Origin: Porphyromonas vaginalis
Lineage (GTDB): Bacteria > Bacteroidota > Bacteroidia > Bacteroidales > Porphyromonadaceae
Direction of reading: 5' to 3'
DNA length: 64,000 nucleotides
Assembly (NCBI RefSeq): GCF_958301595.1
Contig: NZ_CATQJU010000001.1
Location: 1,922,001-1,986,000 of the forward strand
The position numbers were made by a program, and so were the translations under genes. The notes beneath the pieces were generated by a model, which searched no databases, was not told the origin of the DNA, and saw nothing but the letters and a program-made list of their open reading frames with translations. This document shows, piece by piece, positions 1 to 64,000 of this stretch (positions within the stretch are counted from its first letter, which is position 1; the number at the start of each line of letters is the position of its first letter).

Positions 1-254
1 AGTAATAAAGGTAGTTTTGCTTTCATAAGAGAATATGGTTGAGGTTATAGTGGTAAAAAAATGGAAAGGCAAAGCAGTACGCAGACCAGCTCAACGACGC
101 CATTGTACCGTTGCTCCTTCTATTGGGCGAAGTTACATTTTTTAGTCGAATGATGCATCATATAGTCAGACTCCCTGATCCCTCAAATCGTTACTCGTGA
201 GAGTTGCGAAGTGGACGCACCTCGCGTTACGCTGTGTAAGTCTAAAGAAAACAT
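1..254. other. Left-edge region without a recognisable gene
   Basis: No open frame longer than a few dozen codons fits here and no RNA gene was recognised. Bases 195-230 resemble stretches upstream of other promoters in the window (around 6204, 10547 and 56603): a GTTACTCGTGAGA-like core followed by GGACGCAC. The region may also contain the tail of a gene lying to the left, but that cannot be judged. Confidence 0.5.
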
Positions 255-262
255 TACCTTTG
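255..262 (+). promoter_or_regulatory. Bacteroidota -7 promoter box for the ybeY operon
   Basis: TACCTTTG matches the Bacteroidota sigma-ABfr -7 consensus TAnnTTTG and lies about 85 bp before the ybeY start. No clear -33 TTTG is present at the usual distance. It is the only such box ahead of six closely spaced plus-strand genes, so it is inferred to drive the whole operon. Confidence 0.65.
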
Positions 263-346
263 CAATACCATACGAGGCTGTCTATGTCAACAGCCTCATA
301 AGATTGCAAGCGATGCCTGCATGCAGATAGACTTAAGAGACGAGAT

Positions 347-874
347 ATGCAATTTAACTACTATTCGGACAACGATGTGTTGATGCCTCCCATCCGGCGG
401 CAGATCGCCAACCGTTGGATGCGCCGCGTATGTGACGAGATGAATCGTACGGTCGGGGAGATCAACTTTCAGTATACTGACGATGAAGGTATCCTGAGGG
501 CAAACAAAGCATTTCTCCAGCATGACTACTACACGGATGTCATCACCTTCCCCAGAGAGAGTGAGCGGGAGGGCGACGATGCAATCTATGGCGACATACT
601 CATCAGCATCGACACGGTTGCGACCAATGCGCAGGAGCTGGGCGTGCAGTTCCAGCAGGAGCTATACCGTGTGATGATACATGGTATCTTGCACCTCTTG
701 GGCATCGATGATCAGACCGACTCCGAGCGGGAGCTGATGCGTATGGCCGAGGATAGAGCACTCATGCAGCTGGTCGAGATGCTGGAGGGACGCGACTACT
801 TCCTTAGTCAGGGCGGGTCGAAGTTCTTCAAGTATGTCGACAAGGTGTGCGCAGACTACCAGGTTGCCAACTAA
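347..874 (+). CDS. ybeY: Endoribonuclease YbeY (rRNA maturation factor)
   Basis: Single-domain UPF0054 metalloprotein of 175 residues, usual size for the family. YbeY is a metal-dependent endoribonuclease that takes part in 16S rRNA 3' maturation and ribosome quality control in the cytoplasm. The signature is visible near residues 108-118 as HGILHLLGIDD. The first two zinc-binding histidines are present, but the position of the third histidine is Asp, a change I recall in other Bacteroidota homologues. It is first in an apparent operon, with tsaD starting 17 bp after its stop. The ATG at 347 precedes the conserved MQFNYYSDND start, so the start is reasonably secure. Confidence 0.93.
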   Translation: MQFNYYSDNDVLMPPIRRQIANRWMRRVCDEMNRTVGEINFQYTDDEGILRANKAFLQHDYYTDVITFPRESEREGDDAIYGDILISIDTVATNAQELGVQFQQELYRVMIHGILHLLGIDDQTDSERELMRMAEDRALMQLVEMLEGRDYFLSQGGSKFFKYVDKVCADYQVAN

Positions 875-891
875 TCTCACCCCACAGCATC

Positions 892-1920
892 ATGACATCT
901 TCATCTTCTCTCATCTTAGGTATCGAGAGCTCGTGCGACGATACCTCGGCAGCTGTGCTACGGGGTGGACTACTCTGTAGCAATGTGATCGCAAGTCAAG
1001 AGGTACACAGCAAATATGGAGGCGTGGTGCCTGAGCTGGCTTCACGAGCTCATCTGCAAAACATCGTCCCCGTCGTACAGCAAGCGATAGCACGGGCTGG
1101 TGTCACGCTGGCCGATCTTGACGCAATTGCCTATACTCGTGGACCCGGTCTTCTCGGGTCACTCATCGTCGGGACAAACTTTGCCAAGGGACTGAGTTTA
1201 GCACTCCAGATCCCACTCGTCGAGGTCAACCACCTGCAGGCACACGTCCTCGCACACTTTATTGCTAAGCCTGAGGAGCCACACACACCCCCGCCATTTC
1301 CTTACCTCTGCCTACTCGTCTCGGGTGGCAACTCACAGATCGTACAGGTCAATGCACCTGATGATATGCGCATACTGGGTCAGACGATCGATGATGCGGC
1401 CGGCGAAGCCTTTGACAAGTGCGCCAAGGTGATGGGACTCGGTTACCCTGGGGGGCCGATCGTCAATAAGCTCGCCAATGAGGGCGACGCGGAGCGCTTT
1501 CACTTTAGCAAGCCTCAGGTGCCAGGGCTGGACTACAGCTTTAGCGGGCTGAAGACCTCTTTCCTCTATACGCTACGGGATGAACTGGCCAAGGATGCTG
1601 ACTTTGTTGCGAAAAACAAAGCGGATCTCTGCGCCTCACTCCAAAAGACGGTCATCGACATCCTCATGAGCAAGCTACTGCGCGCCAGCAAGGAGACAGG
1701 CATCAAGCACATCGCTGTGGCTGGTGGTGTCTCGGCCAATACGGGGCTGCGTGACGCTTACCACGCTTATGCCGAGCGCTACGGCTGGCAGGTCTACATA
1801 CCGCCCTTTGCCTTTACGACAGACAATGCAGCTATGGTTGCCATGGCGGGCACTTTTGCCTATGAGCGAGGAGCCTACGGATCGATAGAGGCCGTCCCCT
1901 TTGCCAAGACAACGATCTAA
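892..1920 (+). CDS. tsaD: tRNA N6-adenosine threonylcarbamoyltransferase TsaD
   Basis: 342-residue ASKHA/Kae1-family enzyme that transfers threonylcarbamoyl from TC-AMP to A37 of ANN-decoding tRNAs, acting with TsaB and TsaE. The N-terminal nucleotide-fold motif LGIESSCDDTSAAV, the metal-site motif HLQAH near residue 110 and the late GGVSANTGLR motif are all present. An upstream in-frame ATG at 847 would overlap ybeY and add 15 residues unlike the family, so the ATG at 892 is chosen. It is the second gene of the operon, and the next gene follows after 10 bp. Confidence 0.95.
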   Translation: MTSSSSLILGIESSCDDTSAAVLRGGLLCSNVIASQEVHSKYGGVVPELASRAHLQNIVPVVQQAIARAGVTLADLDAIAYTRGPGLLGSLIVGTNFAKGLSLALQIPLVEVNHLQAHVLAHFIAKPEEPHTPPPFPYLCLLVSGGNSQIVQVNAPDDMRILGQTIDDAAGEAFDKCAKVMGLGYPGGPIVNKLANEGDAERFHFSKPQVPGLDYSFSGLKTSFLYTLRDELAKDADFVAKNKADLCASLQKTVIDILMSKLLRASKETGIKHIAVAGGVSANTGLRDAYHAYAERYGWQVYIPPFAFTTDNAAMVAMAGTFAYERGAYGSIEAVPFAKTTI

Positions 1921-1930
1921 CCCACATCTT

Positions 1931-2422
1931 ATGTCCACCCCTCAGACGACAGAAGAGCAGCTACAGCGTCTCATAGCACACTGGCTAGAGCAGCACGAGA
2001 GCGTCTCGACCTGCGAGAGCTGTACGGGTGGCTATATAGCGAGCCAGCTGACGTCGCATGCGGGCAGTTCGCACTGGTTCCAAGGCGCCCTCGTGACTTA
2101 TCAGATAGAGCTCAAGGAGCGACTAGCCTATGTGCCAGCCGCCACCATCGAGCAGTATGGCGTCGTGAGCCGAGAGGTTGCTGAGGCGATGGCTAGTGGA
2201 GCGTGTCAAGCTTGTCGTAGCGTCATCGGCATAGCGACCACAGGCGTGGCTGGACCAGCTGGTGGAACGGCTACTACACCCGTCGGGACTGTCTGCATCG
2301 CTATAGCGACACCTCAGGGCATCTACTCGGAGCGCTTGCAGCTCACAGGCTCACGGCAAGAGATCGTACGGCAGACCTATTGCGAGGTTATCAATCAGCT
2401 CTATCACTTGGAGCTGGAGTAA
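1931..2422 (+). CDS. pncC: CinA C-terminal domain nicotinamide-nucleotide amidohydrolase
   Basis: 163-residue stand-alone CinA C-terminal domain (PncC family), which deamidates nicotinamide mononucleotide to nicotinate mononucleotide in pyridine nucleotide salvage. Recognised by the STCESCTGGYIASQLT block near the N-terminus and the GIATTGVAGPAGGT block that follows. The N-terminal MoeA/MPT-binding-like domain of full CinA is absent, which is common. An upstream ATG at 1901 overlaps tsaD, so the ATG at 1931 is preferred. Substrate is inferred from the family only. Confidence 0.88.
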   Translation: MSTPQTTEEQLQRLIAHWLEQHESVSTCESCTGGYIASQLTSHAGSSHWFQGALVTYQIELKERLAYVPAATIEQYGVVSREVAEAMASGACQACRSVIGIATTGVAGPAGGTATTPVGTVCIAIATPQGIYSERLQLTGSRQEIVRQTYCEVINQLYHLELE

Positions 2423-2457
2423 ACCTTTTCATCAACACACTCAAAGAACAGACTACC

Positions 2458-3879
2458 ATGAAGCGACTATACCACACCACATTGCTACTTATCCTAGCAC
2501 TCTGCTCCTTTGCCCTGACCATGCAAGCTCAGAAGGCTTACGTCGGTCTAGAGTATCAGATGAGCTACAACGACAACTGGGGAGCCAACCGCCCTGTCAT
2601 CCTGACCGTCTATCCCAATAGCCCCGCAGCACAGGCTGGCCTGCGTGAGGGCGACATCATCGAGGCGATCAATGGACACGAAACCATTAAGATGTCCGAG
2701 GAGGATATGATTCGCGAGTTGCAAGGCGAGGGGGAAGTCTCTGACGACTTACTCCTAGTTGTTTCCAACTTTGCTTACCACCGTGTTGTACGTCATCTCA
2801 AGCCGACGGCTCAGCCTGCCGATGCACTCACAGAGCGGGACATCGCTCGTGCCTTTGGCATGTACAGCCTAGAGGATGAGTCCGATATATTGATCTCTTA
2901 CCCCATCAGCACAGGTACGGAGGGCAAGACAGACTTGATCAACTATGAGACCTTTGGCTTCGTGCGCACCAACAAGCAGTACACCAATCGGGATGCGCTC
3001 ATCGAGCAGCAACTCGCTGAGGAGCTACAAGCTCTAGGGCTGACCTACGATCAGAAGAATCCTGACCTCCTCGTAGATACCTATTATAGTATCACCGAAA
3101 ACAGTGCCTACGACGCTGCTGCCGCTCGTCGCTCTGCCGTGCAAACGTCGCTACGCATCGACCCCAAGGCGCATAAGCTCGTCGAGCTGCCGATCCTACC
3201 GATGGGGAGCGACAAGACGCTGGCGCGCTTCTACTTGAAGTTTGGCGTTACTATATATAGTGGTGTCAACGAGCGCAAGATGCTATGGACGAGCGAAGCC
3301 GAGGAGCTGCTCGCTGACGACTATACGCTGACCGACTACACCGCTCTGACGGTGCCAGTGATGCTCTTGCAGTTCCCCTTCACGCGCTACTTCAACTCGC
3401 TCGTTGTGCGCTTTGCCACCCATAGGCATCTGTCGCTGGGGATCAACTATCGGGCAAACAACATCTCTACCATCCACTCGCTATCGCTGCACTCACCTGC
3501 TGCCGAGGCAGGGCTACGTGCTGGCGATGAGATCGTAGCTATCAACGGCCGCCCTCTAGGCACGGCCGATGAACTCTCTAAGGGTTATCTGGCCTTTGTC
3601 AAGAAGAGCATGGCCTGCCGCACGCATGAGCATCCCTTTGCAATCAAAGATGGACCAACCAATTGCCGCTATTGGGACTCGGAGGACTATGCTCGAGTCG
3701 CTAAGCTCCTGGACAAGGATAAGTACTTCGGAGGCTTTAGCTACCTCTTTGCTTTCAACCCCTGGATCACGACAGCACCCCGCACGGGTGTCACCATCGA
3801 CTACCTGCGTGACGGCGTGATGCAGCGTGTCGTCGTAGAGCCTAAGCTGCAAGAGTCTTGCTACGTGACGCTGGAGTAG
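2458..3879 (+). CDS. Exported protein with two PDZ domains
   Basis: 473 residues starting with a typical signal peptide (positive MKR, a hydrophobic stretch to about residue 22, then MQAQ). A first PDZ-like segment lies near residues 28-105 (NSPAAQAGLREGDIIEAING) and a second near 325-380 (SPAAEAGLRAGDEIVAING). The middle part contains DPDLLVDTYYSI-like text reminiscent of DUF4136 lipoproteins, but this is a weak resemblance. No protease catalytic triad was seen, so it is more likely a periplasmic or outer-membrane-associated binding protein than a DegP/Prc protease. It sits between pncC and queA in the operon. An earlier in-frame ATG at 2380 lies inside pncC and was rejected because it would mask the signal peptide. 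Confidence 0.75.
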   Translation: MKRLYHTTLLLILALCSFALTMQAQKAYVGLEYQMSYNDNWGANRPVILTVYPNSPAAQAGLREGDIIEAINGHETIKMSEEDMIRELQGEGEVSDDLLLVVSNFAYHRVVRHLKPTAQPADALTERDIARAFGMYSLEDESDILISYPISTGTEGKTDLINYETFGFVRTNKQYTNRDALIEQQLAEELQALGLTYDQKNPDLLVDTYYSITENSAYDAAAARRSAVQTSLRIDPKAHKLVELPILPMGSDKTLARFYLKFGVTIYSGVNERKMLWTSEAEELLADDYTLTDYTALTVPVMLLQFPFTRYFNSLVVRFATHRHLSLGINYRANNISTIHSLSLHSPAAEAGLRAGDEIVAINGRPLGTADELSKGYLAFVKKSMACRTHEHPFAIKDGPTNCRYWDSEDYARVAKLLDKDKYFGGFSYLFAFNPWITTAPRTGVTIDYLRDGVMQRVVVEPKLQESCYVTLE

Positions 3880-3910
3880 TACCGCAAAAGCTAATCAGAA
3901 GGTCGAGAGT

Positions 3911-5188
3911 ATGTGTGACAAGCCTCATACGCAGCACTGGGTCGATATAGACATCAACGACTACGACTACCCGCTCCCCGACGAGCGTATCGCAGCGCAT
4001 CCGCTGGCGGAGCGTGACCAGTGTCGCCTCCTCCTGAGCGATGCTACGGGGAGGCTGGAGGACCACACCTTTGCTGAGCTGCCACAGCTGCTCCCGCCTC
4101 ATGCGCTCCTCATTCGCAACAATACGCGGGTCATCAAGGCGCGCATCTTCTTTGTCAAAGCGACGGGTGCCCGCATCGAGATACTTTGCTTAGACCCCTA
4201 CAAACCGGTTAGCTACGAGGAGAGTCTTGCCTCGCTCGGATCATGCTCCTGGCACTGCCTCGTGGGCAACTCGAAGAAGTGGCGCCCCGAGCAAACTATT
4301 TCCTGTACACTCCCACTAGCTGGCGGACAAACGATCACGCTACAAGCGAGTAGGGAGGCGGAGATGCCAGACGTAGTCACCTTCAGCTGGAGCGACGAGA
4401 GCAAAACCTTTGGCGAGATACTAGAGCTGTGCGGTCAGCTACCCATCCCTCCTTACCTCAATCGAGAGACCGAGAGCAGCGACCTCACCGACTATCAGAC
4501 CGTCTACGCACGCATTGAGGGCTCTGTGGCGGCACCGACGGCGGGGCTACACTTCACGCCAGAGCTTGATGACAGACTCCTAGCCGAGGGACACCGCATC
4601 ACCGAGCTAACGCTCCATGTCGGTGCCGGCACCTTCCTACCGGTCAAGGGTCGTCAGGTCGCTGACCATCAGATGCACAGCGAGTATTGCAGCGTGCCGA
4701 CAGCAACGCTGGAGACGCTCCTAGAGCATATTGATAGCTCCTTTGTACCCATTGGCACCACCTCGGTACGCACCTTGGAGAGCCTCTACTGGTTTGCCGT
4801 TGCACTGCAGCAAGCAGAGCAGGAGGGTGGGGAAGTGGCAGAGCCCTTTCACCTAGATCAGTGGTATAGCTACCGTATGCGTCAGAGCTGTGGCGCAGCC
4901 TTGCCGTCACGTCGTGAGGCGCTGGAACTGTTGCTCCGCTATGCGCGCCACAAGGGGCTTGATCGGCTCACCTTCTCCACGGCATTACTCATTGCCCCAG
5001 GCTATCACTATCAGATGGTAGACATCCTGGTGACCAACTTTCACCAACCTAAGAGCACGCTCCTGCTGCTCGTCTCGGCACTCATCGGTCCCCACTGGCG
5101 CACGCTCTATGAGCATGCCCTCGCTGATGCGCACTACCGCTTCCTCAGCTATGGCGACGCCTGCTTGCTATATCGACAAGACCTATAA
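3911..5188 (+). CDS. queA: S-adenosylmethionine:tRNA ribosyltransferase-isomerase QueA
   Basis: 425-residue enzyme that adds the epoxycyclopentanediol moiety from SAM to 7-aminomethyl-7-deazaguanine in tRNA, a late step of queuosine synthesis. The N-terminal YPLPDERIAAHPLAERDQ block, the central GSVAAPTAGLHFTPEL block and the later VTNFHQPKSTLLLLVSALIG block are classic QueA. It is about 70 residues longer than the Escherichia coli enzyme, with extra sequence around residues 95-165 and 280-310, as in the long Bacteroidales form. Starts 31 bp after the PDZ gene. Confidence 0.95.
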   Translation: MCDKPHTQHWVDIDINDYDYPLPDERIAAHPLAERDQCRLLLSDATGRLEDHTFAELPQLLPPHALLIRNNTRVIKARIFFVKATGARIEILCLDPYKPVSYEESLASLGSCSWHCLVGNSKKWRPEQTISCTLPLAGGQTITLQASREAEMPDVVTFSWSDESKTFGEILELCGQLPIPPYLNRETESSDLTDYQTVYARIEGSVAAPTAGLHFTPELDDRLLAEGHRITELTLHVGAGTFLPVKGRQVADHQMHSEYCSVPTATLETLLEHIDSSFVPIGTTSVRTLESLYWFAVALQQAEQEGGEVAEPFHLDQWYSYRMRQSCGAALPSRREALELLLRYARHKGLDRLTFSTALLIAPGYHYQMVDILVTNFHQPKSTLLLLVSALIGPHWRTLYEHALADAHYRFLSYGDACLLYRQDL

Positions 5189-5232
5189 ATAGAAATTAAA
5201 TCATACACACCCTTTCAGCATATCACACTCAA

Positions 5233-6093
5233 ATGAAAGTCATTACAACGGTTGCTGCGCTACAGCAAGAACTCTCTAAGCTACGTCAGGAGAACCCCTC
5301 AGCCCGTGTAGGGCTAGTGCCGACTATGGGTGCCCTGCATGCGGGACACCTCAGCCTAGTGGCAGCTGCTAGAAAGCAGTACGACATCGTCGTCGTATCC
5401 GTATTTGTCAACCCCACGCAGTTCAACAACCCCGAAGACCTGCGCACCTATCCCCGCAAACCAGAGGAAGATTTAGCGCGTCTAAGTGACGCTCAGGTAG
5501 ACATCGCCTTCCTGCCCACTGTCGAGGAGATGTATCCCGAGGCGGATACCCGTCAGTTTGACTTCGGCTTCCTCGGAGAGACGATGGAAGGAGCGCATCG
5601 CCCAGGACACTTCAACGGAGTAGCACAGATCGTGAGCAAGCTCTTTATGCTCGTGCAGCCCGATGTCGCCTTCTTTGGCGAAAAGGACTTCCAGCAGATA
5701 GCTATCGTGCGGGAGATGGTTCGCCAACTCGCTCTGCCCGTAGAGATACACAGCTGTCCCATCATCCGCGAGGCTGACGGACTAGCTCTGAGCAGCCGTA
5801 ACCTCCTCCTGACCAGCGAGCAGCGTGACGTAGCGCCCCGCATCCACGACACACTTGTAGCTAGCCAAGAGCTCATTCCAGCACACTCGCCACGTGAAGT
5901 CGTTGACTTCGTCGTCTCACGCCTCGCAGAGCATCCGCTCCTGCGCCCCGAGTACTACCAGATTGTCGATGGCAAGACCCTTCGTCCCCTCGAGTCGTGG
6001 AGCGATAGCAGCGACCCCGTCGGCTGCATCGTCTGCTACTGCGGCGAGGTTCGTCTCATCGACAACATCCACTACGAGACCTCAGTCAACTAG
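5233..6093 (+). CDS. panC: Pantothenate synthetase PanC
   Basis: 286-residue enzyme that joins pantoate and beta-alanine with ATP to make pantothenate for coenzyme A. The VPTMGALHAGHLSLV block at about residues 29-43 carries the HIGH-type motif (HAGH, 36-39). FFGEKDFQQ and the ALSSRN segment are the KMSKS-like part of the active site. Length is normal. It is the last gene of the ybeY operon and is followed 27 bp later by a strong hairpin. Confidence 0.96.
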   Translation: MKVITTVAALQQELSKLRQENPSARVGLVPTMGALHAGHLSLVAAARKQYDIVVVSVFVNPTQFNNPEDLRTYPRKPEEDLARLSDAQVDIAFLPTVEEMYPEADTRQFDFGFLGETMEGAHRPGHFNGVAQIVSKLFMLVQPDVAFFGEKDFQQIAIVREMVRQLALPVEIHSCPIIREADGLALSSRNLLLTSEQRDVAPRIHDTLVASQELIPAHSPREVVDFVVSRLAEHPLLRPEYYQIVDGKTLRPLESWSDSSDPVGCIVCYCGEVRLIDNIHYETSVN

Positions 6094-6120
6094 CTGACCA
6101 ATCTACAAACGTATCGACAG

Positions 6121-6146
6121 GGGGCGAACCTCGCGAGGTTCGCCCC
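6121..6146 (+). terminator. Perfect palindrome downstream of panC, probable terminator
   Basis: A 26-bp perfect palindrome (left arm GGGGCGAACCTCG) followed by the T-rich TATTTCTACTCTT. It ends the operon. The GGGGCGAAC/GTTCGCCCC hairpin also resembles the dispersed REP-like hairpins elsewhere in the window, so it may be both a repeat and a terminator. Confidence 0.7.
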
Positions 6147-6271
6147 TATTTCTACTCTTCCTGAAGCTAACCATCAGTGCCACTAGGGTGAAACTGCTCG
6201 GAGAGACCATCGCTCGTGAGATTTGCGAACTCACTGGTTACTGAATTGTCTGTTGTTTCGATAAAAAACAC

Positions 6272-6279
6272 TATATTTG
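6272..6279 (+). promoter_or_regulatory. -7 promoter box upstream of the Omp28-like gene
   Basis: TATATTTG fits TAnnTTTG, with a TTGTCTG sequence at 6246-6252 at a suitable -33 distance. It implies a leader of about 135 nt before the ATG at 6421. Confidence 0.6.
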
Positions 6280-6420
6280 CCATCATAATAGCTCGCTGGT
6301 GCTACAGGCTGTCGGGATGACGAGACGCCACGCACTAATCTCAGGACACTCACACCTACTAGCACACGAGTCTAAGACATCTTCTAAAGACATAATAACA
6401 AACAGATTAAACAATCTATT

Positions 6421-8343
6421 ATGAAACAAACAACTACCCTCTGGAGTTTACTCCTCACGCTCCTCATAGCCGTCACAGTGAGTACGGCTCAGGAGCCTGT
6501 AACGCCACGTCTGCAGGCAGCACCTGCAGGCACATCCTTACGTGCTGGCGGTACCCTGACTGGCTTTGGCTTTGCTGATCGCAACGCAGAGACTGGGGCC
6601 GTTGGCGTCGGTGCAACAAACATCTACATCTCTGCTTACATCCTGCTACCCGACGTAGGTGCTAATAAGATTGAGAAGATCTCTTTCCCAGGAGTTAAGG
6701 CTGACAAGGTCGCCTACCTCCTCATACTCTCAGAAGATGGTAAGACCACACTCTACAACCAGAAGTGCGAGATCGCTGTTGGCGTTAATGAGATGACCCT
6801 CACGACACCCTTTGCTACTGAGGCGGGCAAGCGCTACCTCGTAGGCTTTGCCACAAAGCCTGTAGGTAGTACCCGACAAGATGCATACGTTCTCCCCTTC
6901 GATGGAAAAAGCGAAATCAAAGATGCGCTATATATAGCTGCGGGTACAGATCCTTTCCCAACAGAGAAGAATAAGGAGAATGAGCGTGCCTTTAACCTAT
7001 TCAACGCTATGGGCTCTAACGTCGGCTCTGCACAGATCTTCGTCACACTAAAGGATGAGAGCAAACTACAGGATCTAGGCTACCTAACCGCTGTTGAGGG
7101 CAACTTCAGCAAGATCAAAGTAGGTGAAAAGGTCTCTCCGAAGGTCTCTCTCCGCAACATCGGTATGAACGAGATCACCTCTTTCGATCTCACCTATCAG
7201 TTTGGTACAGGTGAGGTCAAGACTATCTCACATACCGTAACTCCCGCACTGGCAGCTACTCAGACGGGCGAGTACACCTTTGAGATCCCCGCTGAGGTAG
7301 AAGGTATGGGTACGCTACACTTTGCTGTCTCCCAGGTCAATGGTAAGAAGAATGTCTTTGCAGATAATCGTGTAGACCTTACTTATCTAGTTGGAGACTA
7401 CAATGCAATTAATCGAGAGACGGTTCTCCTAGAGCGCTTTACAGGAGAGGATTGTCCTTACTGCCCACAAGCAGATGCTCCCATCAACGCTTTTATCAAG
7501 CAGATGACAGAGGCTGGACTACGTGTTAGCTATATTGCGTACCACATCTTTAATCAAGACTTCGTGTCAATACGAGAACCTTATGAACTCGGTCAATACT
7601 TCCTTCTTGCTGGCTTCCCATCTATATCTATCAACCGCGCTGTTACACCAGATGGACGATCTCTTAGCCAGGACGGTAGAATCAGCAAGGATGGTGCTAC
7701 TGCATGGACTAACAAGATGAAGAACGATAAGCAGGGCGTCAAGATCGAGAGCATAAATCAGAAGATCTCTGACGGTACGCTGGAGGTAGTCGTCAAGGGT
7801 GTAGCTCTTAAGAATAGCTTTGACCCAGAGGATCTCTACCTAACGGTACTCGTAACGGAGGACAACATCCCCGCTAGGAGCCAACGAGGAGCTGGTAAAG
7901 GCTACAAGCACGAGGCTGTACCTCGTCTCTACCTCACCGCAGCTACGGGTAACAAGCTCAAGGTCGAGGCTGACGGCACTTTCACTGTCACGCTACGTGG
8001 TACCCTCAAGTCTACTTGGGTAGGTAGCCAGTGCAATGTAGTTGCTGTCGTTCACCCAAGCATCAAGCAGTCTAAATTGGAGAACCGTGCTGTACACACT
8101 GCTGAGACAGCTCCTCTAGGCTTTGGTCTCGCTAACGAGCCTGTAGCTCCTGCACAAGCTCCTGTCGTAACGGCTGAGGGTGGCTACCTAAACATCCTAG
8201 GTCGTGTTGATGCCTTCGAGCTATACGACATGTCTGGTGCACTCGTCACAACGAATGTAGAGACACGTCTCCTACCAGGCACCTACATCATCCGCATCTT
8301 CAGCGATCTACGCGTCTACACCTCCAAGGTGATCGTTCGCTAA
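6421..8343 (+). CDS. Omp28-related T9SS cargo protein
   Basis: 640-residue exported protein. The signal peptide (MKQTTTLWSLLLTLLIAVTV) is followed by a beta-rich N-terminal half. A thioredoxin-like Omp28 segment starts near residue 330 with LLERFTGEDCPYCPQADAP, which carries a CxxC. The C-terminal ~75 residues end in SDLRVYTSKVIVR, a type A T9SS sorting domain. The protein should cross the inner membrane by Sec, exit through the SprA pore encoded at 44.8 kb, and be anchored or released by the T9SS sortase. Substrate unknown. The last 50 bases of the gene are nearly identical to the end of the next gene. Confidence 0.85.
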   Translation: MKQTTTLWSLLLTLLIAVTVSTAQEPVTPRLQAAPAGTSLRAGGTLTGFGFADRNAETGAVGVGATNIYISAYILLPDVGANKIEKISFPGVKADKVAYLLILSEDGKTTLYNQKCEIAVGVNEMTLTTPFATEAGKRYLVGFATKPVGSTRQDAYVLPFDGKSEIKDALYIAAGTDPFPTEKNKENERAFNLFNAMGSNVGSAQIFVTLKDESKLQDLGYLTAVEGNFSKIKVGEKVSPKVSLRNIGMNEITSFDLTYQFGTGEVKTISHTVTPALAATQTGEYTFEIPAEVEGMGTLHFAVSQVNGKKNVFADNRVDLTYLVGDYNAINRETVLLERFTGEDCPYCPQADAPINAFIKQMTEAGLRVSYIAYHIFNQDFVSIREPYELGQYFLLAGFPSISINRAVTPDGRSLSQDGRISKDGATAWTNKMKNDKQGVKIESINQKISDGTLEVVVKGVALKNSFDPEDLYLTVLVTEDNIPARSQRGAGKGYKHEAVPRLYLTAATGNKLKVEADGTFTVTLRGTLKSTWVGSQCNVVAVVHPSIKQSKLENRAVHTAETAPLGFGLANEPVAPAQAPVVTAEGGYLNILGRVDAFELYDMSGALVTTNVETRLLPGTYIIRIFSDLRVYTSKVIVR

Positions 8344-8439
8344 GACCTAGATAAGACTCAGAGTTGGCTGTAAGTATGCTAAGATGCTTTTATAGTCAAC
8401 GAATGATAAGGGCATGAGTTTGACCTCGTGCTGTACTAT

Positions 8440-8469
8440 GTAGTGACGCTCATCTCTGGGCGTCACTAC
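8440..8469 (+). terminator. Hairpin between the two T9SS cargo genes
   Basis: Perfect 10-bp stem GTAGTGACGC / GCGTCACTAC with a 10-nt loop, followed by the weakly T-rich TAGTTTAAC. It lies about 95 bp after the upstream stop, and is a probable terminator. Confidence 0.5.
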
Positions 8470-8583
8470 TAGTTTAACTCTCCACCTTACTGAAGTCGCG
8501 AAGCCTGTTGCTTTCGTACTATGTACTAGCATCAGCTATCCAAGCGACGTTAAGAACAATCACATCCACAAAACAACCATAGT

Positions 8584-10290
8584 ATGAAATTCTTTATCGC
8601 AAGAAATAGACGGATCTTCGCTATTTCAATCCTATTCGTGGCACTACTATCTGCTCATCTTGGAGCTACGTTATATGCTGCTGAGACTCGCTCTCTGAGC
8701 TATTCACCGCAAGCCACAGCGGCACCCGCACCTGCAACAGGCTCTCATATCTCGATCACCACGTCACGCAATGCTGGAGAGCAGATAACACTCAAGGTTA
8801 AAGTCGCTGAAGAGGCCGCGGAGCAGCAAGCTTGGGTCGATCTCAACGGCAATAAAATCTGTGACGACGGAGAGACGGTGTCTGAGTATGGCAGGGCTAT
8901 ACAGTATACTGTAAGCAATCAGATGATCAACGTCTATGGCAGTATCATAGAGTTTGACTGCTCTGAGAATGCATTGACGGCTATGGATCTATCTGCGTGC
9001 CCTTCTCTACTAGAGCTGTATTGCCTAAACAATGATCTGACCACATTGGACCTCTCAAAGTGTGGAGCGATCAGCATCTTGGACTGCTCGTTCAACCAGC
9101 TCACCTCGCTACTTCTACCTGCATCCAAGTCGCTCTCTGCTCTGGTTTGCTCGAATAATAAGCTCTCGAAGCTGGACCTCTCTTCCTCACACGACCTCCA
9201 GCGACTATACTGCACGGACAACTTACTGACAGAGCTAAGCGTCAAGGACTGCCCGAGCCTAAACTTGCTATACTGCTCGAATAATCAGCTCCAAGCTCTT
9301 GACATCTCAACGACTCAGGCACTCACGCTCTTGGACTGTCGGATCAATCAGATCAGTTCTTTGGATCTTGCCGCTGCTCCTGAGCTTTTTCTGATAGAAT
9401 GTGGCAAGAACAGTCTAACCAAGGTAGACATCTCTAAAAATGAGAAACTGCTCTACCTCTACTGCTATGACAATCAGCTCACCACAGTTGATGTCTCGGC
9501 AAATAAGCTACTTAATACCTTGGATTGTGCTGGCAACAACTTGCAGACGATAGACCTATCTCACAATCCCGATCTAGTTATGCTGTGCTGCGCAAGCAAC
9601 CACATACGAGGTGAGGGTATGATCAAGTTGATCCAAAGCCTACCTAATCGTGCGGAGGCTGACACGCCGGGTGTCTTCTACATTATTAATAACTTTCCCT
9701 CAGAGGCAAATGTTTGTCTCAAGAGCGATGTTGCTTTAGCTCATGACAAGAATTGGCAGGCATACTACTACCCAGGCTCTGGTGATGATATCTTCGAGTA
9801 TGAAGGATCAGAGCTGATCACCTATCGGGTATCTAAGGATATCAATGGTGGTGGTGACATTGTTATCAAAGGATGGGACGATCTTGACGAAGTGCCAGAG
9901 GGTACTGAACTGACGGTAGAGGTTTCTCCCCAAAAAGGATATACGCTAGGACGTCTGATGGCAGGAGATGAAGACATTACAGCGACGAAGCGATTTACAG
10001 TTCACTCTGACGTAGTAGTCTCAGCGACATTTGTCCTAGGCATTGAGGATATCTCATCCAGGCCACTAGAGGTCTATGCTAATTCAGCAGAAGGCTATGT
10101 AACTGTATCAGGTGCTGCTCAGGGAGAGGTTGTACGCATCTACTCTGCTGAGGGTGTTATGCTTGGTAGTACCGTTTCTGATGGCTCTGAGACAGTTAGG
10201 ATGGATCTCGGGTGCCTAAGTGATGGCGTCTACATCGTCCGCGTCTTCAGCGATTTACGTGTCTACACCTCCAAGGTGATCGTTCGCTAA
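8584..10290 (+). CDS. Leucine-rich repeat T9SS cargo protein (InlJ-like)
   Basis: 568 residues with an N-terminal hydrophobic export signal. From about residue 115 to 345 it carries roughly ten short LRRs of 20-22 residues with the pattern L-x-C-x-x-N-x-L-T-x-L-D-L-S. Near 430-485 an InlB-type domain follows (VEVSPQKGYTLGRLMAGDED), and then a T9SS sorting domain ending in SDLRVYTSKVIVR. The arrangement resembles the P. gingivalis internalin-like protein InlJ, a surface protein implicated in biofilm formation. Adhesion is inferred from that resemblance. Cysteines at regular LRR positions are conspicuous. Confidence 0.82.
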   Translation: MKFFIARNRRIFAISILFVALLSAHLGATLYAAETRSLSYSPQATAAPAPATGSHISITTSRNAGEQITLKVKVAEEAAEQQAWVDLNGNKICDDGETVSEYGRAIQYTVSNQMINVYGSIIEFDCSENALTAMDLSACPSLLELYCLNNDLTTLDLSKCGAISILDCSFNQLTSLLLPASKSLSALVCSNNKLSKLDLSSSHDLQRLYCTDNLLTELSVKDCPSLNLLYCSNNQLQALDISTTQALTLLDCRINQISSLDLAAAPELFLIECGKNSLTKVDISKNEKLLYLYCYDNQLTTVDVSANKLLNTLDCAGNNLQTIDLSHNPDLVMLCCASNHIRGEGMIKLIQSLPNRAEADTPGVFYIINNFPSEANVCLKSDVALAHDKNWQAYYYPGSGDDIFEYEGSELITYRVSKDINGGGDIVIKGWDDLDEVPEGTELTVEVSPQKGYTLGRLMAGDEDITATKRFTVHSDVVVSATFVLGIEDISSRPLEVYANSAEGYVTVSGAAQGEVVRIYSAEGVMLGSTVSDGSETVRMDLGCLSDGVYIVRVFSDLRVYTSKVIVR

Positions 10291-10343
10291 AGCTTCGTCA
10301 GATGCTATGATAGCCAACTACTGGACAGTAGTATGGCTGCAAA

Positions 10344-10384
10344 ACAAAGTCTGGGCTTGACCTCGTGTCAAGTCCAGACTTTGT
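10344..10384 (+). terminator. Terminator of the LRR gene
   Basis: An 18-bp stem with one G-T mismatch (ACAAAGTCTGGGCTTGAC / GTCAAGTCCAGACTTTGT), 5-nt loop, followed by CTTTTAT. It sits about 55 bp after the stop at 10290. Confidence 0.75.
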
Positions 10385-10430
10385 CTTTTATCGTATAGCG
10401 TTCGTGTCAAAGCGAGACGTGTAGCCCTTT

Positions 10431-10520
10431 GTAGGGACGCACGGCTCGTGCGTCCTTCCCCGTTAAAACCTTGACGCTGTAACCTTTGACACAACGGACG
10501 CTCAAGCCGAGCGTCCCTAC
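10431..10520. repeat. REP-like double-hairpin element, copy 1
   Basis: About 90 bp bounded by the inverted ends GTAGGGACGC and GCGTCCCTAC. It contains two hairpins, GGACGCACGGCTCGTGCGTCC-type at 10434-10454 and a GGACGCTC...GAGCGTCC hairpin at 10496-10516, joined by a 41-bp spacer with CCCCGTTAAAACC and TTTGACACAA. A second nearly identical composite lies at 52762-52850, and solo hairpins of the first type occur at 52443, 52623, 52711 and 54811. Confidence 0.8.
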
Positions 10521-10621
10521 AGGAGTCGTCCCCGCTTCGCCCGTCAAATCGTTACACGTCTCATCGGATCACTTGAGTTGCGAGCAGGGGCACGTGATTG
10601 GGCTGTGTGACTTATTTTTAT

Positions 10622-10629
10622 TACCTTTG
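10622..10629 (+). promoter_or_regulatory. -7 promoter box of the aldolase gene
   Basis: TACCTTTG, with TTG near 10597 at the usual -33 distance. Predicted leader about 95 nt. Confidence 0.65.
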
Positions 10630-10730
10630 AAGAGCTTACGGCAGAGACGTGTGGCGGATGAACTGCGTCTCGACCTTCTTTACTGAAGAGCCAAGTGCAT
10701 GACAAGCGTCTAACTTACTTTTTACACAAT

Positions 10731-11612
10731 ATGAATCAGAAGCAATTAGAACAGATGAAAAGCGGTCGTGGCTTCGTCGGAGCGCTCGACCAGAGTGGTG
10801 GCTCAACGCCCAAGGCTCTGAAGGCTTACGGCCTAACTGAGGAGGCCTGGAAGAATGAGGAGGAGATGTTTGACCTGATCCACCAGATGCGTACACGTAT
10901 GATCAAAAGCCCAGCCTTTGCTACGGGCAAGCTCGTGGGTGTGATCCTCTTCGAGCGCACGATGCGTGCTCAGATCGACGGTATGAATACGGCGGACTAT
11001 CTCTGGGAGAAGCTGCACATCGTCCCCTTCCTCAAGGTCGATAAGGGACTACAGGAGCTACAGGATGGCGTACAGCTGATGAAGCCATTCCCCGGACTCG
11101 ATGATCTGCTCAAGGATGCTACCAAGTACCATATCTTCGGCACCAAGATGCGTAGCGTCATCAAGGAGGCTAATGAGAAGGGTATCAAGGCTATCGTCGA
11201 TCAGCAGTTTGAGTGGGGCAAGCAGATCCTAGCTCATGATCTCGTGCCTATCCTAGAGCCTGAGGTGGACATACACTGCCCCGACAAGGCAGAGGCAGAG
11301 CAGATCCTCAAGCGTGAGCTACTCGCACACCTAGACAAGCTGGATCGCCCTGTCATGCTCAAGATCACGCTCCCCACGGAGGATAATCTCTACAAGGAGG
11401 TCATCGAGCATCCTAATATGCTTCGTGTAGTGGCTCTATCGGGTGGTTATAGCCGTGAGTACGCTAATGAGCTACTCGCTCGCAATAAGGGTGTGATCGC
11501 ATCCTTCTCTCGTGCACTGGCTGAGGGCCTGACGGCACAGCAGAGCGATGAGGAGTTCAACGCTACGATCGAGAAGTCGGTCGATGACGTCTATCAGGCT
11601 TCTATCAAGTAA
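10731..11612 (+). CDS. fda: Fructose-bisphosphate aldolase class I
   Basis: 293-residue class I aldolase, which cleaves fructose 1,6-bisphosphate to dihydroxyacetone phosphate and glyceraldehyde 3-phosphate through a Schiff-base lysine. The family start [20 protein letters not shown] is clear, as are [11 protein letters not shown] and the VMLKITLP segment holding the presumed catalytic lysine. The ATG at 10731 is chosen over 10695 because family proteins begin with MNxxQLEQM and 10695 adds an unrelated 12-residue leader. Monocistronic: its own promoter box lies upstream and a strong terminator follows. Confidence 0.93.
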
Positions 11613-11631
11613 ACCTATTATAGATACGTAA

Positions 11632-11671
11632 AAAGAGGAGCTATCGCCCGAAGGGGTGGTAGCTCCTCTTT
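11632..11671 (+). terminator. Terminator downstream of fda
   Basis: Perfect 12-bp stem AAAGAGGAGCTA / TAGCTCCTCTTT with a 16-nt loop. The A-rich left and T-rich right sides would work in either direction, also ending the convergent RRM gene. Confidence 0.75.
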
Positions 11672-11788
11672 GATTGGATTGGCTTAGATTATACCGAGCG
11701 TGTTGCTAGGCAACGCGCTCCATACCGTATCGTGAGATGAAGATGTCTAGTCTCGCTTCACAACGGCTCGAATCGGCTCAGAGACTTC

Positions 11789-12049
11789 TTAGAAGCGCTT
11801 CTCGCGGCGAGGACGATCCTCAGCCTCACGAATGAGGAGACGACGCCCCTCAAACTCCTGCTCGCTAAGTGCCTCGATAGCACGACGAGCATCCTCGTCT
11901 GCCATGTCGGCAAAGCCGAACCCGCGTGAACGCCCAGTGGCGCGATCCATGACGACACGAGCGTTGGAGACCTCTCCAAACTCGCCGAGTAGTTGCTCCA
12001 AGTCGTTCTCACGAACTCGGTAGCTCAAGTTGCCTAAATATAGGGTCAT
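11789..12049 (-). CDS. Small RRM RNA-binding protein
   Basis: 86-residue protein consisting of one RNA recognition motif. RNP-2 is seen as LYLGNL at residues 3-8 and RNP-1 as SRGFGFADM near residue 43. The tail is short and charged (RPRREKRF). Such glycine-poor RRM proteins are typical of Bacteroidota and act as global RNA-binding proteins, possibly in post-transcriptional control of polysaccharide and stress genes. The internal ATG at 12049 is used because the longer frame from 12112 would add 21 hydrophobic residues encoded by a purine-rich AAAGGGAAA tract that looks like leader sequence. Confidence 0.85.
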   Translation of the reverse strand: MTLYLGNLSYRVRENDLEQLLGEFGEVSNARVVMDRATGRSRGFGFADMADEDARRAIEALSEQEFEGRRLLIREAEDRPRREKRF

Positions 12050-12271
12050 AAAAGGGAAAAGGGAAAAAGGGAAAATAATTAGTGAAGCATTGGGGAGAGA
12101 GAGACACCTCACGAATGTGATACAGATCTCAAACTGTCTGATTTGCTACCGTACTGCCATCTATTGTCACGGCGATGTTGTGTCGTCATCACATAGCGGG
12201 CGAGAAAGGGCGACTATCTAAATTCTTAATGTGTGCCATAGCCGTCGATGCTTTTCTCCGTTTGCTGAGTG

Positions 12272-12279
12272 CAAATGTA
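12272..12279 (-). promoter_or_regulatory. -7 promoter box of the RRM gene (minus strand)
   Basis: CAAATGTA on the plus strand reads TACATTTG on the minus strand. CAA at 12299 gives a TTG at a suitable -33 distance. The leader of the RRM transcript would then be about 215 nt, long for a single small protein and potentially regulatory. Confidence 0.5.
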
Positions 12280-12343
12280 AGTATAATTATTGAACTGACA
12301 ATCTATTCGATAGCGTCCTAACGTCACACTCTCTAATTTGTAT

Positions 12344-12351
12344 TACCTTTG
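12344..12351 (+). promoter_or_regulatory. -7 promoter box of the CCA-adding enzyme gene
   Basis: TACCTTTG 66 bp before the start codon at 12418. It is divergent from the RRM promoter about 65 bp away. Confidence 0.6.
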
Positions 12352-12417
12352 TAACGCTTCATCTGAGGCTGCAGTGCTTGTGCGACAGCCTTCGTTTACC
12401 ATATAGAGGAGATAGAT

Positions 12418-13884
12418 ATGTCGATACCCTTTGACCCTTACGCTGACTACAGCCCGTACCTGCGCCATCCAGTCTTTGCCCTGGTGGGGCGTGTGGCTGA
12501 TACGCTCGATCTGGAGACCTATGTGGTCGGTGGATGGGTGCGTGACCTTTTCTTACAGCGTCCTAGCAATGATATAGACATCGTCTGCGTCGGTAGTGGA
12601 ATAGCCTTAGCTAAAGCGGTAGCGCGGGAGATAGGACCGAAGTGCCAGGTGCATGTCTTTGCGAACTTTGGTACGGCGCAGCTACGCTACAAGGGCGTGG
12701 AGGTGGAGTTCGTCGGAGCGCGTCGTGAGAGCTACCAGCGGGATAGTCGCAAGCCGATCGTCGAGGATGGTACGCTCGAAGATGATCAGGAGCGACGAGA
12801 CTTCACGATCAATGCGATGGCTATCTCGCTCAACGAACGCACCTATGGCGAGCTGGTAGACCCCTTCTACGGACTGGAGGATCTGCAGGACTATATGATC
12901 CGTACGCCGGTCGATCCGCAGGTCACCTTTGATGATGATCCGCTGCGTATGATGCGTGCTGTGCGCTTTGCCTCGCAGCTGGGCTTCTTCATCGATGATG
13001 CGGTCTTTGATGCTATTGTGAAGCTTCGAGAGCGCATTAAGATTGTCTCTGCAGAGCGTATCATCGTGGAGCTAAACAAGATCATGCTCTCACCGCGTCC
13101 CAGTGTGGGGCTATCCCTGATGGAGCAGACGGGCCTACTGGAGCTGATCCTCCCAGAGGTGCAGCTACTGCGAGGCACCGAGACGGTCGTCGGGGTAGGG
13201 CACAAGGACAATCTAGCGCACACTTATCAGGTAGTCGACCAGTTGGCCGCAAAGAGTGACAACCTCTACCTTCGCTGGGCAGCTCTGCTGCACGACATTG
13301 CGAAGCCTAAGACCAAGCGCTGGGATGCGCAGCTGGGATGGACCTTTCACAATCATAACTATATAGGAGCTAAGATGGTGCCGCGTATGTTTCGCCGCCT
13401 CAAGCTCCCGCTGGACAGTCACATGCAGTATGTCGCTAAGTTGGTCGACCTGCACATGCGTCCCTCGTCGCTCGTCGATGAGGGTGTGACCGACTCGGCA
13501 ATACGTCGTCTGCTATTTGACGCGGGCGATGATATAGAGGATTTGATGACGCTGGTGGAGAGCGACGTGACGAGCAAGAACCCCAAGCGCGTACAGCAGG
13601 TCCTAGACAACTATCAGCTGATACGGCGCAAGCTCCAAGAGGTGGAGGAGAAGGATCGCATTCGCAACTTCGCGCCTCCGATCGATGGTGCAGAGATCAT
13701 GCGTCTCTTTGGCATCCCGCCCTCGCAGATCGTGGGGACGCTTAAGGAGCGGATCAAGAATGCAATCCTCGACGGTGAGATACCCAACGAATATGAGCCA
13801 GCTCGTGAGCTACTGCTCAAAGAGGCTGCAGAGCGTGGACTCAAGCCTCAAGAGGGTGAACCCGCACAACCTACTAATGACTGA
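12418..13884 (+). CDS. cca: CCA tRNA nucleotidyltransferase with HD domain
   Basis: 488-residue class II nucleotidyltransferase that adds or repairs the 3' CCA of tRNAs. The head has VGGWVRDLFL near residue 38 and the catalytic NDIDIV acidic pair, followed by RRDFTINAMA. The DDDPLRMMRAVRFASQ block belongs to the neck. A C-terminal HD domain is shown by the HDIAKPKTKR motif near residue 294. Some poly(A) polymerases share this layout, but the RRDFTINAMA block together with the HD domain fits CCA enzymes of this phylum. AGGAGATAGAT precedes the ATG. Followed after 15 bp by an unknown gene, probably in the same transcript. Confidence 0.92.
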   Translation: MSIPFDPYADYSPYLRHPVFALVGRVADTLDLETYVVGGWVRDLFLQRPSNDIDIVCVGSGIALAKAVAREIGPKCQVHVFANFGTAQLRYKGVEVEFVGARRESYQRDSRKPIVEDGTLEDDQERRDFTINAMAISLNERTYGELVDPFYGLEDLQDYMIRTPVDPQVTFDDDPLRMMRAVRFASQLGFFIDDAVFDAIVKLRERIKIVSAERIIVELNKIMLSPRPSVGLSLMEQTGLLELILPEVQLLRGTETVVGVGHKDNLAHTYQVVDQLAAKSDNLYLRWAALLHDIAKPKTKRWDAQLGWTFHNHNYIGAKMVPRMFRRLKLPLDSHMQYVAKLVDLHMRPSSLVDEGVTDSAIRRLLFDAGDDIEDLMTLVESDVTSKNPKRVQQVLDNYQLIRRKLQEVEEKDRIRNFAPPIDGAEIMRLFGIPPSQIVGTLKERIKNAILDGEIPNEYEPARELLLKEAAERGLKPQEGEPAQPTND

Positions 13885-13899
13885 AAGAAAGACAGAACT

Positions 13900-14535
13900 A
13901 TGACAGATCAGACGAAGATAGCCGAAGAGCTAGCTGAGCCACATCACTTTGGTTCACACAATATCTATATGCCCACGGCCCCCGTGGGGCACTTCCTCCC
14001 TTATTACCCATGGCGCACGCTCTACGAGCAGCTGCCTTTTGAGGGGGCTTACCCACAGCTCCTCTATACAAATAGTCAGGCTGACGCACTCTTTGAGGCA
14101 CTCTCGCTACGCCTTGCCGAGCTGGTGGCGGACGAAAACTTTCACATGGAGGTGTCGCTGCAGTACCCTATGGGCATACCCGTAGAGGAGGTGCGTGAGG
14201 GCTACCTGACACTCATTGTGACAGACCCCAGCTTGGATCAAAGGCTCGAGGGCTTGCCCGTGGAGGTGCCACGCGAACTGTGGCTCGATATGCTGGCGAT
14301 GAGCTTGATACATTACATCCTACAGACGGAGATTGCCCCCGAAGAGCAGGTCGAGGTTGCCCTAGTCGAGATGCCCCACGAGGGTACCGAGGAGGAGAGT
14401 GAAGAGGTACGTCCTCTATGGGTCAAGCAGTGGGAGCAGACGCAAGAGATGATCCACAAGAGCGATGGTGCTCACCGCTATCGCTACGGCTTTAGCCTCA
14501 CCTTAGCGGGTCGCACGCCCAGCAACGTCGAGTAG
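13900..14535 (+). CDS. Uncharacterised 211-residue acidic protein
   Basis: Not recognised. The protein is soluble, without signal peptide or membrane segment, and acidic, with a Glu-rich stretch (EGTEEESEEV) near residue 165. It has a moderately hydrophobic middle (LWLDMLAMSLIHYIL) that may form a helix. It begins 15 bp after cca, so co-transcription with tRNA maturation is likely, though that does not establish a function. Codon use looks like its neighbours. Confidence 0.7.
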   Translation: MTDQTKIAEELAEPHHFGSHNIYMPTAPVGHFLPYYPWRTLYEQLPFEGAYPQLLYTNSQADALFEALSLRLAELVADENFHMEVSLQYPMGIPVEEVREGYLTLIVTDPSLDQRLEGLPVEVPRELWLDMLAMSLIHYILQTEIAPEEQVEVALVEMPHEGTEEESEEVRPLWVKQWEQTQEMIHKSDGAHRYRYGFSLTLAGRTPSNVE

Positions 14536-14550
14536 CGTGCTTTTTTTATC

Positions 14551-14558
14551 TACCTTTG
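14551..14558 (+). promoter_or_regulatory. -7 promoter box of glnS
   Basis: TACCTTTG about 67 bp before the glnS start, preceded by a run of seven T. Lies directly behind the stop of the upstream gene. Confidence 0.6.
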
Positions 14559-14624
14559 TATCCAAATAGATAACCGAGGGAGGCTGCCTCACGGCACAAG
14601 GGCCTCCGATAAGATATAGACGCA

Positions 14625-16322
14625 ATGAACAAGACTCCACTAGAGGATGCTGCAAGCAATGGCGCAGAGAGCACGGGACTAAACTTTATAGAGCAGGTTG
14701 TCGTAGCGGACATCCAGAGCGGTAAGTACGATGGACGTGTGCAGACACGCTTCCCACCAGAGCCAAATGGCTACCTACATATAGGTCACGCTAAGGCTAT
14801 CTGCATTGACTTCGGCATTGCTCAGAAGTATGGGGGCGTGTGCAATCTACGCTTCGACGATACCAACCCGATCAAAGAGGATGTGGAGTACGTAGACGCT
14901 ATCCGTGAGGACATACACTGGCTCGGCTTCGAGTGGGGTAAGGAGTGCTACGCTTCGGACTACTTCCCACAGCTCTACGCCTTTGCCGAGCGTCTTATCA
15001 TGACGGGGCATGCTTACGTCGATGAGCAGAGTGCTGAGGAGATTGCTCAGCAGAAGGGTACGCCCACGACCCCTGGTATCAATAGCCCTTATCGTGATCG
15101 TCCTGCTGAGGAGAGCTTGGACCTCTTCCACCGTATGAATGCGGGCGAATTCCCCGAGGGTGCTATGACGCTCCGTGCTAAGATCGACATGGCTTCGGAC
15201 GATATGCACTTCCGCGACCCGATCATCTACCGCATCATCAAGCGTCCGCATCACCGCACTGGTACAGAGTGGCAGGTCTATCCTATGTACGACTTCGCGC
15301 ATGGACAGAGCGACTACTTCGAGGGTGTGACCCATTCGATCTGTACCTTGGAGTTCGTACCGCATCGTCCGCTGTACAACTATCTTGTGGAGCTCCTGAT
15401 GCCCGAGGGCACTACTTACAGACCCTATCAGTTTGAGTTCAACCGCCTCAACCTCACCTACACGATGATGAGCAAGCGCAAGCTCCTCAGCCTCGTGCAG
15501 CAGGGACTAGTCACTGGCTGGGACGACCCCCGCATGCCGACCCTCTGCGGTTTGCGTCGTAGGGGCTACACGCCACAGTCGATCCGTGACTTCGTCAGCA
15601 TGATTGGCTACACCCGCTATGAGGGTACGATTGATCTCTCGCTCCTAGAGCATGCCGTGCGCAATGATCTCAACAAGCACGCTGCACGCGTCTCGGCTGT
15701 CCTAGACCCTGTCAAGCTCATCCTGACCAATCTCCCCGAGGGTCACGATGAGGCGCTAGAGATGGTCAATAACCCTGAGGATCTATCGGAGGGTACGCAT
15801 ATCCAGCACCTTACGCGTGAGCTCTGGATCGATCGGAGCGACTTTATGGAGGATGCTCCTAAGAAGTATTATCGCCTTACGCCTGGTGGCTTGGACGTGC
15901 GCCTACGTGGTGGCTACATCATCAAGTGTACTGGCTGCGAAAAGGATGCCGAGGGCAATGTGACGGCCGTCCTTGCCGAAGTTTACCTAGACAGCAAAAC
16001 AGGCATGGAGGGTAGCAACCGCAAGGTCAAGGCTACCATACACTGGGTCTCTACGGCCTACGCACTAGATGCTGAGGTACGTCTCTATGACCGACTTTTC
16101 CTAGAGGAAGACCCCTCAGGTATCCCTGCTGAGGAGCTCAAGGACCATCTCAATCCCGACTCGCTCATTGTGCAGCACGCCTTTGTCGAGGAGTGCCTAC
16201 GAGACGCTCAGGTGGGAGACCACTTGCAGTTCCAGAGAGTCGGCTACTTTACGGTCGATCCCGATAGCCGTCCAGGCGCACTAGTCTTCAACCGCACCGT
16301 ATCACTCAAGGATCGACGCTAG
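14625..16322 (+). CDS. glnS: Glutaminyl-tRNA synthetase
   Basis: 565-residue class I aminoacyl-tRNA synthetase that charges tRNA-Gln directly. The PEPNGYLHIGHAKAI segment at residues 45-59 holds the HIGH motif (52-55), and TMMSKRKLL near residue 284 is the KMSKS counterpart. The VCNLRFDDTNP segment and a C-terminal beta-barrel anticodon-binding region are present. Length matches the family. Glutamyl-tRNA synthetase was considered, but the GlnRS-type MSKRK and the two-barrel C-terminus favour GlnRS. Confidence 0.96.
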   Translation: MNKTPLEDAASNGAESTGLNFIEQVVVADIQSGKYDGRVQTRFPPEPNGYLHIGHAKAICIDFGIAQKYGGVCNLRFDDTNPIKEDVEYVDAIREDIHWLGFEWGKECYASDYFPQLYAFAERLIMTGHAYVDEQSAEEIAQQKGTPTTPGINSPYRDRPAEESLDLFHRMNAGEFPEGAMTLRAKIDMASDDMHFRDPIIYRIIKRPHHRTGTEWQVYPMYDFAHGQSDYFEGVTHSICTLEFVPHRPLYNYLVELLMPEGTTYRPYQFEFNRLNLTYTMMSKRKLLSLVQQGLVTGWDDPRMPTLCGLRRRGYTPQSIRDFVSMIGYTRYEGTIDLSLLEHAVRNDLNKHAARVSAVLDPVKLILTNLPEGHDEALEMVNNPEDLSEGTHIQHLTRELWIDRSDFMEDAPKKYYRLTPGGLDVRLRGGYIIKCTGCEKDAEGNVTAVLAEVYLDSKTGMEGSNRKVKATIHWVSTAYALDAEVRLYDRLFLEEDPSGIPAEELKDHLNPDSLIVQHAFVEECLRDAQVGDHLQFQRVGYFTVDPDSRPGALVFNRTVSLKDRR

Positions 16323-16345
16323 AGAGCTTCCCCGCTTAGAAAAGT

Positions 16346-17005
16346 ATGCTGGAACAGCTGACTCTCTGGTTCTTCGACCACCTGAACTACTGGACGGTCT
16401 TCCTCTTGATGACCATCGAGAGTTCGTTTATCCCCTTCCCGAGTGAGGTGGTTGTGCCACCCGCAGCCTTTCTGGCCGCCACAGATGGAGAGATGAGCGT
16501 GGTGGGTGTACTCTTCTTTGCCACTAGCGGAGCGATCATGGGGGCACTCATCAACTATTACCTAGCCATGTGGCTGGGGCGTCCTATCGTTTACCGCTTT
16601 GCTGGCAGTAGAGTGGGGCGTATGCTCCTGCTGAGCCCCGAGAAGCTCGACCGTGCCAACGAATACTTCGTTCGCAAGGGGGCTGTCTCCACTTTCGTAG
16701 GCCGTCTGGTACCCGGCATTCGTCAGCTCATCTCCATTCCCGCTGGTTTAGCCCGCATGCCGCTAGGTGCCTTTGTGGGCTATACGGCTCTGGGGGCTGG
16801 AGTGTGGAATGCTATCCTTGCGCTCATCGGCGTGCTCCTCTCGCGTGTTCCTGGCATCGAGACGAAGGAGCAGGTGGTCGCTAAGGCGAGCGAGTACAGC
16901 CACATCATCGGCTACTCCATACTGGCGATTGTGCTATTGCTGCTGGCGATCTATATAGTCAAGCAGGTACAGCGTAAGCGTCGCCGTAATTTGATCACAG
17001 ACTAA
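16346..17005 (+). CDS. DedA-family membrane protein
   Basis: 219-residue inner-membrane protein of the DedA/VTT family. The signature is visible in the N-terminal third (MTIESSFIPFPSEVVVPPAAF), with the later GRLVPGIRQLISIPAGLARM block typical of the family's re-entrant region. About four to five hydrophobic segments are seen, and the C-terminus is strongly basic (KQVQRKRRR). DedA proteins act in undecaprenyl-phosphate or phospholipid flipping; the exact substrate here is unknown. It starts 23 bp after glnS, likely in the same transcript. Confidence 0.88.
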   Translation: MLEQLTLWFFDHLNYWTVFLLMTIESSFIPFPSEVVVPPAAFLAATDGEMSVVGVLFFATSGAIMGALINYYLAMWLGRPIVYRFAGSRVGRMLLLSPEKLDRANEYFVRKGAVSTFVGRLVPGIRQLISIPAGLARMPLGAFVGYTALGAGVWNAILALIGVLLSRVPGIETKEQVVAKASEYSHIIGYSILAIVLLLLAIYIVKQVQRKRRRNLITD

Positions 17006-17030
17006 AAGCTATTAATCATCTCATTTTAGG

Positions 17031-17038
17031 TACCTTTG
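17031..17038 (+). promoter_or_regulatory. -7 promoter box of the threonine dehydrogenase gene
   Basis: TACCTTTG 31 bp before the start codon, implying a leader of about 25 nt. Confidence 0.65.
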
Positions 17039-17069
17039 TACTGCAAAACAAGCTCAACTATATAAAGAC

Positions 17070-18026
17070 ATGAAGAATATATTGATCATTGGCTCGACCG
17101 GTCAGATCGGCTCCGAGCTGACAATGAAACTACGTCGTGAGTACCAGAATGGTTCAGTCGTAGCCGGTTACATCGCTGCAATGCCTCCTAAGGGCGAGCT
17201 CCTCGAGAGTGGTCCCGCAGAGCTTGCCGACATCACCGACTCAGCTCAGCTAGCAGCCATCGTTGACAAGTACAAGATCGATACCATTTATAACCTAGCA
17301 GCTCTCCTGAGTGCTACAGCAGAGGCCAAGCCTCAGCTCGCATGGCACATCGGACTAGGTGGACTCTTTAACGTCCTAGAGATAGCTCGTGAGAAGGGTT
17401 GTGCCGTCTTTACTCCCAGCTCTATCGGAGCCTTTGGTAATGAGACACCTAAGGACAAGACTCCTCAGGACACGATCCAGCGTCCTAAGACTATGTACGG
17501 TGTGACCAAGGTAGCTGGTGAGCTACTTAGCGACTACTACCACAAGCGCTTCGGCGTAGACACCCGCTCGGTACGCTTCCCTGGGCTTATCTCCAATGTG
17601 ACGCTACCTGGTGGTGGTACGACGGACTATGCCGTAGAGATCTACTACGCAGCCGTCAAGGAGGGCAAGTTCGTCTGCCCCATCAAGGAGGGTACCTACA
17701 TGGATATGATGTATATGCCAGACGCTCTGCACGCTATGGTGCAGCTCATGGAGGCCGATCCTACGAGACTGGTACATCGCAACTCCTTCAACATTGCCTC
17801 GATGAGCTTCGAGCCTAGCCAGATCGCAGCCGCTGTCAAGCGCATCATCCCCGACTTTGAGATGACTTACGACGTCGATCCACTGCGTCAGGCTATCGCT
17901 GAGTCGTGGCCTAACTCGCTCGACGACAGCTGCGCTCGTCGTGAGTGGGACTGGCAGCCACACTACGACCTCGACACCATGAGTCAGGATATGATCCAGG
18001 TGCTACGCGCTCGCTACGGCAAGTAA
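17070..18026 (+). CDS. NAD-dependent epimerase/dehydratase-type L-threonine 3-dehydrogenase
   Basis: 318-residue extended short-chain dehydrogenase. The N-terminal Rossmann motif IIGSTGQIGSE and the YGVTK catalytic Tyr-x3-Lys near residue 148 are clear. The sequence around PSSIGAFG and RFPGLIS matches the bacterial/animal SDR-type threonine dehydrogenase, which oxidises L-threonine to 2-amino-3-ketobutyrate. A general UDP-sugar epimerase is the alternative but is less likely given the DIYYAAVKEG/MYMPDAL region. Monocistronic: own promoter and a strong terminator. Confidence 0.85.
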   Translation: MKNILIIGSTGQIGSELTMKLRREYQNGSVVAGYIAAMPPKGELLESGPAELADITDSAQLAAIVDKYKIDTIYNLAALLSATAEAKPQLAWHIGLGGLFNVLEIAREKGCAVFTPSSIGAFGNETPKDKTPQDTIQRPKTMYGVTKVAGELLSDYYHKRFGVDTRSVRFPGLISNVTLPGGGTTDYAVEIYYAAVKEGKFVCPIKEGTYMDMMYMPDALHAMVQLMEADPTRLVHRNSFNIASMSFEPSQIAAAVKRIIPDFEMTYDVDPLRQAIAESWPNSLDDSCARREWDWQPHYDLDTMSQDMIQVLRARYGK

Positions 18027-18071
18027 GCCATCCGCACAGATCCCCAGAGACTGATACAGTCTCCTCCACAC

Positions 18072-18112
18072 GCGTCACTCTTGAGTTCGCTCAGGGGTGA
18101 CGCTTTTTTTTT
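18072..18112 (+). terminator. Terminator of the threonine dehydrogenase gene
   Basis: GCGTCAC / GTGACGC stem with an 18-nt inner region that itself pairs partly, followed by a run of nine T. The right arm and the bases before it (CTCAGGGGTGACGC) match the ends of the MITE-like element described near 53.2 kb. Confidence 0.8.
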
Positions 18113-18204
18113 GTTCCTCTAGAGGAAGGCTCGGTTAGAGCGAACGCATAGTCGCCTGTCCTCTCCTGAAATAGTACACAGTTGGGAAGCCAACCCCAAC
18201 AACT

Positions 18205-18585
18205 ATGAAAGAAGAAAAAAGTAACCGAGGACGAAAGGGATATCCCCTAGATTTCAAGTGGAGAGTCATTGATGACCTCCTAGCCACTGGCGAGAGCATC
18301 GCCACGACCAGCCAGCGCTACGGCATTACCACACGCACCATTCGAAATTGGTTGCGTACCTTTGGAGTAGAGTTACCCAACCAAAGCAGCAGTAGCACTA
18401 TGAGCAAGACAAACAAGAACAAAGACGTAGATCCAGAGTACGCAGAACTCAAGCGCGAAAACGCTCGCCTCAAAGCAGCCCTTTTCCAGGCTGAGAGCAA
18501 AGCCTTAGTCAACAAGACACTACTCGAAGAGGTCCTGAATCGCTACCATATTGATCTAAAAAAAAAGACCGATTTGCAGCCGTGA
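18205..18585 (+). CDS. IS3-family OrfA (helix-turn-helix)
   Basis: 126-residue DNA-binding half of the transposase. A helix-turn-helix is seen at about residues 13-50 (TSQRYGITTRTIRNWLR), followed by a leucine-zipper-like region (ELKRENARLKAALFQ). The frame ends at TGA 18583-18585, just beyond a nine-A run at 18558-18566 where a -1 frameshift is expected to join it to OrfB. Confidence 0.9.
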   Translation: MKEEKSNRGRKGYPLDFKWRVIDDLLATGESIATTSQRYGITTRTIRNWLRTFGVELPNQSSSSTMSKTNKNKDVDPEYAELKRENARLKAALFQAESKALVNKTLLEEVLNRYHIDLKKKTDLQP

Positions 18586-19637
18586 GACAGCTTGAACACG
18601 CCAAAGTGAGAGATCAAAAGCTCTCCATAACCTACCTTTGTCAGCTACTAGAAGTCAGCCGCAAAGGCTACTACAAGCACACCTTCACCGAGCAAGACGA
18701 AGATGTCAAAGTAGCCTCCGTCCTACACTATTGCCAGTATGTGCGAAGTAAGCTCCACAGGGCAGGCGTAGACACCCTTCAGCAGTGTACCAACGAATAC
18801 TTCGAAGGGACTTTCCAAGTAGGTCGCGACTGGCTGTACAAAGTCTTAGGAGCCAACGATATGCTGCTGAGAAGTCGCAAGCGCAAGCGTCCACCCCAGA
18901 CGACCAAAGGCGTGGTCAATCACGGCTTCCAAGATCACCTGAACACCACCCCTAAATACATTGCCACTGACCATTGCCGGCTCACCGTCTCAGACATAAC
19001 CTACGTCAAATGTTTAGGGGGCTTCGCATATCTCTCCCTGACGATGGACGCTTATAGCCGCATCATCACCGGCTTTGACCTGCAGCCCACGCTCTCCACA
19101 GAGGGCCCCTACAACGCACTAAGACAGACCGTTGACTTCTACCAGAAGCATGGCTTTGACCTCAAAGGGCTCATCTTCCATAGCGACCGAGGCTGTCAAT
19201 ATGTCTCCAAGCAGATGACCGACTACGAGGCCAGCCTAGGCATCGTAACCAGTGTCACCCAGACAGGCAACCCTCTCCACAACGCTATGGCAGAGCGACT
19301 TAACGGGATCATCAAGAACGACTGGCTCTACAACTTCGAGGATAAGCCCATAGATCAAGTTCGAGAGATCCTCTCGCAAACGATTGCTCTCTATAACACA
19401 GCGCGTCCTCATCGAGCCATCAACAAGAAGACTCCGATGCAGATGCTCATACCAGATTACCCCAACCCTATAACCACACAACCCTCTAAGAAACAGACAT
19501 CTAAGAACAATTCACCAAAAGCTCCGAGCCTCAAATCTCCGAGCTCATGCCGCTTAACTCCACACAAAGACCTATCTTTGTGTACCTCCGCAGTAAAAAC
19601 GACCACAAGTCGTGTACCCCAGCAAGAGCAAAACTAA
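18582..19637 (+). CDS. IS3-family transposase OrfB (DDE integrase)
   Basis: 351-residue catalytic half, read from GTG 18582 if initiated separately. The same frame is open upstream through the nine-A run (codons AAA AAA AAA GAC), so the natural product is the OrfAB fusion. The DDE triad is visible as SDITYV, HSDRGCQYVS and the late AMAERLNGIIKND. The tail beyond residue 300 is Ser/Thr/Pro-rich and not part of the rve core. It catalyses strand transfer of the element. Confidence 0.92.
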   Translation: MRQLEHAKVRDQKLSITYLCQLLEVSRKGYYKHTFTEQDEDVKVASVLHYCQYVRSKLHRAGVDTLQQCTNEYFEGTFQVGRDWLYKVLGANDMLLRSRKRKRPPQTTKGVVNHGFQDHLNTTPKYIATDHCRLTVSDITYVKCLGGFAYLSLTMDAYSRIITGFDLQPTLSTEGPYNALRQTVDFYQKHGFDLKGLIFHSDRGCQYVSKQMTDYEASLGIVTSVTQTGNPLHNAMAERLNGIIKNDWLYNFEDKPIDQVREILSQTIALYNTARPHRAINKKTPMQMLIPDYPNPITTQPSKKQTSKNNSPKAPSLKSPSSCRLTPHKDLSLCTSAVKTTTSRVPQQEQN

Positions 19638-19760
19638 CAAATGAGTACACTCACAGGACTAACAAAAATGACCCGAGTACCATCTCAGTAATACCTTCCC
19701 AACTGTGTACTTTTTTCAGGAAGAGGACAGCCTTCTGTGGGGAGGCTGGTGCTTTTGTTA

Positions 19761-19819
19761 ACTTTCCAAAACGCTTCCTACCTTGGAAAACTTTTTTTCC
19801 AACGGTGGAAAATAAAATT
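19761..19819. repeat. Palindromic-unit array, left remnant
   Basis: Consecutive units of the type TTTCCAAxACGCTTCC and TTCCAACGGTGGAAA. This is the left part of one array that continues at 21147-21202 and 22968-23095 and was split by two insertion sequences. Confidence 0.7.
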
Positions 19820-19885
19820 GGATCATCCGAGATTTTGTGTGATGACCTGATCGTGGGCTAAGAAAGAAGCTGGCTCTATCTTTAG

Positions 19886-19893
19886 TACCTTTG
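19886..19893 (+). promoter_or_regulatory. -7 promoter box of the ISL3 transposase
   Basis: TACCTTTG 32 bp before the transposase start codon and inside the element, so the IS carries its own host-type promoter. Confidence 0.55.
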
Positions 19894-19925
19894 AAAAAGT
19901 TAACCATTACTATTTCGGTACTATT

Positions 19926-21143
19926 ATGATAGAAACCAGCTTCCTATATCACAGTTTTGGAATACGAGACGTTGTCGGTACTCGCTGTGAGTACAAAGGT
20001 ACCAAAACAATCATACACGTACGCCCCAGACGTACGCTTCTTTGTTGCCCCCAATGCCACTCCTACACCTTGCTCAAGAATGGAACAAGAGCGCGACAGA
20101 TACAAACCTTACCTATTGGCTCCCGCCGTTGCTACATCAATCTGACGAACCAACGCTATAAATGTACCTCTTGCCATTGGGACGGCTGGCAAAAGATTCC
20201 TGGAATATTGAAAGGCAAGTCCTATACCTATAGATTTGCGCAGCATGTCATTGACTTACTTAGAATGGGAACGATTAAAGCTGTTGCGAACCATCTAGGT
20301 GTCGGCTGGGATCTAATCAAAAGCATCCATAAAGACTACCTAAACAAGCGATACAAAAGCCCCAGCTTAAAAGGACTCAAACGCATCGGCATCGATGAGT
20401 TTGCTGTTAGAAAAGGACACATTTACGAAACCATTGTCGTAGACCATGATACGGAACGGATTGTTTATAGTCATCCAGGCAAAGACAAAGAAGCCCTAAC
20501 TCCTTTTTGGGAAATGCTCAAACGAAGAAAGATAACGCTTGAAGCGGTCAGTTGCGATCTTTCCCCAGCCTATATAAGCGCAGTGATGGAGTATCAACCT
20601 AAAGCTCAGATAGTCTTAGATCACTTTCATATTATGAAGTTGATGAATGAGAAGATCGATGTCCTTCGCAAAGATCTATATAGGGAGGAGACAGATCTCA
20701 ATAAGCGTAAGGTTATCAAAGGAGTTAGGTATTTACTTCTAGCAAATGGAGCGGACGTAATGGATACGTATCATCGCTCAAGACTAGAGAATGTGCTGGC
20801 TATGAACAAGCCTCTAGCTATAGCATATTACCTTAAGGAAGATCTTAGACTATTCTGGCAGCAGATCTCAAAAGAAAAGGCTGAGTCGTTTTTAAAGAAG
20901 TGGCTCGAACAAGCAGATGATTCGGGTGTCAGGCATGTCAAACAAATAGCTAAAACCATCAGGCTCTATCAATGGGGCATTCTAAATTGGTATGACCACC
21001 CCATTTCCAATGGAGTGGTCGAAGGAATCAATAACAAAATCAAAGTCCTCAAAAGGGTTGCCTACGGATACAGAGATATGGACTACTTTCAACTAAGACT
21101 TTTTGCTCTCCACGATCAGGTCATCACACAAAATCTCGGATGA
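19926..21143 (+). CDS. ISL3-family transposase
   Basis: 405-residue transposase. The N-terminal zinc-finger region shows CCPQCHSYTL and CTSCHWDGW. The core has the ISL3 sequence GIDEFAVRKGHIYETIVVD near residue 155, AVSCDLSPAYISAV near 218 and LDHFHIMKLMN near 238, followed by the C-terminal SNGVVEGINNKIKVLKRVAYGY with the catalytic Glu. The last seven codons read through the right inverted repeat. No frameshift or internal stop. Confidence 0.95.
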   Translation: MIETSFLYHSFGIRDVVGTRCEYKGTKTIIHVRPRRTLLCCPQCHSYTLLKNGTRARQIQTLPIGSRRCYINLTNQRYKCTSCHWDGWQKIPGILKGKSYTYRFAQHVIDLLRMGTIKAVANHLGVGWDLIKSIHKDYLNKRYKSPSLKGLKRIGIDEFAVRKGHIYETIVVDHDTERIVYSHPGKDKEALTPFWEMLKRRKITLEAVSCDLSPAYISAVMEYQPKAQIVLDHFHIMKLMNEKIDVLRKDLYREETDLNKRKVIKGVRYLLLANGADVMDTYHRSRLENVLAMNKPLAIAYYLKEDLRLFWQQISKEKAESFLKKWLEQADDSGVRHVKQIAKTIRLYQWGILNWYDHPISNGVVEGINNKIKVLKRVAYGYRDMDYFQLRLFALHDQVITQNLG

Positions 21144-21146
21144 TCC

Positions 21147-21202
21147 ATAAAATTTCCAAGGTAGGAAAGTTTCTTTTCCAACGCTGGAAATGTTTCGTTC
21201 CA
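21147..21202. repeat. Palindromic-unit array, middle remnant
   Basis: Units TTCCAAGGTAGGAAA and TTTCCAACGCTGGAAA between the ISL3 element and the second IS3 element. The first 8 bp are the ISL3 target duplication and the last 4 bp (TCCA) that of the IS3 element. Confidence 0.75.
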
Positions 21203-21381
21203 TGTGGTTCCCTGAAAATGGTTGACTTTTTTTTTGTTAAAACGGATGTCGGTTGACATCGTTTTCGTCGTCAAACTAGAATGAGTTGTCTTGACTTTTC
21301 AAAGATACTGATTTTAGTTGACTCTGGCAATTTGGGGTAGTTTTTCGTGGTATACCCCGGGCTTGTTTTTTTTCTTTTTTC

Positions 21382-21492
21382 AAATCGGACAAACACCCCG
21401 TTGGTAATGCAACTGACTAAGCCAAACGCCTGTAGCATAGCGGAGGGCGTTTGGTGTGTCAGGTGCATTGCCGCTCTTTGTGTTCCGATTGA
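21382..21492. other. Long hairpin in the non-coding end of IS copy B
   Basis: Nested inverted repeats: an outer CAAATCGGA / TTCCGATTG pair, a middle AATGCAACTGAC / GTCAGGTGCATT pair with one mismatch, and an inner CCAAACGCC / GGCGTTTGG pair around a 15-nt loop. The whole fold spans about 110 nt. It could be a terminator or anti-readthrough structure for the transposase, a regulatory RNA, or a transposition-related structure; none can be chosen from sequence. Confidence 0.6.
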
Positions 21493-21538
21493 AAATGAAA
21501 AATCCAGTCTCTTCTTTATTTGCTGATATAAGTTCTAT

Positions 21539-22504
21539 TTAGCTGGTTACTAGCTCCTTTGACTCTTTGTCTTTTCGAGCTTTCTGAATCGCGTCTTCAC
21601 GATAGCTGCGCCATCGCTTCTTCAGGGGACCCGTACATTCCCTAGCTTCTTGTGGGGTCATATAGTCGATGCTCATATGAGGGCGAGTAGTGTTGTAAGT
21701 CTCTATAGCTTTGCTGATTGCACTTTCCGCTTCAGAGATGTTATGGAACACTTTGCCCATTAAGAGTTCGTTCTTAATGGTGCTGTTCACCCGCTCTGAC
21801 TGGGAGTTCTCTTTGGGTTCTCCTGACTCTGTCATGCTGATCTGTATTCCTCTTTTCTTGAGTATCTTAGTATACTGCAGACTGGCATATTGAGTGCCTC
21901 TGTCGGAGTGGTGAATGAGATCGGAAGCGTCCTTTCTGGGGAGCCGCTTGAGGGCTTGCTTTAGTGCCTCGCAGGGGTATTCTGAGGCGAGACTGTCCCC
22001 TAGACTATAGCCCACAATCTCCTTCGTATAGTTATCCAAAATCAGGGATAAGAAGCAGAACTCAACCCTGTTGTCCCCTCGCTCCAAGGGGATGTAGGTG
22101 ATGTCGCTGCTCCACACCTGATTTGGACCATCGGGGATAAGGTCCCGAACGAGGTTGGGGTAGGTGGGCTGGTCGTGGCTGGAGTCCGTGGTGCGGGGAG
22201 CTTTGTAGCGCCTCGGTATGCGGACGTAGAGCTTGTGCTTGCGTATGTAGCTCACAAACTTATCTCTGCCAACGGGATAGCGGGCTCCCCACTCCCTGCA
22301 ATACTGCATCCAAAGCGATACGCCTCCAATACCTGGATTGCTTTTACGTGCTTCCACAATATAGCTTATCACTATAAACTCAAGCTCAGATTCTCTCAAG
22401 GGCGTGTCGGACTTGAGGTACTTGTAATAGGCTTGTGGACTCTTGTTCAGTGCCTTGCAGACCTGCTTGATTGGATGTTCATATTGATCTTTCACAGCTG
22501 TCAC
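21539..22504 (-). CDS. IS3-family transposase OrfB (DDE integrase)
   Basis: 321-residue catalytic half starting at GTG 22504 if separate. The HTH_21-like N-terminus is followed by the rve core with SSDITYIPLE, HHSDRGTQYAS and ENSQSERVNSTIKNE as the DDE residues. The frame is open upstream through a ten-A run on the minus strand (22517-22526), so an OrfAB fusion by -1 frameshift is expected. Confidence 0.93.
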   Translation of the reverse strand: MTAVKDQYEHPIKQVCKALNKSPQAYYKYLKSDTPLRESELEFIVISYIVEARKSNPGIGGVSLWMQYCREWGARYPVGRDKFVSYIRKHKLYVRIPRRYKAPRTTDSSHDQPTYPNLVRDLIPDGPNQVWSSDITYIPLERGDNRVEFCFLSLILDNYTKEIVGYSLGDSLASEYPCEALKQALKRLPRKDASDLIHHSDRGTQYASLQYTKILKKRGIQISMTESGEPKENSQSERVNSTIKNELLMGKVFHNISEAESAISKAIETYNTTRPHMSIDYMTPQEARECTGPLKKRWRSYREDAIQKARKDKESKELVTS

Positions 22505-22506
22505 AA

Positions 22507-22926
22507 CTAGTGGCCATTTTTTTTTTGCTCATCGATGCTGTACACCTCCAAGCAGGTCTTGAAGACATCTCGCTCTAAGCAGGCTTGGTCAAGAGCTTTT
22601 TCGAGCTCCATGATACGTGCTTTCAGAGCGACATAGTCGTCCTTGCTGAGTTCCTCAGAGGGGGTGCATCGTGGGGGTATTCTCTTTTTGTTCATAGCTT
22701 TAGCCACTTCAGGGTTTTCTTGCTCAAAGATACGAATCCAATTGCGAATCGTACATGATGTTACCTGATACTGGCTCGCTAGAATCTTGATTGAATAGCC
22801 ATTTACGTAGTAGCGCTTGAGTGCCTCAAGCCGTTCGGCCGTTGTGGCATGTCCCTTGGTTGGGCGATTTGTTGATCCCTTCGTGGGCTTCGACTTCGTG
22901 TCTTTTGTCTGTTTCATTGTACTCAT
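22507..22926 (-). CDS. IS3-family OrfA (helix-turn-helix)
   Basis: 139-residue DNA-binding half with a basic, Thr/Lys-rich N-terminus. Its HTH is near residues 38-70 (LASQYQVTSCTIRNWIRIF), followed by a coiled-coil segment (YVALKARIMELEKALDQ). It ends two codons after the minus-strand ten-A slippery run, where the ribosome should shift into OrfB. Confidence 0.9.
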   Translation of the reverse strand: MSTMKQTKDTKSKPTKGSTNRPTKGHATTAERLEALKRYYVNGYSIKILASQYQVTSCTIRNWIRIFEQENPEVAKAMNKKRIPPRCTPSEELSKDDYVALKARIMELEKALDQACLERDVFKTCLEVYSIDEQKKNGH

Positions 22927-22967
22927 AGTTATATTACTTACGAGTCAACTTTTTTCAGGGTAAGACA

Positions 22968-23095
22968 TCCAACGGAGGAAAGTTTCAATCCCAAGGGAGG
23001 GACGAAGAAATCCCTAGGGAGGAAGCAAGTCTTCCCAAGGAAGGGATTTCTGCTTTCCTAGGTATGAAACTCCAGTTTCTTCGGTATGAAACTAA
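22968..23095. repeat. Palindromic-unit array, right remnant
   Basis: Continues the split array with units such as TCCAACGGAGGAAA, ATCCCAAGGGAGGGA, ATCCCTAGGGAGG, CTTCCCAAGGAAGGGA and TTTCCTAGGTATGAAA at 22-24 bp spacing. Confidence 0.75.
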
Positions 23096-23180
23096 ATGGT
23101 CACACGGGGAAACGAAGTTTTTCAGCCGAGGGGCTTGCGGTTGTCTCTACGGAGAGCGAGCGAAGCATTGGCACAAACGA

Positions 23181-23222
23181 CAGCCCCCACGTCTCTCTGG
23201 TCGTAGAGAGCCGTGGGGGCTG
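23181..23222 (-). terminator. Strong hairpin after the hmu operon
   Basis: CAGCCCCCACG / CGTGGGGGCTG 11-bp stem with an inner TCTCT/AGAGA pair. It lies about 90 bp beyond the last hmu gene. On the minus strand it is followed by TCGTTTGTG. It is the probable end of the haem operon. Confidence 0.55.
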
Positions 23223-23312
23223 TTGATATTTAGCGGCTATTTAGCGGCTGGTTAGTGCCCTTTTAGCGATAGGTTAGGGGAGGCTTATGGTCTGTGAACT
23301 GTTTGGCCCGTT

Positions 23313-23651
23313 CTACTCCTCGGGGATGTAGATGACCTCGCCATTCTCCAACTCGTAGGCAATGCCGACGCGCTTGCCGCGGCGCTGATTGGAGGCGTCC
23401 TCGCTGTCGGTCGGTGTGTACCGCTCGATGGTGGAGCCTTTTTTGGAGATGATCTCCATATTGTCCTTGCCGGGGTTCTTGATGATGGTGAAGTCCTCCT
23501 GCGTTAGCATCTCGGTCATGCTAAACTTCGTGACCAGTGCCACCATGAGTGCCACGGCAAAGACCATTGCCACGTCAAAGAGGTTGCTCACGAGCGATGA
23601 TGGATCGGTGTCATCGTGGCGCAGTGTGCGTCGCTTACTTCTTCGTCTCAT
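23313..23651 (-). CDS. hmuV: HmuV-like DUF2149 membrane protein
   Basis: 112-residue protein with one membrane helix near residues 24-44 (LFDVAMVFAVALMVALV), a short basic N-terminus (MRRRSKRR) and a periplasmic tail. This is the ExbD-like partner found at the end of Porphyromonas hmu loci, where it is named HmuV (DUF2149). It overlaps the end of hmuU by 17 bp, indicating translational coupling. With HmuU it probably forms a proton-driven motor for haem handling. Role inferred from gene order and topology. Confidence 0.85.
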   Translation of the reverse strand: MRRRSKRRTLRHDDTDPSSLVSNLFDVAMVFAVALMVALVTKFSMTEMLTQEDFTIIKNPGKDNMEIISKKGSTIERYTPTDSEDASNQRRGKRVGIAYELENGEVIYIPEE

Positions 23652-24252
23652 CTTCTGCTTGGGTTAGGAGTTCGTCGATGTAGTCGATGTAGATGAGCTC
23701 TTGGTGGTGATAGCGGTGGAGTCTCTGCAAGGTCAGATAGCCGATGGCGGAGACGAAGAGTCCCAGCACGGTGGTTGCAAAGGCGACCTGCATATTGTAC
23801 GCCATAGTCGCCATATCGCCACTGCTCAGCCCGACGAGCGCTGGCCCCATTGGTATGAGGGTACCCATTAGTCCGAGGATTGGACCGAACTTGGTCAAGA
23901 CTTGCGGGTAGACGAGTCGCTTGTCGAGGCGTAGCTCATACTCGCCGATGAGTAGGTTGCGCTCAGCAGCGGGAGCCACGAGGAGGGAGCGCAGTAGCTC
24001 CTCAAAGAGGTCTAGCCGTGCTGTCTTTGGACTTTCACCGCCCAGCTCTTGGCGCAGTCTGCCGAGTAGTGCGCTAGCGTCTTCACGCTGATGGGAGAAG
24101 TAGCGTTGCTGTAGTCGCTTGTAGCGCTGTGCCCGCTCGATGAGTCCGCCCAGCATGAGGAGGGCTAGGAGGAAGAGTAGGAGTAGCCCAATGATCACCG
24201 GTATGAGGAGACCATTGGAGAGGAGAAACATGGTGTCTGAAATAAACTTCAT
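23635..24252 (-). CDS. hmuU: HmuU-like MotA/TolQ/ExbB proton channel protein
   Basis: 205-residue inner-membrane protein. It has an N-terminal helix (LLIPVIIGLLLLFLLALLML), a cytoplasmic region, then two helices. The family block LTKFGPILGLMGTLIPMGPAL near residues 117-137 is typical of MotA/TolQ/ExbB channels. The start ATG 24252 is chosen; an in-frame ATG at 24276 adds eight hydrophilic residues. Likely energises HmuR or HmuS together with HmuV. Confidence 0.88.
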   Translation of the reverse strand: MKFISDTMFLLSNGLLIPVIIGLLLLFLLALLMLGGLIERAQRYKRLQQRYFSHQREDASALLGRLRQELGGESPKTARLDLFEELLRSLLVAPAAERNLLIGEYELRLDKRLVYPQVLTKFGPILGLMGTLIPMGPALVGLSSGDMATMAYNMQVAFATTVLGLFVSAIGYLTLQRLHRYHHQELIYIDYIDELLTQAEDETKK

Positions 24253-24283
24253 AGTAATCTGTTGTGTGTGTAACAATCTTATC

Positions 24284-24988
24284 TTATTTGCGTGAGCCTT
24301 TTGCCTTGATGAGCATGGCTAAATAGCCGATGAGGACGCCACTAGCGAGGGTCGCTAGGAGTATGCATAGCTCTCTAGGCGAGGAGCTGTCTAGCTGGAC
24401 ATTTGGTGCTTGTGTGTGCTCTGGTATGAGGATGTAGGCTATGACGCTACCCACGGCTAGCACCCCAGCCAAGAGCATGGCGAGCAGACGGAGGAACTCT
24501 CGATCACGTATCAGGCGAGGTGTCAGCTCGATGAGTAGGAGGAGCACCACAGCAAAGGTTATGGTCACTGCCCAGTAATGGACCCCGGGCATGCTGTAGA
24601 TGACAAAGCTCCTCAGGTAGCATAGCGCAGGTAGCATCAGTAGCGAGGGGAGCCATACGGCTATCTGGTGGCAGGCGGTCATGACCGCTACGACTAGTCC
24701 CTCTCGATGATAGATCATACGCAGAGAGCGGTGTGCGGGTCGGTAGGTGACGACCGCCATCGTGAGCAGTAGCTCTAGCGAGACCATCATGGCTAGTGTA
24801 GAGAGCTGCTCCGCCTGACGTAGCATAGCGTCGAGGGCAAGCTTGCTCACTCGCAGGGTTGCCTGATGGGTCGCCACCAAGCCGACGATGTATAGGAGTG
24901 CATGCGCTAGTCGCACCCTATGATCAGATCGTACGGCTGTGGTGGTGAGCGCCACTAGGAGCGCAAAGATGGAAACGATGAGTAGCAT
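24284..24988 (-). CDS. hmuT: HmuT-like polytopic membrane protein
   Basis: 234-residue protein with about six hydrophobic segments spread over its length and little else recognisable. It lies between hmuS (3 bp gap) and hmuU, the position of the uncharacterised membrane protein called HmuT in P. gingivalis. Not an ABC permease by sequence. No catalytic motif was seen. Name given by gene order. Confidence 0.75.
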   Translation of the reverse strand: MLLIVSIFALLVALTTTAVRSDHRVRLAHALLYIVGLVATHQATLRVSKLALDAMLRQAEQLSTLAMMVSLELLLTMAVVTYRPAHRSLRMIYHREGLVVAVMTACHQIAVWLPSLLMLPALCYLRSFVIYSMPGVHYWAVTITFAVVLLLLIELTPRLIRDREFLRLLAMLLAGVLAVGSVIAYILIPEHTQAPNVQLDSSSPRELCILLATLASGVLIGYLAMLIKAKGSRK

Positions 24989-24991
24989 CTC

Positions 24992-27900
24992 TTACTTCGT
25001 ACGCTTCTTACGTCTGCTGTAAAGGAGAGAGAGCACCAGTATGAGGACGAGTACGACGCCTCCGATGATGACCACCTCGGTCGTGTAGAGATGATCCTGA
25101 TCCTCTGCAGAGGCAGCGCCAGCGGCCTGCTTCTTGCCCTGTGCCTTGTCTGAGTCCTTCGAGAGTACCTGCTGCTTTTGGTCAGACTGTGAGGTCACCT
25201 TGAGTGCCTTGTCTAGGGCGGCGGTGTACCCTTGCTGCTGCTCGGGTGTGAGTTGATCCTGGATCATCTTACGTAGCTTAGCATTGTCACAGACCATACC
25301 GCTACAACCAGCACCCGCCTTTGCCAAGCTCTCGGCATGGAGCTGAGCGATGGTCTGCTTTTGCTCAGCAGTCGCCTGCCAGTAACCCTTGCGAATGGTC
25401 TCCATCATGGAGGCGGTGAGGTCTTGCAGGGCTGCTGGATTGTTGCGCTCGAAGAAGTCAACGGTGCCGAGCTGATGCTTGTCCACGACATACATATCGT
25501 AGAGGGCATCCCAGAGCTCCTTGTCGATGGCTGAGGGCTTCATGACGTTCCACGCATAGGTATTGCGGATGGTCTCGTCGATAGCGTCTGCTGCTCCCGC
25601 ACCCTCTTTGAGTTGCTCACGTACATAGGTGGGGTTGAGGATTGTGGTGCGAGCTTCGACGCCGATAGCCTGCTTGATCTCCTGCGTCTTGACACGACGA
25701 CGGTTACGCAGATCGGTGAAGTAGCCCTCGGGGTCCTTGCCCGTGACGTGACGCACGGAGAGGGTGAGTCCGCCCATAAACTCATAGACGTGATCCAAAC
25801 TTAGCGCGCCCCACGTATTGCTCTGACGGGGCTGGACGACGGCATCGGTGTTTTGCAGAGCTGCCTCAAAGATTCCTTTGGCGGTCTCGCCCCAAAGCTC
25901 TTCGTCGCCATAGATGGCGCCCATATTGTTCATGTAAACCTCGGCAATCTCACTCTCTTTCTCCCAACGGTCACCGCTCTCGACCATCTCCTGAATGCCA
26001 GTACCGTAGGCACCGTTGAGACCGCCGAAGATGCGCTTGCCGCTAAGCTTACGAGCCTGCTCGGGGGGTACGCCATGCTCTAGGAGCACACGCTCCGCCT
26101 CGACACGTCCGAGGGCTATCTGATTGGGTGTGTTGCCATCCTTGGTCTCTGCCACGAGATCCATAGCCTTTTGCAAGAGGAAGAGGCGGGAGGCTGCGAT
26201 GTCTCGGAGCTGGCCCGAGGTCTGTATGACCACATCCACACGAGGTCTGCCGAGCTCCTTGATAGGGATGACGCGCACGTCGATCACCTTGCCACGGCGG
26301 TCACGCACGGGCTCGACACCGAGGAGCGCCATGATCTCAGCGATGGTCGTACCCTCGCTCTCGATGAAGCTACTGCTCCAGAGCGTGAAGCTCACCTTGC
26401 GTGGTATGGAGTCGTTGTGACGAGAGCGGTAGTCGGCTAGGAGCGCATCGGCTAGCTGCTGTCCGTCTTCCCATGCCTTTGCTGTGGGTGTCATCTCGGG
26501 ATCGATGGCGTAGAGGTTGCGCCCTGTGGGTAGTACGGAGGGGCTAGCGATGAAGTCTCCGCCTGGCGAAGGTGCCGTATAGCCTCCACTGAGCGCATTG
26601 GCGAGCGAAGCTAGCTCGAGCTGTGGCGAAGTGATCAGCATACGCTTATAATATGGTATCTCTGCCACGGAGCGACGCAACAGACTGACTCCCTCGGCGA
26701 GGAGTACCAGCTTGGGGTCTTGCTTCGTCTCAGCGCTGGCGGGTTTGCCATGAGGAGGCATACCGCCACCCATTCCTTTGGACATATTCTTTGGCATACC
26801 TCCTGGGTGACCACTGGGCATCCCACTAGGCTTGCCCTGTGGCTTAGCTTTTGCCTTGTCACCACCCATCATACCTGCAGGCATACCGCCCATCATACTG
26901 GACTGTGCACTCTCCTCTTGTTGCGCCTTGAGGAACTGATCGGCACGTGCCAGCTCGGCTCTACTAACGCCTAGCGACTGAATGAGTGCATCGACCTCTC
27001 CTGCGGCAATCTCTCGATCCTGAACACGAGCCACAAAGCGGTCCACAGGACGGAGGTAGTGAGCGTTGAAGTAGACATCGTCCTTGATCTGAGCGTCGGT
27101 GATCCGTCCGCGAGACTTATCTATCTGAGCCAGTGCATAGGCTATTGGGTCGACCGAGAGGAGGCGGACACTAGAGCGAATCTTCTCTGAGCTGAAGGGG
27201 ACACCCGTCGTGTACATACCGCCCACGATCTTGGCGTGAGCTAGCTCATCAACAAAGTTGGCAATCAGCTCAATCTCTTCTCTCGTGTAGGGCTTGCTCA
27301 TCGTGGAGTCTAGCTTGAGGTCTCTGTGGAAGCCCTTAACGATGGTCATCTCTTTGATCCGCTTGGAGAGTGCATCGTCATCTTTTTCCGAAGCTAGATA
27401 GCGGTCGGTCAAGTCGCGCAACGGTTGCATCTCTTTGTCTAGCTGCGTATCGATAAAGGGCGGAGCTAAGTAAGAGACTGCCTGCCCGTAGGAGCGACGC
27501 TTGGCGATCATACACTCGCCGACATTTGCTGTCGTATAGTAATAGATGTGTGGCAGATCACGTACGAGCCTATCGGTGTAGTCGTAGTTGCTCAGCGCTA
27601 CCTGCTTGCCGGGGATAAACTCCAGACTGCCGTGGGTACCGAAGTGCATCAAGACGTCAGCCTGCCAGCCGTTACGAGCCCATAGATAGCTCGCTATGTA
27701 TGGGTAAGTGGGTACGGAGGTAGAGCCGTGTACCATCTTGAAGTCTAGATCTCCGCTGCCAGTCCCTGGCTGAGGTAGGAGTGCTACCTTACCATAAGTG
27801 AGTCGGGTCACGGCAATGCCCTCGACACCGTCACGCTCTAAGACGAAGTCGTGCCCTGGGATCGACCCATAGCGAGTCTCTATGCTGTCTTTGAGTGCAG

Positions 27901-29266
27901 GAGGGAAGGTATCGTCGATCCACTGCGTCAGCTCTTGCGTCGAGACAAAGGCGGGGTAGTTGCTGTGTAGCATCATCTGCTTGTTGCCCTCCGCATAGTT
28001 GTTATAGAGGGCACCACGAGACATCAGATCCTTGGCAAAAGCCTCCTCCGTGTCGGGCAAGCCTGTCAGGTCGTAGCCTTGGCTCTGTAGATACTTCAGG
28101 ACGTTGTAGAGCGATGGCACCACCTCGATACCTTGCGCCACGAGACTGTTTTGTCCAGGGCCCTTGAAGTAGAAGAGTGCTATGCGCTTGTCCGCATTGC
28201 TCATCGTCTGTAGCTTGACATAGCGGTGGAGTAGTGAGCAGAAGTCGGGCAGACGCTCAGGGATCGTGTGAAACTCCTTAAAGCCCTGCTTGTTCTCTCG
28301 CAGTGTCACCAGTGCAAAGGGGAGGATTGTGCCATCTATCTCAGGCGTTACGACCGTCTGGCTGAGGTAACCGCCCCACATGCCTTGCTTGTCTTTGATC
28401 CAGTCGTCATATAGCTCCGATACGAGGAGCGGAGAGAAGATGGGTACGTTGTGCTCTTTGAGCCAAGCGATGGCGGGGTCGCCACCGAAGCGTCCGTGGG
28501 CGAAGTAGATGACCGCCTGTGGCTTGATCTCCGTGAGGAACTCCAGTCGGCGTGTCATCGCACTGATGGGGTAGACGTTAAAGCCAGAATCCTCCAACGC
28601 TCCGATCAACTCGTCCAAGTAGTCTCGGCTCGATCCGAAGGGACCTGCGATGCCCGTAAAGAGCGCAATGCGAGGAGCTCCCTCCTTGTAGCCATGCTCA
28701 TTGTAGAACTTCTGAAAGCTCTCTACACTATCGAAGGCGAGGTCGGGGTCTTCGTCCGTAAAGAGTAGGTCGTAGCCGTACTCTATCGGCTCCTCGATAG
28801 TCCCCGTGCGGAGCGACTTGCCGAGTACTTCCTTACGGATGTAGTTAAAGGCCGAGCGGTAGTTGCTCGTACCGCCATTGGCCAGATAAGACACCAGCGT
28901 CTCCTGCTGTAGCGAGTCTAGGTTAGAGATGTTATTCTCTGGCGTCGTGGTCATGTAGGCGAGGTACTTCAGTCCGCGCTCCTCGCCTAGTTGCTTGATC
29001 AGCGCACGGTCCTCGTCGGTCCACTTGAGCCCCATGCCGAAGGCGATCATGGCGTCGTAGTTCTTCAGCTCCGAGAGCTCGGTGACGGCTGTGAGGCGCA
29101 CATTCTTCTTGTCGGTCGCAGCCGCCATACGAGAGGCTACGAAGTCTGGCATATTGACCAAAGCGACCCGCACAGGCTTAGGCCACAAGAGATAGGCGCC
29201 GAGGATGATGAGTATCAGTAGTACTGGTGCTCCTATGTAGTAGAGATGCTTCTTGGAGAAAGTCAT
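24992..29266 (-). CDS. hmuS: HmuS, CobN/BchH-like chelatase-type protein
   Basis: 1,424-residue membrane-anchored member of the CobN/magnesium-chelatase H family. An N-terminal helix (residues 9-29) and a C-terminal helix (near 1395-1417) bracket the domain, so the bulk probably faces the periplasm. The family motif MHFGTHGSLEFIPGK lies near residue 540, followed by a CobN-like DLPHIYYYTTANVGE segment. In cobalamin synthesis this family inserts cobalt; in hmu loci the protein is thought to act on haem, possibly removing iron, though that is from memory. Residues about 788-845 form a Gly/Met/Pro-rich insert with ten Met and two His in about 55 residues. Confidence 0.9.
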   Translation of the reverse strand: MTFSKKHLYYIGAPVLLILIILGAYLLWPKPVRVALVNMPDFVASRMAAATDKKNVRLTAVTELSELKNYDAMIAFGMGLKWTDEDRALIKQLGEERGLKYLAYMTTTPENNISNLDSLQQETLVSYLANGGTSNYRSAFNYIRKEVLGKSLRTGTIEEPIEYGYDLLFTDEDPDLAFDSVESFQKFYNEHGYKEGAPRIALFTGIAGPFGSSRDYLDELIGALEDSGFNVYPISAMTRRLEFLTEIKPQAVIYFAHGRFGGDPAIAWLKEHNVPIFSPLLVSELYDDWIKDKQGMWGGYLSQTVVTPEIDGTILPFALVTLRENKQGFKEFHTIPERLPDFCSLLHRYVKLQTMSNADKRIALFYFKGPGQNSLVAQGIEVVPSLYNVLKYLQSQGYDLTGLPDTEEAFAKDLMSRGALYNNYAEGNKQMMLHSNYPAFVSTQELTQWIDDTFPPALKDSIETRYGSIPGHDFVLERDGVEGIAVTRLTYGKVALLPQPGTGSGDLDFKMVHGSTSVPTYPYIASYLWARNGWQADVLMHFGTHGSLEFIPGKQVALSNYDYTDRLVRDLPHIYYYTTANVGECMIAKRRSYGQAVSYLAPPFIDTQLDKEMQPLRDLTDRYLASEKDDDALSKRIKEMTIVKGFHRDLKLDSTMSKPYTREEIELIANFVDELAHAKIVGGMYTTGVPFSSEKIRSSVRLLSVDPIAYALAQIDKSRGRITDAQIKDDVYFNAHYLRPVDRFVARVQDREIAAGEVDALIQSLGVSRAELARADQFLKAQQEESAQSSMMGGMPAGMMGGDKAKAKPQGKPSGMPSGHPGGMPKNMSKGMGGGMPPHGKPASAETKQDPKLVLLAEGVSLLRRSVAEIPYYKRMLITSPQLELASLANALSGGYTAPSPGGDFIASPSVLPTGRNLYAIDPEMTPTAKAWEDGQQLADALLADYRSRHNDSIPRKVSFTLWSSSFIESEGTTIAEIMALLGVEPVRDRRGKVIDVRVIPIKELGRPRVDVVIQTSGQLRDIAASRLFLLQKAMDLVAETKDGNTPNQIALGRVEAERVLLEHGVPPEQARKLSGKRIFGGLNGAYGTGIQEMVESGDRWEKESEIAEVYMNNMGAIYGDEELWGETAKGIFEAALQNTDAVVQPRQSNTWGALSLDHVYEFMGGLTLSVRHVTGKDPEGYFTDLRNRRRVKTQEIKQAIGVEARTTILNPTYVREQLKEGAGAADAIDETIRNTYAWNVMKPSAIDKELWDALYDMYVVDKHQLGTVDFFERNNPAALQDLTASMMETIRKGYWQATAEQKQTIAQLHAESLAKAGAGCSGMVCDNAKLRKMIQDQLTPEQQQGYTAALDKALKVTSQSDQKQQVLSKDSDKAQGKKQAAGAASAEDQDHLYTTEVVIIGGVVLVLILVLSLLYSRRKKRTK

Positions 29267-29299
29267 AGGGAGAGAGTCTTAGTAGGGGGAAAGCCCTTT

Positions 29300-31258
29300 T
29301 TAGTAGTTCAGTGAGAGCGAAACGAAGTAGCTACGTCCAGGCGATAGCGACGCGCCCTGCTCGATGATCGGAGTCATATAGTTGAAAAGGTTGTCGCAAC
29401 CCAGCGTCAAGCTAAGGTCTAGGAGGGTCTGCCAGCGCTGCGTGACGCTTGCCCTAAAGAGCGCGTAGCCAGGATAGGTGGCGTACTTATAGTCGTCACT
29501 GGCATTGTCATAGACGGCAGAGGTAACGCCACTGAGGTAACGCCCTGAGACCTGCCCCGAGAGGGTGTACGAGCCCCAGCGGTGTCCATACTGTACGGAG
29601 CCATTGATGTGGTGCGGTCTCGTGCTGCGGATATGGAAGGATTGCGTCTTGCCCTGCACCTTCATCTGCTCTAGGACGAAGGCGTAGTTGACATTGATAT
29701 CAAAGTTTGCGAAGGGTGTGACCCGTAGCATCGCCGTACCGCTCCACAGGTCTAGGGGCTTCTCCCCGTTGCGATATTGGAGTACACGGCCCTCCTGCTC
29801 GGGACGCGTATAGATGCGGTTGTTGATACGATTGTAGGAGGCCGAGAGGGAGAGGTTCATAAAGGAGTTGTTGTACTCAGGCGCGATCATCACGAGGTGG
29901 CTGATCTCCGGCTTGAGGTCTTTGGCACCTTTGATGCGAAACATACCTCTGTGGTCCCAGTCCATAAAGAGCTCCTTGAGTGAAGGCGACCTAAAGCCCT
30001 CGGAATAGCTAATGCGTAGGGCGTAGTTTCGATTGCGCCACATGATCGACAGACGAGGTGTCAGGTGCGTGCCATAGGTCGAGTGCATATCCTGCCGGAG
30101 GCCCACGGTAGTACTCCAGTTATTGTCCATACGCCAGAGCATCTGCCCGTAGAGTGTCTTGGTCGAGGCGCGGTGTACGTCATTGAGATTGGTCACCTGT
30201 ACGCTGCGCAGGCTCTCGTGGAGGATCTCGACGCCCGCATTGAAGGTCGGCTTGTAGGGATCTTCTGAGGGGTCGTAGTTGTACTGCATGCGTGCCGTCT
30301 GCGTTAGGTAGTTAAACTGTGGCTCCCAGGGCCCCTCCTCCTCTGTGGCGAGGAAGAAGTACTTGTCTCGCTTGTACCCCTCGATGTGGTAGCTGGTCTC
30401 TATGGAGTGTCCGTCGGTGGGTTTGTAGAGTACTTGCAGATTGCCAGTGGGGCTTTGGTAGCGGTTCTTCTCCTTATCGTCAAAGTTCTGCATGCGTGAG
30501 TGAAAGCGTCCCGTAGCGGTGATCGAGAGACGCTTGTCTGGGGAAAGGTAGCGAAGCTTCTCTCCAATGTTAAAGGTGTAGAAGCCTGGCATGGTGCGTG
30601 GTCTGTCGGCACTAACTCCTGGCAACTCGTAGTCATGCTGCTTGGCATAGCCACCCGTTGTGGTGCTGGTCACACGCCCCAGTCTCATCACCAGACGACC
30701 GTTGTAGCGCTGTATGCTCTCCGTGTCGTAGTGACCTGAGAGCGTAGCGTCGAGCTTCTTGTGGCTCCGCTTCGTGATGATGTTGATTACGCCGCCTATG
30801 GCATTGCTCCCATAGAGAGCCGAGCTAGAGCCTTGTAGCATCTCGATGCGCTCTATCGAAGAGGGGTCTATACGCTCTAGGTCTACGCTACTGGAGGCTC
30901 CCTCGTTGGTCATACGCTCGCCATCTATGAGGAAGAGGTAGTAGTCTGCCGAGAGCCCCCGTATGCTCATCCGGTTTTGCGTGCCGTGGGTGCTCGTCTG
31001 CACGCCAGGGAGCACCATCTGCAGCAGATCCTCCACAGATCGTGCCTGCACCGCCTCGATCTCTTTGGGTGAGACGACGCGGATCGGTATGGAGATGTTT
31101 TTCATGGGGCAGCGTGTGCGGGTACCCGTGACGACTACCTCGTTAAGGCACTTGACTTTCGTACTGTCTACGAGTGTCGAGTCCTGAGGGAGTGGGGTAG
31201 CGGAGAGAGCCCCTGCGAGGGTGAGTAGGGAGAGGAGGGTGTATAGAGACCTTTTCAT
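29300..31258 (-). CDS. hmuR: HmuR-like TonB-dependent haem receptor
   Basis: 652-residue outer-membrane receptor. A signal peptide (MKRSLYTLLSLLTLAGALSA) precedes a plug domain (EVVVTGTRT near residue 42; SIRGL; EMLQGSSSALYGSNAIGGVINI near 138-160) and a 22-strand barrel ending in the aromatic FVSLSLNY. The FRSPSLKELF segment near residue 415 corresponds to the FRAP/NPNL haem-receptor motif, but the NPNL half is altered. Next to hmuY upstream and hmuS 33 bp downstream. Imports haem delivered by HmuY. Confidence 0.93.
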   Translation of the reverse strand: MKRSLYTLLSLLTLAGALSATPLPQDSTLVDSTKVKCLNEVVVTGTRTRCPMKNISIPIRVVSPKEIEAVQARSVEDLLQMVLPGVQTSTHGTQNRMSIRGLSADYYLFLIDGERMTNEGASSSVDLERIDPSSIERIEMLQGSSSALYGSNAIGGVINIITKRSHKKLDATLSGHYDTESIQRYNGRLVMRLGRVTSTTTGGYAKQHDYELPGVSADRPRTMPGFYTFNIGEKLRYLSPDKRLSITATGRFHSRMQNFDDKEKNRYQSPTGNLQVLYKPTDGHSIETSYHIEGYKRDKYFFLATEEEGPWEPQFNYLTQTARMQYNYDPSEDPYKPTFNAGVEILHESLRSVQVTNLNDVHRASTKTLYGQMLWRMDNNWSTTVGLRQDMHSTYGTHLTPRLSIMWRNRNYALRISYSEGFRSPSLKELFMDWDHRGMFRIKGAKDLKPEISHLVMIAPEYNNSFMNLSLSASYNRINNRIYTRPEQEGRVLQYRNGEKPLDLWSGTAMLRVTPFANFDINVNYAFVLEQMKVQGKTQSFHIRSTRPHHINGSVQYGHRWGSYTLSGQVSGRYLSGVTSAVYDNASDDYKYATYPGYALFRASVTQRWQTLLDLSLTLGCDNLFNYMTPIIEQGASLSPGRSYFVSLSLNY

Positions 31259-31324
31259 ATAGTAAAGTTTAGGGCGTAAAAGGGAATAGGCTCAGTGCGC
31301 TTAAGAGACGCTTAGAGCCAAGCA

Positions 31325-31367
31325 AGCTCGGAGCCACAGAGAGCGGTCTCTCTAGTAGCTCCGAGCT
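31325..31367 (-). promoter_or_regulatory. Intercistronic hairpin between hmuY and hmuR
   Basis: Perfect 10-bp stem AGCTCGGAGC / GCTCCGAGCT with an inner AGAGAG/CTCTCT pair, 13 bp downstream of the hmuY stop. On the minus strand no T-run follows, so an RNA-stabilising or partial-attenuation role is more likely than full termination. That would let hmuY be expressed above the rest of the operon. Confidence 0.6.
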
Positions 31368-31379
31368 GGTAAGGGATGA

Positions 31380-32024
31380 TTACTTTTTGTCTGCCAGTAT
31401 GGCATACTCTAGGGTGATGTATCCCCTCTTCTTCGTAGCACTCAGACAGTCTAGGACGCGGACGCGAACGATCTGACCAGCTGCCGAGCGTACGAGAAAG
31501 ACAGAGGGATCTACCGTATCCTTGGGAGGCATACCCTCACTGCTGATGATACCTTTATTTAGGTATCCTTTCCCACCGCCCTTAGGCTCTGAGGTGAGGA
31601 GGAAGTTGGCCGACTGCTTCTTGTACTCTATATCGTGCTTGCCATCTTTGTTGGCACCAAACTTCATCAGGAGCAGACCCTCACGGTCTAGCGTCCACTC
31701 GCTATCCTTAGGAGTAGGTATGTTACCCATTAGATCCTTTTGGGTGGTGCGAAAGGCTGCGCCCTGGCCCTTGCCCGAGGTACCGCCGTTGGTCTTGAAG
31801 TCGTAGCGGTGCAGACCTAGATCCCATGATAGATCGGTCTCAGGAGCGGATACGTTGACCACTTCGCCCTTGTCAAAGTTGATGTAGACCCACTTCGTGT
31901 AGTCGGAAGCGTCTACGACGATCTTTTTGGTCGCAGGCTTCGGCTCGTTATTGTCCTTGTTGCACGAAGCACATAGTAGCAGCGTCATAAGCGCCGCTAG
32001 AGAGAGTAGGATTGTCTTCTTCAT
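31380..32024 (-). CDS. hmuY: HmuY-like haem-binding lipoprotein
   Basis: 214-residue lipoprotein with a signal peptide and lipobox LLCASC (Cys21). The WDLGLHRYDFKTNGG block at residues 67-81 is the HmuY-family core. In P. gingivalis HmuY haem iron is held by two histidines, while relatives use methionines. Here H72, H130, M99, M120 and M165 are the only nearby candidates, and the actual pair cannot be assigned without alignment. The internal ATG 32024 is used because the frame from 32099 adds 25 residues before the signal peptide. It is the first gene of the operon and the presumed surface or secreted hemophore. Confidence 0.9.
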   Translation of the reverse strand: MKKTILLSLAALMTLLLCASCNKDNNEPKPATKKIVVDASDYTKWVYINFDKGEVVNVSAPETDLSWDLGLHRYDFKTNGGTSGKGQGAAFRTTQKDLMGNIPTPKDSEWTLDREGLLLMKFGANKDGKHDIEYKKQSANFLLTSEPKGGGKGYLNKGIISSEGMPPKDTVDPSVFLVRSAAGQIVRVRVLDCLSATKKRGYITLEYAILADKK

Positions 32025-32067
32025 ATACTTTATTTGCTTAGAAAAAACTGGTTGTCTGATTGCTATG

Positions 32068-32075
32068 CAAAGGTA
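32068..32075 (-). promoter_or_regulatory. -7 promoter box of the hmu operon (minus strand)
   Basis: CAAAGGTA on the plus strand is TACCTTTG on the minus strand. CAAA at 32092-32095 gives a TTTG about 17 bp further upstream. The leader is about 40 nt. No Fur-like palindrome was recognised around it. Confidence 0.7.
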
Positions 32076-32223
32076 TGAAGGAGAGCCTACGCAAATCAAT
32101 ACCTAAACATTGGTATTTAAGTTTGTTTTGCCCTAATACTTGGCCATAAGCGTCCTATACTACGGAGCAGACCGCCATGCTATCGTTAGTTGCTTCGTAT
32201 GGGGAGACGGGTGCAGTTGTAAA

Positions 32224-32297
32224 AGTTCCATAATGGTTCCAGCCTTGGAACTTTTTAGTTCCAAGGGAGGAACTTTCGAGTTCCAAGGGAGGAACTA
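32224..32297. repeat. Palindromic-unit array in the hmuY-integrase gap
   Basis: Three to four units: GTTCCAGCCTTGGAAC, GTTCCAAGGGAGGAAC twice, with CTTTCGA spacers. No gene was found in the rest of 32100-32605. Confidence 0.75.
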
Positions 32298-32605
32298 TTA
32301 GGGGGAAGGGCATTAGGGAGAGGATTGCGGGTAAGTAAATGGAAATGAGATGGGTTTGCACGATATCTCAGTGGTTTGCGCTACGAGGTAAAGTGCAGAA
32401 AGCGTGGATTTGAGCAGAAGTTCCGTTACCAAATCGTTAGCCCATTCTCCGAATGGTAACGAAGAGGTAGAAGTAGGTAACTGACGGAAGAGTATTCGAT
32501 AAGGGAATCCTCTGTATTTCTGGCTCTGTTGCTCTGATATACAATGCTTTGCATGGCTGAGAACACTTCGGGAACGGGTAACTTTGACCATAAAAACAGA
32601 AGCGT

Positions 32606-33228
32606 ATGCAAACAGACAAAATGAAGGTTTTGCTCTACCTCAAAAAGAGCGGATTGGATAGGTCAGGGCAAGCTCCGATTATGGGGCGGATAACCTATGG
32701 ACGAACCATCGCTCAATTCCGTTGCAAGCTGTCGTGCGACCCCAAGTTGTGGAATGCTCGTGAGAGCAGGCTGAACGGCAAGAGTCGTGAAGCTGTGACA
32801 ACGAATGGCAAGTTGGAGCGCTTGCTTCTCTCGGCGCAGTCGGCTTTATCAAACCCTTTGTGAGCGAGGGGTTGTCTTTACAGCGACTGACATCAAGGAC
32901 CTTGCATCCGATAGCGGAGCAGATACTCGCCCTTTACACGAAGGAGCAGAGCAGAGGGGATTACAAGATATTCCCCGATACAATGATCGACTGGAAGCTA
33001 CTCCGTCATCTCAAAGCCGTGGGGTTGGCATGTGGCATCCGTACTCCGTTGACTTGGCACTGTGCAAGACACTCGTTCGGCACGCTAACGCTAGAGGCTG
33101 GTGTGCCTATCGAGAGCATCGATAAGATGATGGAGCATTCGTCTATTGCCAGCACGCAAATCTATGCCCAAGTCACCGACCAAAAGATTGCACGGGATAT
33201 GAAGAGGTTGATGCAAAAGCCTCTGTAA
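32606..33228 (+). pseudogene. Decayed tyrosine recombinase (Bacteroidota integrase)
   Basis: Remnant of a phage/transposon integrase. Frame one (32606-32863) encodes the Arm-binding N-terminus (MGRITYGRTIAQFRCKLSCD, LNGKSREAV). Its continuation (LCERGVVFTATDIKDL) appears in another frame from about 32850. A deletion of most of the core-binding and early catalytic region follows. The catalytic end reappears at 32860-33228 (LTWHCARHSFGTLTLEAG, then MMEHSSIASTQIYAQV with the presumed nucleophile Tyr). The frameshift plus the missing middle, including the first catalytic Arg, make it non-functional. A TAACTTTG box at 32579-32586 may be its old promoter. Confidence 0.85.
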
Positions 33229-33645
33229 ATAGGCGTTCTTCCACATAAGAGATTGGCTTGCTCTAGTGAATAGCGAACTTTTTTCATCAAGATGCTTGCA
33301 TATTCATTTATTTTTTTGTACATTGGCTGGCGAAGATAAGAATAGAGTCTTGAGTTCGATTCGAAGTCTTTGAGTTTTGTAATACTAACTTAGACCTATA
33401 TGCCTATGAGAAAGTTTTAGTCTTAGCGTCTATTGTGATGCTTTCGATGTCGATTTGTGCCTTCTCTTAGGAGACCTACCACTAGGAGGTAAGCAAGAGA
33501 GGCTGTCTTCAGATGATTGCTGTAATCATTGTGAAGTCAAGAGAGAAGTCGATTCTGTCGACTCCTATGCTAGAAAAAGCCCTGGAGAGTAAGTTCGCAG
33601 GGTATATCCGTACTGAATAATGAACCTATTAAGCTTCACTTGATT
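33229..33645. other. Intergenic region, nothing recognised
   Basis: AT-rich stretch between the integrase remnant and the LRR gene. No promoter box matching TAnnTTTG with confidence, no hairpin of note and no open frame. Confidence 0.5.
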
Positions 33646-35001
33646 ATGAAAAAAACACTCTACATATTACTCGCAACCCTATGTTGCAGTATATTATCAT
33701 TTGCTCAAGACGCTAAAGAGTCTATAGTCCTAAATCTTTATGAAAAGCCGATGGGAATAATATCTTTCTATCTGCAGACTGAAGGCGATGTTTCTATTGA
33801 GGGCGTAGACTCTGTGCAAGTAGATGAATATGGCAAGTACACTTGTTACTTAGGAAACTTAGGAGATGGAGACGCAGGTCCCTATCTTGTGCAGCCTCTC
33901 ACCATCTCTGCGTCTAAAATCTTCAGCTTGATAAGCGAGGCCGTCTATTTCACAACGATAGACTTAAGCGACTGCCCATCTCTAAAACGTTTGGATATCA
34001 AATCTTCTTTAGGAGAGCTTAATGAAGAGCTTGACCTTTCTGCACAGAAAGATTTGGTCTATCTAGACTGCTCTGGAGGGGCTCTTGTACAACTAAATCT
34101 AGAGCACAACAGCAAACTGGAAGTGCTAAAGTGTGCTGGTAATCAGTTAACAGGACTCTCCATCTCGCATCTGAAACAACTCAAAGAGCTAGACTGCTCA
34201 CAGAATCAATTAACAGGACTGGATCTAAGCAATCTTGATAAGCTAGAGTCAGTCAATGCTACAGGCAACAAAATCCGCTCTCCAAAACTTGAGGGACTGC
34301 CCCACCTCAAAGCTCTCAACTTGGCTGAGAATCCATTGGGAAAGGTTCTGAAGATCGATTTGCCAGAATTGCTATGGCTAAAAGTATCTCGTTGCGGACT
34401 TGAGAAACTTGAGCTTGTTAACACTCCGAATCTTGAAGGTCTCGAGTGTTCTGAAAACAAATTAAGCTCACTCAACTTAGCTAATACAAAGATTCAGTTT
34501 CTTGAGTGCTTCCTCAATAACATTGACGGAACAGAGATGGGGAAACTGATTGCAAGTCTGCCTAACTGGGATGATCCCAAAAATCCTGGGAATGGCAAAT
34601 GCTATGCGATGTCTTATGGATTCTCACCAGACGAACCAGATGAAAACGAGAAAAACTTTGCCTACGAAGATGACGTCAAGATGGCGTGGGATAAGCAATG
34701 GACATTTATTGCTAAGACAAAAGACGGCAAGGAGGTCAAATATGCAGGGCGTCCGCGATCTACCCAACAGATTGCAAACTCTGAGATTGTAATATCTCCG
34801 AACCCTGCTACAGATTTTGTATCCATTCAAGGGGTCTCTCCAAATACGGAGGTTCGCATATTAGACCTCTCGGGGAAACTCCTTATTGAATCCTTAGCTC
34901 GTAGCGAGGGAGTACTAAATCTCGATGTAAGAGCTATACCAGAAGGCAACTATCTCGTTGTAATCAATGGAAGCTCTCAGAAACTTGCTATTATCCGATA
35001 G
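33646..35001 (+). CDS. Leucine-rich repeat T9SS cargo protein
   Basis: 451-residue exported protein. The signal peptide (MKKTLYILLATLCCSILSFAQ) is followed by a short domain and then about nine irregular LRRs from residue 105 to 300 (LDCSQNQLTGLDLSNLDKL). A C-terminal sorting domain starts near residue 380 with IVISPNPATDFVSI and ends in SSQKLAIIR. Its tail differs from the two cargo proteins at 6-10 kb, so it is a separate lineage. The LRRs resemble those of the 8.6-kb gene in the C/N pattern. Base composition is visibly more AT-rich than the neighbours, suggesting later acquisition. The ATG at 33646 is used. Confidence 0.82.
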   Translation: MKKTLYILLATLCCSILSFAQDAKESIVLNLYEKPMGIISFYLQTEGDVSIEGVDSVQVDEYGKYTCYLGNLGDGDAGPYLVQPLTISASKIFSLISEAVYFTTIDLSDCPSLKRLDIKSSLGELNEELDLSAQKDLVYLDCSGGALVQLNLEHNSKLEVLKCAGNQLTGLSISHLKQLKELDCSQNQLTGLDLSNLDKLESVNATGNKIRSPKLEGLPHLKALNLAENPLGKVLKIDLPELLWLKVSRCGLEKLELVNTPNLEGLECSENKLSSLNLANTKIQFLECFLNNIDGTEMGKLIASLPNWDDPKNPGNGKCYAMSYGFSPDEPDENEKNFAYEDDVKMAWDKQWTFIAKTKDGKEVKYAGRPRSTQQIANSEIVISPNPATDFVSIQGVSPNTEVRILDLSGKLLIESLARSEGVLNLDVRAIPEGNYLVVINGSSQKLAIIR

Positions 35002-35020
35002 AGATAATCTATGAAATGAC

Positions 35021-35063
35021 AAAAGCTCCCCCGAAAGTTTAGAGAACTTTCGGGGGAGCTTTT
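35021..35063 (+). terminator. Terminator of the LRR gene
   Basis: Perfect 19-bp stem (AAAAGCTCCCCCGAAAGTT and its complement) with a 5-nt loop, ending in TTTTAT, 20 bp after the stop. Confidence 0.9.
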
Positions 35064-35250
35064 ATCTCCTATAGTTCTCACTCAGTATTCTGTTTATGTC
35101 TGAGAGCCGATAGAGGATTTTCCCTGCGATTTGGGTGTAAGGGATAATGCCCTTATCGGTCAATGGCAACGACTATAGAGATAAGACATCTTCTTCCCCT
35201 TTCATTGTAACGTTTGGGGGCCGACTAAACTTTTAAGAAGAAAATCACGC

Positions 35251-35311
35251 AAGAACGCTCACTTTCTTCCACGAATCACTACCTTTGCAAGTGATAATAG
35301 TGAGCGTTCTT
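35251..35311. promoter_or_regulatory. Promoter box enclosed by a 13-bp inverted repeat
   Basis: AAGAACGCTCACT at 35251-35263 is perfectly inverted at 35299-35311. Between them, at 35280-35287, is TACCTTTG, itself enclosed by ATCACT / AGTGAT. The promoter points right but no credible gene follows before the convergent nagB. The layout is that of a very small invertible promoter, or of a promoter overlapped by an operator. Confidence 0.5.
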
Positions 35312-35430
35312 TGGCTATCCAAAACGATGTACTTCAAAGCACTCCCCTCATTTCTAAATCGTTACCTGTCCGTATCACCCCAAACGGTAACCTCTTACTT
35401 CTCAGCCAGATAGCCCAAAACCAAAAAAAT

Positions 35431-35600
35431 AGGGAGGAACTTTCGAGTTCCAAGGGAGGAACTTTTCAGTTCCAAGGGAGGGACGAGAAAATCCCTAGGA
35501 AGGGATTCTAACTTTCCTAGGTAGGAAATCTAATTTTCCAACGCTGGAAACTTTCTTTTCCAACGTAGGAAAGTTTGTTTTCCAACGTAGGAAAGTTTGA
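35431..35600. repeat. Palindromic-unit array, seven to eight units
   Basis: Regular units of 22-23 bp: GTTCCAAGGGAGGAAC, GTTCCAAGGGAGGGAC, ATCCCTAGGAAGGGAT, TTTCCTAGGTAGGAAA, TTTCCAACGCTGGAAA, and TTTCCAACGTAGGAAA twice. Arm sequences change in step on both sides, so each unit keeps its stem. This is the clearest example of the family in the window. Confidence 0.85.
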
Positions 35601-35631
35601 TCGGGCAGAGGGGATAAAGAAAGAAGGCCGA

Positions 35632-35668
35632 GGAGCAACGAGTGCTTCTCGACCTTCTCTGGTCTTGT
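35632..35668 (-). terminator. Terminator of the nagB operon (minus strand)
   Basis: AGAAGGCCGAGGAGCA / TGCTTCTCGACCTTCT imperfect 16-bp stem with two mismatches. It is followed on the minus strand by TTCTTTATC. It lies 50 bp past the nagB stop. Confidence 0.6.
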
Positions 35669-35717
35669 GGCGTATGCTACGAGGGCATCCGTCAGTATAT
35701 TTATGGGCTGCTACCTC

Positions 35718-36524
35718 TTAGTAGGCTAGACCCTCACGGGCTAGCTTCTCCTCCTGCTTGTAGAAGCGGAAGGTCTTCACCTGTAGCTCTACGGCGGCGT
35801 CGTCATCGCAGACGATGATGCTGTCGGAGTGGAGCTGCAGCGCGGAGATAGGACACATCTGGGTGATATGTCCCTCGACAGCCTTGCAGAGGGCGCGTGC
35901 CTTGTTCGAACCACTGATGAGGATCATCACCTCACGAGCGTCTGTCACGGTGCCGACACCTACGGTGAGGGCGCGTGTGGGAACCTTCGAGAGGTCGTTT
36001 TCAAAGAAACGGCTGTTGTCACGGATCGTCTCGGGCATCAGACGCACCTCACGAGTGCGAGAGGCTAGTGAGGAGCCTGGCTCGTTGAAGGCGATATGGC
36101 CATCAGAGCCGATACCTCCGATGAAGAGGTCGATACCTCCGAGTGACTGGATCATCTCTTCGTAAGCTTGGCACTCAGCAGTAGTGTCCTTTGCCAAACC
36201 ATTGAGGAGGTGTGTATTTTTGGGGTCGATGTCGATGTGGTCGAAGAAGTTGCTCTTCATAAAGTAGTGATAGCTCTCGGGATGTGAGGGCTCTAGACCG
36301 ACATACTCGTCCATATTGACTGTAATTACGTTCTTGAAGCTAACGCGTCCAGCCTGACAGGCTTTGGCCAGCTCTTGATACATACCAATAGGGGTAGAGC
36401 CTGTGGGCAGACCGATCACAAAGGGGCGGTCAGCTGTGGGTGCAAACTCATTGATGCGTTTGATCACATGCTCTGCTGCCCATGTAGACATGGCAGCATA
36501 ATCTTGCTCGATAACAAGTCTCAT
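35718..36524 (-). CDS. nagB: Glucosamine-6-phosphate deaminase
   Basis: 268-residue enzyme that converts glucosamine 6-phosphate to fructose 6-phosphate and ammonia. GLPTGSTPIGMY near residue 38 binds phosphate. NMDEYVGL near 70 holds the catalytic Asp, and GSDGHIAFNEPGSSL near 139 the His/Glu pair. Length fits the allosteric hexameric form. It is the last gene of an eight-gene minus-strand operon, 31 bp after the flavodiiron gene. Confidence 0.96.
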   Translation of the reverse strand: MRLVIEQDYAAMSTWAAEHVIKRINEFAPTADRPFVIGLPTGSTPIGMYQELAKACQAGRVSFKNVITVNMDEYVGLEPSHPESYHYFMKSNFFDHIDIDPKNTHLLNGLAKDTTAECQAYEEMIQSLGGIDLFIGGIGSDGHIAFNEPGSSLASRTREVRLMPETIRDNSRFFENDLSKVPTRALTVGVGTVTDAREVMILISGSNKARALCKAVEGHITQMCPISALQLHSDSIIVCDDDAAVELQVKTFRFYKQEEKLAREGLAY

Positions 36525-36555
36525 AGATTATTTGTTGGTTGTTGGTATTTAGGTA

Positions 36556-37770
36556 TTAACGGTAAAGCTCTAGTAGTCTCTTGGCAATAGCAGCTCCTAG
36601 GTCACGTCCCTGAGCGAGCTGCTCTGGAGTGGCGGCACCCTTGATCTCGACGGGATCGGTCACCTGCTCGAAGGCTAGCTTCTCGAGGATCTCGGGCATG
36701 ATCTTGACAGACTGCCCAGCCCAAGTACAGCTACCGAAGTAGCCGATGATGCGATTCTTGACCTCGCGGAGGGCTACCTTGTTGAGGATGTCGCGCATGG
36801 GTGAGAAAAGGCTATTGCAATAGGTCGGTGCGCCAACGATGAGGGCGCGATACTTGAAGATGTCACGGAGCATGTGCGAGGGGTCGGCCGTGCTGACGTT
36901 GTGCACGACGATATCCTTGATGCCGCTCTGAGCTAGTCCCTGAGCGACAGCTTCGGCCATCTGCTCATTGTGCCCATACATGCTACCATAGAGGATGACC
37001 GCACCACAGCTCGTGTCGTACTTGCTGAGCTGGTCGTAGATGGCGAGTGCCTTGGGGAAGCCGTGCTCCGTCCATACGGGACCATGGGTCGGACAGATGT
37101 ACTGTGGCGACAGACCTAGTGAGCTGTACTTCTCCAGAGCCTTTTGGACAAACGCACCGAACTTGCCCACGATGCAGGCGTAGTAGCGGTACATCTCCTC
37201 GTAGTAAAGGTCGAGGTTCATATCTCGATCTATGATAGCTCCATTGAGTGTGCCAAAGGTTCCGAAGGCGTCAGCCGTGAAGAGGACGTTGTTCGAGCTT
37301 TCGTAGGTAAACATGACCTCGGGCCAGTGAACCATCGGTGCCATGACGAACTGGAAGGAGAAGTCGCCCACCTCTAGTGGCTCTTTCTCCGAAACGACTA
37401 CGCGCTGCTCCTGAGGGATTGGTGCGAAGTAAGAGTCGAGCATGCCGAAGGTTTTGCTATTGCCCACCACCTTCATCTCAGGATAGAGGGTGCGTAGGAG
37501 ACCGATAGAGCCACTGTGGTCCGGCTCCATGTGGTTCACGATGAGGTAGTCGATAGGACGGTCGCCGATGATTGCTTTGATCTCGCTAAGATGCTTCTCA
37601 GCGGTGGCTATCTCGACACCATCGATGAGTACGACCTGCTCACCCACGAGCAGATAAGAGTTGTAGCTGACGCCATGGGGTAGTGACCAGGAGCCCTCGA
37701 AGAGGGGCTTCGTGCGGTCATTGACTCCGATATAGTATATTGAATCGGTGATTTGATTACGATACTCCAT
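36556..37770 (-). CDS. A-type flavodiiron protein (FprA-like)
   Basis: 404 residues: an N-terminal metallo-beta-lactamase-fold diiron domain and a C-terminal flavodoxin domain from about residue 258. The diiron ligands are visible in NHMEPDHSGS near residue 80 (H-x-E-x-D-H), with APMVHWPEVMF, TADAFGTFG and CPTHGPVW supplying the remainder. ILYGSMYGHNEQMAEAVA is the FMN loop. Flavodiiron proteins reduce oxygen to water and/or nitric oxide to nitrous oxide, protecting anaerobes. No rubredoxin domain is attached, so an external electron donor is needed. Confidence 0.93.
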   Translation of the reverse strand: MEYRNQITDSIYYIGVNDRTKPLFEGSWSLPHGVSYNSYLLVGEQVVLIDGVEIATAEKHLSEIKAIIGDRPIDYLIVNHMEPDHSGSIGLLRTLYPEMKVVGNSKTFGMLDSYFAPIPQEQRVVVSEKEPLEVGDFSFQFVMAPMVHWPEVMFTYESSNNVLFTADAFGTFGTLNGAIIDRDMNLDLYYEEMYRYYACIVGKFGAFVQKALEKYSSLGLSPQYICPTHGPVWTEHGFPKALAIYDQLSKYDTSCGAVILYGSMYGHNEQMAEAVAQGLAQSGIKDIVVHNVSTADPSHMLRDIFKYRALIVGAPTYCNSLFSPMRDILNKVALREVKNRIIGYFGSCTWAGQSVKIMPEILEKLAFEQVTDPVEIKGAATPEQLAQGRDLGAAIAKRLLELYR

Positions 37771-37803
37771 AATAGAATGGTTGCTTTATAGTAGTGAATA
37801 GAT

Positions 37804-38718
37804 TTACTTCTTGTTTTGATGAGCGGCTTGCTCCTTGCGCTGCGCCTCCTCAGCGAGTAGACGCTCCACCTCCGCCTGAGGCACTGGGTGGCGCAGGGCG
37901 TAGATGATCATGCCGACTCCGATGAGGATAAAGGGGATGCTGAGCAATTGCCCCTGGTTGAGTCCGATGGAGTCGACCAATCTGTGCTCCCACGGCTCCT
38001 GAACGAACTTGACGGTCTCGATGAGGATACGAGCGACAAAGGTGAGCGTCAGGAGCGTCCCAACGATGAGCCCATGATACTTGTAGCCCGCATTGCGACG
38101 CCAGTAGAGCCACATACAGATGGCGAAGACGAGCAAGTAGGCGAGTGCCTCGTAGATGGCTGTCGGATGGCAAGGCATGCCGTTGGCTATCGTTTGCCAC
38201 TCGGCTGAGCGTACGAAGCGAAAGCCCCATGCGACATCGGTAGGGTAGCCGAAGATCTCGCTATTCATCAGGTTGCCGAGACGTATCATAGCTGCCACGA
38301 GTCCTACGGGTACGCAGAGTCGATCCATACCCCAGAGGATAGGCTTGTGCGACACTTTGCGTGCGTAGATCCACATGACGATGATGAGACCGATCACACC
38401 ACCGTGACTCGCTAGTCCGCCCTCCCACGTCTTTAGGATCTCAATGGGATTGGCGAGGTAGTATAGGGGATCGTAGAAGAGACAATGCCCCAGTCTCGCA
38501 CCAACGATCGTACCGATGGCTACATACCAAAAGAGTTTGTCAAACCATGGCTCGGGCAAGCCTTCTTTCTGCCAGATGCGATGCACGATCCACGGACCGA
38601 AGACGAAGAGCCCCACGGCAAAGAGTACGGCATACCAACGTAACTCAAAGGAGCCGATGGTAAAGATAGCGGGGCTAACGTCCCACGTGATGGCTAGTAG
38701 GGGTAGTGTGCTGGACAT
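37804..38718 (-). CDS. lgt: Prolipoprotein diacylglyceryl transferase Lgt
   Basis: 304-residue inner-membrane enzyme that attaches diacylglycerol to the lipobox cysteine, the first step of lipoprotein maturation. Seven hydrophobic segments are seen. The family motifs WYAVLFAVG and [12 protein letters not shown], the [12 protein letters not shown] region near residue 108, and [12 protein letters not shown] near 146 are present. A charged tail (residues 280-304) extends beyond the last helix. It serves HmuY, the SPOR protein and other lipoproteins of the window. Confidence 0.95.
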
Positions 38719-38737
38719 GGCGAGTAGAGGTTAGAGA

Positions 38738-39646
38738 TTAGACTAGATGGGCGATCCAGTCAGCGCGGTCGCCTACGAGGAGGTCTATGACTGGCACCTC
38801 AGGGAGCGTGTAGGCTCCTGGCGTGAGGCGCTGCGTAGCACGGGCGGAGGCGACCATCATTTGGGCGGTTAGGGCGGGGTTGTTGATCTGCATCTCGAAG
38901 GTGAAACGCTGGTTGTGCGTTACGCCCGATACCCCTTTGCGCATCATGTGTACGCCATGGCCTACGTCCTCCAAGGCAGCGACTGAGGGGACAATGGTGA
39001 CGATTGTTTCGTCATGAGCGAAGTAATCATCAGCGAGTATCGCTTGACGCACTTGCTCCTCGTTGGCTCCTGCCTCTAGCTCTACATAGACCTGTCGGCG
39101 GTGCTGTCCGTAACCTACGGGAAGCGTCATGGAGAGCGCATCACGGACACCTGCAATGGCACGTGCCGCGACGGAGTGTCCCATGCTCATGCCTGGGCCG
39201 AAGTCTGTGTAGGTGATTCCCTCGGGTGCCATCGCCTGCATCAAGGTGCGGACGATCGAGTCGCTCCCGGGGTCCCAGCCAGCGCTGATGATGGAGACTG
39301 CTTGATGCTCCTGAGCTACCGCCATCAAGTCGTGGCGTAGCGTGGCTATCTGGGTATGTATGTCGAAGCTGTCTACCGTGCAAATGCCCTGCGCAAGGTA
39401 ACGCTTGGCATAGTCAGGCACGGAGCGTGTCGGTACGGCTAATATAGCGACATCTGCTTTGGGTAGGGTGTCATCCTCTCCGTACACGGCAATGCCGTGA
39501 GCGGTCAATACTTGGCTTTGAGGATCATTCTTAGAGCGACGGACTACACCGACCAGCTCCATGTCGGGAGCGGTGCGTACGGTGGTCACAACTTGCTTGC
39601 CTACGTGTCCGTAGCCTACGACGAGTACTTTTATCTTTTGGTTCAT
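38738..39646 (-). CDS. ddh: meso-Diaminopimelate dehydrogenase
   Basis: 302-residue NADP-dependent enzyme that makes meso-diaminopimelate in one step from tetrahydrodipicolinate, feeding lysine and peptidoglycan synthesis. The Rossmann start VLVVGYGHVGKQV, the SAGWDPGSDSIVRTL block near residue 121 and TDFGPGMSMGHSVA near 147 are characteristic. Close to murB and lgt in a cell-envelope operon. Confidence 0.95.
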   Translation of the reverse strand: MNQKIKVLVVGYGHVGKQVVTTVRTAPDMELVGVVRRSKNDPQSQVLTAHGIAVYGEDDTLPKADVAILAVPTRSVPDYAKRYLAQGICTVDSFDIHTQIATLRHDLMAVAQEHQAVSIISAGWDPGSDSIVRTLMQAMAPEGITYTDFGPGMSMGHSVAARAIAGVRDALSMTLPVGYGQHRRQVYVELEAGANEEQVRQAILADDYFAHDETIVTIVPSVAALEDVGHGVHMMRKGVSGVTHNQRFTFEMQINNPALTAQMMVASARATQRLTPGAYTLPEVPVIDLLVGDRADWIAHLV

Positions 39647-39675
39647 CTGTAATCTGCTATAGAATTGGTTGTTGC

Positions 39676-40536
39676 TTACAAGCGGTAACGGCTTGCGCCA
39701 TCCAAGCTGCCTGTCTCAAAGCCAGAGCGAAAGGCTTGCATGCGCTGTGCTGAGGTACCGTGTGTGAATGAGTCTGGGACGGCGTAGCCCTGCGCCTCTT
39801 TTTGCAAAGTGTCATCGCCGATAGCGTTGGCAGCTGTGAGTGCATCCTCGAGGTCTCCAGGCTCGATGAGTATGATGCCGAGTCGCTGGGCGTGGTATGC
39901 CCATACGCCAGCAAGGTAGTCAGCTTGCAACTCTAGCTGTACACTGGCGCGGTTGTACGCTTCCTGAGAGACATGCCCTTGCTGTTGGTGCAACTTGTCG
40001 GAGATGCCGAGGAGGTTCTGCACGTGATGCCCTACCTCGTGAGCGGTGACATAAGCCATGGCTAGGTCTCCCGGCGCTTTGAAGCGAGAGGCGAGTAGAT
40101 TGAAGAAGTCTAAGTCAATGTAGACGGTCTGGTCGGCCGGACAGTAGAAAGGTCCCACCTCGCTGGTAGCTCCTCCGCAACGGCTCTGCACCTGATCGGT
40201 GAAGGTCACTAGTGTCGGTGCCGCATAGGAGCGTTGCAATTCGGAATTGAAGAGGTCTGTCCACACGTCGTTGCAACTGTTGAAGACGCGTAGCGTGAAG
40301 ACTTTGAACTCTTCGTTTTCGTTGACACGCGAGGGGTCTACCTGCTCCGTCTGCGAGCCAGGCAAGACATTGTTTGCCACCTGCATCAGTCCCGTGAGGT
40401 CTACGCCGAAGAAGAGGCTGGCGAGGACGATGACGATACCGCCGATGCCACCTCCGAGGGCTAGTCCTCTGCCAGAGATGCGTCCGCGTCTATCTTGGTA
40501 GTTTGCTGAGCTATCGTTGGGTCTAAGCCATTTCAT
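39676..40536 (-). CDS. YpfJ-family neutral zinc metallopeptidase
   Basis: 286-residue membrane-anchored protein. It has a short cytoplasmic N-terminus, one helix near residues 27-50 (GGGIGGIVIVLASLFFG), then a zinc-peptidase-like domain with HEVGHHVQNLLG near residue 166 (HExxH) and a downstream ELQADYLAGVWA segment that provides the third ligand. The family is usually called YpfJ/KPN_02809; physiological substrate unknown. Its start overlaps the stop of the upstream fusion gene by 4 bp. Confidence 0.88.
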   Translation of the reverse strand: MKWLRPNDSSANYQDRRGRISGRGLALGGGIGGIVIVLASLFFGVDLTGLMQVANNVLPGSQTEQVDPSRVNENEEFKVFTLRVFNSCNDVWTDLFNSELQRSYAAPTLVTFTDQVQSRCGGATSEVGPFYCPADQTVYIDLDFFNLLASRFKAPGDLAMAYVTAHEVGHHVQNLLGISDKLHQQQGHVSQEAYNRASVQLELQADYLAGVWAYHAQRLGIILIEPGDLEDALTAANAIGDDTLQKEAQGYAVPDSFTHGTSAQRMQAFRSGFETGSLDGASRYRL

Positions 40537-42086
40537 AGTATGTCATCGTTAGGTAGGTGGTACAGAAGGTGCGTGAAGTGCTTGCGAAAGAGTCCCTCCA
40601 GCTGGTGCTTGACTAGCGGAAAGTAAACTTCCCCACGACCTATCTCTTGCTCCATCGAGGTGACCCCCTTGTCGGTAAAGCCACACGGATTGATGAGCTG
40701 GAAGTAGCTTAGGTCGGTATTGACGTTGAGCGCGAAGCCGTGCATCGTTACATAGCGAGAGGTGTGCACGCCGATCGCACAGATCTTACGAGCTTGCGGT
40801 GTGTGTGCATCGATCCAGACGCCCGTAGCACCCTCGAGACGCTCTGCACGAATGCCGTAGAGGTAGAGCAGGTCGATGATGCACTGCTCCATCGTGTGGA
40901 TGTACTCCTTGATCCCCACGCCGTAATGCTCTAGGTCAAAGATCGGGTAACCGGTGATTTGCCCAGGACCATGGTAAGTGATGTCGCCACCACGCTCTAT
41001 CTGGACTAGCTGAATGCCTTTAGAGTTGAGCAGAGCCTCCGAAACGAGCAGGTTCGTCTGCTTGCCATGCTTGCCAATGGTCAGCACCGGCTCATGCTCG
41101 CAAAAGAGTAGCACGTCCTCAGGCACCGTCTGATGCGCTACCTTGGCATCAATACGCTCCTGCCAAAGCCGCAACTGCATCTCCAGTGCCTCTCGGTAAT
41201 CGATCCTACCACAATCCCGATAGGTAAAAGGTTCGGCACCGCTCCGCACTAGCTTGTCTGGTGTAGGTTGTGGGGTATAACCCGTCCCCTCCGTGTAGCG
41301 TAGGGTCAATCCGTCGTAGCCCACGTAGACCCCCTCGGGCAGTCGCTTTTGTAGCTCTGCCGTAGGCGGCGCATGGTGCGAAAGGTGAATGATGTAGCTG
41401 CGCTGTGGCTGAACCCGAGCGGTCAGCTCAATAGCCTCCTCGATCGTTTGGTGCGTCGGGTGAGGCTTGGTGTAGCGCAGTCCATTGACAAAGAGTAGCT
41501 CCACGCCTCGGAGCTTCTCTAGCTCCTCTGGGGTGATGCTCTTCAGGTCGGTTAGGAAGCCAAAGCTCCCGATGCGATAGCCTAGTATTGGTTGCTTGCC
41601 GTGCATCACCCGTATCGGCTCTATCGTCAGGTCGTAGAGTGTAAACGGCTCTAGCGACGAGATGGGGTGTAGCGTCAGGTGTGGCGTGCCGGGATAGCGA
41701 TGAGGCCCGAAGTAGTAGTGCAGTCGGGACTTGATCGACTCTAGTACGTTAGGCTCTGCGTAGATGGGTAGCTCCGTGCGCCACGAGATAGTGCGCAGGT
41801 CGTCCAGCCCTCCGATATGATCGTAGTGCTGGTGCGTTAGGATGATCGCATCTAGATGGTCTATGCCCGCTAGGAGTGCTTGCTGCCGAAAGTCTGCGCT
41901 ACAGTCGATCAGTATTCGTTTGCCTGCAGGTGAGACTACCAGAGCCGATGTACGGGTGCGCTGGTCGCGCGGGTCTAGGCTGAGACAGGTGCGACAGTAG
42001 CAACCCACCTCAGGTACGCCTGTGCTGGTACCTGAGCCTAGTAGCTCGACGATCTGTGGCGAGGGGAGATTGTGGCGAGAGGGCAT
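40533..42086 (-). CDS. lipB: Fusion: metallo-beta-lactamase hydrolase + octanoyltransferase LipB
   Basis: 517 residues encoding two enzymes. Residues about 10-265 are a PhnP/Lactamase_B_2-type phosphodiesterase-like domain with the metal motif HQHYDH (85-90) and an extra cysteine cluster GCYCRTC (28-34). Residues about 290-505 are LipB, which moves octanoyl groups from acyl carrier protein to lipoyl domains. RGGDITYHGPGQ (365-376), the catalytic Lys434 in RKICAIGVH and Cys468 in NPCGF are all present. No frameshift or stop separates them, and a linker of about 25 residues lies between. The domain order implies a single polypeptide. Metal-site chemistry of the N-terminal half is unknown. Confidence 0.92.
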   Translation of the reverse strand: MPSRHNLPSPQIVELLGSGTSTGVPEVGCYCRTCLSLDPRDQRTRTSALVVSPAGKRILIDCSADFRQQALLAGIDHLDAIILTHQHYDHIGGLDDLRTISWRTELPIYAEPNVLESIKSRLHYYFGPHRYPGTPHLTLHPISSLEPFTLYDLTIEPIRVMHGKQPILGYRIGSFGFLTDLKSITPEELEKLRGVELLFVNGLRYTKPHPTHQTIEEAIELTARVQPQRSYIIHLSHHAPPTAELQKRLPEGVYVGYDGLTLRYTEGTGYTPQPTPDKLVRSGAEPFTYRDCGRIDYREALEMQLRLWQERIDAKVAHQTVPEDVLLFCEHEPVLTIGKHGKQTNLLVSEALLNSKGIQLVQIERGGDITYHGPGQITGYPIFDLEHYGVGIKEYIHTMEQCIIDLLYLYGIRAERLEGATGVWIDAHTPQARKICAIGVHTSRYVTMHGFALNVNTDLSYFQLINPCGFTDKGVTSMEQEIGRGEVYFPLVKHQLEGLFRKHFTHLLYHLPNDDIL

Positions 42087-42091
42087 AGGGC

Positions 42092-43135
42092 TCAGTCTAT
42101 ATAGCGCACCTCGGGATGTAGTGAGATGCCGAACTTACGACTCACCTCCTGCTGCACATGCTCTGCTAGTGCGACTACCTCTTGGCCTGTCGCTCCGCCG
42201 TAGTTGACGAGGACGAGCGGTTGCTTGTCGTAGACTCCCACAGCACCTGTGCGGTAGCCCTTGAGTCCTATCTGGTCTATGAGCCACGCTGCTGAGAGCT
42301 TCACCAGCCCCTCGTTGTGAGTAGGGTAGTGAGGCACGGGCGTGTCGTATTGCTTTGCCAGCTCCTCGTACTGCGCTAGCGGTACGATCGGGTTCATGAA
42401 GAAGCTCCCGCCATTTGGTATCTCCTCAGGGTCGGGCAACTTAGCACGGCGAATGCGTATCACCTCTTGGCGAATCTCCTCAGGCGTCGGCATCGTGTCG
42501 CGACCCTCGAAAGCTTTTGCCAGGGAGGCGTAGCTCAGATTGCAGGTCGGTTCGGTGCTTAGTATGAAGTGCACGTGTGTGACGATGTAGGAGTGGTACT
42601 GCGGATCTTTGAAGATGCTGTACCTATATTTATAGTCACATAGGGCGCTCGGTATGCGGAGCTTCATCCCTGTCGCTAGGTCGACCACATCGACCGCTAC
42701 GATGTACTGAGAGACTTCGCTCCCGTAGGCACCTATATTCTGTATGGCAGCAGCGCCCACGGTGCCTGGTATGAGCGATAGATTTTCTATACCATAGAGA
42801 CCCCGGCTGAGCATCAGCTCCACAAAGTGATCCCAGACGATGCCACTACCCGCCCGCACATGCTGCTGCCCTGGGTGGGTCAGCGCACTCTCGGTCTCAT
42901 CGTAGCAGTGGAGGTCGTCGATCTGCGAGTAGAGGATGACGCCACGATACTTATCGTGCGTAAAGAGCAGGTTGCTCCCAGCACCTATCGGTAGATAAGG
43001 CTGTGAGACAAAGTACTCATCACGTGCCAGCTTCTGAAGATCCTCAGCACTGCTGTAATTGATCCACCAGTCGGCGGTGGTCTCTGTGGCAAATGTGTGG
43101 TACTCCCGAAGCGGTTGATGCTGTATGATCTCCAT
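42092..43135 (-). CDS. murB: UDP-N-acetylenolpyruvoylglucosamine reductase MurB
   Basis: 347-residue FAD enzyme that reduces UDP-GlcNAc-enolpyruvate to UDP-MurNAc in peptidoglycan synthesis. It is the type I (E. coli-like, long) form. HTFATETTADWWI, the FAD-binding LPIGAGSNLLF near residue 49, LSLIPGTVGAAAIQNIGAYG near 120 and the catalytic PNGGSFFMNPIV near 240 are visible. Followed 5 bp later by the LipB fusion gene. Confidence 0.96.
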   Translation of the reverse strand: MEIIQHQPLREYHTFATETTADWWINYSSAEDLQKLARDEYFVSQPYLPIGAGSNLLFTHDKYRGVILYSQIDDLHCYDETESALTHPGQQHVRAGSGIVWDHFVELMLSRGLYGIENLSLIPGTVGAAAIQNIGAYGSEVSQYIVAVDVVDLATGMKLRIPSALCDYKYRYSIFKDPQYHSYIVTHVHFILSTEPTCNLSYASLAKAFEGRDTMPTPEEIRQEVIRIRRAKLPDPEEIPNGGSFFMNPIVPLAQYEELAKQYDTPVPHYPTHNEGLVKLSAAWLIDQIGLKGYRTGAVGVYDKQPLVLVNYGGATGQEVVALAEHVQQEVSRKFGISLHPEVRYID

Positions 43136-43226
43136 AGTTTATAGTGTCCGAAGAAGGAGCCTTAGAGTCTATCTATGTAAACTCTAAGACTCCTATTTTA
43201 TTGTATGGCTATGTGGGGAGACCCGA

Positions 43227-43706
43227 TTAGCGGATCTTCTCCAGAATCCAAGCGTCCTGGAAGTCAGGAGCGAAGCGTCCCTTGACCTGCTCTCTTGAAG
43301 CCTCAGCCTCACGGCGGTTGTCAAAGCTAGTGATGATAACGCGGAGCATACCAGCCTCGTTCTGACCGAGTACGGGGTTGTAGCCCTGAGCCTGTAGACG
43401 CTCCTTGAGCGAGTAAGCGTTGGTGTGGTTTTGGAAAGAGCCGACGACCACGTTGTAGGTCTTGAGCATGTTTGCGTCCTCACCCTGGACAGCCTCTAGA
43501 CGCTCACGACGTAGCTGGATGTCTGCGACTGGCTCACGAGCGACGACAACACTAGCGGGAGTCGTTTGCTCTGGAGCTTGCTGTGTGGCGACTTCACGCT
43601 GCTTAGCCTTCTCATACACCTGACGATAAGCACTTTGCTTAGGTCCGCATGCACTCACTGAGAGCAGGAGTAGGGCGGAGGATAGGAGGATTAATGCCTT
43701 TTTCAT
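43227..43706 (-). CDS. SPOR-domain lipoprotein
   Basis: 159-residue lipoprotein: a signal peptide with lipobox SVSAC (Cys20), a short Gln/Pro-rich linker, then a SPOR domain at about residues 80-155 (NVVVGSFQNHTNAYSLKERLQAQGYNPVLGQ). SPOR domains bind denuded glycan strands of septal peptidoglycan, so a role in division or wall remodelling is inferred. The ATG at 43706 is used rather than 43796, whose extra 30 residues precede the signal peptide and overlap the promoter. It starts the minus-strand operon. Confidence 0.88.
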   Translation of the reverse strand: MKKALILLSSALLLLSVSACGPKQSAYRQVYEKAKQREVATQQAPEQTTPASVVVAREPVADIQLRRERLEAVQGEDANMLKTYNVVVGSFQNHTNAYSLKERLQAQGYNPVLGQNEAGMLRVIITSFDNRREAEASREQVKGRFAPDFQDAWILEKIR

Positions 43707-43751
43707 ATCTGTATCTTGTTTGAACTTGTTGATTCGTTGCATTCTACACGA

Positions 43752-43759
43752 CAAAGGTA
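43752..43759 (-). promoter_or_regulatory. -7 promoter box of the SPOR-murB-lipB operon (minus strand)
   Basis: CAAAGGTA reads TACCTTTG on the minus strand, 46 bp before the SPOR start. It is back to back with the ruvA promoter. Confidence 0.65.
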
Positions 43760-43781
43760 GTAGTTTTTGCGCAAATACCAC

Positions 43782-43789
43782 TATCTTTG
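43782..43789 (+). promoter_or_regulatory. -7 promoter box towards ruvA-sprA
   Basis: TATCTTTG, divergent from the SPOR promoter. The transcript would have a leader of about 330 nt that contains an entire palindromic-unit array before the ruvA start. Confidence 0.5.
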
Positions 43790-43867
43790 TGGACACTTAC
43801 TAGAGCTGAGGCATTGCAGAGCAAGGATTGCTGGTGTAGATCGATGCTTTTCGACTTAGGAGAGACC

Positions 43868-44048
43868 AATTCCTACGGAGGAATTTTCAAATCTCCACGT
43901 GGAAAATAAAAAACTCCTCGGAGGAATGAAATGAAACTTCGGAGGAATGAAATGAAACTTCGGAAGAATGAAATGACAAGTCCGAAGAATTTTTTATTTC
44001 CCACGTGGGTGTTTCAAAACAGCTACCGAGGGATTTCGAATTTCCTCA
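43868..44048. repeat. Palindromic-unit array in the ruvA leader
   Basis: Units ATTCCTACGGAGGAAT, CTCCACGTGGA, CTCCTCGGAGGAAT, two copies of AACTTCGGAGGAATGAAATG, TTCCCACGTGGG and CCGAGGGATTTCG. Same family as the arrays at 35.4 and 52.9 kb but with CACGTG and TTCGGA centres. Confidence 0.75.
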
Positions 44049-44123
44049 AGAGCAATTTGGAGAGGGTCTCGAATTGCGATGCAGTAAGCTCTAGCTTAGA
44101 TACTTACTCAAGACAAGAAGATT

Positions 44124-44732
44124 ATGATTGCATACTTGCGTGGCACGATAGATACGCTCACACCGACCAATGCCTATGTGGACTGTAACGGGGTGGGTTA
44201 CGATGTCAATATATCGCTCTCTACTTATGATACGCTGCATGGGCTGGAGCGTGAGGCGCCTGTGCGGCTCTGGATCACGGAGGTGATGCGTCAGGGGGAG
44301 GTGTGTGACCTGTACGGCTTCTACACGAGGGAGGAGCAGGCGCTCTTTGCGAAGCTGATCACCGTCTCTGGTGTGGGTCCCGCTACGGCTCGTGTGATCC
44401 TCTCTAGTCTGGCACCGCTGGAGCTGGCGGAGGTGATCGAGAGTGGCGATGACAAGCGGCTCAAGACGGTCAAGGGCATAGGACTCAAGACGGCACAGCG
44501 CATCATCGTGGATCTCAAGGGCAAGCTCCCCGAGACGCTGACAGATCGTGACGATGTGACGGCGGGTATCGGTTCGCGGGCTGCTCGTGAGGTGGCTGAG
44601 GAGGCGATCTCGGCACTCAAGATGCTGGGCTTTGCCGAGGCGAATGTGCGCAAGGTGGTGAAGCAGATTATGACTGTCAAGCCCGACACACCCGTAGAGC
44701 AGGTGATCAAGCAAGCGTTGGCACAGCTTTGA
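44124..44732 (+). CDS. ruvA: Holliday junction DNA helicase subunit RuvA
   Basis: 202-residue Holliday-junction-binding subunit. N-terminal OB fold (MIAYLRGTIDTLTPTNAYVD), two helix-hairpin-helix motifs (ITVSGVGPATARVIL near 80; LKTVKGIGLKTAQRIIVDL near 114) and the C-terminal domain that contacts RuvB (EAISALKMLGFAEANVRKVV). Gene order ruvA-sprA is found in other Bacteroidota and supports both assignments. Confidence 0.96.
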   Translation: MIAYLRGTIDTLTPTNAYVDCNGVGYDVNISLSTYDTLHGLEREAPVRLWITEVMRQGEVCDLYGFYTREEQALFAKLITVSGVGPATARVILSSLAPLELAEVIESGDDKRLKTVKGIGLKTAQRIIVDLKGKLPETLTDRDDVTAGIGSRAAREVAEEAISALKMLGFAEANVRKVVKQIMTVKPDTPVEQVIKQALAQL

Positions 44733-44806
44733 CCTAGGAGGCTTGGGTACAACAAAACGGGCCCCCGAGCGTTACATTACTGACTCTATATTATAGTAGA
44801 CACTAG

Positions 44807-47800
44807 ATGATCCCTAGGCGCAGGATACTATGTGCATGGCTTGCGTTGCTCTGCGCATTGGTGGGTATGGTGAGGTTGTTCGCTATGCCACCGCTCTCTG
44901 TATCTGCTACGGAGCATCCTGCGCAGCCGGATAGTCTGCGCTACCCAGTGCAGCCGACAGCGCCCGAGTCGTATGAGTGGCTCGAGCAGGAGTCGGCGGT
45001 CGATCTGCGCACGCCGAGCGTGGTGACGCACGAGTTTGTCTACAATCCCGCTACGGGCCTTTATCTGCTGGTTACTAAGGTGGGTGGCAAGCAGGTAGGC
45101 ACGCCGATCCCCTACACGCTGGAGCAGTACGTCGCCTATGTGGAGCGCAATGGCGTGCAGAGCTACTTCCTGGAGCGTGCTGCGCAAGATGAGAAGGAGC
45201 AGCAGGGCAAGGGGTTCAACCCGTTTGACTTTGGCTTCGAGCTGGGTCCTGCGGAGAAGATCTTTGGCCCTGGTGGCGTGCGGGTGCGGACACAAGGCTC
45301 TGCGGAGGTGTCGATGGGTGTCAAGAGCAATGCTACGGACAACCCCTCCATACCGATTCGTTCACGGAGACACACTTTCTTTGACTTCGACCAGAAGATT
45401 CAGGCCAATGTGCAGGCATCGGTGGGTACGAAGCTTAACTTCAATCTGAACTACAATACGCAGGCTACTTTTGACTTCGACAGTAAGAAGCTCAAGCTGG
45501 CCTATGAGGGCGAGGAAGATGACATCATCAAGGTGCTGGAGGCGGGCAATGTGTCGCTACAGTCGAAGAACTCGCTGATACAGGGCGGTGCATCGCTCTT
45601 CGGCATCCACAGCAAACTGCAGTTTGGCAAGCTCGATGTGGACTTCGTCGTGAGCCAGCAGGAGGCGGAGACGAAGCGCGTCTCGACAGATCGTGGGGCG
45701 CAGACGACGCCCTTTGAGTTTTCGGCCAACCAGTATGACGAGAATAGGCACTTTTACCTAGGACACTACTTCCGCGACCACTACAACAAGGCGATGTCTA
45801 CGCTGCCCTTTATCTCTTCGGGAGTTAAGATCAACCGCATCGAGGTATGGGTGACCAATAAGCGGGGCAACTTTGACGAGGCGCGCAACATTGTCGCTTT
45901 TACCGACCTTGGAGAGGCAGATCGTGTGACAGCTCGTGGCGTTACGACGACAGGATCGACACAAGGACTGCCTGCCAATCAGGCGAACTCACTCTACAGT
46001 TGGCTACTCGGACAGCCTGCTCTGCGCCAAGTGGATCAGGTGAGCCAGATACTGGAGGGGCAGCTGCGTGGCGGTATAGACTATACGAAGATAGAGAGTG
46101 CTCGCCGTCTGAATGCCAACGAGTACCGCATCAACGACCAGCTCGGTACACTCTCGCTGCAGGTGCGTCTCCAGCCGGATGAGGTGGTGGGCGTAGCCTT
46201 TGAGTACACTTATCAGGGCAAGGTCTATCAGGTGGGTGAGTTTAGCTCGGACCGCTCGGATCGTACGGCTGACAACCTTTTTGTTAAGCTACTCAAGGGC
46301 GCATCGATGACCCCGACGGCTCCTTACTGGCCCTTTATGATGCGCAACGTCTACAGCCTCGGGAGCAGCGTCTACAATCTCAAGGCAGATCACTTCAAGC
46401 TCGACGTCTTCTACCGCAACGATAGCACTGGCACCGCTGTACCTTATATTAATGAGGGTAAAGTGGCGGGGCAACTCCTCACACGGGTCTTGGGAATGGA
46501 TCGTCTGGATTCGCGCAATGAGCCACACCCTGATGGAGTCTTTGACTTTGTCCCCGGCTATACGGTTGATGCGGAGCGGGGACTCGTCATCTTTACCTCT
46601 ACGGAGCCTTTTGGTAGTTACTTGGCCGAGCAGATAGGCGATCCCGCCATTGCCGAGCGATACGTCTATCGTGAGATCTACGACACGACGATGGTCGCAG
46701 CGCAGCAGGTGGCTGAACGCGATAAGTTTATCTTGCGAGGTGAGTACGAAGCGGCAAATAGCGGGCAGATATCGCTCGGAGCGATGAATGTGACCCCAGG
46801 GTCTGTGCGTGTGACCGCTGGTGGAGCGACGCTCGTGGAGAATGTGGACTACACGGTCAACTACGCCATGGGTACCGTCACGATCCTCAACGAAGCAATC
46901 CTCAACAGTGGTACGCGTGTCGATGTCTCTCTGGAGAATAGGGGCTTCCTCAACCTGCAGCGCAAGACGGTGCTGGGCTTGGACCTTAACTATCACTTTA
47001 CGCCAAACTTAACGCTGGGCGGTACCTTTATGTATCTCAGCGAGATGCCACTGACTGCCAAGCCGGTCATGGGGCGTGAGTCGATGCAAAACAGCCTTTG
47101 GGGACTCAATCTCTCGTGGCGCACCGAGTCTCAGTGGCTGACGCGTATCCTCGACTACATCCCGCTCCTAGACTTGACCAAGCCGTCGGAGGTCGCGCTC
47201 AATATGGAGTTTGCTCACCTGATCCCAGGGCACTACGAGGGGCGCTACACCAAGGGGCATAGCTATATTGACGACTTTGAGACGTCGCAGAGTAGCATTG
47301 ATCTGCTCAACCCCTACGCTTGGATGCTGAGCTCTACGCCGTGGCACGACCCGGCAGACGGGGCGGCCGATCTCTTCCCCGAGGCTCGAATGGTCAATGA
47401 TCTGCGTTACGGCAATCGGCGAGCCTTGCTCAACTGGTTTTACATAGACCCGATGCTGAATCGTGCTGGCTCTTCGCTGACGCCTTCTTACCTGCGCAAC
47501 AATCCCGACATGCTCTCCAACCATTACTCGCGAGAGGTGCGTATGTCGGAGCTGTTCCCCTATAGAGATGAGAACTTTGCCCAGCAGTCCTACCTGCAGA
47601 CGCTCTGCCTCGCTTACTATCCCAATGAGCGTGGCCCGTACAACCTCAACAGCGATCAGGTCGGTAGCGATGGTAAGCTCATGAACCCCACCGAGAACTG
47701 GGGCGGTATGATGCGCAAGATAGACCAGAGCGACTTTGAGGCAGCCAATATCGAGTACATCGAGTTCTGGATGATGGATCCCTTCATCTATCCCGAGACG

Positions 47801-50800
47801 GCACCGACGAGTGGCAAGCTCTTCTTCAATCTGGGCGAAGTATCGGAGGAGGTGCTGAAGGATGAGAAGAAGTTCTTTGAGAACGGTATGCCGCTCAACG
47901 ATGATCCCTCGGCAACCATCGAGACAGTCTGGGGGCGCGTGCCTATTCGTCAGACGGCGGGCTACTCCTTTGACAATGCTGCTGGGGCGCGTAGCAAGCA
48001 GGATGTGGGCTTCAATGGACTAAGCTCTGAGCAGGAGAAAGCTTTCCCCGCTTATGCCGACTACCTCTCCGCAATCCGTGGCAAGGTGTCGGGCGAAGTG
48101 CTCGAGCAGTGGCAGGGCGATCCGATGAGTCCGCTGAATGACCCGGCGGGTGATAGCTTCCGTCACTATCGCGACGAGCGATATGATCAGTTACAGGCTT
48201 CTATCCTCGAGCGATACAAGTACTACAACGGAGTCGAGGGCAATAGTGCTGAGGCGACCAATGAGACTGGCTCCTACAGCGTGGCGAGCCGTGTCGTGCC
48301 TGATGTGGAGGACATCAACCAGGACAACACGCTCAACGAGCAGGAGCGTTACTTCGAGTACGAGATAGCGCTTTCGCCAGCCGAGATGCAGGTGGGGCGC
48401 AACTACATCGTTGACGAGCGCTCGGTCAATGTGAAGCTCGCCAACGGCAAGCAAGAGACGGTCAAGTGGTATCAGTTCAAGATCCCCGTACGAGAGCCGA
48501 CCCGCAGGGTAGGGGGCATAGCCGACCTCAAGAGTATCCGCTTCATGCGCCTTTACCTGACGCAGTGGGACAAGCCTGTCGTACTGCGCTTCGGTACCTT
48601 CAAGATGGTGCGTGGCGAGTGGCGACAGTATGACCGCCCGCTACACGCTCCCTCCGTCACACCTATATCTAATGGCACGATGGAGGTCAATACGGTCAAC
48701 ATCGAGGAGAACGGTGACCGCAAGCCAATCAACTACATCCTCCCGCCAGGCGTCTCGCGTAGCGTCAGCCCCAGTCAGGCGCAAGCTATTCGTCAGAACG
48801 AGCAGTCGCTCAGCTTACGCATCAAGCGACTAGCTCCAGGCGATGCACGAGCTGTCTACAAGAATACGGGACTAGACCTACGTCGCTACAAGCGCATTGA
48901 GCTATTTGTCCATGCTGAGGAGCTGCCCGAGGAGGGGACGCCCACGGGCAATGGCGAGATGACCGCTTTCCTCCGCTTAGGCTCTGACTACACAAACAAC
49001 TATTACGAGTACAGCGTCCCTCTAGAGCTGACCCCCTTCGGCACTTACAGTGACAATGCTAAGGATAGAGAGATGGTTTGGCCACGGGATAACAAGGTAG
49101 ACTTCCGCTTTGACCTCCTCACGGGACTCAAGATGCGACGCAACGCTGCCCAGGCTAATGGCGAGACCGACCTCTACACGCCTTACTCGGTACCCGACGC
49201 TGAGCGTCCACGCAACACGATCACCGTGATGGGTAACCCCTCGCTGAGCAATGTCAAGACCATCATGATCGGTGTGCGAAACAGTGCCGGGCAGATCAAG
49301 AGTGCCGAGATCTGGGTCAATGAGCTACGCCTGAGCGAGTACCAAGAGCAGGGCGGCTGGGCAACCAATGCTGATCTGCAGGTGCAGCTGAGTGACTTAG
49401 GCTCGTTTAACGCTCGAGGCTCTTACCGCACGGCGGGTTTTGGCGCACTCGATCAGTCACTCGCGCAGAGGCAGCTAGAGGATACGGGCTTCCTCAACCT
49501 CTCGACGCAGGTGGAGCTGGGTAAGTTCTTCCCCGAAAAAGCGAAGGTGCGCATACCGCTCTACTACAGCTACCAAGACGAAGTGATCCGTCCGCAGTAC
49601 AACCCGCTAGACCAAGACCTGCTCCTCACGGAGGCTCTCGACAATGCCGCCAACGAGTCGGTACGCGACTCCATCAAGACGATGGCACTGACACGGACAC
49701 AGGCTCATGCCCTGTCGCTCTCCAATGTGGGGGTCAACATACAGAGCAAGACCCCGATGCCGTACGACCCAGCCAACTTCACGCTTGGCTACTCAATGTC
49801 GTGGGATGAGAAGAACAGCCCCGAGATTGTCTACGACCGCAATCGTACGTGGCAAGCTACAGCGCAGTATCAGTACACGCCCGTGGTGGCTCCGTGGAAG
49901 CCTTTTGCCAAGCTACAACAAGGCAAAGCCTCCTCCGAGGCGATCCGCACCGTCTCCTCGACGCTGAGAGGTTATCAGATCAACTATCTCCCCTCACGAA
50001 TCGCTTTCAACAGCTCCATACTGCGCAACTACAGCGAGCATCAGGTGCGCAACCTTGTGCCTGGTGGCGGTGCTATGGCTGACTGGTCACTACCCGCTAC
50101 CTTCGTGCAGAACTTCGTCTGGCAGCGTGCCGCAAATGTTGTCTGGAACCCCACGACCAATCTCAAGCTCTCCTTTAACTCTGGCACCAACGCCCGCATC
50201 GTAGAGCCACACGTACAGGTCAATCGTGAGCTAGCTCCCGACGACTACACGCTATGGCGCGACTCCGTCTGGCAGAGCATACGTAGCTGGGGACTACCGA
50301 TGCAGTACAACCAGACTGCCAACGCCACCTACACGCTCCCGCTCGCACTCATTCCCTTTATGGACTTCGTCTCAGCCACCGCCACCTATATGGCTTCGTA
50401 CAATTGGGATCGCGGAGCTTTGACCCAGCAGGGCGCCTCCATGGGCAATGTGGTGCGCAATCAGATGAAGCTCGACGGACGGGTCAACATCCTCTTCCAG
50501 ACACTCTACCGTAAGTTCGACTGGTACAAAGATTACGAGAAGCGACAGAACAAGAGCAGCAGCCGAAACAACCGCTCCGCCTCCCGCCGAGATGCTCGTA
50601 CCAGCCACTCAGATCAGGAGTCAGAGGACAAAGCTCCCGCAGCAGCACAGCGCAAGAAGCCTGCGCCACTGCGCTTCACCAAGGAAGTGGTCCTACGTCC
50701 CGACACGACGATTACCATCAACCACCAGCTGGGCAGTGCTAAGCCGGAGGTGACCGCCAAGGATTCGCTCGGACACAACTACCCCGTCAAGTATGCCGTG

Positions 50801-52360
50801 GTCAATCCCAACAGCATCACCGTCACCGGCACCGACTCCGTCACGATCCGGGTCAACGTCTACGCAGCCGACAAAGCTCGTGAGATGCGCATGGAGCGTC
50901 TCTACCCATACATTGATGCGGGTATCTCCGTGCTCACCTTCCTGCGCGATATCTCGCTCACTTACACCCGCACTTCGTCGCTCCACTTGCCCGGCTTCCT
51001 CCCCGACATCAAGGCTGCGGGCGGACAGGGTTATCCGATGCAGGGCGTGATGGCTCCGGGCCTTGCTTTTGCTTTTGGCTTTACAGACAACGACTTCGTT
51101 CGTGAGGCGGCGCAGCGTGGTTGGCTGCTCAAGCAGGCGGAAAACATCAACCCCGCCATGTATTCTATCTCGGAAGATGCTACGGCACGTCTCAATCTCG
51201 AGCCCCTCAAAGACCTCAAAGTGACGCTCACCTGGGACTACCATACCAATAGGGCGGTGCAGACGCAGTATATGTTTGAGGGTACTCCCGAGACTTACAG
51301 CGGAACCTTTACCGCCGGGACCATCGGTCTCAAGGGCTTCTTCGCTAGTGCTAATGCCAGCAATGGCTACAAGACGAGTACCTTTGACAACCTCCTCAGC
51401 TATCAGCAGGAGATGGTGCAGCGACTGACTAACCAGTACAGCGCTATCGCTGGAGCTGACGCGCCCGAGGTGCGACCCAATAGTCCCGATGTCCTGATCC
51501 CCGCCTTCATCGCTGCTTATACGGCTCGTGGTCTAGACGGGGCGACGCCTTTCCACTCGATCTGGCGCACCCTCCCCAACTGGAGCATCACCTACACGGG
51601 GCTAACTAAGATTCCCGCACTGGCAGACCTCTTCCGCAACTTCTCCCTCTCCCACACCTATCGCAATAGTTATAGTGTGGCAAACTACAACTCCTTCATC
51701 TCGTGGCAACCGATAGAGCCGGAGCTACGTATGGGCTACATAGAGATGCCCGCTGATGATCCTGCTGGTGGTGCCAATGGGATGCGTCGTGTCGCTTCTT
51801 CTCCCTACGATATCACGCAGGTCTCTATCCGTGAGTCTTTTGCTCCACTCATTGGGGTTGAGATGACCTTGCAGAGTGGACTGGGACTCAATGCTCGCTG
51901 GAATAAGTCGCGAGACCTGATGCTCAACCTCACCTCCTTCCAGGTTATCGAAAACAGCCGCAACGAGATATCTGTTGGGATCAACTACAAGATTGATGAC
52001 TTCAGCAAGCTCATCGGCATCAAGCGTCGGGCACCTCAGCGCACGGGAGCACAGGCGCAGGGAGGCAAAAAGGAAAATCCGCTCTTTGCTTCGGGTGGTG
52101 CTATGACCCTGCGCTGCGAGTACTCGTACAATCACTCCTCGATGCTCATTCGCAAGATTCAGGAAGCCTTCACGCAGGCAACCAATGGCAACGTGGCGCA
52201 CGTCATCAAGTTCAGTGCCGACTACGCTCTCAGCCGTATGCTCACCATACGAGGCTACTTCGACTGGAATATGAATCACCCGCTCGTGAGCACCGCTTCC
52301 TTCCCCGTGAACAACACCTCCTTCGGCGTCGCCCTCCGCATCAGCCTCACTCAGCAGTAA
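44807..52360 (+). CDS. sprA: T9SS outer-membrane translocon SprA (Sov)
   Basis: 2,517-residue giant outer-membrane protein, the size expected for the 36-stranded T9SS pore SprA/Sov. A signal peptide near residues 6-30 is followed by repeated long beta-strand regions. SprA-family text includes VRTQGSAEVSMGVKSNATDN, LNYNTQATFDFDSKKLKL and WVNELRLSEYQEQGGWA. A 50-residue Ser/Lys/Arg-rich loop (NKSSSRNNRSASRRDARTS) lies near 1911. The C-terminus (SFGVALRISLTQQ) is a typical barrel end. It exports folded cargo such as the proteins at 6.4, 8.6 and 33.6 kb. No internal stop. It starts 74 bp after ruvA and may be co-transcribed. Confidence 0.96.
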   Translation: MIPRRRILCAWLALLCALVGMVRLFAMPPLSVSATEHPAQPDSLRYPVQPTAPESYEWLEQESAVDLRTPSVVTHEFVYNPATGLYLLVTKVGGKQVGTPIPYTLEQYVAYVERNGVQSYFLERAAQDEKEQQGKGFNPFDFGFELGPAEKIFGPGGVRVRTQGSAEVSMGVKSNATDNPSIPIRSRRHTFFDFDQKIQANVQASVGTKLNFNLNYNTQATFDFDSKKLKLAYEGEEDDIIKVLEAGNVSLQSKNSLIQGGASLFGIHSKLQFGKLDVDFVVSQQEAETKRVSTDRGAQTTPFEFSANQYDENRHFYLGHYFRDHYNKAMSTLPFISSGVKINRIEVWVTNKRGNFDEARNIVAFTDLGEADRVTARGVTTTGSTQGLPANQANSLYSWLLGQPALRQVDQVSQILEGQLRGGIDYTKIESARRLNANEYRINDQLGTLSLQVRLQPDEVVGVAFEYTYQGKVYQVGEFSSDRSDRTADNLFVKLLKGASMTPTAPYWPFMMRNVYSLGSSVYNLKADHFKLDVFYRNDSTGTAVPYINEGKVAGQLLTRVLGMDRLDSRNEPHPDGVFDFVPGYTVDAERGLVIFTSTEPFGSYLAEQIGDPAIAERYVYREIYDTTMVAAQQVAERDKFILRGEYEAANSGQISLGAMNVTPGSVRVTAGGATLVENVDYTVNYAMGTVTILNEAILNSGTRVDVSLENRGFLNLQRKTVLGLDLNYHFTPNLTLGGTFMYLSEMPLTAKPVMGRESMQNSLWGLNLSWRTESQWLTRILDYIPLLDLTKPSEVALNMEFAHLIPGHYEGRYTKGHSYIDDFETSQSSIDLLNPYAWMLSSTPWHDPADGAADLFPEARMVNDLRYGNRRALLNWFYIDPMLNRAGSSLTPSYLRNNPDMLSNHYSREVRMSELFPYRDENFAQQSYLQTLCLAYYPNERGPYNLNSDQVGSDGKLMNPTENWGGMMRKIDQSDFEAANIEYIEFWMMDPFIYPETAPTSGKLFFNLGEVSEEVLKDEKKFFENGMPLNDDPSATIETVWGRVPIRQTAGYSFDNAAGARSKQDVGFNGLSSEQEKAFPAYADYLSAIRGKVSGEVLEQWQGDPMSPLNDPAGDSFRHYRDERYDQLQASILERYKYYNGVEGNSAEATNETGSYSVASRVVPDVEDINQDNTLNEQERYFEYEIALSPAEMQVGRNYIVDERSVNVKLANGKQETVKWYQFKIPVREPTRRVGGIADLKSIRFMRLYLTQWDKPVVLRFGTFKMVRGEWRQYDRPLHAPSVTPISNGTMEVNTVNIEENGDRKPINYILPPGVSRSVSPSQAQAIRQNEQSLSLRIKRLAPGDARAVYKNTGLDLRRYKRIELFVHAEELPEEGTPTGNGEMTAFLRLGSDYTNNYYEYSVPLELTPFGTYSDNAKDREMVWPRDNKVDFRFDLLTGLKMRRNAAQANGETDLYTPYSVPDAERPRNTITVMGNPSLSNVKTIMIGVRNSAGQIKSAEIWVNELRLSEYQEQGGWATNADLQVQLSDLGSFNARGSYRTAGFGALDQSLAQRQLEDTGFLNLSTQVELGKFFPEKAKVRIPLYYSYQDEVIRPQYNPLDQDLLLTEALDNAANESVRDSIKTMALTRTQAHALSLSNVGVNIQSKTPMPYDPANFTLGYSMSWDEKNSPEIVYDRNRTWQATAQYQYTPVVAPWKPFAKLQQGKASSEAIRTVSSTLRGYQINYLPSRIAFNSSILRNYSEHQVRNLVPGGGAMADWSLPATFVQNFVWQRAANVVWNPTTNLKLSFNSGTNARIVEPHVQVNRELAPDDYTLWRDSVWQSIRSWGLPMQYNQTANATYTLPLALIPFMDFVSATATYMASYNWDRGALTQQGASMGNVVRNQMKLDGRVNILFQTLYRKFDWYKDYEKRQNKSSSRNNRSASRRDARTSHSDQESEDKAPAAAQRKKPAPLRFTKEVVLRPDTTITINHQLGSAKPEVTAKDSLGHNYPVKYAVVNPNSITVTGTDSVTIRVNVYAADKAREMRMERLYPYIDAGISVLTFLRDISLTYTRTSSLHLPGFLPDIKAAGGQGYPMQGVMAPGLAFAFGFTDNDFVREAAQRGWLLKQAENINPAMYSISEDATARLNLEPLKDLKVTLTWDYHTNRAVQTQYMFEGTPETYSGTFTAGTIGLKGFFASANASNGYKTSTFDNLLSYQQEMVQRLTNQYSAIAGADAPEVRPNSPDVLIPAFIAAYTARGLDGATPFHSIWRTLPNWSITYTGLTKIPALADLFRNFSLSHTYRNSYSVANYNSFISWQPIEPELRMGYIEMPADDPAGGANGMRRVASSPYDITQVSIRESFAPLIGVEMTLQSGLGLNARWNKSRDLMLNLTSFQVIENSRNEISVGINYKIDDFSKLIGIKRRAPQRTGAQAQGGKKENPLFASGGAMTLRCEYSYNHSSMLIRKIQEAFTQATNGNVAHVIKFSADYALSRMLTIRGYFDWNMNHPLVSTASFPVNNTSFGVALRISLTQQ

Positions 52361-52650
52361 CACCAGCCACCAGCCAAGAGCTAACGGCCAAAAGCCAACA
52401 GCTAACGGACGCCACAGACGCCACTAGCCGTGACTGAATCCTGTAGGGACGCACGATCTGTGCGTCCGTTGTAGTACAGCGATACGAGTAGCCCTTTGAC
52501 ATAACGGACGCCACTAGCCGTGACTGAGTCCCTACACGGCGCAGTAACACCAGCCAAGAGCTAACGGCCAAAAGCCAACAGCTAACGGACACCACGGACG
52601 CCACTAGCCGTGACTGAATCCTGTAGGGACGCACGATCTGTGCGTCCGTC
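52354..52650. repeat. Direct duplication downstream of sprA
   Basis: About 110 bp from GCAGTAACACCAGCC at 52354 recurs at 52541-52650, including AGAGCTAACGGCC, AAAAGCCAACAGC, GCCACTAGCCGTGACTGA and a REP-like hairpin. Copy 1 has 7 extra bases (CACCAGC). The copies differ at only a few positions. The first copy begins inside the sprA stop codon region, so the duplication includes the gene end. Confidence 0.8.
52443..52648. repeat. Solo REP-like hairpins with ATCTGT loop
   Basis: GGACGCACGATCTGTGCGTCC hairpins (given here as arms GGACGCAC / GTGCGTCC) at 52446-52466 and 52626-52646, one in each copy of the duplication. They belong to the same family as the composite element at 52762-52850. Confidence 0.7.
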
Positions 52651-52710
52651 CCTGTCAAAGCGAGACGAGTAACCAATGACGTGTGACGATGATACGAATA
52701 ACCCTTTGTA

Positions 52711-52733
52711 GGGACGCACGGTCGTGCGTCCGT
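52711..52733. repeat. Solo REP-like hairpin
   Basis: GTAGGGACGCACGG followed by TCGTGCGTCC. Preceded by TACGAATAACCCTTT, the usual neighbour of this repeat. Confidence 0.65.
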
Positions 52734-52761
52734 TGTAGTACAGCGATACGAGTAGCCCTTT

Positions 52762-52850
52762 GTAGGGACGCACGGCTCGTGCGTCCGTCCCCGTTAAAAC
52801 CACGATGCTGTAACCTTTGACACAATGGACGCTCGACCGAGCGTCCCTAC
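52762..52850. repeat. REP-like double-hairpin element, copy 2
   Basis: Same composite as at 10431-10520: outer ends GTAGGGACGC / GCGTCCCTAC, first hairpin with loop GGCTC, spacer with CCCCGTTAAAACCAC and TTTGACACAATG, second hairpin GGACGCTCGACCGAGCGTCC. Only a few substitutions separate the two copies, more than 42 kb apart. Confidence 0.85.
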
Positions 52851-52890
52851 AAAGGGTTATTCGTATCGTGTTGTTTCCGTAGTATATACG

Positions 52891-53111
52891 AGTTCCAAAA
52901 ACGGTTCCCCTCTTGGAACTTTTTAGTTCCAACGGAGGAACTTTTCGTTTCCTAGGCTGGAAATCGAGAATATCCACGTGGAAATTTTCAAATCCCCACG
53001 GAGGGATGAAATGATCCCCACGGAGGGACGAAATAAAACTTCGGAGGAAATGAATGACGCCCACGTGAAGAATAAAAATAGCCACGTGGAGATTTGCTGT
53101 TTTCCATGTGG
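52891..53111. repeat. Palindromic-unit array
   Basis: About nine units, among them GTTCCAACGGAGGAAC, TTTCCTAGGCTGGAAA, ATCCACGTGGAAAT, ATCCCCACGGAGGGAT twice, and CCACGTGGAGATT. Same design as the other arrays. Confidence 0.75.
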
Positions 53112-53120
53112 CTGTCGAAT

Positions 53121-53338
53121 TAGAGATTAGAAGTTAGAGATTAGAGATGTGCGTCCGTACTAGCGAATTACTCGTGAGATCGCTCAGGGCTGACGCATTA
53201 TAATTGCTCTGTCAGAAGCTACACATTAGCGACAAGCGAGGAGTAGATGAGGAGGCTGTTGCAAAAGTCAATAGTCTCATGAGGTCACTATATATAGTGT
53301 GTCACCCCTGCCCTCTAATCTCTAACTTCTAATCTCTA
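53121..53338. repeat. 25-bp perfect inverted repeat around a MITE-like copy
   Basis: TAGAGATTAGAAGTTAGAGA plus five more bases at 53121-53145 is perfectly inverted at 53314-53338, enclosing 168 bp. The arm is itself built from TTAGAGATT-like words, so simple-sequence origin is possible. The enclosed DNA contains the MITE-like copy at 53185-53310 and no recognised promoter box. Confidence 0.7.
53185..53310. mobile_element. MITE-like element, copy A
   Basis: About 126 bp with imperfect terminal inverted repeats CAGGGCTGACGCATTATAAT and the complement of TATATAGTGTGTCACCCCTG. The interior carries GCTCTGTCAGAAGCTACACA and GCGACAAGCGAGGAGTAGAT. A related but diverged copy lies at 53640-53743. No coding capacity. 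Confidence 0.6.
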
Positions 53339-53390
53339 GCCTCCATTTACATATCTTTACGGGGAAATTCGTCCAACACCCTCCTTTCTC

Positions 53391-53559
53391 GAATATCCAC
53401 GTGGGGAATCTCAAATCTCCACGTGGATATTTTTTATTTTCCACGTGGGCGTGATTCATTTCTTCCGAAGTTTCATTTCATTCCTCCGAAGTTTCATTTC
53501 ATTCCTCCGAAGAATTTTTTATTCTCCACCTGGATATTTCGAAATATCCACGTGGAAAT
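53391..53559. repeat. Palindromic-unit array
   Basis: Units with CCACGTGG centres (ATCCACGTGGGGAAT, CTCCACGTGGATAT, TTCCACGTGGG, ATATCCACGTGGAAAT) alternating with CTTCCGAAGTTTCATTTCA units, the reverse complement of those in the ruvA leader. Confidence 0.75.
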
Positions 53560-53639
53560 CACTTTTCCCCGACACGGTGCCATTTCGATATGTAGTCGGC
53601 TCTAAATTATTGTAACGAGCCGACGTTGAATTTCCCCAG

Positions 53640-53743
53640 CCAAGACTGACGCATTATAATCGCTCAGTTAGGAGCTGCACATGAGCGACAAAACGAGGAA
53701 TAGGGAGGTCGATGAGCTCATTGTATACAGTGCGTCAGCCCTG
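53640..53743. mobile_element. MITE-like element, copy B
   Basis: About 104 bp related to copy A: GACTGACGCATTATAATCGC at the left, GTGCGTCAGCCCTG at the right, with GGAGCTGCACATGAGCGACA inside. It ends roughly 45 bp before the CRISPR leader promoter. Confidence 0.6.
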
Positions 53744-53785
53744 AGAGATCGCTCACTGAGGGTAAGGCATAGTCTGGAAAATTCG

Positions 53786-53793
53786 TATATTTG
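53786..53793 (+). promoter_or_regulatory. -7 promoter box in the CRISPR leader
   Basis: TATATTTG about 95 bp before the first repeat, on the strand that yields crRNAs with an ATTAAGAC 5' handle. The 145 bp between the MITE copy and the first repeat are AT-rich and act as the presumed leader. Confidence 0.6.
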
Positions 53794-53888
53794 CAAGCGG
53801 TTAGGTACACTTTTTCCTCGAAAATCAAGCGGATTTCTCGAAAATGGCACTGTAACCGACTGACACTCAATGCGTCTTAAAATTAGCT

Positions 53889-54732
53889 CTCGCAGAGCAT
53901 CTTCCATTAGAACAAGGATTAAGACTTCTTGGAAGACCTTTTAGTGGTCTTCTTTGGCTGTCTCGCAGAGCATCTTCCATTAGAACAAGGATTAAGACTC
54001 GATGGCTTTACGCATTACCACCTTGAGGTTCTCTACTCGCAGAGCATCTTCCATTAGAACAAGGATTAAGACTTGGCTTTGAGGGCTTGCCAGCGGGCGG
54101 TCGTGGTCTCGCAGAGCATCTTCCATTAGAACAAGGATTAAGACAGTCTTATCTCTTTGCCGTCCGTTAGGTTGTAGATTCTCGCAGAGCATCTTCCATT
54201 AGAACAAGGATTAAGACTCTAGCACCTCTTTGCTTGCGATTCCTGCGTACTGCTCGCAGAGCATCTTCCATTAGAACAAGGATTAAGACAGATAGAGCAG
54301 TGTTGTATCGGGTTGTCTGTCTGTCTCGCAGAGCATCTTCCATTAGAACAAGGATTAAGACTGAAATTATTCTAAATATAATACAACCTTCTCCACATCT
54401 CGCAGAGCATCTTCCATTAGAACAAGGATTAAGACTCCTAGATATCCGTTGATCCTCCTGCGAATCTCCTCGCCTCGCAGAGCATCTTCCATTAGAACAA
54501 GGATTAAGACGCCCCCTCGGGGAGACGGCCACCCATGAGCTGAGCTACTCGCAGAGCATCTTCCATTAGAACAAGGATTAAGACCATAGTTTTGATTGGT
54601 TTTAATGATTAGGCAAACAATCTCGCAGAGCATCTTCCATTAGAACAAGGATTAAGACCCCTTGAGGTCGCAGCTCTCTAGCTTTGCTCTTAGGTCTCGC
54701 AGAGCATCTTCCATTAAAACAAGGATGTTGAG
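53889..54732 (+). CRISPR. CRISPR array, 12 repeats of 37 bp and 11 spacers
   Basis: The repeat begins CTCGCAGAGCATCTTCCATT and ends AGAACAAGGATTAAGAC. Eleven copies are identical: starts at 53889, 53962, 54036, 54108, 54181, 54253, 54325, 54399, 54474, 54548 and 54622. The twelfth (54696) has one substitution (ATTAAAACAA) and loses its last six bases, marking the leader-distal end. Spacers are 35-38 nt. Degenerate end on the right, promoter on the left, and the repeat 3' end ATTAAGAC (like other type III 8-nt handles) all indicate plus-strand transcription. Its length and the nearby genes fit a type III array processed by Cas6. Spacer sources were not identified. Confidence 0.98.
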
Positions 54733-54754
54733 GAGAGAGGTTGGGACGAATAAG

Positions 54755-54787
54755 AAGAGGAGACTGTTGTGTCAACAGGCTCCTCTT
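54755..54787 (+). terminator. Hairpin after the CRISPR array
   Basis: AAGAGGAGACTGTTG / CAACAGGCTCCTCTT stem with one mismatch and a 3-nt loop, 23 bp past the degenerate repeat, followed by GTTGGTAT. Likely terminator of the pre-crRNA. Confidence 0.6.
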
Positions 54788-54810
54788 GTTGGTATACGTC
54801 TTGCTTTGAC

Positions 54811-54838
54811 ACAACGGACGCACGAGCCGTGCGTCCCT
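54811..54838. repeat. Solo REP-like hairpin
   Basis: GGACGCACGAGCCGTGCGTCC-type hairpin followed by CTAC and preceded by TTTGACACAAC, i.e. the right half of the double-hairpin element. It lies just before the IS110 promoter. Confidence 0.7.
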
Positions 54839-54901
54839 ACTTTAAGTTTGCAGAGTGAAAAGAAATCGACCCGAGAATAGGTCAGTTGAACGGGTTGTTT
54901 T

Positions 54902-54909
54902 TACCTTTG
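54902..54909 (+). promoter_or_regulatory. -7 promoter box of the IS110-family element
   Basis: TACCTTTG about 190 bp before the transposase start. The transcript start would be near 54915, at the 5' edge of the predicted folded leader. Confidence 0.6.
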
Positions 54910-54914
54910 TTGTA

Positions 54915-55090
54915 GTAAGGTAAGGACAGCAACCAGAGGGTAATCTATCGTCCCTACGAGGCCTTGAGCCTAAGCTCTGTTAGAGACCCTCTGGAGTTCA
55001 GCTACTCGAGACTTATTAGAAAGAGAGGACCAGAGCCTAATTAAAGTAATAGCCTAATGTAGCCTAGCTGCCTTATCAAATATTCAAGTA
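54915..55090 (+). ncRNA. Candidate bridge RNA in the IS110 leader
   Basis: About 175 nt between promoter and transposase. A long-range stem TAAGGACAGC (54921-54930) / GCTGCCTTA (55067-55075), with a single bulged A, closes the whole region. Inside are CCAGAGGGT (54933-54941) / ACCCTCTGG (54986-54994), enclosing GAGC-CTAA-GCTC (54966-54977), and a 3' half with repeated AGCCTA(A/G) words. IS110-group elements encode a bridge RNA upstream of the recombinase whose loops pair with target and donor DNA; size, place and closed fold fit. Which loops would guide target choice cannot be read without element ends. Confidence 0.55.
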
Positions 55091-55097
55091 CAAAGTT

Positions 55098-56135
55098 ATG
55101 AAATACTTTTTCATCGGCATCGATGTATCCAAAGAGAAACTAGACGCCACAATGATTCACTACGAATCTGAATCAGACAGCGAGCAGCAGCTCGCCTACA
55201 CTACAGTAGAAAACAACCCTAAGGGGTTCCGGAGCCTCGTCTCTTGGAGTAAGAAGAACGCTGGTCGAAGAGTCAAGACCGACACCATGCTCTTCTGCTG
55301 TGAGACTACAGGAGGATACGATCGCGCACTCTGCGACTGGCTCTACGGCAACGGCCTAAACATCTGGCGCGAAAGTGCTCTGCAGATCAAGCGCAGCATG
55401 GGTCTGCGCAAAGGCAAGGACGACAAAGCCGACTCAGAGATGATCGCTTACTACGCCCTACGCTTCCGCTCCCAAGCCACTCTCTATAAACCTCTGGACG
55501 GGAACATGCGTAGCCTACGTGACCTCTTTCTCTATAGGCAGTCTCTAGTTGCCGAGAGACAGGCTAAGATGGTTAGTTCCAAGGAAAAACAGCACATCTC
55601 TAGCAAGTCTAAAGTCGACAACTTCATCTACCGAGATGCTCAGAAGGGCATCGACATCCTGACCAAAAGCATCAAAAAGTGCGAGTGCCGAATGCTTGAA
55701 ATCATCAAGGAAGACGAGGAGATGTACCGCAACTACCTGCACCTCATTTCCTGCAAAGGAGTGGGCCTCATCACCTCTGTCATGCTGATCATCTACACCG
55801 ACAACTTCAAGAGCTGGAATGCCAAGAAGATGGCTAGCTACTGCGGTATAGCACCCTTCTACGAGAGCTCTGGGAGCTCAGTCTTTCACAAAGCCAACAC
55901 AAGTGGCTACAGTAACCGACGGCTAAAAGGAATCTTGACCCAAGCAGCCCGAAGTGCCATAACGTATAACCCAACATTAAGACAATACTACCTACGCATG
56001 AAAGCCCAAGGCAAGCCCTACGGGGTCATCCTCAACAATGTCAACAATAAGCTCGTACACATTCTCTTCTCGTTGGTTCTGCACGACTGCGACTTCGAGC
56101 TGGACCACGAAGCGAAGAGAGCTCTTCGAGCCTAG
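55098..56135 (+). CDS. IS110-family DEDD transposase
   Basis: 345-residue recombinase. The RuvC-like N-terminal domain shows GIDVSKEKLD (first Asp, residue 9), CCETTGGYDR (Glu) and GKDDKADSEMIA (Asp-Asp), the DEDD set. A coiled middle leads to the C-terminal transposase_20 domain with SCKGVGLITSVML, YCGIAPFYESSGSS and TSGYSNRRLKGIL, which holds the presumed catalytic Ser. No stop or frameshift. It lies between the CRISPR array and the cas genes. Element borders are not visible because IS110 elements usually lack inverted ends. Confidence 0.94.
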   Translation: MKYFFIGIDVSKEKLDATMIHYESESDSEQQLAYTTVENNPKGFRSLVSWSKKNAGRRVKTDTMLFCCETTGGYDRALCDWLYGNGLNIWRESALQIKRSMGLRKGKDDKADSEMIAYYALRFRSQATLYKPLDGNMRSLRDLFLYRQSLVAERQAKMVSSKEKQHISSKSKVDNFIYRDAQKGIDILTKSIKKCECRMLEIIKEDEEMYRNYLHLISCKGVGLITSVMLIIYTDNFKSWNAKKMASYCGIAPFYESSGSSVFHKANTSGYSNRRLKGILTQAARSAITYNPTLRQYYLRMKAQGKPYGVILNNVNNKLVHILFSLVLHDCDFELDHEAKRALRA

Positions 56136-56144
56136 TCCAAGGAA

Positions 56145-56328
56145 GGAAAGTCTCCGCTCGGGGAGCGCCCCCGCGGCAAGGGGTGGGAGCCCCCACCCCG
56201 ACGAGCGGTTCACCCGAAGAGAAGCGAGTCCTCCGAGTCAAGTTCAGAAAGGAAAGTCTCCGCTCCGGGAGCGCCCCGCGGCAAGGGGTGGGAGCCCCCA
56301 CCCCGACGAGCGGTCCCCCGAAGAGAAG
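56145..56328. repeat. Two tandem copies of a GC-rich structured repeat
   Basis: Units at 56145-56224 and 56251-56328, period 106 bp, about 95% alike. Each can fold as CCGCTCG / CGAGCGG enclosing GGGGTGGG-AGCC-CCCACCCC, with the extra bases GAAGAGAAG at its 3' side. Unit one begins 9 bp after the transposase stop, so it may belong to the right end of the IS110 element or mark its target. Confidence 0.7.
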
Positions 56329-56450
56329 TAGACCGAGCTTGCGAAACGAGAAAAAACTTCGCTTTTTACTTGCACATGAACTTAGAAAGCAAAGGGCTAC
56401 ACGTCGGGCTACTCGTATCGATTTGATACAACTAGACGAGTAACGATATT

Positions 56451-56597
56451 GTATGGGCGGACCTGCGTGTCCGCCCATATGGCATACAACGCTCTGACGA
56501 GAACGGGCGGACACATAGGTCCGCCCCTACAAAGGGCTACACGTCTCGCTTTGACACAATGGACGCCCTCCGACTAGATACGAGCCGTGCGTCCGTA
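56451..56597. repeat. REP-like hairpins with GGGCGGAC stems
   Basis: TGGGCGGACC / GTCCGCCCA at about 56455-56480, then GGGCGGACAC / GTCCGCCC followed by CTACAAAGGGCTACACG at 56506-56527, and a decayed GGACGC...GCGTCC hairpin at 56562-56597. Stem sequence differs from the GGACGCAC hairpins although the flanking words (CCCTACAAAGGG, CTTTGACACAA) are the same. Confidence 0.65.
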
Positions 56598-56662
56598 CAT
56601 CATTGTTACTCGTCTCGTCGTTCGGGAACGGACGCACTGCGTCTATACAAGTTCTTTTTTGT

Positions 56663-56670
56663 TATCTTTG
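56663..56670 (+). promoter_or_regulatory. -7 promoter box of the cas operon
   Basis: TATCTTTG 87 bp before cas6. Upstream (56603-56645) lies a GTTACTCGT...GGACGCACTGCGTC stretch similar to that before the ybeY promoter. Confidence 0.65.
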
Positions 56671-56756
56671 CGGAGAGACACATTTATAACTCTTTAAGAG
56701 CTTATAAGGAAGCATAGAGGGGACGTAAAGGTGTAGACCAAGACTTAGCAATAGAT

Positions 56757-57425
56757 ATGGGCGAACTGAGAACGTTGCAAGTGCGATTTGACACACCGAT
56801 CGCAAGATGGGAGCTACCGCTACTGCGTGGCGCCATCATCAGCTTGCTGTCTCGAGACAATACGATATATCACAATCATGAGGCTGGGGGGCTACGCTAT
56901 GCTTACCCGTTAATCCAGTATAGACAGATCGATGGCAAGGCGGCACTGGTCTGTGTGGCCGATGGTGTGGATGCGCTCGGGGACTTGCTCCAGGCGGAGA
57001 GCCTAGAGACGATGATCGGCAAGCGTCACGTGACGCTAAGGATAGAGCATATCGATGCGGATAGACATGAGGTGGAGATGCGTGACGTGCCGGTGATCTA
57101 TCAGCTGAGTGACTGGCTACCGCTGAATGATAAGAACTACAAGCTCTTTGAGCGTGAGAGAGGGCTGGTGGCTCGTGTACTGAAGCTGCAGCAGATCCTC
57201 ACGGGCAATATACTCTCGATGCTCAAGGGGGTGGGCATCTTCGTCCCTTCGCAGCTCGAGACGGAGATTACAGCCATGACACCTATGCGATCTGTGAAGT
57301 ACAAGGGCGTGCCACTGGTGACACTGGACATACAGTTTGCCGCCAACGTATCGCTGCCCGATCAGATCGGATTGGGACGGCACGCTAGTGTAGGCTTTGG
57401 AACATTGACAAGAATTAGGAACTAA
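56757..57425 (+). CDS. cas6: Cas6-like CRISPR RNA endonuclease
   Basis: 222-residue RAMP protein. The N-terminus has RGAIISLLSRDNTIYHNH, and the C-terminus ends in the glycine-rich loop IGLGRHASVGFGTL (residues 204-217), the hallmark of Cas6. His38 or His40 are candidate catalytic residues. Cas6 cuts the pre-crRNA inside each repeat and leaves an 8-nt 5' tag, here expected to be ATTAAGAC. First gene of the cas operon; cas10 follows after 15 bp. The assignment to the Cas6b-like group is inference. Confidence 0.82.
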   Translation: MGELRTLQVRFDTPIARWELPLLRGAIISLLSRDNTIYHNHEAGGLRYAYPLIQYRQIDGKAALVCVADGVDALGDLLQAESLETMIGKRHVTLRIEHIDADRHEVEMRDVPVIYQLSDWLPLNDKNYKLFERERGLVARVLKLQQILTGNILSMLKGVGIFVPSQLETEITAMTPMRSVKYKGVPLVTLDIQFAANVSLPDQIGLGRHASVGFGTLTRIRN

Positions 57426-57440
57426 ATAAAGGACTTACTC

Positions 57441-58937
57441 ATGGGATACTTATATGGTGCCTCTGTGCAAGGGATCCAAAACTTTATCTTTCAGACGAAT
57501 GAGCTGAAAGATATCGTGGGGGCCAGTGAGCTGGTGGCGCAGATCTGCACGCAACTCTTTCGCGAGACGGTCGGAGCGCCCTATCGTGATGAGGCTCTGA
57601 TCATCGGTGCTGCGGGAAATGTGCGCTACTACTTTGACGATCTAGAGGTCTGTGCTAAGACTGTGCGCGACTTCCCTCGTCGTGTGATGATCGAGGCGCC
57701 TGGCATCACGATCAGTCAGGCTGTCGTAGAGATGACGGGAGACTTTCCCGATAGCATCAATGAACTGGAGGAGAAGCTCCGGGGCCAGCGTAACCAGCCC
57801 CAACCTAGTCTGACGCTCGGTGCGCTAGGTATGAAGCGATCCAACAAGACGGGGCTACCTCTAGTTGCTCCTGAGGGGCAAGATAAAAGTGTCGATATGA
57901 CGACAGCTGCTAAGAGACGCTATATTCACGCTCTATCGCTCGCTAAGAAAAGCTTTTATGGCACTGCTAGTGATAAGAAGGTGGATGCTGATCGATACCC
58001 TTATGACATCGCAAAGCTGACGGATAGGAACGACTGGATCGCTATCGTCCATGCAGATGGCAATAGCTTGGGTCAGATCGTACAGAGTATCGGGGGAGAC
58101 ATGGCGCAGTACCGGCGCTTCTCCCAGCTACTAGACGAGGCTACCGAGCGTGCTGCCAATGCAGCCTTTGAGAAGCTAGGAGTACGAGAAGGCGACTCCT
58201 ATCCACTGCGTCCTGTCGTACTGGGTGGTGATGATATGACGGTGATCATACGTGGTAGTCTGGCTATAGCGTATGCACAGGAGTTCATTCGTCAGTTTGA
58301 GTATCATACGGGGCAGGGAGAGCTAGGGCAGATCGTGCATGGTGCCACGAGGCTGCCCTGTCTGACGGCCTGTGCTGGGATTGCTTTTATCAAGTCTTCT
58401 TACCCCTTCCACTATGGCTATAAGCTAGCGGAGGAACTCTGCAGTGCAGCTAAGCATGATGCCAAGTTTCACTTAGCTGCTGGGGAGAGCATCCCCTCGT
58501 GCTTGATGTTTCACAAGGTGGAGGATAGCTACGTAGAGAGCTATGCGGACATCGTTGAGCGTGTGCTAATGCCTACAGATGCTCTCTCCTTTGCATTCGG
58601 GCCATACTACTTAGCGGAGCGCGCTGACTACTTCACCATAGATGAGTTGTTGTCGTACTGTGAGCGACTTCAGAAGATAGACGATGAGGGTGTCAAGTCA
58701 GGGCTACGCCAGTGGCTCACGCACATGCATCGGAGTGTAGACTTCGCTAGTCAGCATCTAGATCGTATGAAGAGTGTGTATAGTGGTGCTAGTAGTAAAC
58801 TGGTCACAGAGCTCTGCACAGCGAAATGTAGACGAAAAGAAACTGATGATAAGGACACACCGAGGGTGGTGACGGCATATCCCGCCTTTGATGTGCTCTC
58901 GCTGTATAGCATTATGAATGTGGTGACAAAAGATTAG
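57441..58937 (+). CDS. cas10: Cas10 (Cmr2-like palm polymerase, no HD domain)
   Basis: 498-residue large subunit of the type III effector. The first palm-like segment starts at the N-terminus (YLYGASVQGIQNFIFQTNEL). The catalytic palm has HADGNSLG (204-211) and GGDD (262-265), so synthesis of cyclic oligoadenylates from ATP on target recognition is expected. No HD-nuclease block precedes it, and the protein is about 200-300 residues shorter than HD-containing Cas10, so DNA cleavage by this subunit is unlikely. A helical C-terminal domain follows from about residue 390. No CARF effector is in the window. Confidence 0.93.
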   Translation: MGYLYGASVQGIQNFIFQTNELKDIVGASELVAQICTQLFRETVGAPYRDEALIIGAAGNVRYYFDDLEVCAKTVRDFPRRVMIEAPGITISQAVVEMTGDFPDSINELEEKLRGQRNQPQPSLTLGALGMKRSNKTGLPLVAPEGQDKSVDMTTAAKRRYIHALSLAKKSFYGTASDKKVDADRYPYDIAKLTDRNDWIAIVHADGNSLGQIVQSIGGDMAQYRRFSQLLDEATERAANAAFEKLGVREGDSYPLRPVVLGGDDMTVIIRGSLAIAYAQEFIRQFEYHTGQGELGQIVHGATRLPCLTACAGIAFIKSSYPFHYGYKLAEELCSAAKHDAKFHLAAGESIPSCLMFHKVEDSYVESYADIVERVLMPTDALSFAFGPYYLAERADYFTIDELLSYCERLQKIDDEGVKSGLRQWLTHMHRSVDFASQHLDRMKSVYSGASSKLVTELCTAKCRRKETDDKDTPRVVTAYPAFDVLSLYSIMNVVTKD

Positions 58938-58948
58938 AAACGGAAGCG

Positions 58949-59491
58949 ATGAAGTATCAAGTAGAATTCTTCTCTAACTGGCACTGTGGCTCTGGTCAGG
59001 CGGCTGGAGCTGATGCTGATGAGCTGGTCATAAAGGACCCAGATGGGCTCCCCTTTATCCCAGGCAAGACAATCAAGGGATTACTACGTGAGGCTGTGGC
59101 TAGCGTGCTACACTTCAGGGGGAGTGACGATATGACACTTGTTGACGAGCTCTTCGGTAGTGAAAACCAGCAAGGCAAGCTACACTTTACCAATGCCTCT
59201 CTGAGTGATGCTCTGACACAGCATATCAAAAACTCTGAAGCGTGTAAGGCACTACCCTCTATGCTATACTATACCCTGGCCTCTACGGCGATAGGAGATG
59301 ATGGCCTAGCTAAGGATCATAGTCTGCGACGTATCCAGACGACTATCCCGTGTACGCTATATGGCGAGATCATAGGCTTGGAGTCTGAGGAGCAAGAGGC
59401 GCTAATGGAGGACGCTTTGCACTTTGTCAAGCGACTAGGCTTAGGTAGGAATAGAGGCTACGGCCGTTGCAAACTTTCTAGAGTAGAGTAA
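58949..59491 (+). CDS. Cas7-family (Csm3-like) RAMP protein
   Basis: 180-residue single Cas7 unit. WHCGSGQAAGADADELVI near the N-terminus holds Asp22/Asp24, candidates for the target-RNA-cutting residue. The RAMP block LPFIPGKTIKGLLREAV follows (34-50), then GKLHFTNASL, and the glycine-rich loop LGLGRNRGYGRC is at 163-174. The stop TAA shares its last base with the ATG of the next gene (TAATG), so the two are translationally coupled. It belongs to the crRNA-binding backbone of the complex. Confidence 0.9.
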   Translation: MKYQVEFFSNWHCGSGQAAGADADELVIKDPDGLPFIPGKTIKGLLREAVASVLHFRGSDDMTLVDELFGSENQQGKLHFTNASLSDALTQHIKNSEACKALPSMLYYTLASTAIGDDGLAKDHSLRRIQTTIPCTLYGEIIGLESEEQEALMEDALHFVKRLGLGRNRGYGRCKLSRVE

Positions 59492-60963
59492 TGATGGAGG
59501 TATTGAAGTTTAAGTGTGAGCTGCTGTCTGATATCGTACTCAACGATACGCCAGCTACCGAAGGTAAGGCGCAGACACTACCCTTTATCCCTGGGAGTAA
59601 CTTCCTGGGCGTAGTAGCTAGCAAGCTATATGATAAGGAGGATGAGCGTAGCTTCTTGATATTTCATAGTGGTCATGTGCGGTTTGGAGATGCCAACCTC
59701 TCTCTAGGAGATCGCCGTAGCGTGAAGATCCCCGCCGCCATCTATAGTCCCAAGCGAGACGGTATAAAGCGGGGGGGCTATGTAAACTATCTTATCCCTG
59801 ATCCAAGCAGTGTAGAGATGAGAGCGAAGCAACTCAAGCAGGAGCGCAATAAGTTTTATGTCTTCGATGAAAGTCAGGCCTATGAGGTTAAGGTGGATAA
59901 GAGCTTCTTCATCAAGTCTGCCTATGACTCAGCGAGACGTCGTGCTCAGGACGAGCAGATGTTTGGCCTAGAGGCACTGCAGCGGGGCGTGACGCTATAC
60001 TTCTCAGTCGAGATAGATGAGGAAGCGCAAGCTTACCGCGAGGAGATCATCACGGCACTGGCCGGGCAGCGACATATAGGACGCTCCAGGACGGCTCAGT
60101 TTGGACTCGTGGAGATCTCTCCGTATGACTTCGAGGAGCCGACGAGTACGGATAAGGCTGTCGAGCTAGGGACGGCTGGTCGGTGCGTAGCCGTCTATGC
60201 GGACTCTAGACTGATCTTCCTTGATGACAACGGCTATCCGAGCTTTCACCCCACGGCTCAGGAGCTAGGCATAGAGGAGGGGCAGATCCTGTGGGACAAG
60301 TGTCAGGTACGCACCTTCCAGTATGCCCCGTGGAACTACAAGCTCCGCGCCTATGACTCTGACCGATGTGGCTTTGAGAAGGGGAGTGTCTTTATTGTTC
60401 AGACGAATGCGCAAGGGCTACATGATAGGTACATCGGGAGCTACTGTAACGAAGGCTTCGGGCGAGTCCTCTACAACCCCGCCTTCCTCCAGGCAGACCC
60501 TACTACGGGGCACTCTAGCTATCGCTTTATGAAGCCCTCTACGAGTCAAAAAGATAATGCTGCTCCTGCTCCTAAAGACTTGCCTGCACTCACTGGGGCT
60601 GACCAGTTGCTGTGGAACTATCTAGAGAGTAGAGTCTCTCGTCAGAGCGAGCAAAACGAGGTCTGGAATGTGGTAAATAGCTTTGTCAAGGAGCATGGAG
60701 GACGCTTCAAGAGAGAGGAAGCCTTTGCCTCTCAGTGGGGCTCTATCCGCAACTTGGCTATGGTCGCAAATACTCCTGACAATTTGATTGGGGCTATCGA
60801 AGGCTATCTCAATCATGGCGTAGCAAAGGATAAGTGGGAGAAGAACGGGCGCAAGAAGGTACTAGATAAGTTCCTAAAAGATCAAAAAGATAGTGGCTCT
60901 CTGCAAGAGCTCGTGATCAACCTAGCCTCTATGATGGGCAAGCACTGCTCAAACAACAACTAA
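59491..60963 (+). CDS. csx10: Csx10-type Cas5 RAMP protein with helical C-terminus
   Basis: 490 residues. Residues 1-213 form a first RAMP fold with PFIPGSNFLGVVAS (31-44) and a glycine-rich loop GQRHIGRSRTAQFG (192-205). Residues about 230-330 form a second fold ending in YIGSYCNEGFGRV (314-326). After a low-complexity Pro/Ala linker (about 350-366), the last ~125 residues look all-helical (LLWNYLESRVSRQ; VWNVVNSFVKEHGG; LDKFLKDQK). Csx10 caps the crRNA 5' handle in type III-D. The helical tail is proposed to stand in for the small subunit Cas11. No separate cas11 gene is seen. Confidence 0.85.
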   Translation: MMEVLKFKCELLSDIVLNDTPATEGKAQTLPFIPGSNFLGVVASKLYDKEDERSFLIFHSGHVRFGDANLSLGDRRSVKIPAAIYSPKRDGIKRGGYVNYLIPDPSSVEMRAKQLKQERNKFYVFDESQAYEVKVDKSFFIKSAYDSARRRAQDEQMFGLEALQRGVTLYFSVEIDEEAQAYREEIITALAGQRHIGRSRTAQFGLVEISPYDFEEPTSTDKAVELGTAGRCVAVYADSRLIFLDDNGYPSFHPTAQELGIEEGQILWDKCQVRTFQYAPWNYKLRAYDSDRCGFEKGSVFIVQTNAQGLHDRYIGSYCNEGFGRVLYNPAFLQADPTTGHSSYRFMKPSTSQKDNAAPAPKDLPALTGADQLLWNYLESRVSRQSEQNEVWNVVNSFVKEHGGRFKREEAFASQWGSIRNLAMVANTPDNLIGAIEGYLNHGVAKDKWEKNGRKKVLDKFLKDQKDSGSLQELVINLASMMGKHCSNNN

Positions 60964-60980
60964 CCCCTCTCTGAGAAGAT

Positions 60981-62381
60981 ATGGCACAAACATTTTATCC
61001 AATCCGATACACAGCGCGGATCATCATCGAGACCACCAGCCCGCTATCCATAGGGTGTGGAGATAAAAACATAATGACCGATGCGCCAGTCCTGCGAGAT
61101 GTCAATGGCTATCCTTTTATACCAGGTACTTCGCTCTCAGGTGTGATACGTCACTCGCTAGAGTCTCAAGAGCTAGGCAACACCCTCATGGGTTGGCAAG
61201 ACCCGCGGGGTGGTGAGGGCTCTCGTCTCATCATCAGCGATGCTAAGATCCTCAACAGCCGTGGAGAGGTGGTCGATGGCTTGGCACCCCGTGATACAGC
61301 AGATGCTGTACTTGAGGCTTATCAGGTGCTACCGATACGACAGCATGTACGTATAGGGCAGCGAGGCAGTGCGGAGCAACGAGGCAAGTTTGACGAGGAG
61401 GTGGTCTTCCGGGGTACGCGCTTCTGCTTTGATATGGAGCTTATTGCCGTGGAGGATCGAGAGGAGGCGGACTTTCTTAAGATTATTGACACGATCGGCT
61501 CCGATGCTTTTCGCTTGGGAGGCGGTAGTCGCAAGGGCTTCGGGAGTATACGGGTGATCTCGGCTCTCTATCGCAAGCTAGACCTAAGCCAGGAGAGCGA
61601 TCTGAGACTTTATCTAGACAACTCCTCTAGTCTGCGAGACGGACGAGAGGGCTTCGCATCTTACGAACTAAAGCCTGTCGCGGGTGAGGCTACGCTTCAC
61701 TATGAGGTCTCATTGCAGCCTGTAGACTTCCTTATGTTTGGCTCTGGTCTTGGAGATGATGAAGCGGACAAGGTCTACGTCTCTGAGCAGCAGATCGTAT
61801 GGGATCAGGAGGGAGTAGGCTCTATCCAAGAGCGTACAGCATCGATCCTCATCCCGAGTTCTTCGGTCAAGGGAGCTCTATCGCATCGCACCGCTTACCA
61901 CTACAATAAGCAGTGTGGCATCTTTGCCGACAGGCTGGAAGGGAGCGACTTAGAGAAGGAACATACGGGTCAAAACAACAAAGCTGTGCGTCTCCTCTTC
62001 GGAGGCGAGGGAGATAGTCAGGGTCGCGACAAGCGACGTGGCTGTGTACTCTTTACCGACCTCTTTATGGAGCGTCCAGATAGTACAGAGGATCATGTCT
62101 TCAATCATGTCAAGATCGACCGCTTTACAGGAGGAAGCGTCGGAGGCGCACTCTTCTCTGAGAAGGCGGTCTATACCAACGCTCAGGAGATCAAGCTAGA
62201 CATCTTCGTCGACAAGCAAGCTCTAGAGCAAGAGGAGACTGGGCAAGTTAGCGAGGCTATCACCGCTTTCGAGAGTGCTCTGAGAGATCTCTGTAGCGGG
62301 ATGCTTCCCTTAGGGGGTAACGTAAACAAGGGGTATGGACGATTCAGTGGTTCAATCAAAAGAAATGGCGAGACACTATGA
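60981..62381 (+). CDS. Double Cas7 (two fused Csm3-like RAMP domains)
   Basis: 466 residues containing two Cas7 units. Unit one: GCGDKNIMTDAPVLRD (25-40) with the likely catalytic Asp34, YPFIPGTSLSGVIRHSLE (44-61) and the loop LGGGSRKGFGSI (179-190). Unit two: FGSGLGDDEADKVYV (253-267) with Asp259/260/263, ILIPSSSVKGALSHR (289-303) and the loop PLGGNVNKGYGRFSG (443-457). This corresponds to the Cas7-2x subunit described for fused III-D complexes. It should cover two crRNA segments and provide two RNA cleavage sites. Overlaps the next gene by 4 bp (ATGA). Confidence 0.92.
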   Translation: MAQTFYPIRYTARIIIETTSPLSIGCGDKNIMTDAPVLRDVNGYPFIPGTSLSGVIRHSLESQELGNTLMGWQDPRGGEGSRLIISDAKILNSRGEVVDGLAPRDTADAVLEAYQVLPIRQHVRIGQRGSAEQRGKFDEEVVFRGTRFCFDMELIAVEDREEADFLKIIDTIGSDAFRLGGGSRKGFGSIRVISALYRKLDLSQESDLRLYLDNSSSLRDGREGFASYELKPVAGEATLHYEVSLQPVDFLMFGSGLGDDEADKVYVSEQQIVWDQEGVGSIQERTASILIPSSSVKGALSHRTAYHYNKQCGIFADRLEGSDLEKEHTGQNNKAVRLLFGGEGDSQGRDKRRGCVLFTDLFMERPDSTEDHVFNHVKIDRFTGGSVGGALFSEKAVYTNAQEIKLDIFVDKQALEQEETGQVSEAITAFESALRDLCSGMLPLGGNVNKGYGRFSGSIKRNGETL

Positions 62382-62779
62382 GAGTAGAGATTCAAGATAT
62401 TAATACCGAGCTGCGCTATGAGGGCTACCTCTGGCTGAGTAATGCTGATGCACCCATAGAGTATAGCGACAGCCCTCTGGATATGACGCTCTTTGAGGGG
62501 GCTAACCCATTCATCAGAGAGGGTTACCTATATAGTCAGGAGGGTAAGTGCTCCCTAACTATCAAGCACGCTGATGGACACTATCTAATCAATCAGTATG
62601 ATGTCCTAGAGGAGGATCTCAATGACCCAGAGGTGGAGCAGCTTCGCTTCGTGACTCATCGGATGTCTCAGCGCTATCTCAAGTTCCTTCGCTACTGGAG
62701 GGAAGATAAGTCGCCTGCTTGCTTAGACCTCCCCGTGAAGGTCTTCGACCGCATCGTATTTGTTGGATTTGAAAAGTAA
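62378..62779 (+). CDS. Csx19-like type III-D accessory subunit
   Basis: 133-residue protein with no RAMP motif. The EGYLWLSNADAPIEYSD start and the FIREGYLYS segment resemble the TIGR03984/Csx19 family, small proteins found only in type III-D loci. Position between the double Cas7 and the large RAMP gene supports this. The 4-bp overlap with the upstream gene and 6-bp gap to the next indicate tight coupling. Function in the complex is structural as far as known. The family call rests on memory of sequence and on context. Confidence 0.65.
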   Translation: MRVEIQDINTELRYEGYLWLSNADAPIEYSDSPLDMTLFEGANPFIREGYLYSQEGKCSLTIKHADGHYLINQYDVLEEDLNDPEVEQLRFVTHRMSQRYLKFLRYWREDKSPACLDLPVKVFDRIVFVGFEK

Positions 62780-62785
62780 TACGCT

Positions 62786-64000
62786 ATGTCAGTACACGCA
62801 CCATTTAACTTCATACCTCTGTCCGACCAGGTATACTTTCCCTCGTGGGCAGATCAGATCTCACACGATGTGCCGTTTTCTGATGGCGTAAGTGGCAAGA
62901 TTCGGCTTACGATTACGGCTGAGAGCGATATCTTCGTCCGAAATGGACAGAGCAAGGATGCTGAGGACAACCGCTTTAGCCAAGTCTCAGGTCGTTACTT
63001 CATCCCGGCCACCTCTATCAAGGGGGAGGTACGCAATCTTATGGAGATCATGAGCTTCGGTAAGATGAATCTCGACACACGGGCCAAGTTTGCACAGAGA
63101 GAGTGGAATAACACAGCCCTCTACACAATAAAGGATCCAAATGTGCAGAGGAATATCTGTTGTGGCTACCTGCGCAAGAAGGGTGATGCCTACGAGATCG
63201 TAGACCATGGTAAACCGCTTCGCATTAGTCATAGCGATATAGATGATTGGTTTGGAGGAGAGGTGCTAACGAGCCACTTTAGTCGTAATTCGCACATCGA
63301 TATCAATAAGACGAAGGAAGTGGATGGTCAGACATTTGACCCTAAGACAGCAGCCTTTAAGTATCATCTCTTTAAGGATGAGGATCTCGAAAATCTCTCC
63401 TTCACTGAAGTCCGAACCAACACCTTCACCTATGTGACCTGTGCAGATTGGGGAGAGTTTACTGGCGACATAGTCTTCACTGGCTCTCCAGACCAATGGA
63501 CGGAGGAGCGTGGTATGAACGCTGGCAAGTATTACGAGTTTGTCTTTCCGTCACAGGGGACGAGGTGCTATAGCCTCTCAGAGGAGGAGTTTGAGCATTA
63601 CGAATTCATCTACAAGGACTCTGACGACTGGAACTACTGGAAGTCTCACCTTACAGACACAGACAAGGGTGTGCCTGTCTTCTTTCGTGCAGAGGACAAC
63701 CAGATCAAAGACTTCGGACTGGCACTGCTCTATAAGTTGCCCTACGACAAGACGCCTTATGACTTACTTCCTCAGGCTCATCAGGAGGAGTCAACGCACG
63801 ATCTCGCCGAGTGCATCTTCGGCTACACCGGCAGGACGGACAGCTTGAGAGGGCGTGTACAGTTTTCCAATGCTTTCTCTACAAATGCTGAGCCCAGCGA
63901 GGAGGTTACGCTAGTCTTGGGGACTCCGAAGGCCTCTTACTATCCAATGTATATCGAGCAGACGGGGAGTAATGGTCGCACGGGTCAATATCAAACGTAC
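62786..64000 (+). CDS. Large RAMP protein of the TIGR03986 type (3' end outside the window)
   Basis: 405 codons are open from ATG 62786 to the right edge without a stop; the gene continues beyond. The start FNFIPLSDQVYFPSWADQIS and SHDVPFSDGVSGKIRL are typical of TIGR03986 CRISPR RAMP proteins. A RAMP block SGRYFIPATSIKGEVRNLME lies near residues 68-87. A long stretch (about 130-330) has no RAMP motif and may be an insertion, as in the Cas7-insertion subunit of III-D complexes. The catalytic Asp and C-terminal glycine loop cannot be judged because of truncation. Confidence 0.88.
   Translation, partial: MSVHAPFNFIPLSDQVYFPSWADQISHDVPFSDGVSGKIRLTITAESDIFVRNGQSKDAEDNRFSQVSGRYFIPATSIKGEVRNLMEIMSFGKMNLDTRAKFAQREWNNTALYTIKDPNVQRNICCGYLRKKGDAYEIVDHGKPLRISHSDIDDWFGGEVLTSHFSRNSHIDINKTKEVDGQTFDPKTAAFKYHLFKDEDLENLSFTEVRTNTFTYVTCADWGEFTGDIVFTGSPDQWTEERGMNAGKYYEFVFPSQGTRCYSLSEEEFEHYEFIYKDSDDWNYWKSHLTDTDKGVPVFFRAEDNQIKDFGLALLYKLPYDKTPYDLLPQAHQEESTHDLAECIFGYTGRTDSLRGRVQFSNAFSTNAEPSEEVTLVLGTPKASYYPMYIEQTGSNGRTGQYQTY

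What the first reader, a model, noticed from the sequence alone, without database searches (positions are those of the whole stretch)
58949..62779. Type III-D cas operon with Cas7 and a Cas5-Cas11-like protein encoded separately but coupled by TAATG
The order single Cas7, then Csx10 with a helical tail, then double Cas7, Csx19-like, then a large RAMP with an apparent insertion, matches the subunits of the fused III-D complex (Cas7-5-11, Cas7-2x, Csx19, Cas7-insertion). Here the Cas7 and the Cas5 parts are two genes whose stop and start share one base. The Csx10 C-terminal ~125 residues look all-helical and there is no separate small-subunit gene. This would be a direct intermediate towards the Cas7-5-11 fusion and, further, the single-protein III-E effectors.
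Basis: partly seen in the sequence, partly recalled or inferred. Interest (0 to 1): 0.75.

Follow-up and report, generated by a model that had tools for sequence, protein, structure and literature searches.

The report
CRISPR III-D operon, Cas5-Cas11 fused protein
A Porphyromonas-like bacterium carries a CRISPR immune operon in which one backbone protein probably carries its own helper domain, a common arrangement in its order rather than a unique missing link, although relatives show that a further gene fusion happened more than once.

Summary
Window 56757-62779 and beyond holds cas6, cas10 (GGDD), single cas7, csx10, double cas7, csx19 and insertion-bearing cas7: a type III-D operon, with no separate cas11 seen up to cas2. 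The csx10 tail (about residues 369-488) is a five-helix domain (pLDDT 88). Its two best matches among 350,542 PDB chains are both the Cas7-Cas5-Cas11 chain of Synechocystis III-Dv (probability 0.92, 0.72; E-values weak, 0.42 and 1.2). A profile comparison puts its invariant SQWGxIR on the III-Dv Cas11 stretch holding Arg678 (0 of 200 shuffles as good). So Csx10 is most likely a Cas5-Cas11 fusion.

"Direct intermediate" is not supported as worded. The unfused arrangement is standard in the Bacteroidales loci seen, and TAATG is not conserved. Trees put cyanobacterial fused Cas7-5-11 nearer to cyanobacterial unfused systems. One Bacteroidales relative has an independently fused 704-residue Cas7-Cas5-Cas11 (AU test). 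Best reading: Cas11 joined Cas5 early; Cas7 joined later, at least twice; this operon keeps the earlier state.

The parts
53888..54731 (+). CRISPR array: 12 copies of a 37-nt repeat (last one degenerate), 11 spacers; repeat ends ...ATTAAGAC
   Evidence: (12 copies, spacing 72-75)
56757..57425 (+). cas6 (Cas6b-type crRNA-processing endonuclease)
   Evidence: Pfam Cas6b_C 5.1e-29 and Cas6b_N 3.2e-21
57441..58937 (+). cas10 (Cas10d), palm GGDD intact at 58224-58235; no HD family match
   Evidence: PADLOC Cas10d 9.4e-174; best PDB match III-Dv Cas10 8s9t_C 8.3e-31; GGDD aligned; only palm2 in Pfam
58949..59491 (+). cas7 (single RAMP subunit); D24 aligns with catalytic D26 of Synechocystis Cas7-5-11
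59489..59493 (+). TAATG: cas7 stop and first csx10 ATG share one base; second ATG at 59494-59496 matches the start of homologues
59491..60963 (+). csx10 = Cas5 part (about residues 1-332), variable linker (about 333-368), Cas11-like tail
   Evidence: PADLOC Cas5_IIId over residues 2-488; profile match to III-Dv Cas7-Cas5-Cas11 1.7e-9 through the Cas5 part; linker variable
60595..60954 (+). Cas11-like five-helix tail of Csx10 (about residues 369-488); SQWGSIR motif at 60730-60750
   Evidence: AF2 pLDDT 88.3; Foldseek top two chains 8s9t_A, 8s9x_A; profile alignment
60981..62381 (+). cas7-2x (double Cas7); D34 and D263 align with catalytic D33 and D246 of III-Dv Cas7-2x
62378..62779 (+). csx19
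   Evidence: TIGR04423 1.5e-33, PADLOC Csx19 1.7e-51
62786..64000 (+). cas7-insertion, first 405 codons; the gene runs on to 65137 (783 aa in L002:10787-13138)
   Evidence: TIGR03986 2.3e-76; PADLOC Cas7_IIId 8.6e-143

Best explanation
A type III-D CRISPR effector operon. Cas6 cuts the array transcript. Cas10, Cas7, Csx10 (Cas5 plus Cas11), Cas7-2x, Csx19 and Cas7-insertion then assemble on one crRNA, probably one copy each as in III-Dv. The Csx10 N-terminal part holds the crRNA 5' handle at the foot. Its helical tail, on a flexible linker, reaches back along the Cas7 filament as the small subunit, possibly placing the conserved R420 near a Cas7-2x active site. Target RNA is cut at the Cas7 aspartates (D24; D34 and D263 of Cas7-2x), and Cas10 makes cyclic oligoadenylate that switches on the downstream Card1-like and TIGR02221 CARF effectors. 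In evolution, Cas11 was joined to Cas5 first; the join of Cas7 to that protein is a later, repeated step that this operon has not taken. Shown here: gene content, predicted tail fold, residue conservation, a fused relative outside the cyanobacterial branch. Inferred: stoichiometry, placement of the tail, arginine function, signalling, single origin of the Cas5-Cas11 join.
For: Gene families. The Csx10 profile finds only III-Dv Cas7-Cas5-Cas11 in the PDB at E up to 1 (1.7e-9). Tail model pLDDT 88.3, five helices. Foldseek ranks 1 and 2 of 350,542 chains are 8s9t_A and 8s9x_A (probability 0.92, 0.72; TMq 0.51, 0.54); the other 48 rows listed of 86 have probability 0.18 or less. Control: in the 50 of 129 matches listed for the helical tail of Cas7-insertion from the same operon no small subunit appears (see evidence against). 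Profile comparison of 26 Bacteroidota tails with 9 cyanobacterial-type tails: score 22.05, null maximum 17.9, 0 of 200 shuffles as high, putting SQWGSIR on TQLGGFR; the R there is residue 678 of Synechocystis, a site-2 active-site residue in PMC11026444 (passages). S, Q, W, G, I and R of the motif are invariant in 19 of 19 tails. Catalytic Asp of Cas7 aligned in 26 of 26 rows that reach it (27 rows, one gap), D33 of Cas7-2x in 24 of 25, D246 in 23 of 25, GGDD in 23 of 23 Cas10 rows.
Against: Foldseek E-values are weak (0.42, 1.2), and the control shows that unrelated short helical chains can reach probability 0.84-0.85, so 0.92 is not decisive alone; a Csx29-complex chain (7y9x_B) also appears there at rank 50, probability 0.06. 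Profile-profile probability is low (3.8%, E 0.011 for one comparison). The tail alone finds no CRISPR chain by sequence in the PDB. Against the two fused cyanobacterial tails alone the score is near chance: 9 of 100 shuffles as high, 3 of 100 with Persicobacter added. Of the 9 cyanobacterial-type tails, R at the R678 place is in Synechocystis, L067 and L071 only (Nostoc edaphicum K; the four unfused cyanobacteria Q or M; L068 L), and L068 and L071 lack the SQ pair. Synechocystis Cas7 D140 is H124 in the window. The matched region of 8s9t_A was not printed; that it is Cas11 is inferred from the all-helical query. No complex was modelled. Because of the control probabilities and the unconserved R, my confidence was lowered from 0.85 to 0.8 on rechecking.
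Confidence: 0.8

Rival explanations
1. The operon is a direct ancestor-like intermediate on the branch that leads to Synechocystis-type Cas7-5-11.
For: Same gene order and domains as III-Dv; Cas7 and Csx10 genes adjacent and touching.
Against: Cas7-2x and Cas10 trees put fused cyanobacterial systems with unfused cyanobacterial ones (100/99 and 100/98) apart from the Bacteroidales rows (with 37 rows). The trees carry long-branch warnings, and in the Csx10 tree the deep joins are weak (50/5). The junction is not conserved.
Confidence: 0.07
2. The Csx10 tail is an unrelated helical extension (for instance an assembly or protein-contact module), and the complex uses only the Cas10 C-terminal domain as small subunit.
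For: Weak significance of the structure and profile matches; R678 place not conserved in the unfused cyanobacterial tails. Literature reports a III-A2 variant with no identifiable Cas11 (PMC12669027, passages).
Against: Both top Foldseek hits are III-Dv Cas7-Cas5-Cas11; 0 of 200 shuffles as good; same place in the protein as the III-Dv Cas11 domain; no small subunit among the listed matches of the control tail.
Confidence: 0.15
3. Csx19 is the small subunit (one PADLOC model named Cas11 matches it).
For: PDLC01049 'Cas11' E 3.6e-24 against the 133-aa protein.
Against: Five PADLOC Csx19 models match, three of them better (best 1.7e-51), and TIGR04423. In III-Dv Csx19 contains beta-sheets and sits between Cas5 and Cas10 (PMC11026444, passages).
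Confidence: 0.03
4. The fused form is ancestral and the two-gene form here is a later split.
For: Counts of changes cannot tell gain from loss by themselves (note).
Against: Fused in 4 of 37 rows; by my reading of the tree a fused root still needs three changes, one of them a new fusion in L066 (inference).
Confidence: 0.08

Closest known systems
Type III-Dv effector of Synechocystis sp. PCC 6803 (PDB 8s9t; PMC11026444)
   Same: Same subunits and order, main Cas7 Asp residues, GGDD Cas10, Csx19, Cas7-2x and Cas7-insertion; Cas11 domain at the C-terminus of the Cas5 part.
   Different: There Cas7 is fused to Cas5-Cas11 in one 791-aa protein; here Cas7 is a separate 180-aa protein. D140 of its Cas7 is H124 here. 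Cas7-insertion has an extra helical C-terminal tail here.
Type III-D of Saccharolobus solfataricus (PDB 8bmw; PMC9945777)
   Same: Type III-D with Cas10, a Cas5 and diverse Cas7 subunits.
   Different: There cas11 is a separate gene with five copies of its product in the complex, and seven Cas7 subunits come from five genes (passages).
Unfused cyanobacterial III-D (Nostoc sp. ATCC 53789, Anabaena cylindrica, Planktothrix, Sphaerospermopsis plasmids)
   Same: Separate cas7 followed by a long csx10, cas7-2x, csx19, cas7-insertion.
   Different: Different clade, nearer to the fused III-Dv systems; tails share the SQ pair but not the R of the motif.
Bacteroidales fused Cas7-Cas5-Cas11 (L066/L039, genome G681)
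   Same: Same clade as the window and same FASQWG tail; Cas7 joined to Csx10 by a linker of roughly 20 residues.
   Different: One 704-aa protein instead of two genes.
Type III-E Cas7-11 (gRAMP)
   Same: Remote matches of Cas7-2x and Cas7-insertion.
   Different: Single protein without Cas10 or Cas5 (PMC11026444, passages).

Membership tests
CRISPR type III-D | csx10-type Cas5 | tested here: met
   PADLOC Cas5_IIId 9.2e-164 and 3.6e-145 over nearly all of the protein
CRISPR type III-D | Cas10 and several Cas7/RAMP subunits, often Csx19 | tested here: met
CRISPR type III-D | CRISPR array and Cas6 beside the operon | tested here: met
Type III-Dv (Cas7-Cas5-Cas11 fusion) | Cas7, Cas5 and Cas11 in one polypeptide | tested here: not met
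   Cas7 is a separate ORF ending in TAA at 59489-59491
Type III-Dv (Cas7-Cas5-Cas11 fusion) | Cas7-2x, Csx19, Cas7-insertion | tested here: met
Cas11 domain in the Csx10 tail | Small-subunit helical fold | tested here: inconclusive
   Foldseek top two = III-Dv Cas7-Cas5-Cas11 chains, but E 0.42 and 1.2; the right protein at weak significance
Cas11 domain in the Csx10 tail | Sequence homology to a known Cas11 | tested here: inconclusive
   0 of 200 shuffles as good, but profile probability only 3.8%; PDB search by sequence negative; near chance against the two fused tails alone
Cas11 domain in the Csx10 tail | Position on the Cas7 filament and role in target cleavage | not testable with these tools
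   needs a structure of the complex
Type III-E (Cas7-11) | single effector protein, no Cas10 | tested here: not met
   cas10 present, subunits separate

The most novel reading that the evidence does not exclude
The order of gene fusion in type III-D effectors can be read from living relatives: Cas11 joined Cas5 once, before the Bacteroidales and cyanobacterial lineages of the system parted, and Cas7 was then joined to this Cas5-Cas11 protein independently in cyanobacteria and in Bacteroidales (and perhaps a third time, L068). The two-gene operon in the window is the surviving earlier state, so fusion towards single-protein effectors is a repeated outcome and not one lucky event.
Probability: 0.58. 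Interest if true: 0.55.

Novelty: new variant of a known kind. Interest (0 to 1): 0.42.

Why it matters
Single-protein type III effectors are useful RNA tools, and how they arose from multi-subunit complexes is an open question. This family suggests the step order (Cas5-Cas11 first, Cas7 later and repeatedly) in natural relatives, some with cas7 and csx10 in one frame with a single stop codon between them (L073; L008, L011, L022 and L067 have the same layout). The effect of fusion on assembly and stoichiometry could therefore be tested with natural pairs. The operon itself is an ordinary member of a lineage found across Bacteroidales.

Tried and rejected
Similarity by eye between the Csx10 tail and the Cas7-insertion tail (both hold a W..NG stretch): rejected, profile score no better than shuffles (23 and 35 of 100 as high), and no small subunit among the 50 listed matches of the Cas7-insertion tail. 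That tail is absent or nearly so in 4 of 14 aligned rows (L010, L011, L020, L023).

Sequence search of the tail against the PDB: only lectin matches that look like chance. Single-sequence search of Csx10 against the PDB: nothing. Searches of the genome for Csm2 and Cmr5 families: nothing. Array against phage records: one 28-base match, E 0.3, chance level. III-Dv Cas10 residues H504 and R507 named in the paper could not be mapped, because the annotated 558-aa Cas10 has other letters there.

Tree limits: long-branch warnings (Photobacterium, L068, Persicobacter and others); rows under a length limit were left out (L014 and L019 from Cas7-2x; L005, L009, L018 and L021 from Cas10); Photobacterium was left out of the Csx10 tree (38 of 39 rows). 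L068 joining the Synechocystis pair is not rejected (AU p 0.117), so only two independent fusions are claimed. The AU test assumes groups named before the tree was seen, which was not the case. Subunits may have been shuffled between operons (L071 has a Synechocystis-like Cas7-insertion beside other subunits nearer to the unfused Nostoc system), so one subunit's tree need not hold for all. The L066 fusion rests on one draft assembly; the other 3 of the 4 matching genomes among 18 of its family have separate frames (L073 read in full). In the order-wide search 10 of 393 genomes matched: 8 in open frames of 479-522 aa, one fused (731), one weak fragment with stops. In one search, 4 of 39 tails (L022, L043, L069, Photobacterium) were dropped because the pattern marking the end of the Cas5 part failed.

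On rechecking I lowered the best explanation from 0.85 to 0.8, raised the unrelated-tail rival from 0.12 to 0.15 and lowered the novel case from 0.6 to 0.58, because of the control probabilities and the unconserved R.
Full report
What is there. The window is 64 kb of one 2.5-Mb genome in two contigs. The closest named relative found is Porphyromonas uenonis (Csx10 91% identical). Downstream of a CRISPR array (53888-54731, 12 copies of a 37-nt repeat) and an IS110-type transposase lie cas6, cas10, cas7, csx10, cas7-2x, csx19 and cas7-insertion. The last gene leaves the window. In the same genome it is followed by a Card1-like CARF nuclease, a TIGR02221 CARF protein, cas1, a CRISPR-associated primase-polymerase type B and cas2. 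No separate small-subunit gene was seen.

The junction. The cas7 stop TAA (59489-59491) and an ATG (59491-59493) share one base, but a second ATG follows directly and is the one that matches the first residue of homologues. Of 19 loci only the window and P. uenonis have TAATG; L021 has TAGTG; the others overlap by 4 to 20 nt or are separated by a few nt (for L005 and L016 the script listed no start, and the sequence printed was read by eye). The overlap looks like an ordinary operon junction, not a special device.

The tail. The csx10 product matches PADLOC Cas5_IIId models over its whole length, so the field already holds this protein family. A profile of 19 relatives finds only the III-Dv Cas7-Cas5-Cas11 chain in the PDB, at E 1.7e-9, through the Cas5 part. 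The tail alone (133 residues, 19 sequences) was modelled with mean pLDDT 88.3 as five helices. Foldseek against 350,542 PDB chains ranks 8s9t_A and 8s9x_A first and second, both that same III-Dv protein, with probability 0.92 and 0.72 and TM-score 0.51 and 0.54, but with weak E-values of 0.42 and 1.2; the other 48 rows listed (of 86 matches) have probability 0.18 or less. As a control, the helical tail of Cas7-insertion from the same operon was searched (pLDDT 80.8). The 50 rows listed of 129 hold designed bundles and other helical proteins and no small subunit, but two kinds of short helical domain reach probability 0.84-0.85, so the probability alone is not decisive; a chain of the Cas7-11-Csx29 complex stands at rank 50 with probability 0.06.

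Sequence support. Tails of 26 Bacteroidota proteins against 9 cyanobacterial-type tails score 22.05 by profile-profile comparison; 200 column shuffles gave at most 17.9. The alignment covers 55 columns and puts SQWGSIR (window residues 414-420) on TQLGGFR of Synechocystis. That arginine is residue 678, which the III-Dv paper names among the site-2 active-site residues (PMC11026444, passages). Against that: profile probability is only 3.8%; the comparison with the two fused tails alone is near chance; and of the nine cyanobacterial-type tails only Synechocystis, L067 and L071 have R there, while L068 and L071 lack the SQ pair. Structure and sequence nevertheless point to the same domain by separate routes, so I take the tail as Cas11 with about 80% confidence.

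Catalytic residues. Window Cas7 D24 aligns with Synechocystis D26; Cas7-2x D34 and D263 align with D33 and D246; GGDD is intact in 23 of 23 Cas10 rows; Synechocystis Cas7 D140 is H124 here. With Card1-like and CARF effectors downstream, the likely action is target RNA cleavage plus cyclic oligoadenylate signalling (inference from the families).

Is it an intermediate? In 19 of 19 loci cas7, csx10 and cas7-2x are separate genes in this order; csx19 follows in 16, and the other 3 stretches end before it. Cyanobacterial plasmids show both forms: fused in Synechocystis and Nostoc edaphicum, unfused in Nostoc ATCC 53789, Anabaena, Sphaerospermopsis and Planktothrix; a Persicobacter and a Photobacterium plasmid are unfused. 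Trees of Cas7-2x and Cas10 group fused and unfused cyanobacteria together (100/99 and 100/98) apart from the window's group; with more rows, three Bacteroidota systems (L067, L068, L071) join the cyanobacterial side. So the window is not on the branch to Synechocystis Cas7-5-11, with the caution that long branches are in play.

A second fusion. A search of 393 genomes of the order found one (G681) whose Csx10 lies in a 731-residue frame. Its ORF is a 704-aa Cas7-Cas5-Cas11 protein with a linker of roughly 20 residues. It lies inside the window's clade on Cas7-2x and Csx10 trees. Holding it with the cyanobacterial fused pair is rejected (AU p 1.7e-69). A third fused protein (L068, 765 aa, another Bacteroidota family) may or may not belong with the cyanobacterial pair (AU p 0.117). 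A relative from the genus of G681 (L073) has cas7 and csx10 in one frame with a TAA between them. Fusion of Cas7 to Cas5-Cas11 thus most likely happened at least twice.

Compared with what is known. III-Dv is described as an intermediate that keeps the gene order of III-D1 (PMC11026444, passages). The archaeal III-D complex has a separate cas11 (PMC9945777, passages). A 2011 paper already noted fusions between adjacent genes in Csx10 systems (PMC3150331, passages), and the 2025 classification has III-I arising from a different III-D variant than III-E (PMC12669027, passages). Among the listings of the searches, and the passages read of five papers, I did not see the Cas5-Cas11 two-gene state or repeated Cas7-5-11 fusion described; the main 2021 papers on Cas7-11 (recalled) and supplements were not read, so this is weak evidence of newness.

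Verdict. A real, conserved type III-D operon with a probable Cas5-Cas11 protein; the usual form in its order; not a direct ancestor of III-Dv; useful as the unfused partner of a fusion that recurred.

Noticed in passing
L017, cas7-2x ORF 9530-10939 (Bacteroides sp. UBA1317): Both positions aligned with catalytic aspartates D33 and D246 of III-Dv Cas7-2x are lysine (K40, K272 counted from the open frame), while the single Cas7 aspartate is intact. Possibly a complex with fewer cutting sites.
   Followed up: no
L073 2-1498 (G818): Cas10 reads LSGEDYN where others read GGDD, so the signalling palm may be inactive in this Bacteroidales III-D system.
   Followed up: no
L002:14142-15842 (window coordinates 66141-67841, beyond the window): TIGR02221 CARF protein with a C-terminal Csx20-like match below its cut-off (NF040559, residues 487-566); Persicobacter has csx20 as its own gene, and in L066 the matching part lies in its own ORF.
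   Followed up: partly
L002:16956-17969 (window coordinates 68955-69968, beyond the window): CRISPR-associated primase-polymerase type B (NF040562, 430 bits) between cas1 and cas2.
   Followed up: no
L002:12479-13135 (window coordinates 64478-65134, beyond the window): Cas7-insertion carries a helical C-terminal tail of variable length, missing or nearly so in L010, L011, L020 and L023; function unknown, no Cas11 match.
   Followed up: partly
L067 (G168), minus strand, 3970-6315 and 1961-3991: Two different Cas7-insertion genes in tandem in one III-D operon (781 and 676 codons).
   Followed up: no
L071 (G246), 9713-12163: Cas7-insertion is close to that of Synechocystis (528 bits) while the other subunits are nearer to the unfused Nostoc system, which hints at subunit shuffling between III-D operons.
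   Followed up: no
window 55098-56135: IS110-family transposase between the CRISPR array and cas6.
   Followed up: no
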